Of a stretch of 24,360 nt of DNA, positions 1-24,360 are shown in pieces. The notes beneath the pieces were generated by a model that had not been told where the DNA came from, made no database searches, and saw only the letters and a list, made by a program, of their open reading frames with translations. A program made the position numbers and the translations under genes. Within the stretch, counting starts at the first letter, position 1. Each line of letters opens with the position of its first letter. The DNA is from a virus, in the IMG/VR virus record IMGVR_UViG_3300030333_002896, positions 4,167 through 28,526 of that record; one strand, given 5' to 3'.

Positions 1-3000
1 AATCGCTTCCGATTCTTCTTTAACATATTGTTCATAACCTTCTCTTGATATATCACGATCTATCCCTTCCATAAATTCTTGATCTTCTTTATAATATTGT
101 TCAAAAGATTTTATTTGAGGTATCTGTTTCTGCCATTGTATCTGATCTACATTTTGTCTTAGATCGTTTTTCCATCTATCTATTTGTTGGTTGGAAGTAG
201 TCCAGGCAATGCGATCAAAGTTATTATCACTGGCGTGGCGTAGCATTCTTTTCATTATTAGTTCTATCCAGCCGTTACCTTTGAATGGAGCGTTGGGAAC
301 TTTGCTTATATTTAAATTTTTTAAAGCATCTTGAATAGCACTTTTTTCTGTTGTAAACACACCACTCGCACTACCACCAGATGGATTTTTGATTTGATAT
401 CTATTACCACCAGAATAGCTATCAAGATTCTTATCACTATCAAGAGCTTGTTCTAAAATTTTATACTCTCCACTGGCTTTCCATTTTTTTACAGTATAGC
501 CCTCTGGTAATTCTGTTAATTTTTCCTTATACCCTTTTTCTCGCCCTTTTGTGTGCCAATCGGACTGAAGCTCTTCTATGAATAAAATACGCTCACCAGT
601 AGGTGATATGCGGGTATTAAAGCGGACATGAGCTAAGATATTTGGTTCATCGTAGTGACTTGTTATAAAATCATCTTTTGATTTAGGTAACGTCAACAAC
701 AATTCACGATAATCTTCTTTTTCTCCAGGAAGCTGATAGGATGAATATTGAGTTGCTTCTGATGATACACTACCAATAACTTGTTTTACATCATCTTCTG
801 TAGCAACTCCTCTTTCTAATATTCCCGAAAGAGATTTATACCCCATATACTGATCAGTATCAATTCTTTGAATTGTGATATTACCACTTTCAGCAAACCA
901 TAAATTATCCTTGTAGCTAATATATTCTTTATCTTTATTCTTATAATATTTAAAATCAGAATATGTACCATCTTCAACAAATTCTAAAGTTTCACCATCG
1001 TCTAAAGCATTTCCTGGCGTTTCATCTGGATATGCTGGATCGAGCTGTTCAAACATTTTAATAAATTCATCTTTTGATAATGACTTTTCTTCATCCAAAG
1101 TATAAGATTCACCAAGCGTAACATCTTTGATCTCGATCTTGTTTGCCTGGATCCATTCCTGGAGTTCTTCTTTGGTAATCTTCAGCTTACCTTTTAATAA
1201 GGATTCCAGATCTAACCATTCAATTTCAGGAGAATTATTTGTAGCTTTATTTAACCAGTTAATAACAGACTGGCTTTTCATCGTGGGTGGAAATTTATCT
1301 GTAACTACTCGTTCTGCTTTAGAGTAGAAAGTTGGTGCTATGCGATAGGAAGGTTTTGGTTTAGCTTTTAGCTGTTTTTGGAGCTTGTCTCTATCGGCTT
1401 TTCGGCTGTAGAAATCTGGTAAGAACTTATTGAACGTCTTTGGGAGACTTTTGTTGGTCTTACTTTGGTAGTCTTGGACAATTTTAATAAATCTTTCACG
1501 AGCTTTTTCTCGGCTGGATTCATCTGTGATAAATCTAAATTGTCCATTTTCTTCTGAATAGTTTTCATAATTATACTTTTCCGCTATTGCGTGTATGAAG
1601 TTAACATCAATATCTCCAAAGTTCCACAATAAAATATCTTGTTTATTTCCTCTGGATCGTATTGTTTTATTTTGTACACCTAATTTTGTTAATGCACCTT
1701 TTAAAGTTTTAAGATTTGTTTTTGGTATTGTTATTTTTAATAAAGAATCTTTTCCATCTGGATCACCAATAAATGTTGTAACATCAATTTGATTAAACAT
1801 CAGTCCAGTTAATGCTCCACGATATTCTAAAACTTCTGAATCTTGTTTACCAAAAAATCTGGTAACCATTGATGGTTCGTCACCGTATTCTTCTGTAAAA
1901 CCTACAGAGCTTCTGGTAGCTGTACCTAATCCCAATTCTTCATCTAACTGAGATACAAACTGCCTGGCTTTAAATTGTCTTTCTCCTTCACTGCGATCAA
2001 CAGCTTCTTCTGGTGTTATAGTATCAGTTTCTCGGCTAAAAAATTGATAGTCGGGGTTAGGTGTGCCTGTAAAAACATCTTGCCCTATTTCAGCCATTTC
2101 CATTAATTGCTTTGAAACATTACTTTCATCTGCTGTCATCATAAAATTTGTTTGCGTGACCATCATCCCCCAGTTCTTTTTTCTCATATCTGTATCGGGA
2201 AGATCTGCTATTAAATCATCAATTGGGATTGGTTCTTTTAATTCTACTAATGTGTCAAATATTTGCTCTGCTGGATATACATCGTGTTTTTTAAAACGAT
2301 CTTTACCAGTACGAATTTCTTTTAATGTACCTACATAAATAATTTTACGTCTTAATTGTGGTGAATCTGGCTCTGCATTATCTAATGCAATTTGAGTAAG
2401 ATTAATTTTTTCTTTTTTATCTTTCTTTGCTTTGTTTTTATTTGCTTCTTGTATCTCTTTATTTACAATACCAGATATAACTTGAACATTGTTATCATTT
2501 TCTTTTAAAAGTTTATTTAATCTGCGTTTACCAATTGCTTTAGCTAATTTTTCTTTTACTCTATTTTGAAATGATGGATTAGCAAGTTGGCTACCTTTAA
2601 TATCATCGTAAGCAATAACAGCAACTGTATTAAAACCTTCTCTACCATTTTTAACTAATTTCGTTGCACCCGCTTTTGATAATTGGAATCCTTGAAAGTT
2701 TTCAGTATATCGTAAGCCAAATGGATTTAACTTACCATCAAGATCCCTGGCTACCATATCCGCACCAATAACAAACACACCCACAGGATCAACTTTACCT
2801 ACCTCACTAATACGATATGTAACGCTACCGTCTGGAGTAGCCTTACGACCTTCTGCTTTTGCTACTTGCTGAACCTTCTTAGCTTGTTTAACCTTTTTCC
2901 CTACAGTTTTAAAGTCTGTAGCTTGTTCTAATTTTTGTATTAAAGATTCGGGAACCTTGCCTTCACGAATTGCTTTACGAAGTCTGAAGGAGTCTCTAAG

Positions 3001-4803
3001 GATGAGTTTAGCTTGTGCAACAAAGCGGTTAAATACATCTCGGAGTCTGGCACCGATGGATTGATGGACTTTTCCTTGTGTCGCAAAGCGTACCGCCATT
3101 GAACTGAACCATTCTTGATTACTTTCTCCTGTGTCTGCTTCTCCTGTTGCTTCGTGATAATTTTTTCTTTCTTCTGTAATTTCATTTTCAAATTCCTCTC
3201 CTCTATTTTCTACTTCTGCATTATAAAATACCTCTGACATTTCTTCACTAACTGCAACAAATTCATCTGCCATACGGTCTGTTGTACCCGCTGTTGATAT
3301 GCGGATCACACCACCAGATGTACGCCCTACAACCATTAGATTTTCTGGATTTGCATCTTCACTAATACCGTGTTCTGTTAGTATTTCTTTTACTCGTTCA
3401 TCACTAAGCTCTTCATCTTTAATCTCATCAGCCAGTGTACGATCTAAATATTCACGCTCTATTGTAACGCCAGACTCTGACTCTGCCTTACTAATCAGCT
3501 TCCCTACAAAATCAGTTCCTTCTTTTTGTTGCTGTTTAATATTCATCTCTGATGCAAGTTTGCGTACATCTTGTTCTGTCTCTATTGCATCAACACGGCT
3601 TTGTAATTCATCTGCTTCTTGTTGTTGTGCTTCTAATTGTTTACGCTGACTGCGTACTTGGATCGCTGTAGGAGCAGATAATGCACCACCAGATCCCGCA
3701 CCAACAATATAACTATCTATAGCACCTTCAAAAAGCTCACGATTGGGATCTTCTCCAGTTAGCTGTGCATTTAAATTTTGCATTACCGTAGTAGCAAATT
3801 CTTCCCATCCTTCTTGATTCATTGCTTTTGGTACAATATATCTACTTGTTTTATCCTGGAATGTTTTCTTTATTGTCTCTTTTAATACTTCATCACCTTC
3901 TTTACGCCCAATAGTTCTTGCAAGGTCACTACGCACTTTTTTAAGTGTACGCCCAATACCAGCAGATCCCATTTGTTCAAATACACCTTCTGATAAACCA
4001 TCAACTAAAGCATTTAAAATTCGAGTATCATCAGCCATTTCTGGCATTTCTTCTAACAAGGTCGCATTCTTTGAGCCACCAGTTACCGCAGTAACAATTG
4101 GCACCATTACTTTAGGGGCTAAACCATAATATCCACCAGCCATAATAGAAGCAGTAACGGGAATAGATTCAACAATACTTGAAACAGTAAGTCCTAATGC
4201 ATCTACAATATTACCTTCTTTTATATAATCAGTTATTCCTTGATCATATCTGGTGTTTTGTTCACGGTAATGATCTGCCTGTTCCTTGTAATATGTTGCT
4301 ACTGGATTGTTAATTAAAAACTCTTCCATTTCCCTGGTGCCACTATCCATAAACTCTAAACCAGGTATTTTAGCTAATCCTTTTTGCGGTAAAGATGCTA
4401 AACTATAAATGAATCCAGGAGCCGTAGCTAAACCGTGTCCTAACCGTGCTGATCCAGAAGCAAGTGATTCGTATAATGTTTCTGAAAATGGTTGTTTTTT
4501 TTCTTGTTGATTTTTAACAGGACTATACTCTTGCATAGGTCTGCTAATATTGCCACCACGCACCCCACGATCAAAATATCCAGGATCATACGTTTTATCA
4601 AGTACAGAACGCTGAACCTCTGGAGATTCATTTTCAATCTGCTTTTCTACTTTATTGATACTCCCAAGAACTTTATCTGGTTCTTCAGAAGTTATAATAG
4701 CTTCCTGGCGTTTACGTTCAAGCTCCAGGTCTTGCTGTGCTTGATCTAATAAATCATCAATGTAATTACGAGGTAATTGTTGTGGAGCAAATGGATCAGC
4801 CAT
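1..4803 (-). CDS. Giant multidomain ('large polyvalent') phage protein, 3' end outside window
   Basis: The frame is open from ATG at 4803 to the window edge, giving 1601 codons with no stop, so the C-terminus is missing. It starts in a TAATG overlap with the upstream gene. Seen: a Gly/Ala-rich hydrophobic stretch near residues 200-238, a second near 361-381, then a Gln/Glu-rich coiled-coil-like stretch to about 421. From about residue 1150 there is a block I recognise from very large phage proteins: PTFYSKAERVV, then LPG..EDYRELLLTLP, EELQSDWHTKG (Q1413, D1415, W1416, H1417), then a WIELIMKRMLRHA segment (W1512) and FDRIAWTT. Such proteins commonly lie at the end of podovirus head/tail operons and are thought to enter the cell with the DNA; the function of this block is unknown to me. 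Inference: an internal virion/ejection protein whose hydrophobic segments may act on membranes. Domains between residues 430 and 1150 are not identified. The reading frame is certain; the role is not. Confidence 0.88.
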   Translation of the reverse strand, partial: MADPFAPQQLPRNYIDDLLDQAQQDLELERKRQEAIITSEEPDKVLGSINKVEKQIENESPEVQRSVLDKTYDPGYFDRGVRGGNISRPMQEYSPVKNQQEKKQPFSETLYESLASGSARLGHGLATAPGFIYSLASLPQKGLAKIPGLEFMDSGTREMEEFLINNPVATYYKEQADHYREQNTRYDQGITDYIKEGNIVDALGLTVSSIVESIPVTASIMAGGYYGLAPKVMVPIVTAVTGGSKNATLLEEMPEMADDTRILNALVDGLSEGVFEQMGSAGIGRTLKKVRSDLARTIGRKEGDEVLKETIKKTFQDKTSRYIVPKAMNQEGWEEFATTVMQNLNAQLTGEDPNRELFEGAIDSYIVGAGSGGALSAPTAIQVRSQRKQLEAQQQEADELQSRVDAIETEQDVRKLASEMNIKQQQKEGTDFVGKLISKAESESGVTIEREYLDRTLADEIKDEELSDERVKEILTEHGISEDANPENLMVVGRTSGGVIRISTAGTTDRMADEFVAVSEEMSEVFYNAEVENRGEEFENEITEERKNYHEATGEADTGESNQEWFSSMAVRFATQGKVHQSIGARLRDVFNRFVAQAKLILRDSFRLRKAIREGKVPESLIQKLEQATDFKTVGKKVKQAKKVQQVAKAEGRKATPDGSVTYRISEVGKVDPVGVFVIGADMVARDLDGKLNPFGLRYTENFQGFQLSKAGATKLVKNGREGFNTVAVIAYDDIKGSQLANPSFQNRVKEKLAKAIGKRRLNKLLKENDNNVQVISGIVNKEIQEANKNKAKKDKKEKINLTQIALDNAEPDSPQLRRKIIYVGTLKEIRTGKDRFKKHDVYPAEQIFDTLVELKEPIPIDDLIADLPDTDMRKKNWGMMVTQTNFMMTADESNVSKQLMEMAEIGQDVFTGTPNPDYQFFSRETDTITPEEAVDRSEGERQFKARQFVSQLDEELGLGTATRSSVGFTEEYGDEPSMVTRFFGKQDSEVLEYRGALTGLMFNQIDVTTFIGDPDGKDSLLKITIPKTNLKTLKGALTKLGVQNKTIRSRGNKQDILLWNFGDIDVNFIHAIAEKYNYENYSEENGQFRFITDESSREKARERFIKIVQDYQSKTNKSLPKTFNKFLPDFYSRKADRDKLQKQLKAKPKPSYRIAPTFYSKAERVVTDKFPPTMKSQSVINWLNKATNNSPEIEWLDLESLLKGKLKITKEELQEWIQANKIEIKDVTLGESYTLDEEKSLSKDEFIKMFEQLDPAYPDETPGNALDDGETLEFVEDGTYSDFKYYKNKDKEYISYKDNLWFAESGNITIQRIDTDQYMGYKSLSGILERGVATEDDVKQVIGSVSSEATQYSSYQLPGEKEDYRELLLTLPKSKDDFITSHYDEPNILAHVRFNTRISPTGERILFIEELQSDWHTKGREKGYKEKLTELPEGYTVKKWKASGEYKILEQALDSDKNLDSYSGGNRYQIKNPSGGSASGVFTTEKSAIQDALKNLNISKVPNAPFKGNGWIELIMKRMLRHASDNNFDRIAWTTSNQQIDRWKNDLRQNVDQIQWQKQIPQIKSFEQYYKEDQEFMEGIDRDISREGYEQYVKEESEAI

Positions 4804-5417
4804 TATTTACCATATTTTTTTTCAACATATTCTTCAAGTGCTAATCGTGTTAAATATTCTGCTTTTTTAGGATCTACGCCAGGTCGAAAAAATACTTTAC
4901 TTAATTCCTCTGCTTTATTATTTATATCTTTCTCAATCATAGATTGTCTTTGTGCGTTTTTAAAAGATATGCCTTTTTTTGTTGCTTGTTGTGATATGGT
5001 TAAATCTTTTCTTATTTGATCCATTCTATCTTTCGCTATTCTTGTCGGAGTACCTGGGGATCCTTTTGTATCATCAATATAATCAGCAGAACTCATATAC
5101 ATACTCATAGCATCTTTATTCCCCCGTACATCTCTTGCACGATTTACTGGTGGGAAATCTGATGGATACAACGGCTCACCAGATGTTGTTGCAATACTTC
5201 CTCTGGCTTTTTTTAATTCGCTTAATAAACGAGTCTCTGCTTCTGCTCCAGTTTCCGCTTCTTTCTTTTGAGCTTCTTCAAACTTTTTTGTTTCCAGTGC
5301 TATTTGCTTCTCACGCTTTTTCTTCGTTAAGTCTTTTGCGTATTGCTGTTCAGCAATTTTTTTTGATGAATCACTTAATGATTTTAAAAATTTTAAACCA
5401 TCTATTTTTTCAGCCAT
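4803..5417 (-). CDS. Probable internal/minor virion protein, coiled-coil rich
   Basis: This 204-residue protein is not recognised by family. The N-terminal third (about residues 1-75) is rich in Lys, Glu, Ala and Gln in a heptad-like pattern and should form a long charged helix or coiled coil. The middle is polar with Pro and Gly, and the C-terminus is helical and charged. There is no signal peptide or membrane segment. AGGAG lies 6 bases before the ATG at 5417, and the stop codon TAG of the upstream gene sits inside that site, so translation is probably coupled. It ends in a TAATG overlap with the giant protein. Position between the nozzle gene and the giant ejection-type gene suggests a small internal core protein or a chaperone for its neighbour; this is inference from order only. 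Confidence 0.8.
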   Translation of the reverse strand: MAEKIDGLKFLKSLSDSSKKIAEQQYAKDLTKKKREKQIALETKKFEEAQKKEAETGAEAETRLLSELKKARGSIATTSGEPLYPSDFPPVNRARDVRGNKDAMSMYMSSADYIDDTKGSPGTPTRIAKDRMDQIRKDLTISQQATKKGISFKNAQRQSMIEKDINNKAEELSKVFFRPGVDPKKAEYLTRLALEEYVEKKYGK

Positions 5418-5426
5418 TTTTTACTC

Positions 5427-6233
5427 CTATATAAATAAATCTGGATATAATTGTTTTGCAATTTCATACAGTTTTTGTCTTTCTGCATCGGTAGTACCCT
5501 TTGCAATAAACTCCATAGCTTTTTGCCTATTTCCATCTATTGATTTTGCATCATTTTCTAATTGAGCAATGGATTTTACTGTACCACCTGGTGAAGATGG
5601 ATCTAATCCACCAGTATATCTTTTTTGACCGCTTGGTGTCATATAGCTTCTTACATTTTCAATACCATATTTATTCACCGCATCGGTGTAACTTTGGCTA
5701 CTTGCAGTTGCATCTGCTTTCTGATCCATCGCTAATTTTTCTGCTTGTTGTGCCCTTGCTCCAGAAATACCACTTGCAGTATCAAGCCCAGCAGTAACCA
5801 TACCAATCCCCGCCTGTCTACGTTCTGCCTTGTCTTGATCGACTGCTCTGGCATAATCAAGTTTGGCTTGTCTTTTTGCTCTTTCTTCATCAACATACAT
5901 TCCTTTTGCTGTATCCGATACCGTTCTACGAACATCATTCTGAGCTTCTCTTAGCCCACGCTTTACAGCAACAGAATCCTGGATTCCTCGATTGATAAAG
6001 CTACCCATATATTTATTGGTGGTTGCATCTGCTTGTCTACTTGCTACATTGCCAACTCTATTTAATATAGTCTTTTCTGCTCCTGGACTTAGCATTCCTT
6101 CTTTTCCCGCATATTTTAACTGCCTACCATAAGCAGTGCTTCCAAATTTTGGGCTTAATAATCGTGAACCAGACTTAATCATCTGAGAACCGCCTTTTAA
6201 TAAAATTCCTAATGTTACTGGATCTATTGCCAT
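5427..6233 (-). CDS. Probable internal virion / DNA ejection protein
   Basis: This 268-residue protein begins MAIDPVTLGILLKGG, a short hydrophobic Gly-rich start seen in many podovirus internal proteins. It is followed by a long Ala/Arg/Gln-rich helical region (about 60-180) and a polar C-terminal part with a Gly/Pro/Ser linker near 205-220. A second mildly hydrophobic Gly/Ala stretch lies at about 140-160. No catalytic motif was seen. GGAG of the ribosome site falls within the last codons of the nozzle gene, 4 bases upstream. Between the nozzle gene and two further internal-protein candidates, the place corresponds to the internal core genes of T7- or P22-like phages. Family membership is inferred from composition and order, not from a motif. 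Confidence 0.8.
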   Translation of the reverse strand: MAIDPVTLGILLKGGSQMIKSGSRLLSPKFGSTAYGRQLKYAGKEGMLSPGAEKTILNRVGNVASRQADATTNKYMGSFINRGIQDSVAVKRGLREAQNDVRRTVSDTAKGMYVDEERAKRQAKLDYARAVDQDKAERRQAGIGMVTAGLDTASGISGARAQQAEKLAMDQKADATASSQSYTDAVNKYGIENVRSYMTPSGQKRYTGGLDPSSPGGTVKSIAQLENDAKSIDGNRQKAMEFIAKGTTDAERQKLYEIAKQLYPDLFI

Positions 6234-6237
6234 AATT

Positions 6238-9200
6238 TTACTCCATTTCGATTTGCAGTCTTTCTAATGTAAACGCATTGGTACTTGATGCGGTAGAAAG
6301 TTCAATTTCAAATTTCTTTGCGTACCGTTTGATAGGGAACCGTACAATTCCGCCATCGGCTGTGATTGATTTTGTAAATGAGGCACTTCCCGCCCCATCT
6401 AAGTATAAGTTATAGGTAAGTGTGTCTGTACCAACAAACTGCACAGTACCATACCTTAAAAGGCGTTTACGGTGTAGATCTAAGGGGAATTTCTTTGACT
6501 TCCATTTTGATGTAGATGCATTTGCCGTATCAAACTTAATTATTTTATTATTGGTTTTATCGTAGTCCATTGGGCTACCATTTTCATCATAAGCAAGAAG
6601 GTCTAATACTCCCGTTCCCATATCAATTTTTCGCCAAGTTTGTTTTACATAATTATACGCCCAAACCACTTGCGTAGAGGACACCATCCATTTATAAATG
6701 ATTTCTTGCCGTTCTGAATCAAAAATGCCTTTGATTGCTGTTTTGTCGGTAGCCAACATAAACTGATCATCAATTGCATCAGTCACTTTATCCATCACTG
6801 TTGGAGTTGCGGTAGAACTTGCGGACATATTTGAAGTGATTCTATAAATACCATCGTGATATACAAAATAAATACTATCGTGTACTTCAACCATTCCTTC
6901 AAATGCTACGTTTCCTATGTTATGTTTAGACTCTACAATTGACCAGGACGAAGGATTAACAGGATCGCTGAGATTTAAAATAAAGATTGCCTGGGGTTTA
7001 AAGACCACGAGCCTTCCAAAGATCTCTGCAAGTCCTGTTATTGCTCCACCTTCACGGTCATCAAACTGAATAACATTGCTCACTGGTCTGGTATCGAATT
7101 GATTGATCTCACTATATGCCACCCAGTCATTACGTTCTTCATTCTCATCACCAATATCTAAAAATATATTTCCTAAAAAGAGTCTGCTTTTTACCATTTT
7201 TGCATAACGACCATTCACCCTGGTGGATACAACTGCTTCTCCCCAATGTTCTCCTAATGAGGTTAAACCATCATCGGTAATTTTAATTGTGTATTTATTT
7301 GTTGCTGTATTTTTTATTGTAAGTGTTCCGCCTAATTTCCCTTCATCAAATCCATTACCAGCGGGTAAATTTTTATTTGATTTAAAATGAAAAAAGTTTC
7401 CGTGTGCATTATAAGTGCTTACATCACTTATTTTAAACACACCATTATCATCTGTCTCAATATAGTTCCCAGCAAGTCCTGTTGTTGTAATATCATGGCT
7501 ACTGGCATCTCTCCAAGAATCAAAATCTATATTATCTTCTGCACTATTAGGTGAAACAAGGGGAATCATAAACCCAGCCTTATGAGATCCATAAGCACCA
7601 GAGCTGTGTACTGAAGATTTATTCCCCCCGCCTGTATTATCTTGCCTATCCCAGGAACTACCAAGTTTACGATAAAAACTCCAACTACTATTCCACCTGG
7701 TTGCAGTAAATGCCTTATTTACTTTAACCATATACCAGTTCGTATTGGTCGCTGTAATTGATCTAAATTCTGTATATTGTTTATGTTCAGTTGCAGTAGT
7801 CGCTGGAGATCCTTGTGCCCTGGTAAGTGTTACAGTATTTGCACTTGTATTAATACTGGATACTGTTACTCGCTCAACTGGTTCATCATCATTTGTACTA
7901 CTTCCCCCAGAATTAACTAAAGAGCTATGTGTTTTAGTCCCTAAAAAATAATCAGTTCCATTTGATAAACTTGATGCATTTGTTACTGCGACATTTGTTG
8001 TCGCTGATGAAGTTATATCTGCACTAAGCTCCGCACCCGTTAGTGCATATCCCTGTATCGGTGTAATATCTTGCGTTAATTTACGCTTCCAATTTCCACC
8101 AACTTTTAAAGCGTAACTACCTTCATCACTATTAATAGCAGTTAAGTTTGCACTGCTATCGTGTGATAAATACCCATTAGAATCATAAATATAAACTGTG
8201 TGATCAGTGTTATAATGCATCTCCATAAATTTATCTGTTGTGCTTTGCGTTTCTGCTTCTCGAATAAAATTAAACTCTTGAATCTTTTTGTACGTTTCCC
8301 ATACACCATTATATCGATTAGCACGGTACAAATTAAATCCTGTAATTCGCTTGTTTATCGTTGCAAAATCAATATCAATTGGAATAATTATTTTACTTTT
8401 AGAAATATCTACTACAGTTGGAGCTGGAGAAACCCCACTACCCGCCACAGAAATAGCAACTTGCTCTTTCGATTCCTCTAATAAAGTTTCTTGGGTACCA
8501 TCAAACACGGCTGTTACATTATATCGTATTTCATCTGAATCTCTTAATTCATCTGTTGTTTCAATATACCCCATGTCATCTGATATTGTAAAAGAATTAG
8601 TTAGTACATTACTATAGGCATAGAATCCTGGAGCAATCGTTACCCCTTCATTCATTAATTTTCGATCAATATAACCCAGCCAAATACCGTTAGCACTATT
8701 AGATCCCACTGTGGCAATATCCCCAGGAAGTACCCGTATACTGTCTGAGAAAGGAACAATAGGATTTCGCTGTGCTTTGTGGTAATGTGCCCCAATTGTA
8801 TACTTATCGTTTAAATTTGTCCATTTATAGTCACAACTTCCAGATCCGCCCCAAGAACCAGAACCCCATCCAATATCGGTAAACCTATTTAGCTGTGCCC
8901 TGGTGTCGTTGTTAAGCTCAACACATTCAACCCCATACACCATCATATACGCTTTTGCGTGTTCAAAAAAATAATTTCCACTGGAAAATCCTGTTACCAC
9001 ATCATCAAAGCAAGTTGGGTTCCATCCCTTAAATGTATCATTAGCGTGATTATTCATACTTAATGGTGTTTTATCTACAGGTACTCGATATACTCTTCCG
9101 TGCTGAATTACAGTTGGGCTACCCGATGTAAAATCATTTGTCCCAACTATAAGATATTTAACACCAGAAGGATTGCGATAAGCGTGTTTTAAAAAAGTAA

Positions 9201-10653
9201 CAACCGTTGATGTTGTAAAAGTTGAAGAATGAATATCTGCCCAAGATAATATTACCGTTCCATCGTTATGCGTACTATGCTGAACATATTTACTTCCATC
9301 TCCCTTTTCCATATATTTAACAATGGATTCATTCTTACCAGAGTTTTCATTAAAATGCATTTTTGATACCATATGAAGCTGGTTTGTCAATACCCCTGTG
9401 TCCGCCCAAGTAGAAGATCCGTCCAATGTTCCAGCTAATATATCAGAAAAATGAAACTTATGATTACTGCTATCAGACTCTGCCAATACCAAATATTCCT
9501 TACTCCCACTTACCGTATTTGTAATTGAGGTAATACCTACCCAAGAATAACTGCCTGTATTTGACGGCTCACCCGCTACTGCGGAGATTCCCGATGAAGT
9601 GATCTTATATAGCCCAACGCCTGGATTTAATAGATATAAATTCCCATCTCCAGCTTCATACATATAAGATTCTGTGACTGCATTGGTTGTATGAAAATCT
9701 TCCTGGATCACTGTTTCTGTAATATCTCCGTTTGTTTCAACCGTATATTTAATTAAATGATTCTTATTCGCACTGGGACTTCCTGTCACTCCAGAATAAT
9801 GAACATAAATCCCGTTATTATAGTTACACATACTGGCAACATATAAAGATGTATACGCCTGATAAAGATTGTATTTTGTTACATCTAAAGCAACCGTAGT
9901 GCTACCAGTACCAATTGAATATCTTATTTTATCCTTACTATCTAAATAACTATACAAACAAAGCACTTTTCCATTTAAAGCAAGTGAAGCTATTCGTTTA
10001 AATGATGAAATATTATTGGAAGCATTATCTGTTACATTTAAATGGGTAGAATGTTTTCCCCCAACTGAACCAACTCGACATCCTGTACTTCCCGATGTTG
10101 CAAAAAAACTTCCGCCCCAGGTCGATGCGTTATTGGTATTTACATAATGTTTATTTCCTGTCTTATAATCAATATCATCATAAATATCTGTACCCGCTAT
10201 TGCTGATCCACTATTATCTTTAACATCAACCACCATCACATTGGCACTCTGTGCGTGTCCAGAATCGGAAGCTGTCTCAAAAAATAAAATATTATCTTCA
10301 ATTTGTAAATGATCTGATACGGCTGGTTGAGAAGGATCGTACCAGAATAGCAATGCTTCTTTGGTACTACTGTCAATTAACACCAAAATATATCGATGTT
10401 CCTGGGTAGCGAACTTGTCGGATATAAAAGTAAATAAATTGTAGACCACATAGCTTTTACTGAGCTTGGTATTTAATTGAGATAAAGCAAAATTAGGAAC
10501 ACTGGAAGGTTGTCCCGCTCCAAATGTTTTTTCTAATTTCCCGTCACGAATGCGGAGATTCTCCATATTCTGAGCAATGTGTTCTGGGAGATCTTCTACG
10601 TCTACGTTGGTTACAACTCCGCCAAAGTCTGTTATATCAATAAGTTCTGCCAT
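6238..10653 (-). CDS. Very large tail nozzle/hub-like protein with probable inserted receptor-binding modules
   Basis: This 1471-residue protein starts with DFGGVVTNVDVEDLPEH and a DGKLEKTFGAG stretch, the usual opening of podovirus nozzle and stabilisation proteins (T7 gp12 / P22 gp10 type). The C-terminal 330 residues carry the matching end: WVAYSEINQFD, then a GGAITGLAEIFGRLVVFKP motif (about 1190-1210) and VYHDGIYRI, typical of beta-propeller blades. Between lies a long Ser/Thr/Asn/Gly-rich region. At about 880-955 a module has the shape 'VAVTNASSL..GTDYFLG...VTLTRAQG..AT.H', resembling small beta domains of phage fibres. At 1471 aa it is nearly twice T7 gp12. No separate fibre gene is visible, so the insert may serve adsorption (inference). 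It starts in a TAATG overlap with the adaptor gene. There is no signal peptide or membrane segment. Confidence 0.82.
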   Translation of the reverse strand: MAELIDITDFGGVVTNVDVEDLPEHIAQNMENLRIRDGKLEKTFGAGQPSSVPNFALSQLNTKLSKSYVVYNLFTFISDKFATQEHRYILVLIDSSTKEALLFWYDPSQPAVSDHLQIEDNILFFETASDSGHAQSANVMVVDVKDNSGSAIAGTDIYDDIDYKTGNKHYVNTNNASTWGGSFFATSGSTGCRVGSVGGKHSTHLNVTDNASNNISSFKRIASLALNGKVLCLYSYLDSKDKIRYSIGTGSTTVALDVTKYNLYQAYTSLYVASMCNYNNGIYVHYSGVTGSPSANKNHLIKYTVETNGDITETVIQEDFHTTNAVTESYMYEAGDGNLYLLNPGVGLYKITSSGISAVAGEPSNTGSYSWVGITSITNTVSGSKEYLVLAESDSSNHKFHFSDILAGTLDGSSTWADTGVLTNQLHMVSKMHFNENSGKNESIVKYMEKGDGSKYVQHSTHNDGTVILSWADIHSSTFTTSTVVTFLKHAYRNPSGVKYLIVGTNDFTSGSPTVIQHGRVYRVPVDKTPLSMNNHANDTFKGWNPTCFDDVVTGFSSGNYFFEHAKAYMMVYGVECVELNNDTRAQLNRFTDIGWGSGSWGGSGSCDYKWTNLNDKYTIGAHYHKAQRNPIVPFSDSIRVLPGDIATVGSNSANGIWLGYIDRKLMNEGVTIAPGFYAYSNVLTNSFTISDDMGYIETTDELRDSDEIRYNVTAVFDGTQETLLEESKEQVAISVAGSGVSPAPTVVDISKSKIIIPIDIDFATINKRITGFNLYRANRYNGVWETYKKIQEFNFIREAETQSTTDKFMEMHYNTDHTVYIYDSNGYLSHDSSANLTAINSDEGSYALKVGGNWKRKLTQDITPIQGYALTGAELSADITSSATTNVAVTNASSLSNGTDYFLGTKTHSSLVNSGGSSTNDDEPVERVTVSSINTSANTVTLTRAQGSPATTATEHKQYTEFRSITATNTNWYMVKVNKAFTATRWNSSWSFYRKLGSSWDRQDNTGGGNKSSVHSSGAYGSHKAGFMIPLVSPNSAEDNIDFDSWRDASSHDITTTGLAGNYIETDDNGVFKISDVSTYNAHGNFFHFKSNKNLPAGNGFDEGKLGGTLTIKNTATNKYTIKITDDGLTSLGEHWGEAVVSTRVNGRYAKMVKSRLFLGNIFLDIGDENEERNDWVAYSEINQFDTRPVSNVIQFDDREGGAITGLAEIFGRLVVFKPQAIFILNLSDPVNPSSWSIVESKHNIGNVAFEGMVEVHDSIYFVYHDGIYRITSNMSASSTATPTVMDKVTDAIDDQFMLATDKTAIKGIFDSERQEIIYKWMVSSTQVVWAYNYVKQTWRKIDMGTGVLDLLAYDENGSPMDYDKTNNKIIKFDTANASTSKWKSKKFPLDLHRKRLLRYGTVQFVGTDTLTYNLYLDGAGSASFTKSITADGGIVRFPIKRYAKKFEIELSTASSTNAFTLERLQIEME

Positions 10654-11366
10654 TAAAGATTATTATTTGGATAAATTGGATCAACTAAGCTATTTGAAGA
10701 GCTGTGATCAAATGGTAAGCCTTCACCTACAACTTGCGTTGCTGGATTCTGATTATATTTGCCAATCATCCCGTATGCTCTTTGTTCTGCATCTTGTTTT
10801 CTTGCTTGATTATTTGATAGTCTCCAAAGCTCTGCTTCTGCCAATTCTACTAAAGCATCGTGAAAGATAGCATTTAGATCACTATTAGCAGTTGGAGAAG
10901 TTGCTAATGCTGTTGGCTCTTTAATAAAGTAACAATCCACATTTGCAGAAACATTATAAATATATATTCTGTTTTTAAAGGCAAAGTATACAGGCTCTGT
11001 GGCACTAAAAGCGTAGTAGCCCGTTGTAAAATCTTTTGCCATATCAAAAGATATTTTGCGTATAAAATTGCTGTCAACTACCCGAATACCTAATACGCCT
11101 AATACCCCACCAAATGGCGTAGAATCAAGCGTTGAATTGTCGGGTGCAAAAAAACGCTTAAAATGCGTGTCTACATCGTTATCTGTTGAAAGCGTTATAT
11201 TTTTCTTAATGACTTGTAAATCTGTTAATAAATGAGGATTTAAAAGCTGTATTAGCTTATCCTGTGCAATGTTTAAATAGCGTAGTTTGACTGTATCACT
11301 AAAAAGATCCCCAGAGGTATCTTCCAGGCGATCTCCTAATACGGTTAACATTTCTGCTGTGGTCAT
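10653..11366 (-). CDS. Head-to-tail adaptor (connector) protein
   Basis: This 237-residue protein begins MTTAEMLTVLGDRLEDTSGD and continues with VKLRYLNIAQDKLIQLL. This is the helical start of the phage adaptor family related to P22 gp4 and T7 gp11 (DUF6682-like as I recall it). A beta-rich middle with aromatic residues and a helical region rich in Ala and Glu (about 165-200) follow. Adaptors of this kind bind under the portal ring after packaging, close the channel and dock the nozzle. Position directly after the capsid gene and before the nozzle gene agrees. GGAG lies about 6 bases before the ATG, downstream of the hairpin at 11385-11410. Called from the N-terminal pattern and gene order. 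Confidence 0.82.
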   Translation of the reverse strand: MTTAEMLTVLGDRLEDTSGDLFSDTVKLRYLNIAQDKLIQLLNPHLLTDLQVIKKNITLSTDNDVDTHFKRFFAPDNSTLDSTPFGGVLGVLGIRVVDSNFIRKISFDMAKDFTTGYYAFSATEPVYFAFKNRIYIYNVSANVDCYFIKEPTALATSPTANSDLNAIFHDALVELAEAELWRLSNNQARKQDAEQRAYGMIGKYNQNPATQVVGEGLPFDHSSSNSLVDPIYPNNNL

Positions 11367-11384
11367 AATTTCTCCAGGGCTATA

Positions 11385-11410
11385 CAGCCCCCAGGAAAGC
11401 CCAGGGGCTG
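11385..11410 (-). other. Strong GC-rich hairpin between capsid and adaptor genes
   Basis: On the minus strand CAGCCCCTGGG and CCTGGGGGCTG form an 11-pair stem (nine Watson-Crick and two G-U pairs) closed by a CTTT loop. It lies 18 bases after the capsid stop codon and 18 bases before the adaptor ATG. No U-run follows, so it lacks the mark of an intrinsic terminator. It may protect the capsid mRNA 3' end, mark a processing site or reduce read-through, so that capsid is made in excess over the single-ring adaptor. Stem seen in the sequence; role inferred. Confidence 0.7.
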
Positions 11411-11428
11411 TGATAGTTATTCAGTTAC

Positions 11429-12547
11429 TTAAGCGTAATCCAATGGTGAGTAGAGATCTTCTACAACACAATGGGCTTTTCGGTTGGTGACAACCAAGTT
11501 ACCATAAGTGTGTACCTTCTGCACGAAAGTATTACTCTTTGTATCTTCGATCATATCAGATGCAGTGAACCTTGCACCAGAGTTGAAGAACATATAGAGA
11601 TAGTTCGTGTTCAAGAAATAGATCCTACCATCATTATTATCAGCGATGGTATCAGGACTGTTATCTGCCTGTGCGGTTACGATGTCTTGATCTGCGACAA
11701 TGTCCACACCTCTGTATGACATTCCCATAAAACCCATCTTCGCCATACGATCAGATTCCAAACTTCCACGCTTGAACTCACCCAGTTCTGACTCAATAAG
11801 GTCATAATGGTATTGAGAACATACGATAAGGTCTGGACTTTCTCCTGTTTGTGCTTTTGCATTTGCAATACCACGAGCAAGGATTCTCAAGATATAAGTA
11901 TCTTTTGCGGGATCTTGCATATCTGCTTCTGCTATGAATGTTACACCAGCATCTGGTGAATCAGCAGAATCGTTACCTGATGCATCTGCGAAAGAAGCAT
12001 CTGTTAAGACAGGAGTTTTCCACCAGGAGTTAGATCCTGGAGCAAGACCACCTACTGTAGTTGCATCATCACAAAGTACAGCAACAGGATTAAAAGCATC
12101 TGTAGCCAATGTTCTTGCGAACATATTCTCTGCAACTTTCTTCTCCAACTGCTTCTGAAGGTTTTTTACCTTTGCACCAACAATGTTCTTAATAGCCTGT
12201 GGACTATTCATTAACAAGGTTTCTTCCTTTGTTAAAAGAAAGTGACCAGTTAACATAGTTGGATTATACGATGCAGTCTTTGCGATTTCTGCTATTGCTG
12301 GTGTATAGGACTGACCTGATGATGTACCAAGCGTATGCTGGTCACCCCAAACAGTTGCACCACCCTCTGCATATTCTACTGGCACTACAATTTCACGACC
12401 ATTAAAGGTCTTTGCTTTGCCCTTCAGTATTGCAAGTAGTGGATGAGATTTCTTAAAGATATTATCATACAAAACTGGCATATAATACTGCTGAATAAGG
12501 GCACTTAACGATGCGGATCCTGTTCCGCTTACTACGATATTCGACAT
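11429..12547 (-). CDS. Major capsid protein
   Basis: This 372-residue shell protein is of the HK97-fold size class. Seen: N-terminal LSALIQQYYMPVLYDNIFKK, ILKGKAKTFNGREIVVPVEY, and a helix containing KNIVGAKVKNLQKQLEKKVAEN. Towards the C-terminus are PDLIVCSQYHYDLIE, MGMSYRGVDIVAD and YFLNTNYLYMFF. This layout is shared by many podovirus coat proteins. An excellent AAGGAG lies 8 bases before the ATG, one of the best ribosome sites in the window, fitting a protein needed in hundreds of copies. It follows the scaffold gene and precedes a strong hairpin. No internal frameshift or decoration-domain extension was seen. The C-terminus lacks obvious Ig-like domains. Confidence 0.93.
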   Translation of the reverse strand: MSNIVVSGTGSASLSALIQQYYMPVLYDNIFKKSHPLLAILKGKAKTFNGREIVVPVEYAEGGATVWGDQHTLGTSSGQSYTPAIAEIAKTASYNPTMLTGHFLLTKEETLLMNSPQAIKNIVGAKVKNLQKQLEKKVAENMFARTLATDAFNPVAVLCDDATTVGGLAPGSNSWWKTPVLTDASFADASGNDSADSPDAGVTFIAEADMQDPAKDTYILRILARGIANAKAQTGESPDLIVCSQYHYDLIESELGEFKRGSLESDRMAKMGFMGMSYRGVDIVADQDIVTAQADNSPDTIADNNDGRIYFLNTNYLYMFFNSGARFTASDMIEDTKSNTFVQKVHTYGNLVVTNRKAHCVVEDLYSPLDYA

Positions 12548-12565
12548 ATATTATGTCTCCTTATT

Positions 12566-13537
12566 CTATTGATTATTAAAAAACGAAACAACGTCAATAT
12601 CCTCATAGGTAGATGCTTTTTTATTTGTATCTGCCTTAATACCGACATTCTTCTTTACATTGACTGGTACCGATGGCTTTGGTTTGGGTTCTGGAGCTTG
12701 AGCTTTATTAAAGTTCATTACCTTATAAGCCTCTTCTAAGGTCAATACTCGATCAGTCTTTTCAAAGTTAGACACCGCAAAGTCCAATACTTCCTGGACT
12801 TGCTTATCATTTAACTTATAGGTAGATCGCAATTCACTCATAGATCTTTCCAGTTCCCGCTCTGATTCCATCGCTTCCAGTTTTTCCCTTGCCTCTGTTA
12901 ATTCAGATTCATAGGGATTCGGAAGATCCTTATTATCCATCTGTAGGGACTGTTCATACAGTTGCCCCGCTTCTTTTCCAAGTTCATCCTCAATCGCTTC
13001 TTTTAGCGTTTCGGAGAACTCTTCCGATTCTTTTAATTTATCCACTAACTGCACTAATGGTTCTACCGCCCTACGCTGATCAGATAACTGCTGGGCTTTT
13101 TCTGTATTAGATTTCTGCCACTCGTGTCTGTTCACGCTATCGGTTCGCCACAATTCAATATCTTCAGTAGAGAATTTTAAGCCATCTTGATCTTCGTAAA
13201 CGAAGGAGTCACCAGAATCATCTTCGGACTCTGTACTAACCGTATCGGTTTGCCCTTCTGTCTCTACTTTAGTTTGATCTTCTTCAGTTGTGGATTGGGT
13301 TTCTGCTGTTTGTGTAGACTCTGTAGTCTCAGCCTGTTCTGTAGTCTCTTCCTGGGCGGATTGCTCTTGAGGCTGTTCGCCAAAGAGTTCTCCAGGAATA
13401 GAAACATTGTCGTAATCACCATTAAGTGAGGTATCTTCTCCCACCTGGGTGTCATTACTAAAATTTCCCACCTGGATCTGTTCCGACTCAGGTGTTACTT
13501 CTAAATTATTTGTTCCCGCTATGTTGATTTCAGCCAT
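12566..13537 (-). CDS. Capsid scaffolding protein
   Basis: This 323-residue protein is very acidic and Gln/Thr/Glu-rich (about residues 50-115 almost without hydrophobic residues). A long helical coiled-coil-like region follows (about 140-265), and then a short basic Pro/Lys tail (PKPKPSVPVNVKKN near 285-298). Acidic disordered front, helical rod and basic coat-binding end, placed directly before the capsid gene, is the usual profile of a phage scaffold. AAGGA stands 8 bases before the ATG. The stop TAG is 18 bases before the capsid ATG. Called from composition and position; sequence conservation in scaffolds is generally poor. Confidence 0.85.
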   Translation of the reverse strand: MAEINIAGTNNLEVTPESEQIQVGNFSNDTQVGEDTSLNGDYDNVSIPGELFGEQPQEQSAQEETTEQAETTESTQTAETQSTTEEDQTKVETEGQTDTVSTESEDDSGDSFVYEDQDGLKFSTEDIELWRTDSVNRHEWQKSNTEKAQQLSDQRRAVEPLVQLVDKLKESEEFSETLKEAIEDELGKEAGQLYEQSLQMDNKDLPNPYESELTEAREKLEAMESERELERSMSELRSTYKLNDKQVQEVLDFAVSNFEKTDRVLTLEEAYKVMNFNKAQAPEPKPKPSVPVNVKKNVGIKADTNKKASTYEDIDVVSFFNNQ

Positions 13538-13538
13538 T

Positions 13539-14048
13539 TTAGTTTCCTTTCAGTTGGTCTTTCGACACTGGTTTTGTTGCAAAAAACATAAGTAACACGG
13601 TTCTTTTACCTTTGTGTGGTTCTACCTTATGCTTTAATGGTTTGTCATTTTTTCCAGCAGAGTACATTACCCCACTTAAATAATGGTTATGAACGATCAC
13701 TTCTTGATTATCAATTAAAAACTTTAAATTTCCGCCTGTGAAGCTATCTGGATCAGATAATAAAATAGATGTTCCCAGCTTACACCAAGCCATATGGTTA
13801 TCTACCAGCTTTCCATTCTCTTCCTTACATCCATCATAATGCCATTTATGTCCCCTCGGTCTTGACTCTACACGCCAATAACTTGGAGCAGACAGTATTA
13901 ATTCCTGGTCATCTACAGCCGATTGATAGCGTTTTGCCACTTTTTCTATAATTTTATGAGAAAAGTCGTGACTTTTATGCTTTAATTTGCCCATATCCTT
14001 GAGATCTTGGACTTCATCGAGGTTTACTATGCCTAATATTTGGTGCAT
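13539..14048 (-). CDS. 2-oxoglutarate/Fe(II)-dependent oxygenase
   Basis: This 169-residue protein carries the iron-binding triad of the double-stranded beta-helix oxygenases: H70 and D72 in GHKWHYDG, and H140 in LKHKVEPH. R149 (GKRTVLLMFF) is placed to hold the 2-oxoglutarate carboxylate. FTGGNLKF near 103-110 is the common beta-strand motif. The fold is complete at this length, resembling small prolyl-hydroxylase-like members. The substrate is unknown: a virion protein side chain, a host protein or a nucleic acid base are possible. It is odd in being inside the head operon, between the Lys-rich protein (TAATG overlap) and the scaffold (one base apart), so it is made late together with capsid parts. 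Family call is firm; role is open. Confidence 0.88.
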   Translation of the reverse strand: MHQILGIVNLDEVQDLKDMGKLKHKSHDFSHKIIEKVAKRYQSAVDDQELILSAPSYWRVESRPRGHKWHYDGCKEENGKLVDNHMAWCKLGTSILLSDPDSFTGGNLKFLIDNQEVIVHNHYLSGVMYSAGKNDKPLKHKVEPHKGKRTVLLMFFATKPVSKDQLKGN

Positions 14049-14317
14049 TAATAACTGATCCTATTTTTACCTTTTTTAAAAAATTTATCTGGATACTTAT
14101 CATTTTCTTGATTAACAAGGGTTTTAGATTTCATATGTCCAATATCTCGAATCGACTTAGGATCTTCACCCTTTTTAGATGGATGATATACAAAAGCATT
14201 TCCAGCTTCAGCTAATTTTTTTTTTAATTTTTTTTCTTTAGACTTTGCTAATGCTTTCTTATAGGCTTCCTTGCCTTTCTTTGTATAAGCGTACTTTTTA
14301 CCTTTTAACTCTGGCAT
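14048..14317 (-). CDS. Small lysine-rich protein of the head operon
   Basis: This 89-residue protein has 25 lysines, mostly in residues 5-34, and is strongly basic; the family is not recognised. The start has a clear AAGGAG 7 bases upstream and the end overlaps the oxygenase ATG in TAATG. Its codons include runs of eight and ten adenines (14228-14235 and 14216-14225), which could cause polymerase slippage. The C-terminal half is less extreme, with aromatic and Gly residues (YHPSKKG, DIGHMKSKT). It may bind DNA or the acidic scaffold, or be a minor head protein; these ideas rest only on charge and on its place between portal and scaffold. Its lysines would also be conceivable substrates of the neighbouring oxygenase (speculative). 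Confidence 0.78.
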   Translation of the reverse strand: MPELKGKKYAYTKKGKEAYKKALAKSKEKKLKKKLAEAGNAFVYHPSKKGEDPKSIRDIGHMKSKTLVNQENDKYPDKFFKKGKNRISY

Positions 14318-14364
14318 TATTTATCTCCTTTTAAATTTTGACGGACAATTAGAAAACATACCGA

Positions 14365-16266
14365 TCAAGCCCTTGATTCTGGCATTTGTTCCATCTCACC
14401 TTGTCCGCCAACCATATTTGTAACGGTCATAATTCTTTCTTGCATTTCTGGTGGTAGTGCCTGGAAGTCTGGAGATTCTAATAATCCAGGATTCTGCATT
14501 ACCATTTGTGCTATTGCCTCTTCTGCTTGACCACCAATACCTTCTTGCATTGCTTGAGCTACCAGGCTACCAAAGCGTTCTTGCATACCTTCCGCTTGTT
14601 CTACTTGCTGTTGTGGTGGCATTTGTTGATTACGCACATACCAGTTCTGTATTACTTGCTGTTTATCTGTGATATTTAAAGCGTTAACTACCTCTTCAAT
14701 ACCATACACACCTACCTGGAATAACTCCAATGCTCTTTCTTCATTAGCAACTCTACCTTGTGCATATCTGGATCCAGTAGTAACATCTACATCAAACTCA
14801 CTATCTCGAAGTGAACTGGCGGTACCAGGATTAAATTGTGGACTACCTTCTGGGTTGCCATCAGCATCATATACGCCACCTGGATCAAATTCTGTAAACT
14901 CAAAAGAACCTTCAGCATCTCGCTCTCTAATAGAACGTATCTGCTCATCATAAGTAAGGATCATCTGCACCATATACTCACCGATCTCTTTGGTAAACCT
15001 GGCTACTTCTTTATTGATCTTAAATCTTTGTCTGGTTTGACTGGCTTCCTGGAGTGCTACAATTGCCCTTCCAGAAGTAACACCACCTGGCTTACGTCCT
15101 TGCGTTACATCATTTACGCCTGTAATGTGTTCCATAAACTGACCAACTTGAGCAATGTAATTCTGAATATACCCAGGAATTGGTGGTGGAGTCTCAAAGG
15201 TTACATCTGCTGGATCTACAACAGTTATCTCTTCTCCTGGTGATCCTGTGATCGGTCTGGTTAGTTGACCTTTTGCTCGTTGTGTTACCTTTCTGATCGG
15301 AAAGCCCATTCGCCTAATATTTTCATTGATCGCACTAAATGTCTCATTCATTGCTTTGGTCTGGGTGCGTACTAATTCTGTTTCCCCGATACCCCAGAAG
15401 TTGTGAGGACTTTTATAGTTTGATACCATAAATACTGGCATCCGATATAATTCTAATGGTTCATCAACAATGAGCTTATCTCCAACAACTACCGTGTGCC
15501 TTCCATAGGGATACTTCTCTGTATCTGCTTCATTGCTATAACATTCAATTACTAAGGCTACATCTGCATCTTGAGTTCCTGGATTATCACTTTGTAGTCC
15601 GCTGTCATCTGACTTTTGAAATGCTTTGTAATCATCTAACTTTCCATCGGCATTACATTTAATATCGTATTCTCTATAGATCTTTGATGTTTCCATTGGT
15701 ACAGCAAATAAGAAATACTCTCCCGCTTGAAGATCCAGGTCATTAGCATATGGATGGGGTATAACAGAAAACGGATCAATGACCTGGATATCAAAGCCTT
15801 TAAATGCTCCTGTATCACTTATCTCTGGCAGTATCTGTAAAAACCCATTGGAATAGATCAAACTATCTTTTACTGCCTGGAGTATTTTACCGTACAGATC
15901 AGACTCTTCTACGATCTGAGCAAATCTCTTTTGCATCATATCAGCAAAGTATACATCATTTTGTTCTTTTGGCAATATATCTACTGTTGGCTGAAAATCA
16001 TTAATGATCGGCAAGATGGTTTCAACTACCGCTAAAGGAAAGTTGAATATCATCCTGGACTGGCTTTCAGTGCCTTTACTTGCAGATGCCCAGTGCCTTC
16101 CATAATATAGGCGTTCATTCTTCCGCCATCTATCTGCCTGTTTATCTCTGGCTTTCTTACTGCGATCTAACCAGTTTCTAATTTGCGGTATACGTTCTGC
16201 AACATCTGCTACCTGGTCTAATGCATCACTCTGATCAGCAGATGCGTAATAATCCATTCCAGCCAT
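14365..16266 (-). CDS. Portal protein (P22-like)
   Basis: This 633-residue portal forms the dodecameric DNA channel at one head vertex. Seen: N-terminal helical RNWLDRSKKARDKQADRWRKN and ERLYYGRHW, MIFNFPLAVVETILPIINDF, then the conserved FWGIGETELVRTQTKAMNE followed by NENIRRMG. Further on are IQNYIAQVGQFMEHITGVND and GVTSGRAIVALQEASQTR. The last 100 residues are Gln/Met/Glu-rich helices, consistent with a P22-type barrel. Length and motif order fit podovirus portals. Its ATG overlaps the stop codon of the large terminase gene (TAATG), the classical packaging arrangement. A 47-base gap with no gene separates it from the Lys-rich protein. Confidence 0.93.
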   Translation of the reverse strand: MAGMDYYASADQSDALDQVADVAERIPQIRNWLDRSKKARDKQADRWRKNERLYYGRHWASASKGTESQSRMIFNFPLAVVETILPIINDFQPTVDILPKEQNDVYFADMMQKRFAQIVEESDLYGKILQAVKDSLIYSNGFLQILPEISDTGAFKGFDIQVIDPFSVIPHPYANDLDLQAGEYFLFAVPMETSKIYREYDIKCNADGKLDDYKAFQKSDDSGLQSDNPGTQDADVALVIECYSNEADTEKYPYGRHTVVVGDKLIVDEPLELYRMPVFMVSNYKSPHNFWGIGETELVRTQTKAMNETFSAINENIRRMGFPIRKVTQRAKGQLTRPITGSPGEEITVVDPADVTFETPPPIPGYIQNYIAQVGQFMEHITGVNDVTQGRKPGGVTSGRAIVALQEASQTRQRFKINKEVARFTKEIGEYMVQMILTYDEQIRSIRERDAEGSFEFTEFDPGGVYDADGNPEGSPQFNPGTASSLRDSEFDVDVTTGSRYAQGRVANEERALELFQVGVYGIEEVVNALNITDKQQVIQNWYVRNQQMPPQQQVEQAEGMQERFGSLVAQAMQEGIGGQAEEAIAQMVMQNPGLLESPDFQALPPEMQERIMTVTNMVGGQGEMEQMPESRA

Positions 16267-17576
16267 TATAAACTATCCCATTTTGGTTGTGTATTATCGT
16301 AATTAACGACTATCTTATCTATAAATCGTTGCGTATCAGTGCGTGTATCTTTCTTCTTACTACTGGCAACAACTTCTCCAATTAAATATTTTAAACTATC
16401 ACAAGCGTGATCATCTTTTTTTAATGGTCTTTCTGGTTGGTTTAACTCTATCCTGGATGCACTTGGCTGTTCCCATTGGTAATTAATTAACTCTCTGACC
16501 AGATTCTCACAGCTCTTGTGTATATAAATCTTATTTTTCTTGAAATACTCTGTAACCTTATCAATACCACCCTGGACATCATTGTTTGCATTGACTACAG
16601 GAACTTTTAACTGTCTGTAGCGGTTACCAATTGTTTCTGGATCATCTTTCTTTCCAGCTCCTGTTGATGGATCAATAACGTATGTCTCATAACGTCCTTC
16701 ATTCATATACGCATTAATTGCCCTGGCGTGATAGTCTACATCTTGCCCAGCTTCGTAATGCTCTCGATAGATCCATAATACATCGTCCTGGTCTACTGCT
16801 CCCCACAATACCGCTGTTGGATTTGTTCTACCGTGATCAATTGCAATAAACCTTCTCCACTCTGGAGATACTTCAAAATGTCTTTTAACATGAATACTTG
16901 GCTCAAAGTCTGGATAGATTTGTCCTTCAAATGCATCCCAGGATCCATATAGGTATCTATTTACCCAAATTTCATTGTAATTGTTTTTAAGAGAATCAAT
17001 ATATCCTTCTGGTAAATTGTGAATATTCTCTTCAGTTTTTGCATTAAAGATAATATTCCCAGGTACAGGATCGTGGATAAATCGATGCCAGATCCAGTTA
17101 TGTCCAAGTGGGTTACCCGTGATCCAGCATTGCGGAGTGTCTACCGCTCTTAAACGACCAAGAAGTGTTAAGAATACTTCCTCAGATACTTCTTCCGCCT
17201 GGTCAATATAAAACCAGCCTAAATTGATCGATAATAGTTTGGCGGGATCATCTAAGGATCGAAAGATAATTTCGTGACCGTTTAAAAACTTTACTCTGTT
17301 CTCTTGCTTTCTATATTCGTAATGCACCTCTGGGAGCATTCCCATTGTATGCAATAATTCAAAGAATGTTCTTTGGGTACTATCTCGAAGCTCTGGATAT
17401 GTTTGTCTGGCAATCATACCAAGCTGTGGTGGGTTATCTGGGTTCATTACTCGCATTAATGCTTTTGCAATACCCGCAAATGTTTTCCCATTACCAATAC
17501 CACCAAAAAAGGCAATGACTTGCTCTTCACACTTTAAAAAGTCTTTTTGGTTTGGATTAAAATTAAAATTAATCAT
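16266..17576 (-). CDS. terL: Terminase large subunit (packaging ATPase and nuclease)
   Basis: This 436-residue packaging motor pumps DNA into the prohead and cuts it. Walker A is FFGGIGNGKT (residues 23-32, K31, T32). Walker B is WFYIDQAEE (D125, catalytic E128 or E129). ITGNP at 152-156 is the coupling motif. The RNase H-like nuclease has D247 (FIAIDHG), D302 (YVIDPST) and an acidic cluster D388/D389 with D393 (KKDDHACDSLKY). Both domains are complete. The ATG lies in the last codons of the small subunit gene (8-base overlap) with no strong ribosome site of its own, so translation is probably coupled. It ends in a TAATG overlap with the portal gene. Confidence 0.95.
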   Translation of the reverse strand: MINFNFNPNQKDFLKCEEQVIAFFGGIGNGKTFAGIAKALMRVMNPDNPPQLGMIARQTYPELRDSTQRTFFELLHTMGMLPEVHYEYRKQENRVKFLNGHEIIFRSLDDPAKLLSINLGWFYIDQAEEVSEEVFLTLLGRLRAVDTPQCWITGNPLGHNWIWHRFIHDPVPGNIIFNAKTEENIHNLPEGYIDSLKNNYNEIWVNRYLYGSWDAFEGQIYPDFEPSIHVKRHFEVSPEWRRFIAIDHGRTNPTAVLWGAVDQDDVLWIYREHYEAGQDVDYHARAINAYMNEGRYETYVIDPSTGAGKKDDPETIGNRYRQLKVPVVNANNDVQGGIDKVTEYFKKNKIYIHKSCENLVRELINYQWEQPSASRIELNQPERPLKKDDHACDSLKYLIGEVVASSKKKDTRTDTQRFIDKIVVNYDNTQPKWDSL

Positions 17577-17955
17577 CTAAGTTAAAATTGATAACAGGCA
17601 TCTTAATCTCACCGTTTATCTGTTGTTTTTCTGTAAATAAAGCCAAATGCTTTCCTTGTAATTCACTTGCTTTTAAACTCACATTAAGCTGATCAGAATC
17701 CTCTGCCTTTTGTCTGACTCGCTCAATGTCTTTCATTACTTTTTCTGCTGTAATCTCTAACTTTGCTTCTCGTTTGCTTTTTAGACGGTCTATTTCTTTC
17801 TGTATGTCAACTTTTGTCAACAGCTTACTACCAATCGTCCTGGCTGTTTTTTTGCTGTATCCAGCCCGTATACAAGCCTGTGCAGAGTTAAGATCTACAA
17901 TATACTCTTTGCAGAACATTTTTTGTTTTTCTGTTAACTTTACTTCATTATGCAT
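17569..17955 (-). CDS. terS: Terminase small subunit
   Basis: The protein has 128 residues from the ATG at 17955; a TTG two codons upstream (17961) would give 130, but the ATG is more usual and neither has a strong ribosome site. The front has the Terminase_2-type DNA-binding pattern: LTEKQKMFCKEYIVDLNSAQ, then A..AGYSKKTARTIGSKLL, a helix-turn-helix that recognises the packaging site. Residues about 50-105 form a charged helix (DIQKEIDRLKSKREAKLE) likely used for ring assembly. The C-terminus ends NFNLDD. The start overlaps a 41-codon ORF by 8 bases and the end overlaps terL by 8 bases, placing it within a coupled packaging operon. Confidence 0.9.
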   Translation of the reverse strand: MHNEVKLTEKQKMFCKEYIVDLNSAQACIRAGYSKKTARTIGSKLLTKVDIQKEIDRLKSKREAKLEITAEKVMKDIERVRQKAEDSDQLNVSLKASELQGKHLALFTEKQQINGEIKMPVINFNLDD

Positions 17956-18073
17956 ATCCAATTAAAATATCATCTGGAAAGATACCAGCCCGTAATGCAG
18001 ATACTGCCAGGTAGGCATCTAACTCCTGTTTAGAATTAAAATCATTAAACCCATATGGAAATTCCAGGATCAC
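17948..18073 (-). CDS. Tiny ORF (41 aa) coupled between membrane protein and terS
   Basis: GTG at 18073 overlaps the stop of the upstream 52-codon ORF as GTGA, and its TAA overlaps the terS start region by 8 bases, so it fills the gap exactly. The product begins MILEFPYGFNDFNSKQELD and continues with a short helix-like stretch (AYLAVSALRAG, IFPDDILIGYA). No family is recognised. A GTG start has to be accepted because no in-frame ATG exists. The tidy junctions on both sides and protein-like composition argue for a real gene; lack of a visible Shine-Dalgarno site argues for translation by re-initiation from upstream. Confidence 0.6.
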   Translation of the reverse strand: MILEFPYGFNDFNSKQELDAYLAVSALRAGIFPDDILIGYA

Positions 18074-18228
18074 ACTTGATCCCATTCTGGTTGTGCCTCT
18101 ATTTCTTGTTTATTAAAATCGAGAGGAAGCGGAGGCTTATCCATAGTTCCCCTATGATAAACGTAAGCCCCCGCAATGAAGGCAAGGAGGGTGAGAGTAC
18201 CCTGTATGAGAAAAAAAGTTATATCCAT
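18070..18228 (-). CDS. Small single-helix membrane protein upstream of terminase
   Basis: The ORF of 52 codons starts MDITFFLIQGTLTLLAF and continues with a hydrophobic stretch to about residue 23 (one membrane segment, residues 4-23). A basic/His turn and a polar Pro-rich tail (DKPPLPLDFNKQEIEAQ) follow. There is no cleavable signal peptide pattern. It is the first ORF of the packaging operon. In T7-like phages a small holin gene precedes the small terminase gene, so a lysis role is possible, but one helix plus a charged tail is not diagnostic. No Shine-Dalgarno site is seen; the ATG lies in the 3' arm of a perfect 7-base inverted repeat (18225-18245). The stop is overlapped by the next ORF (GTGA). 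Confidence 0.65.
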   Translation of the reverse strand: MDITFFLIQGTLTLLAFIAGAYVYHRGTMDKPPLPLDFNKQEIEAQPEWDQV

Positions 18229-18245
18229 ATTTGGGTAGAATATGG
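18225..18245. repeat. Perfect inverted repeat at the head of the packaging operon
   Basis: CCATATT and AATATGG flank a 7-base spacer and are exact reverse complements. One arm contains the ATG of the 52-codon membrane protein; the other coincides with the candidate -10 box of the promoter noted here. It could be an operator for a dimeric regulator, or a weak RNA hairpin hiding the start codon. Seen directly; role inferred. Confidence 0.6.
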
Positions 18246-18268
18246 CATAACTACTACGTCTACATCAA
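18239..18268 (-). promoter_or_regulatory. Weak candidate promoter for the packaging/head operon
   Basis: Read on the minus strand, TTGATG (18268-18263) and CATATT (18244-18239) are separated by 18 bases, each matching four of six sigma-70 consensus positions. An A/T-rich stretch (18269-18297) precedes it like an UP element. This is the only clear non-coding break between the DNA-metabolism genes and the packaging genes (63 bases, 18229-18291), which is why a promoter is sought here. Matches this weak arise by chance in AT-rich DNA, and the predicted start would leave almost no leader before the ATG at 18228. Confidence 0.25.
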
Positions 18269-18291
18269 ATTATTTATTATTTTTTTGTTAT

Positions 18292-18564
18292 TTATCTAAT
18301 ATAAATACTACAATCAGGGCAAGTCTGTTTCTTTTTCCCTCGAATTGGTATAAAGTTTTTAGAGTGTTTTAATATGCGTTTACCTAAAACTTCTTTCTCC
18401 CAGGTGTGTCCACACCACGCACAATATTTTACCATATTGTCCGCTGAGTATTGATTGTTTTTATTTAGTTTTCTAATCTTATATCGTTGCTTTGTCTTTA
18501 ATCGATGATCTTCATCTCGCCCCAAAAGATTCCCCTTAAAAACTTCTTCTAATATGGATGACAT
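18292..18564 (-). CDS. Small zinc-binding protein (two CxxC pairs)
   Basis: This 90-residue basic protein has C48-A-W-C51 and C82-P-D-C85, which together can bind one zinc ion in a treble-clef or zinc-ribbon-like fold. H53 follows the first pair (CGHTW). The N-terminal 45 residues are charged and Lys/Arg/Asn-rich. The exact family is not recognised; small HNH-like or zinc-ribbon phage proteins look similar, but the HNH residues are not seen. The ATG overlaps the stop of the replication-initiator gene (TGATG), so the two are co-translated and may act together on DNA. It is the last gene before the packaging operon. Confidence 0.78.
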   Translation of the reverse strand: MSSILEEVFKGNLLGRDEDHRLKTKQRYKIRKLNKNNQYSADNMVKYCAWCGHTWEKEVLGKRILKHSKNFIPIRGKKKQTCPDCSIYIR

Positions 18565-19490
18565 CAGTTAAGCCATCCAACATCCTTTAATACTTTCACT
18601 TCATTCTCCTCGGGTGTTGGTTTAGTTGGTTGTGGATTTTGTTTATTAAGTTTTGCTTGATATTCCCAGGCTGGTACGAACTCTCCTTCCATTTCACAGT
18701 TATGAAATAATTCATCTGAGGGCAATGTATCCTCTATGGTTTTCTTCTCTGTTCCGCATTCATAACAATTATAAATTTTTTCCTTTACAATAATTGGTTT
18801 ATCTGCTGGGTGTGTCCGCACCAGATACTGATCAATTCCTTGCTGAAAAAAATACCGTAGCTGTTTGATCTCACTTTCTTTATCTTTTAAAAATCGATCT
18901 ATACATTTGTTCACGACATCAGTCCCTAATCGTTTACACGCTTCAATAATATAACTAATATATCCAGCATAGCCCATTTCCTGGTACCCAAAACGGGAAT
19001 AGACTCTTAACCAAATTTTCATATAATCGGATGAAGGAATTTCTTTTTCTTTTTCTTTTTTTAATTCTTCTAATGTATTCTCTGTGTACCGTCCTCGTTT
19101 CGTCTGCGTGTCGTTTGACATACCGTCTGCCATACCGTCCTCGTGTCGCTCACCCTGGTAAGTGTCGTAATTACAGATACTTAGGTGTGTCGCAACTCGT
19201 GTCGTTTGCTGTACCACCATCTTGTCGCTTTTGAGTACAGATATGAAACGCCTAACCTTACCCGTTGACCATTTCCAACGCTTACCAAATGCGTTCAAAC
19301 TACAGCATACTTCACCACGCTTTATAGTAACTAACTGATCTTTTATATAAATAGATCGCTCTTTATGGGATGCCATCATTATTATATCGATCCAGGCTTC
19401 AAACTTTGATTTAACTTCTTTGTTATCCCAAAGCCAGTGATCTCTTAACTTTCTATGTAGCCTTATCCAGCCACGCTTGTCTTTATTCAT
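18564..19490 (-). CDS. Replication initiator-like protein (DnaD / phage O type)
   Basis: The protein has 308 residues. Residues about 5-110 have the winged-helix pattern of phage replication initiators: GWIRLHRKLRDHWLW, then KSKFEAWIDIIMMA, QLVTIKRGEVCCSLNAFG, WKWSTGKVRRFISVLKSD and VATHLSICNYDTYQ. A charged Lys/Glu linker (about 135-150, low-complexity codons) leads to a helical domain (155-225). After this comes a Cys motif, C242-Y-E-C245 with C265. Such proteins bind the phage origin and load helicase, often a host enzyme. GGAG stands 7 bases before the ATG, inside the nuclease gene end (8-base overlap). The helicase-loading role is inferred from the family and from the neighbouring recombination genes; no helicase or polymerase is present in this window. 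Confidence 0.8.
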   Translation of the reverse strand: MNKDKRGWIRLHRKLRDHWLWDNKEVKSKFEAWIDIIMMASHKERSIYIKDQLVTIKRGEVCCSLNAFGKRWKWSTGKVRRFISVLKSDKMVVQQTTRVATHLSICNYDTYQGERHEDGMADGMSNDTQTKRGRYTENTLEELKKEKEKEIPSSDYMKIWLRVYSRFGYQEMGYAGYISYIIEACKRLGTDVVNKCIDRFLKDKESEIKQLRYFFQQGIDQYLVRTHPADKPIIVKEKIYNCYECGTEKKTIEDTLPSDELFHNCEMEGEFVPAWEYQAKLNKQNPQPTKPTPEENEVKVLKDVGWLN

Positions 19491-19887
19491 AGGGGAACTC
19501 CATATATTGATAAAAATAATGCCGATTTTTGTGCTGTTTGTTTCGACTTGGTTTCAATGCCAGGTTAATAGTGGTCTGATCTTTGTAGGGCACAAAACAG
19601 ATCATATCTTTATCTGTATAGTATACCGCTACAATGTCGATCAAATCCTTTTTTACATATTTATGCAGTCTCACCTCAATCGATGTAGCTGTTTTCATAT
19701 CGGTTATTGTCTTTACTTGTACTCTCAAAAATTCTTTTTTTCTTCTCTCTACAATAATATCTACGCCTTGTCCATCATCAATAATTGGACGAAACACATT
19801 GTACTGTGGGTAATTACTCATCAAGTGACGTATAATGCTGATCTCTCCTATCTCACCCTTATTAATTGTGGTTTGTTTCTTAGGCAT
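19483..19887 (-). CDS. Small PD-(D/E)XK nuclease, possibly junction-resolving
   Basis: The protein has 134 residues from the ATG at 19887; a TTG two codons upstream at 19893 is possible but less likely. Counting from that TTG as residue 1, the core is NKGEIGEISIIRHL (E14, E17), then GQGVDIIVER (D45) and EFLRVQVKTI (Q59, K61). This is the alpha-beta-beta-beta core of the PD-(D/E)XK superfamily with Gln in place of the usual Glu. Members with this pattern include archaeal-type junction resolvases and the PF11645-like endonucleases. Only one catalytic domain is present and no DNA-specificity domain. It overlaps its neighbours by 8 bases on both sides. With RusA encoded nearby, it may be a second structure-specific nuclease or a host-DNA nuclease; it could also be inactive. 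Confidence 0.8.
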   Translation of the reverse strand: MPKKQTTINKGEIGEISIIRHLMSNYPQYNVFRPIIDDGQGVDIIVERRKKEFLRVQVKTITDMKTATSIEVRLHKYVKKDLIDIVAVYYTDKDMICFVPYKDQTTINLALKPSRNKQHKNRHYFYQYMEFPYE

Positions 19888-20206
19888 CTTCAAAATTCTT
19901 ACTGAAATTATCTACTTCAATCTCGTGCAAAATTTCCCGCAGTTTCTCAGCACCTACGCAATGATCATAAGTAGGAAAGAAATACTGCCACATACCACCC
20001 TTCATATTAATCCAATAACAAAAAGCAATACCTACCTTCCCTGTGTTTTTTTCAAGATATACCACAGCAGTAGATTCACTAAGCGGTAAGATCTTTTTTA
20101 CAAAAAATTGTTCATTGTTAAAGTTTCGATCACGATCTGTTCTGGAAAAGTTGAACGCTATTTCATCTGCCTTATCTTTTAACTTTAATGCTAAAGATTT
20201 TTTCAT
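19880..20206 (-). CDS. Conserved-looking phage protein of unknown function
   Basis: This 108-residue protein is not recognised. The N-terminal 25 residues are basic and helical, followed by a beta-rich middle (STAVVYLEKNTGKVGIAFCY) and an aromatic motif WQYFFPTYDHCVGAEKLREI (73-92). The tail is acidic. The WQYFFPTYDH motif has the look of a conserved surface and would be the part to search with. The start codon overlaps the stop of the coiled-coil gene as ATGA. It sits among recombination and replication genes, so a DNA-related accessory role is likely but unproven. Confidence 0.72.
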   Translation of the reverse strand: MKKSLALKLKDKADEIAFNFSRTDRDRNFNNEQFFVKKILPLSESTAVVYLEKNTGKVGIAFCYWINMKGGMWQYFFPTYDHCVGAEKLREILHEIEVDNFSKNFEDA

Positions 20207-20418
20207 TTTTCAAATACGTCCTTAACATTCTGTATAAAGCGAACATTGCTCATGGGCGGGGTTGCCTTTAGCTTTCCAATTAAGTTCATTATTCTGCGTA
20301 ATTTGACCGCAAATATGGCGTTTGCTTCACTAAGCTCTTTATTTTTTGTTTCAAGTCTTTCAACAATTTTTATATGTTCTTTTTTGCTAAGAATTGGAAG
20401 TTTATCTTTAATACTCAT
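20203..20418 (-). CDS. Small coiled-coil protein
   Basis: This 71-residue protein has a charged helix from about residue 10 to 52 with regularly spaced Leu, Ile and Val (IKIVERLETKNKELSEAN). It is probably a dimeric coiled coil. The last 20 residues are polar. No enzyme motif or membrane segment is present. The ATG lies 11 bases inside the end of the resolvase gene, and the stop overlaps the next ATG (ATGA), so it is tightly coupled between a RusA-type nuclease and an unknown gene. It may be an accessory factor of one of these; the sequence does not say more. Confidence 0.7.
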   Translation of the reverse strand: MSIKDKLPILSKKEHIKIVERLETKNKELSEANAIFAVKLRRIMNLIGKLKATPPMSNVRFIQNVKDVFEK

Positions 20419-20824
20419 ATGGATGTATCCTTACTATGGTTTTTGGTTCTTGGTTGTATTCTTTAATGCTTTCAATATGTACCACCTGGCTGTCATCTTT
20501 ATAAAACACACCATTCAATGCATCTAAAACAAACTTGACATAGTTATCTATATCTGGTCTGCTTATTGGGTACGTTGGGGATGATTCTTTTATTTTATCT
20601 CTGTTACGACCAGTACCAAAATGTGACTTAGGACGGTCAATATAAACCTCGACTGTCACAGAGATCGCTCCATATACGGGATCCTCGGGAGCCATATTTT
20701 GGACTTTTTTTAAAAAATTGGCTTTATCAGCCTTTGATGGATCATAATTAAAGATCCGACCATTGCGTGTTGTATGCCTATGCCTTTTTAAAGCTATTGG
20801 TTTGCCTGGAATAATTAGTTCCAT
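20408..20824 (-). CDS. rusA: RusA-family Holliday junction resolvase
   Basis: This 138-residue protein matches RusA length and layout: N-terminal IPGKPIALKRHRH with basic residues for DNA contact, then strand-rich VTVEVYIDRP. The signature is RPDIDNYVKFVLDALNGV, followed by YKDDSQVV. D91, D93 and D111 match the three metal-binding aspartates of E. coli RusA. The enzyme acts as a dimer and resolves four-way DNA junctions, here probably branched replicating or recombining phage DNA before packaging. AAGGA lies 8 bases before the ATG in a 41-base gap (20825-20865) that holds no gene, so it starts a translation unit of its own. Confidence 0.92.
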   Translation of the reverse strand: MELIIPGKPIALKRHRHTTRNGRIFNYDPSKADKANFLKKVQNMAPEDPVYGAISVTVEVYIDRPKSHFGTGRNRDKIKESSPTYPISRPDIDNYVKFVLDALNGVFYKDDSQVVHIESIKEYNQEPKTIVRIHPYEY

Positions 20825-20865
20825 TGTTTGATTTCCTTTGATATGTGGTTTTAGTTTGTGACATA

Positions 20866-21282
20866 TTATAATTTATTTTTGCTTTTAAAATGCCTATCTG
20901 CATATTCTGTTAAACGATCTATTAACTGTTGTGCTTTTTGTATCCTGGTGCTATCTCTGTTTTCTTTTTCAGACATAATCAACTTACCAAGACCATCCAT
21001 AATTAAAACAAGTTCATCTACACTGATCTCATTTTGTGGACGATTTTTTAGTGCAGATTCTATTTGTATTAAAAAAGCAGTTAAGTACACATTTAGATCC
21101 AGTGCCTCTTCTAATGCTTCCTTTAAAAAATTTCTTTTATCAGTTAAACTTAGAGTGTCACCGTATTTTTTTCCACCAATATCCATTCTTTCCTGGATTC
21201 TTGTTACGATCATTTCGTTTATGCGGATCGGTGTCTGGTCTGATTGATTCTCCAGAATTTTCTCGAATAGTGAGACTGACAT
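20866..21282 (-). CDS. MazG-like nucleotide pyrophosphohydrolase candidate
   Basis: This 138-residue all-helical protein has the spacing of the MazG/dUTPase-type NTP pyrophosphatase core: ERMDIGGKKYGD (31-42), then KEALEEALDLNVYL (54-67) with E55, E58, E59 and D62 as likely magnesium ligands. These enzymes cut nucleoside triphosphates to monophosphates; phage members may target dATP/dGTP or the alarmone ppGpp. The second half-site is less clear, so activity is uncertain. AAGGA is placed 6-7 bases before the ATG at 21282, which supports this start even though it makes a 125-base out-of-frame overlap with the upstream gene. The C-terminus is a basic helix. Confidence 0.68.
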   Translation of the reverse strand: MSVSLFEKILENQSDQTPIRINEMIVTRIQERMDIGGKKYGDTLSLTDKRNFLKEALEEALDLNVYLTAFLIQIESALKNRPQNEISVDELVLIMDGLGKLIMSEKENRDSTRIQKAQQLIDRLTEYADRHFKSKNKL

Positions 21283-21475
21283 ATTCTTTCCTTAACTTGT
21301 TAATTAATTTTTTTAATTCTCTTGGCGGGATTTCGTGTAGCCAACCACTTTTCATAAATCGCCTCTTTACTTTCAGAGTCCTTTCCATACCCAGCCCATC
21401 TGGATAATCCAATTGGGCTAATGAGTATGCTTTTATGAGATCCCGCCATTCTTCGTTATTTAGATAATTAGGCAC
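21158..21475 (-). CDS. Unknown small basic protein, long overlap with next gene
   Basis: The 105-codon ORF starts at GTG (21475), which overlaps the end of the putative annealing-protein gene by 8 bases. Residues 1-68 look like an ordinary helical protein (NNEEWRDLIKAYSLAQLDYP, then PPRELKKLINKLRKEY). The last 40 residues are polar, basic and low in hydrophobics (DTDPHKRNDRNKNPGKNGYW), and are encoded in the region shared with the MazG-like gene in another frame. No family is recognised. Its place in a recombination operon suggests an accessory DNA function. The N-terminal part fills a gap that would otherwise be 185 bases (21283-21467), which supports it as real. Confidence 0.65.
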   Translation of the reverse strand: MPNYLNNEEWRDLIKAYSLAQLDYPDGLGMERTLKVKRRFMKSGWLHEIPPRELKKLINKLRKEYVSLTIRENSGESIRPDTDPHKRNDRNKNPGKNGYWWKKIR

Positions 21476-22025
21476 TACCGTTTACAATTTCTTGTAACGC
21501 ATCCTTGTAGTGTTTATTCTCTGGCATATCTACAACATCCATATTCTCTAAAATCCAAATACAATCGCCTGGTGGGATTTCTGACACTTTTTTATTTAAA
21601 TGTTTTTTACCCCACTTCCAAAGCAATTCCCCATTTGTTTCTTTTTTAGGTAATACTCCACTGCCATCATCATTAGTAATGTTCTGGTTTTCTTGCCACT
21701 TCTGCATCTCTTCCGCAGATGCAAACTCGTGAGTTTCACCGCCATACATTGGATGAAAGTTTCCTATTGCTCTACCGATAGCAACTGTTTCAGCCTTCTC
21801 CAATGCTTTATCAGCACCAAGAATGTTATGACCGTGACCAACTGCAACCGTAACACCATCTGGATTATTGATTGTTGCCTGGAATACAACAGATTCATTA
21901 GTTATACTGATCGGATCAGTCTTAATAGCCCATCCATCATTTGCTGGAAATGTATCTCTAAAGTCTTTTAAACGATTAACAACTTTAGTGTATTCTTTTC
22001 CTTTGATATTGATTGTATTTCCCAC
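21468..22025 (-). CDS. Putative single-strand DNA annealing protein (Rad52-superfamily-like)
   Basis: The 185-residue product starts at GTG with AAGGAG 10 bases upstream. Residues 15-90 follow the pattern of many phage annealing-type proteins: VVNRLKDFRDTFP, then ISITNESVVFQATI, VAVGHGH and KALEKAETVAIGRAIGNF (73-90). The alpha-helical 'EKAET.AIGRAIG' is the hallmark. The C-terminal 50 residues (LLWKWGKKHLNKKVSEIPPG, then CIWIL) resemble the short 'GK..GK...IP..YL.WL' module often fused to phage exonuclease and recombination proteins. Annealing proteins coat single strands made by the exonuclease and pair them with a complementary strand. The exonuclease gene immediately upstream (14 bases apart) makes this reading likely; by sequence alone it would be moderate. 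Confidence 0.72.
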   Translation of the reverse strand: MGNTINIKGKEYTKVVNRLKDFRDTFPANDGWAIKTDPISITNESVVFQATINNPDGVTVAVGHGHNILGADKALEKAETVAIGRAIGNFHPMYGGETHEFASAEEMQKWQENQNITNDDGSGVLPKKETNGELLWKWGKKHLNKKVSEIPPGDCIWILENMDVVDMPENKHYKDALQEIVNGSA

Positions 22026-22039
22026 TATTTACTCTCCTT

Positions 22040-22969
22040 TTATTTAATGCGAAGGGTTCGATAAGTATTGCCTTCAGTTACATACTTATCATATTCCTTC
22101 GGGTTTTCTGTTTGAAAAGTTTTACGGTCAAAGGTCACACGAGGTTTACTATTTTTATATGTAGCAATGATATTCTCCCCATCATTGACAAACTCATTAT
22201 GACCTATCTCGTGTTTTATCTTTAGCTCTAATTCTTTAATACCCTGGTCTAATTCTTTTTTTGTTTCTTTAAATTGCTTTAAAGATTCTATCTGCTGTAA
22301 TAGCTTACTATCTGCTACCAGGGACTCACCATTTGCTTCTGGATAAGTAAGTTTAATATCGCTATCTGTAACTGGCTCTGGTGGTATCTTGGTTACAATA
22401 TGATCATTCCAGAATGTTACACAGTCCTTAATAATCGGCTCAATGTATTGAGGTTTATATTCATATTTAAATATTTCAAAATCTTTCGTGAAGTCCCCTA
22501 CTGTAAGAATAGCAACATAAGCCGTATTCATACCCGTAATAGCCATTTGTCCCTGGATTTGGGTGTAATACTGTATTGGTAATTTTCCACCCCATTTTTG
22601 CTTTGCGATTGTCTTAGTGGTCTTGATCTCCAATACAGCATCTGGCGATCCATCTGGATGATGCACAATCCCATCTAAATTGGTTGCTAAAAAATCATAG
22701 TCTTTATGGAACCGCACATATGGATCAATCGATACAACGACATTTTCATCTTCTTCTACCCATTTAGCGATCATTGCTTCACTATCCCTACCGTATCTCA
22801 TATCTATATTATCAATCTGTTGATGTCCAAATATCTTATTGTTAAAAACATCTAAGGGAGATTGGTATTGATTATATATCTTTCCTACAATAGACCACTC
22901 ACTTGTACCTAAATAAGTTTTCCTCAATTCTAAGTCTAAACCGCTTTCCTGTTTAATGGGATCTCTCAT
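22040..22969 (-). CDS. YqaJ/lambda-type 5'-3' exonuclease (viral recombinase)
   Basis: This 309-residue protein has the PD-(D/E)XK core of phage recombination exonucleases: YLGTSEWSIVGKIYNQYQSP (19-38), MRYGRDSEAMIAKW with E64, FLATNLDGIVHH with D99, and VLEIKTT with E114 and K116. YYTQIQGQMAITG (Q137, Q139) is the conserved helix. D99, E114 and K116 are the predicted metal and catalytic residues. Residues about 230-262 form a charged helix or coiled coil, possibly for contact with the annealing protein. AAGGAT precedes the ATG. The first 17 bases overlap the small membrane-protein ORF. The pair exonuclease plus annealing protein acts like lambda Exo/Bet. Confidence 0.9.
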   Translation of the reverse strand: MRDPIKQESGLDLELRKTYLGTSEWSIVGKIYNQYQSPLDVFNNKIFGHQQIDNIDMRYGRDSEAMIAKWVEEDENVVVSIDPYVRFHKDYDFLATNLDGIVHHPDGSPDAVLEIKTTKTIAKQKWGGKLPIQYYTQIQGQMAITGMNTAYVAILTVGDFTKDFEIFKYEYKPQYIEPIIKDCVTFWNDHIVTKIPPEPVTDSDIKLTYPEANGESLVADSKLLQQIESLKQFKETKKELDQGIKELELKIKHEIGHNEFVNDGENIIATYKNSKPRVTFDRKTFQTENPKEYDKYVTEGNTYRTLRIK

Positions 22970-23090
22970 TATAATCCTTTCTATCTGTTATGACATTAAT
23001 GGTTATTACAAGTAACACAGAACCAATGCCCAAAGAAGCTACACAAAAACAAAATATCATTACATAAATAATCCACTCTGCTATTACCAT
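22953..23090 (-). CDS. Small one-helix membrane protein (45 aa)
   Basis: The ATG at 23090 follows GAGGAG by about 8 bases and shares TAATG with the end of the zinc-finger ORF; TAA at 22955 falls inside the exonuclease gene start (17-base overlap). The product is almost entirely one membrane helix: VIAEWIIYVMIFCFCVASLG, then IGSVLLVITINVI, ending in a charged tail (DRKDYNERSH). Good ribosome site, coupled junctions and coherent hydrophobicity support a real gene. Function unknown; small early membrane proteins of phages often act on host envelope or exclusion functions, but nothing specific is visible. Confidence 0.68.
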   Translation of the reverse strand: MVIAEWIIYVMIFCFCVASLGIGSVLLVITINVITDRKDYNERSH

Positions 23091-23320
23091 TATATACACT
23101 CCTCTTCTAATTCAAGATCAGCCCCACAATCCGCACAACTCAGAGATTCGGGTGCATTATTCTCTGGCTCATAGGGCTGATACTCAGTTTCTAAATGTTC
23201 GCACTCTAATGATTCCCGCCCTGTAGACTGCGGAGTCCTTGTATCTGCACAAGAAGGTAGAGGGAAGCCAGATACGCCAGGGCGGTTTGACACAATGTTT
23301 TTTCTTAATGGATAAGGCAT
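23090..23320 (-). CDS. Small acidic zinc-finger-like protein with atypical GC-rich middle
   Basis: ATG at 23320 is chosen because GGGGG lies 9 bases upstream; an ATG at 23341 would overlap the previous gene by 20 bases and lacks a good site. The product has 76 residues. The C-terminal end has CADCGADLELEEEC, a CxxC pair plus a third Cys, suggesting metal binding, and further Cys occur in the middle. Residues about 12-40 (SNRPGVSGF, then CADTRTPQSTGRES) are encoded by a 70-base stretch of about 60% GC with nested inverted repeats and do not look like a folded domain. Not recognised as a family. The start of the coding region is therefore less certain than the end. Confidence 0.55.
   Translation of the reverse strand: MPYPLRKNIVSNRPGVSGFPLPSCADTRTPQSTGRESLECEHLETEYQPYEPENNAPESLSCADCGADLELEEECI
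23216..23285. repeat. GC-rich segment with nested inverted repeats
   Basis: Outer arms CCGCCCTG (23216-23223) and CAGGGCGG (23278-23285) are perfect reverse complements. Inside them GACT-GCGG-AGTC (23226-23237) forms a 4-pair hairpin. GTATCTG pairs with CAGATAC (7 pairs) around a 21-base loop. Together they can fold as a three-way junction. GC is 42 of 70 bases. The arms read equally on either strand, so a DNA site or an RNA element is possible. Pairing is seen; biological role unknown. Confidence 0.6.
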
Positions 23321-23321
23321 A

Positions 23322-23864
23322 TTAATTACCCCCATTTGCATTTTGTATATCGGTATTTATTATCGATGTTCTTTCAATTTTTCCTCTATGCCATTCTTCT
23401 TTATAGGTAACTGTTTTAATAAGTTCCCACACAACCCATTTCGCATTTAAATCTTTGTATTCTTTTATGGTTTTAGACCGAAATGGTGTTTTAGAAAACC
23501 GACTTTTATCTTTAGTTGATCTATAGCAAATAGCATTTTTTAAATGATTTGGTACGGCATCAGATGAAGGAAAGATGTGTAGTTTATAATAAGCCTTAGT
23601 AGCATTGCGACCATATAGACCAATGCCTTTTGAACGCCCACACCCCATCAATAATAATTTAGTATTTACACGATAAGTGTTTCCATTAAGTTGATATTTT
23701 TTAATTGTAGTAATTGGATTAATTGCAATATGCTTCATATCTCTGTAGGGATGTTTCAGCCTACATTTATCAATAATCTTTTTAAGTTCATTGCTTTCAA
23801 AATCATATACTGCGTCTGACTTTCTTCCAGTTATAATTTCTTGTACCCTGTGTCTCCAATTCAT
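23322..23864 (-). CDS. Unknown basic protein
   Basis: The start is placed at the ATG at 23864 (180 residues), preceded by AAGGGGG about 8-9 bases upstream. An in-frame ATG at 23882 lies inside the previous gene and has no ribosome site. The protein is rich in Lys, Arg and Tyr. Recognisable stretches are MNWRHRVQEIITGRKSD at the start, LLLMGCGRSKGIGLYGRN in the middle and AKWVVWELIKTVTYKEEWH near the end. No catalytic motif or family is recognised. The basic charge suggests nucleic acid binding. It belongs to a run of small early genes upstream of the recombination module. Confidence 0.72.
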   Translation of the reverse strand: MNWRHRVQEIITGRKSDAVYDFESNELKKIIDKCRLKHPYRDMKHIAINPITTIKKYQLNGNTYRVNTKLLLMGCGRSKGIGLYGRNATKAYYKLHIFPSSDAVPNHLKNAICYRSTKDKSRFSKTPFRSKTIKEYKDLNAKWVVWELIKTVTYKEEWHRGKIERTSIINTDIQNANGGN

Positions 23865-23865
23865 C

Positions 23866-24087
23866 CTACTTACCCCCTTCATAGATAGTTACTTTTGAAG
23901 TTTCATATTTACTTTCAAAACAACTATCTCCAACAACTGTACCGCTACCACCTAAATTAACCCCAGTAAAACAATACTTCTTTTTTCCGCTTTTCATTTT
24001 TTCAATTTTGATGTTTTTGACAACCATTTTTCCCCACCAAGTTTTTATGATATTGTCAATTTTTACGTCTTTTGAATTTTTCTTCAT
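23866..24087 (-). CDS. Unknown small basic protein
   Basis: This 73-residue product has a Lys-rich first half (VVKNIKIEKMKSGKKKYCF) followed by a Gly-rich turn segment (GVNLGGSGTVVGDSC) and a beta-like end (YETSKVTIYEGGK). The pattern suggests a small beta-barrel or beta-sandwich, possibly nucleic-acid binding, but no family is recognised. AGAGGTG precedes the ATG, which follows the stop of the upstream gene after one base. Its last codons supply the ribosome site of the next gene (GAAGGGGGTAAG), an economical arrangement repeated at the following junction. Confidence 0.7.
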   Translation of the reverse strand: MKKNSKDVKIDNIIKTWWGKMVVKNIKIEKMKSGKKKYCFTGVNLGGSGTVVGDSCFESKYETSKVTIYEGGK

Positions 24088-24088
24088 C

Positions 24089-24360
24089 CTACACCTCTTC
24101 TAACTTTGGAAGGTATTTAGAATCTTCGATGCACTGTTCTCTTAGTGCTTTTCTGCGGTCATCTCTTTTTTGGTAGTATCCATAAACGCATCTTGTGCCA
24201 TCTCTGCTTGGATTGTATGTATCATTAATAACACCATCGATCATTGTAGTTAAATGCTTTGATACTCTAACAATTAATCTACCACTTGGTAATTCGTGCC
24301 TGGTCAAATGAACCCTACAGCCTTGACCAACTTTCATTGTTGGTACCCACTCCCAGCCCT
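24089..24360 (-). CDS. Conserved phage protein of unknown function, 5' end outside window
   Basis: The frame stays open to the right edge, so the ATG at 24337 (82 residues to the stop) is probably internal. The upstream codons read GWEWVPT and continue into MKVGQGCRVHLTRHELPSG, which looks like one uninterrupted conserved block. Further motifs are RLIVRVSKHLTTMIDGVIND and TRCVYGYYQ, a pattern I associate with an uncharacterised phage protein found in early regions of many genomes. The C-terminus is a charged helix (KRDDRRKALREQ). It ends one base before the next ATG. No enzymatic motif is visible; partial at the N-terminus. Confidence 0.75.
   Translation of the reverse strand, partial: GWEWVPTMKVGQGCRVHLTRHELPSGRLIVRVSKHLTTMIDGVINDTYNPSRDGTRCVYGYYQKRDDRRKALREQCIEDSKYLPKLEEV

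Follow-up and report, generated by a model that had tools for sequence, protein, structure and literature searches.

Gene content of the window and extent of the giant gene

The window, that is, the whole stretch of DNA analyzed here (24,360 nucleotides), covers bases 4167-28526 of virus record IMGVR_UViG_3300030333_002896, which is 28,526 bases long. Read in the coding direction, its gene order comprises the small terminase, the large terminase, a P22-type portal, a scaffold-like acidic protein and the major capsid protein, followed by a tail-like part (proteins of 237 and 1,471 amino acids) and two small proteins of 268 and 204 amino acids, with a giant gene as the last member of the structural cluster (Table 1). 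This end of the structural cluster is where the ejection proteins of phages T7 and P22 sit.

Table 1. Positions of the giant gene, its modules and tags, and its two small neighbors in the window.
Feature	Window positions	Strand	Remarks
Giant modular gene	1..4803	-	Residues 1-1601 of about 2,800; carries on past the 10-N gap
PTFYS block (module M2)	1..1335	-	GNAT fold predicted from the model of a relative; last ~190 amino acids beyond the gap
Most conserved segment, QSDWHTKGREKGY, residues 1413-1425	529..567	-	Most positions conserved in 46-48 of 48 outside rows
Junction tag 2, SYRIA, residues 1152-1156	1336..1350	-	
Exchangeable module M5 (slot version A, about 490 amino acids)	1351..2805	-	Fold unassigned
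Junction tag 1, TYRIS, residues 662-666	2806..2820	-	
N-terminal module M1, residues 1-661	2821..4803	-	Found in all relatives with the N terminus covered; two main alleles
Second Gly/Ala-rich stretch, residues 364-383	3655..3714	-	Weak
Gly/Ala-rich hydrophobic stretch, residues 202-239	4087..4200	-	Below the usual Kyte-Doolittle threshold
204 amino acid neighbor	4803..5417	-	Candidate small internal/ejection protein, from gene order
268 amino acid neighbor	5427..6233	-	Candidate small internal/ejection protein, from gene order

The 1,601-codon frame described in the first-pass annotation was borne out by our analysis, with an ATG start and a frame still open at the left edge of the window. 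The annotation also had this frame continue beyond the edge, which holds for the protein and not for the deposited frame: ten Ns occupy record positions 4157-4166, directly at the window's left edge, and because of this assembly gap the frame stops there, without running through. The annotation had suggested extending the contig leftward, and on the far side of the gap the same gene indeed resumes, with 1,187 further codons to a stop and 79% identity to residues 1733-2859 of L005, the closest full-length relative (2,859 amino acids), which matches the window part at 55-78%. Together with this relative, 14 further viral loci that encode the whole or part of the protein indicate that the giant frame is a real gene. 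The presence of the ten Ns could still point to an assembly chimera created at the gap; this is extremely improbable, since in L005 the two parts form one uninterrupted gene at 78-79% identity, and in nine relatives the gene is intact. The first viral scan yielded fifteen loci, and scans with alignments of the middle, C-terminal and N-terminal regions added more. The nine uninterrupted distinct relatives encode proteins of 2,347-3,109 amino acids (L001 and L004, which have the same protein length and match map, were counted once; L008 is cut by its contig end), and none of the relatives' genes examined has an N inside. L012 encodes the giant in two overlapping frames (9749-12928 and 12904-19140, encoding 1,060 and 2,079 amino acids), a frameshift that is either a sequencing error or real.

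Searches with the window protein returned nothing in Pfam at E up to 5, in PHROGs at E up to 0.1 or in NCBIfam at E up to 1. The N-terminal region of the giant matched no named phage, and no relatives of its C-terminal region were found in the bacterial genomes searched. This conserved C-terminal region is homologous to about 800 C-terminal residues of protein 74 of the podovirus Tenacibaculum phage Gundel_1, a 2,482 amino acid "structural protein" (E = 2e-13), which has a sub-threshold GNAT match at residues 896-966 and in which, unlike in the giant, no junction tag was found. The term "mass spectrometry", sought as a basis for the "structural protein" label, is absent from the main text of PMC8776804. 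In relatives with longer contigs, a long repetitive or fiber-like ORF lies downstream of the giant gene.

Two other proteins of the cluster deserve mention. The 1,471 amino acid protein (window 6238-10653, minus strand) sits between the head and internal proteins, and an ORF of similar size occupies its place in relatives; it matches no PHROG (E up to 0.1) and no named phage, and its single Pfam match is a chance one (E = 0.28). Since the portal also matches named phages weakly, the group appears to have no close cultured member in the collection searched. A 169 amino acid protein encoded between the portal and the scaffold (window 13539-14048, minus strand) shows no Pfam match beyond chance and has an HYDGC...H...R spacing, which we take to be reminiscent of 2OG-Fe(II) oxygenases.

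Exchangeable modules and the tag at their junctions

Comparison of the giant with its relatives revealed a short tag, [ST]-[FY]-R-[ILVAM]-[ST/A], at almost every module boundary. In its wider form ([TS][FYW][RH][ILVATMS][ASTGN], typically PTFRIS or PSYRIA), it is found at module switches in every intact relative. When all 22 sequences were cut at the tags and then clustered, ten clusters were obtained, and homologous modules proved to be mostly of constant length. Intact copies measure 664-839 amino acids for the N-terminal module, 992-1011 for the C-terminal module, 501-662 for the PTFYS block and 158-247 for an ADP-ribosyltransferase (ART) module. Slot version A has 488-491 amino acids in 10 of 10 copies, and intact slot version B has either 374-376 or 436-447. 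In addition, there are four small modules, of 181 amino acids (in two sequences), 155 (in two), about 185, and 118 (in one). The middle part of the window protein, in which the first-pass annotation left about 700 residues without assignment, is still without one; it can now be recast as the end of the N-terminal module plus a 490 amino acid exchangeable module (residues 665-1154).

The N-terminal module matches L005 at 41-71%, depending on the allele, and is exchanged independently of the cargo. Over residues 1-640, one allele is carried by L005, L003, L007 and L015, and the other by the window, L001 and L006. The two Gly/Ala segments previously proposed to cross a membrane are picked out by a laxer scale, and no Kyte-Doolittle window reaches 1.6 anywhere in the window protein. 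An AlphaFold model of the N-terminal 640 residues (pLDDT 46, pTM 0.23) was left out of the fold search. A degenerate zincin-like site in this module (a helix with EEMSE) was considered and is not claimed, as this model is too poor.

Whole modules are gained or lost at the tags. L007 and L015 are without the block, with nothing else missing, and L002, the window's closest relative, is without both the block and the ART module. Between L002 and the window gene, 3,446 bases of DNA ending at the tag that precedes the block are 92.3% identical; beyond these, L002 picks up the far-side sequence at the tag that follows the block, with an overlap of 12 bases between the two matches. Among the break points of BLAST matches in ten relatives, 93 of 229 fall within 15 residues of a tag (4.5% at random) and 136 are not near one. 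Two of the extra modules have suggestive residues and no Pfam match. L005 carries a 172 amino acid module (residues 697-871) with a spacing of Cys, His and Asp that we assume to be suggestive of a papain-like or transglutaminase-like enzyme. A 155 amino acid module, present in an L107 ORF (residues 711-865) and in the first part of L012 (816-970), ends in MIDGHHRAIIANELG, which to our eye resembles ParB-like nuclease signatures.

In the 12 discovery sequences, 43 tags were counted in 31,284 residues (2.39 expected from shuffles), compared with one in the other 25 window ORFs (0.64 expected); as the sequences are related, such counts represent an excess and not independent events. Since the pattern had been picked after being seen, two further tests were performed, based on word excess and on held-out contigs. 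Among reduced-alphabet four-letter words occurring at least 25 times in ten relatives, P-[ST]-[FY]-[KR] shows the top excess (17-fold) and [ST]-[FY]-[KR]-[ILVM] ranks third. The held-out set (ten ORFs from nine unused contigs) contained 33 tags in 18,863 residues, with 1.46 expected; the exceptions were L121, with a tag inside a module at residue 1090, and L138 (800 amino acids, N-terminal region only), with no tag.

The tag would likely be a protease site or a recognized linker. All six Arg codons (His in two instances) and seven Ser/Thr codons are used among 42 tag instances, which suggests that selection acts on the protein and not on the DNA, and disfavors a role of the tag as a DNA recombination site. 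It is also plausible, at somewhat less than an even chance, that the tags of this same protein are not processed at all and are flexible linkers or last module strands that serve as favored crossover points. This would agree with the recombination of L002 and the window exactly at a tag, with its 12-base overlap, and with the tags that close the ART and block modules, which continue end motifs of other phages (GQPLF...; we take DPRI... to be a further such motif). However, short DNA homology is not kept at the tags, given their codon variety, and the five residues are shared by modules that are otherwise unrelated. Moreover, the three tags included in the L006 model described below all lie in stretches with pLDDT under 50, not in confident strands, in a model of which about a third lies under that value. 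No protease family was detected by Pfam (E up to 0.01) in the other 25 ORFs of the window, which represents an incomplete genome.

Other giants possibly have words of their own, such as LFSR in L087, RFMP in L067 and LFQTP in L039, each of which occurs three times. The tripeptide at the end of the block has 19 extra copies, with 7.3 expected, in 25 of 33 block-containing giants (in the other eight the block end was not found), which weakly supports a general tag in unrelated giants.

The PTFYS block, its distribution and its predicted fold

The motif series that the first-pass annotation had singled out is present as described, with PTFYS at residues 1157-1161, LPGEKEDYRELLLTLP at about 1358-1373, EELQSDWH at 1410-1417, KRMLRHA at 1518-1524 and DRIAWTT ending at about 1536. 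Across 48 outside rows of the block alignment, conservation reaches 90% or more in 72 columns; the window sequence is ungapped in 61 of these and agrees with the conserved residue in 48, its truncated sequence being misaligned at the last few. The best-conserved run, EE-QSDW...G, is preceded by H, N, H and R.

When the block alignment was used to scan viral sequences, at least 348 relatives were detected among at least 600 candidate stretches. The best 80 of these were kept, four of which are contigs already in the family set, leaving 76 loci. In these loci, drawn from the best 80 of at least 348, the block lies within an ORF of at least 1,200 amino acids in 33 and within a shorter ORF in 43; the latter are mostly free-standing proteins of 660-900 amino acids, about as frequent as the giants. 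As the first-pass annotation had stated, the block recurs in very large phage proteins beside varied enzymatic domains: Pfam searches of 18 of the 33 giants identified ART-PolyVal (4), DUF7178 (3), helicase pairs (3), LPD38 (2) and LPD22 (2), and, once each, InPase, MuF_C, methylases, GGDEF and others. The same search on 31 of the 43 short proteins returned two marginal coiled-coil-type matches (one member each) and otherwise none, and the block therefore has no Pfam model. It matches none of the Pfam LPD models and no Pfam GNAT model (E up to 5 for the window, 0.01 for the 31 standalone proteins).

Bacterial genome contigs contain the block as well: it was recognized in 84 of 116 candidate stretches, 80 of which were kept. 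It is present on four Pseudomonas aeruginosa plasmid records of 220-280 kb (NZ_CP115292.1, NZ_CP115286.1, LC685027.1 and NZ_CP111035.1), in two of the four inside a gene that bears the name LPD23 domain-containing. Gene gp34 of Pelagibacter phage HTVC028P also encodes the block and directly adjoins that of a "putative internal virion protein".

All 31 standalone proteins scanned match a small part of phrog_7348, which is labeled endolysin, and in the cyanophage records PP438424.1 and PP438410.1 the block is named "lysin". These labels could be taken to mean that the giant is an ordinary tape-measure, tail or lysis protein, a reading we consider very unlikely. The first member matches positions 1790-2123 of the 2,564-position profile, so the endolysin label can stem from another part of it; none of the 31 standalone proteins has a Pfam lysis domain; and the predicted fold of the block is that of a GNAT. 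The label was probably transferred wrongly to the GNAT-fold block. Nor do the profile searches show an ordinary tape-measure protein throughout, which the first-pass annotation had named as the outcome that would speak against its reading.

To predict the fold, residues 697-1752 of L006, to which the window is 69% identical over this region, were modeled with AlphaFold using a 60-row alignment. The model has a mean pLDDT of 63.9, with values mostly of 70-95 in the block and under 50 in 34% of the model. A Foldseek search against the PDB placed acetyltransferases on top with weak E-values (best 0.08). By VIA-align, the best match, with Z = 9.9 over 131 residues, was the acetyl-CoA-binding domain of mycobacterial ICL2, followed by KacT, AtaT, GCN5 and NatD at Z of 8-9.5, all over the block, and 22 rows had a Z above 8 among the 50 matches listed. 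Judging by their titles, nearly all of these 50 are presumably acetyltransferases or GNAT-fold proteins. Profile searches against the PDB with alignments of the block, the standalone block, M5 and the N- and C-terminal regions gave chance-level matches or none. Based on the model of its relative, the window's own copy of the block would also adopt a GNAT fold. By this prediction, the block shares its fold with GNAT acetyltransferases (GCN5, NatD, SSAT, KacT/AtaT and the ICL2 C-terminal domain), and differs from them in its size (about 500-660 amino acids), its large inserts, its loop sequence and the lack of a Pfam GNAT match.

Following the order of secondary structure elements, the segment QSDWHTKGREKGY would be placed at the GNAT acyl-CoA loop. 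The canonical form of this loop is Q/R-x-x-G-x-G/A, from which QSDWHTKGREKGY differs. Given this difference, and the occurrence of the phage nuclear-shell protein chimallin among the fold matches (Z of 7.2-7.4), the block might have a structural role in place of a catalytic one, which is possible for a GNAT-like fold. We regard this as unlikely, though less so than a lysis function: the polar residues H, N, H, R, E, E, Q, S and D, together with W, are conserved in 47-48 of 48 outside rows, and true acetyltransferases match better than chimallin does.

A variant of the polyvalent proteins

The polyvalent-type reading of the first-pass annotation is largely right, with ART-PolyVal present in relatives and the gene lying in a virion cluster; the window allele itself, as far as sequenced, has no ART. 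ART-PolyVal scored above the Pfam cut-off in five of six full-length relatives scanned (L001, L003, L010, L011 and L013; E = 6e-15 to 4e-22) and was absent by Pfam from L005 and from the sequenced part of the window gene. In L010 there is one more small GNAT module, which scores below the cut-off (E = 5e-5), and L112 has a DUF7699 domain (E = 5e-14). Relatives combine the predicted GNAT-fold block with ART-PolyVal or DUF7699, giving at least two domains of disparate activity per polypeptide, while in the window allele this block is the sole domain identified. No Pfam match to a zincin-like metallopeptidase was obtained in the window protein or in the relatives scanned, the N-terminal model being of low confidence.

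In phages T7 and P22, the structural cluster ends with three ejection proteins, two smaller and one large (gp14-gp15-gp16 and gp7-gp20-gp16, respectively). Compared by position, the giant and its two small neighbors are arranged in a like order, and the cargo modules differ from those sets. Polyvalent proteins have been described as very large multidomain phage proteins with ART, GNAT and uncharacterized domains, encoded in a late virion context and predicted to be injected (Iyer et al., 2017; PMC5512222). The giant shares their size, multidomain build and encoding with virion genes, as expected for a predicted injected protein of this kind. In that article, processing by embedded metallopeptidases is predicted and likened to RNA-virus polyproteins, and a zincin-like metallopeptidase is frequent and not obligatory; the giant differs in that nearly all of its cargo modules end in one tag and no Pfam metallopeptidase was found. 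The same source describes the coliphage N4 virion RNA polymerase, a modular podovirus protein of about 3,500 amino acids that is packaged uncut and injected, and DdrB of phage P1, a large polyvalent protein that is cut before packaging and in which a peptidase domain has been identified. The giant resembles the former as a large modular podovirus-type protein and the latter as a large polyvalent protein, with neither an RNA polymerase nor a peptidase domain identified in it. It is a variant of the polyvalent proteins, of interest for the tag that its module junctions share and for the predicted fold of a widespread domain without a name.

Taken with moderate confidence, the best explanation is that the gene encodes a polyvalent protein that a podovirus-like marine phage makes late and carries in its virions, with swappable, tag-ended cargo that is packed and ejected and whose GNAT-fold domain acts on the host. 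In this protein, fixed N-terminal (about 660-840 amino acids) and C-terminal (about 1,000 amino acids) regions flank a row of exchangeable cargo modules, which in the window phage are the 490 amino acid unassigned module followed by the predicted GNAT-fold domain, and to which relatives add an ADP-ribosyltransferase and other small domains. The conserved ends would most likely direct packing of the giant inside the capsid, from which it would be ejected with the DNA, after which the GNAT-fold domain would acylate a host target. The tags would be processing or recognition sites in exposed linkers, read by a protease or another recognizer, so that modules could act and be swapped independently. 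More tentatively, and on balance doubtfully, the giant could be a true phage polyprotein that a protease cuts at each tag, in the capsid or after ejection, releasing lineage-specific effectors. If so, a shared cleavage site would make the modules pluggable, any tag-ended module being insertable, and other giants may have their own tags, as the words repeated in L087, L067 and L039 might be.

In the portions of the literature on processing, linkers or tags in polyvalent proteins that were consulted, we found no report of such a tag, and the terms "linker", "boundar" and "interdomain" are absent from the main text of PMC5512222. How cut points are marked in phage giants seems to be a question without an answer in the literature, for which the tag provides a simple, testable mark between modules. 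In addition, a predicted fold can now be assigned to a domain that is present in hundreds of phage contigs, lacks a Pfam model and is labeled endolysin in one library. Since the tag gives exact module boundaries, it would allow the clean cloning of unknown, possibly injected domains.
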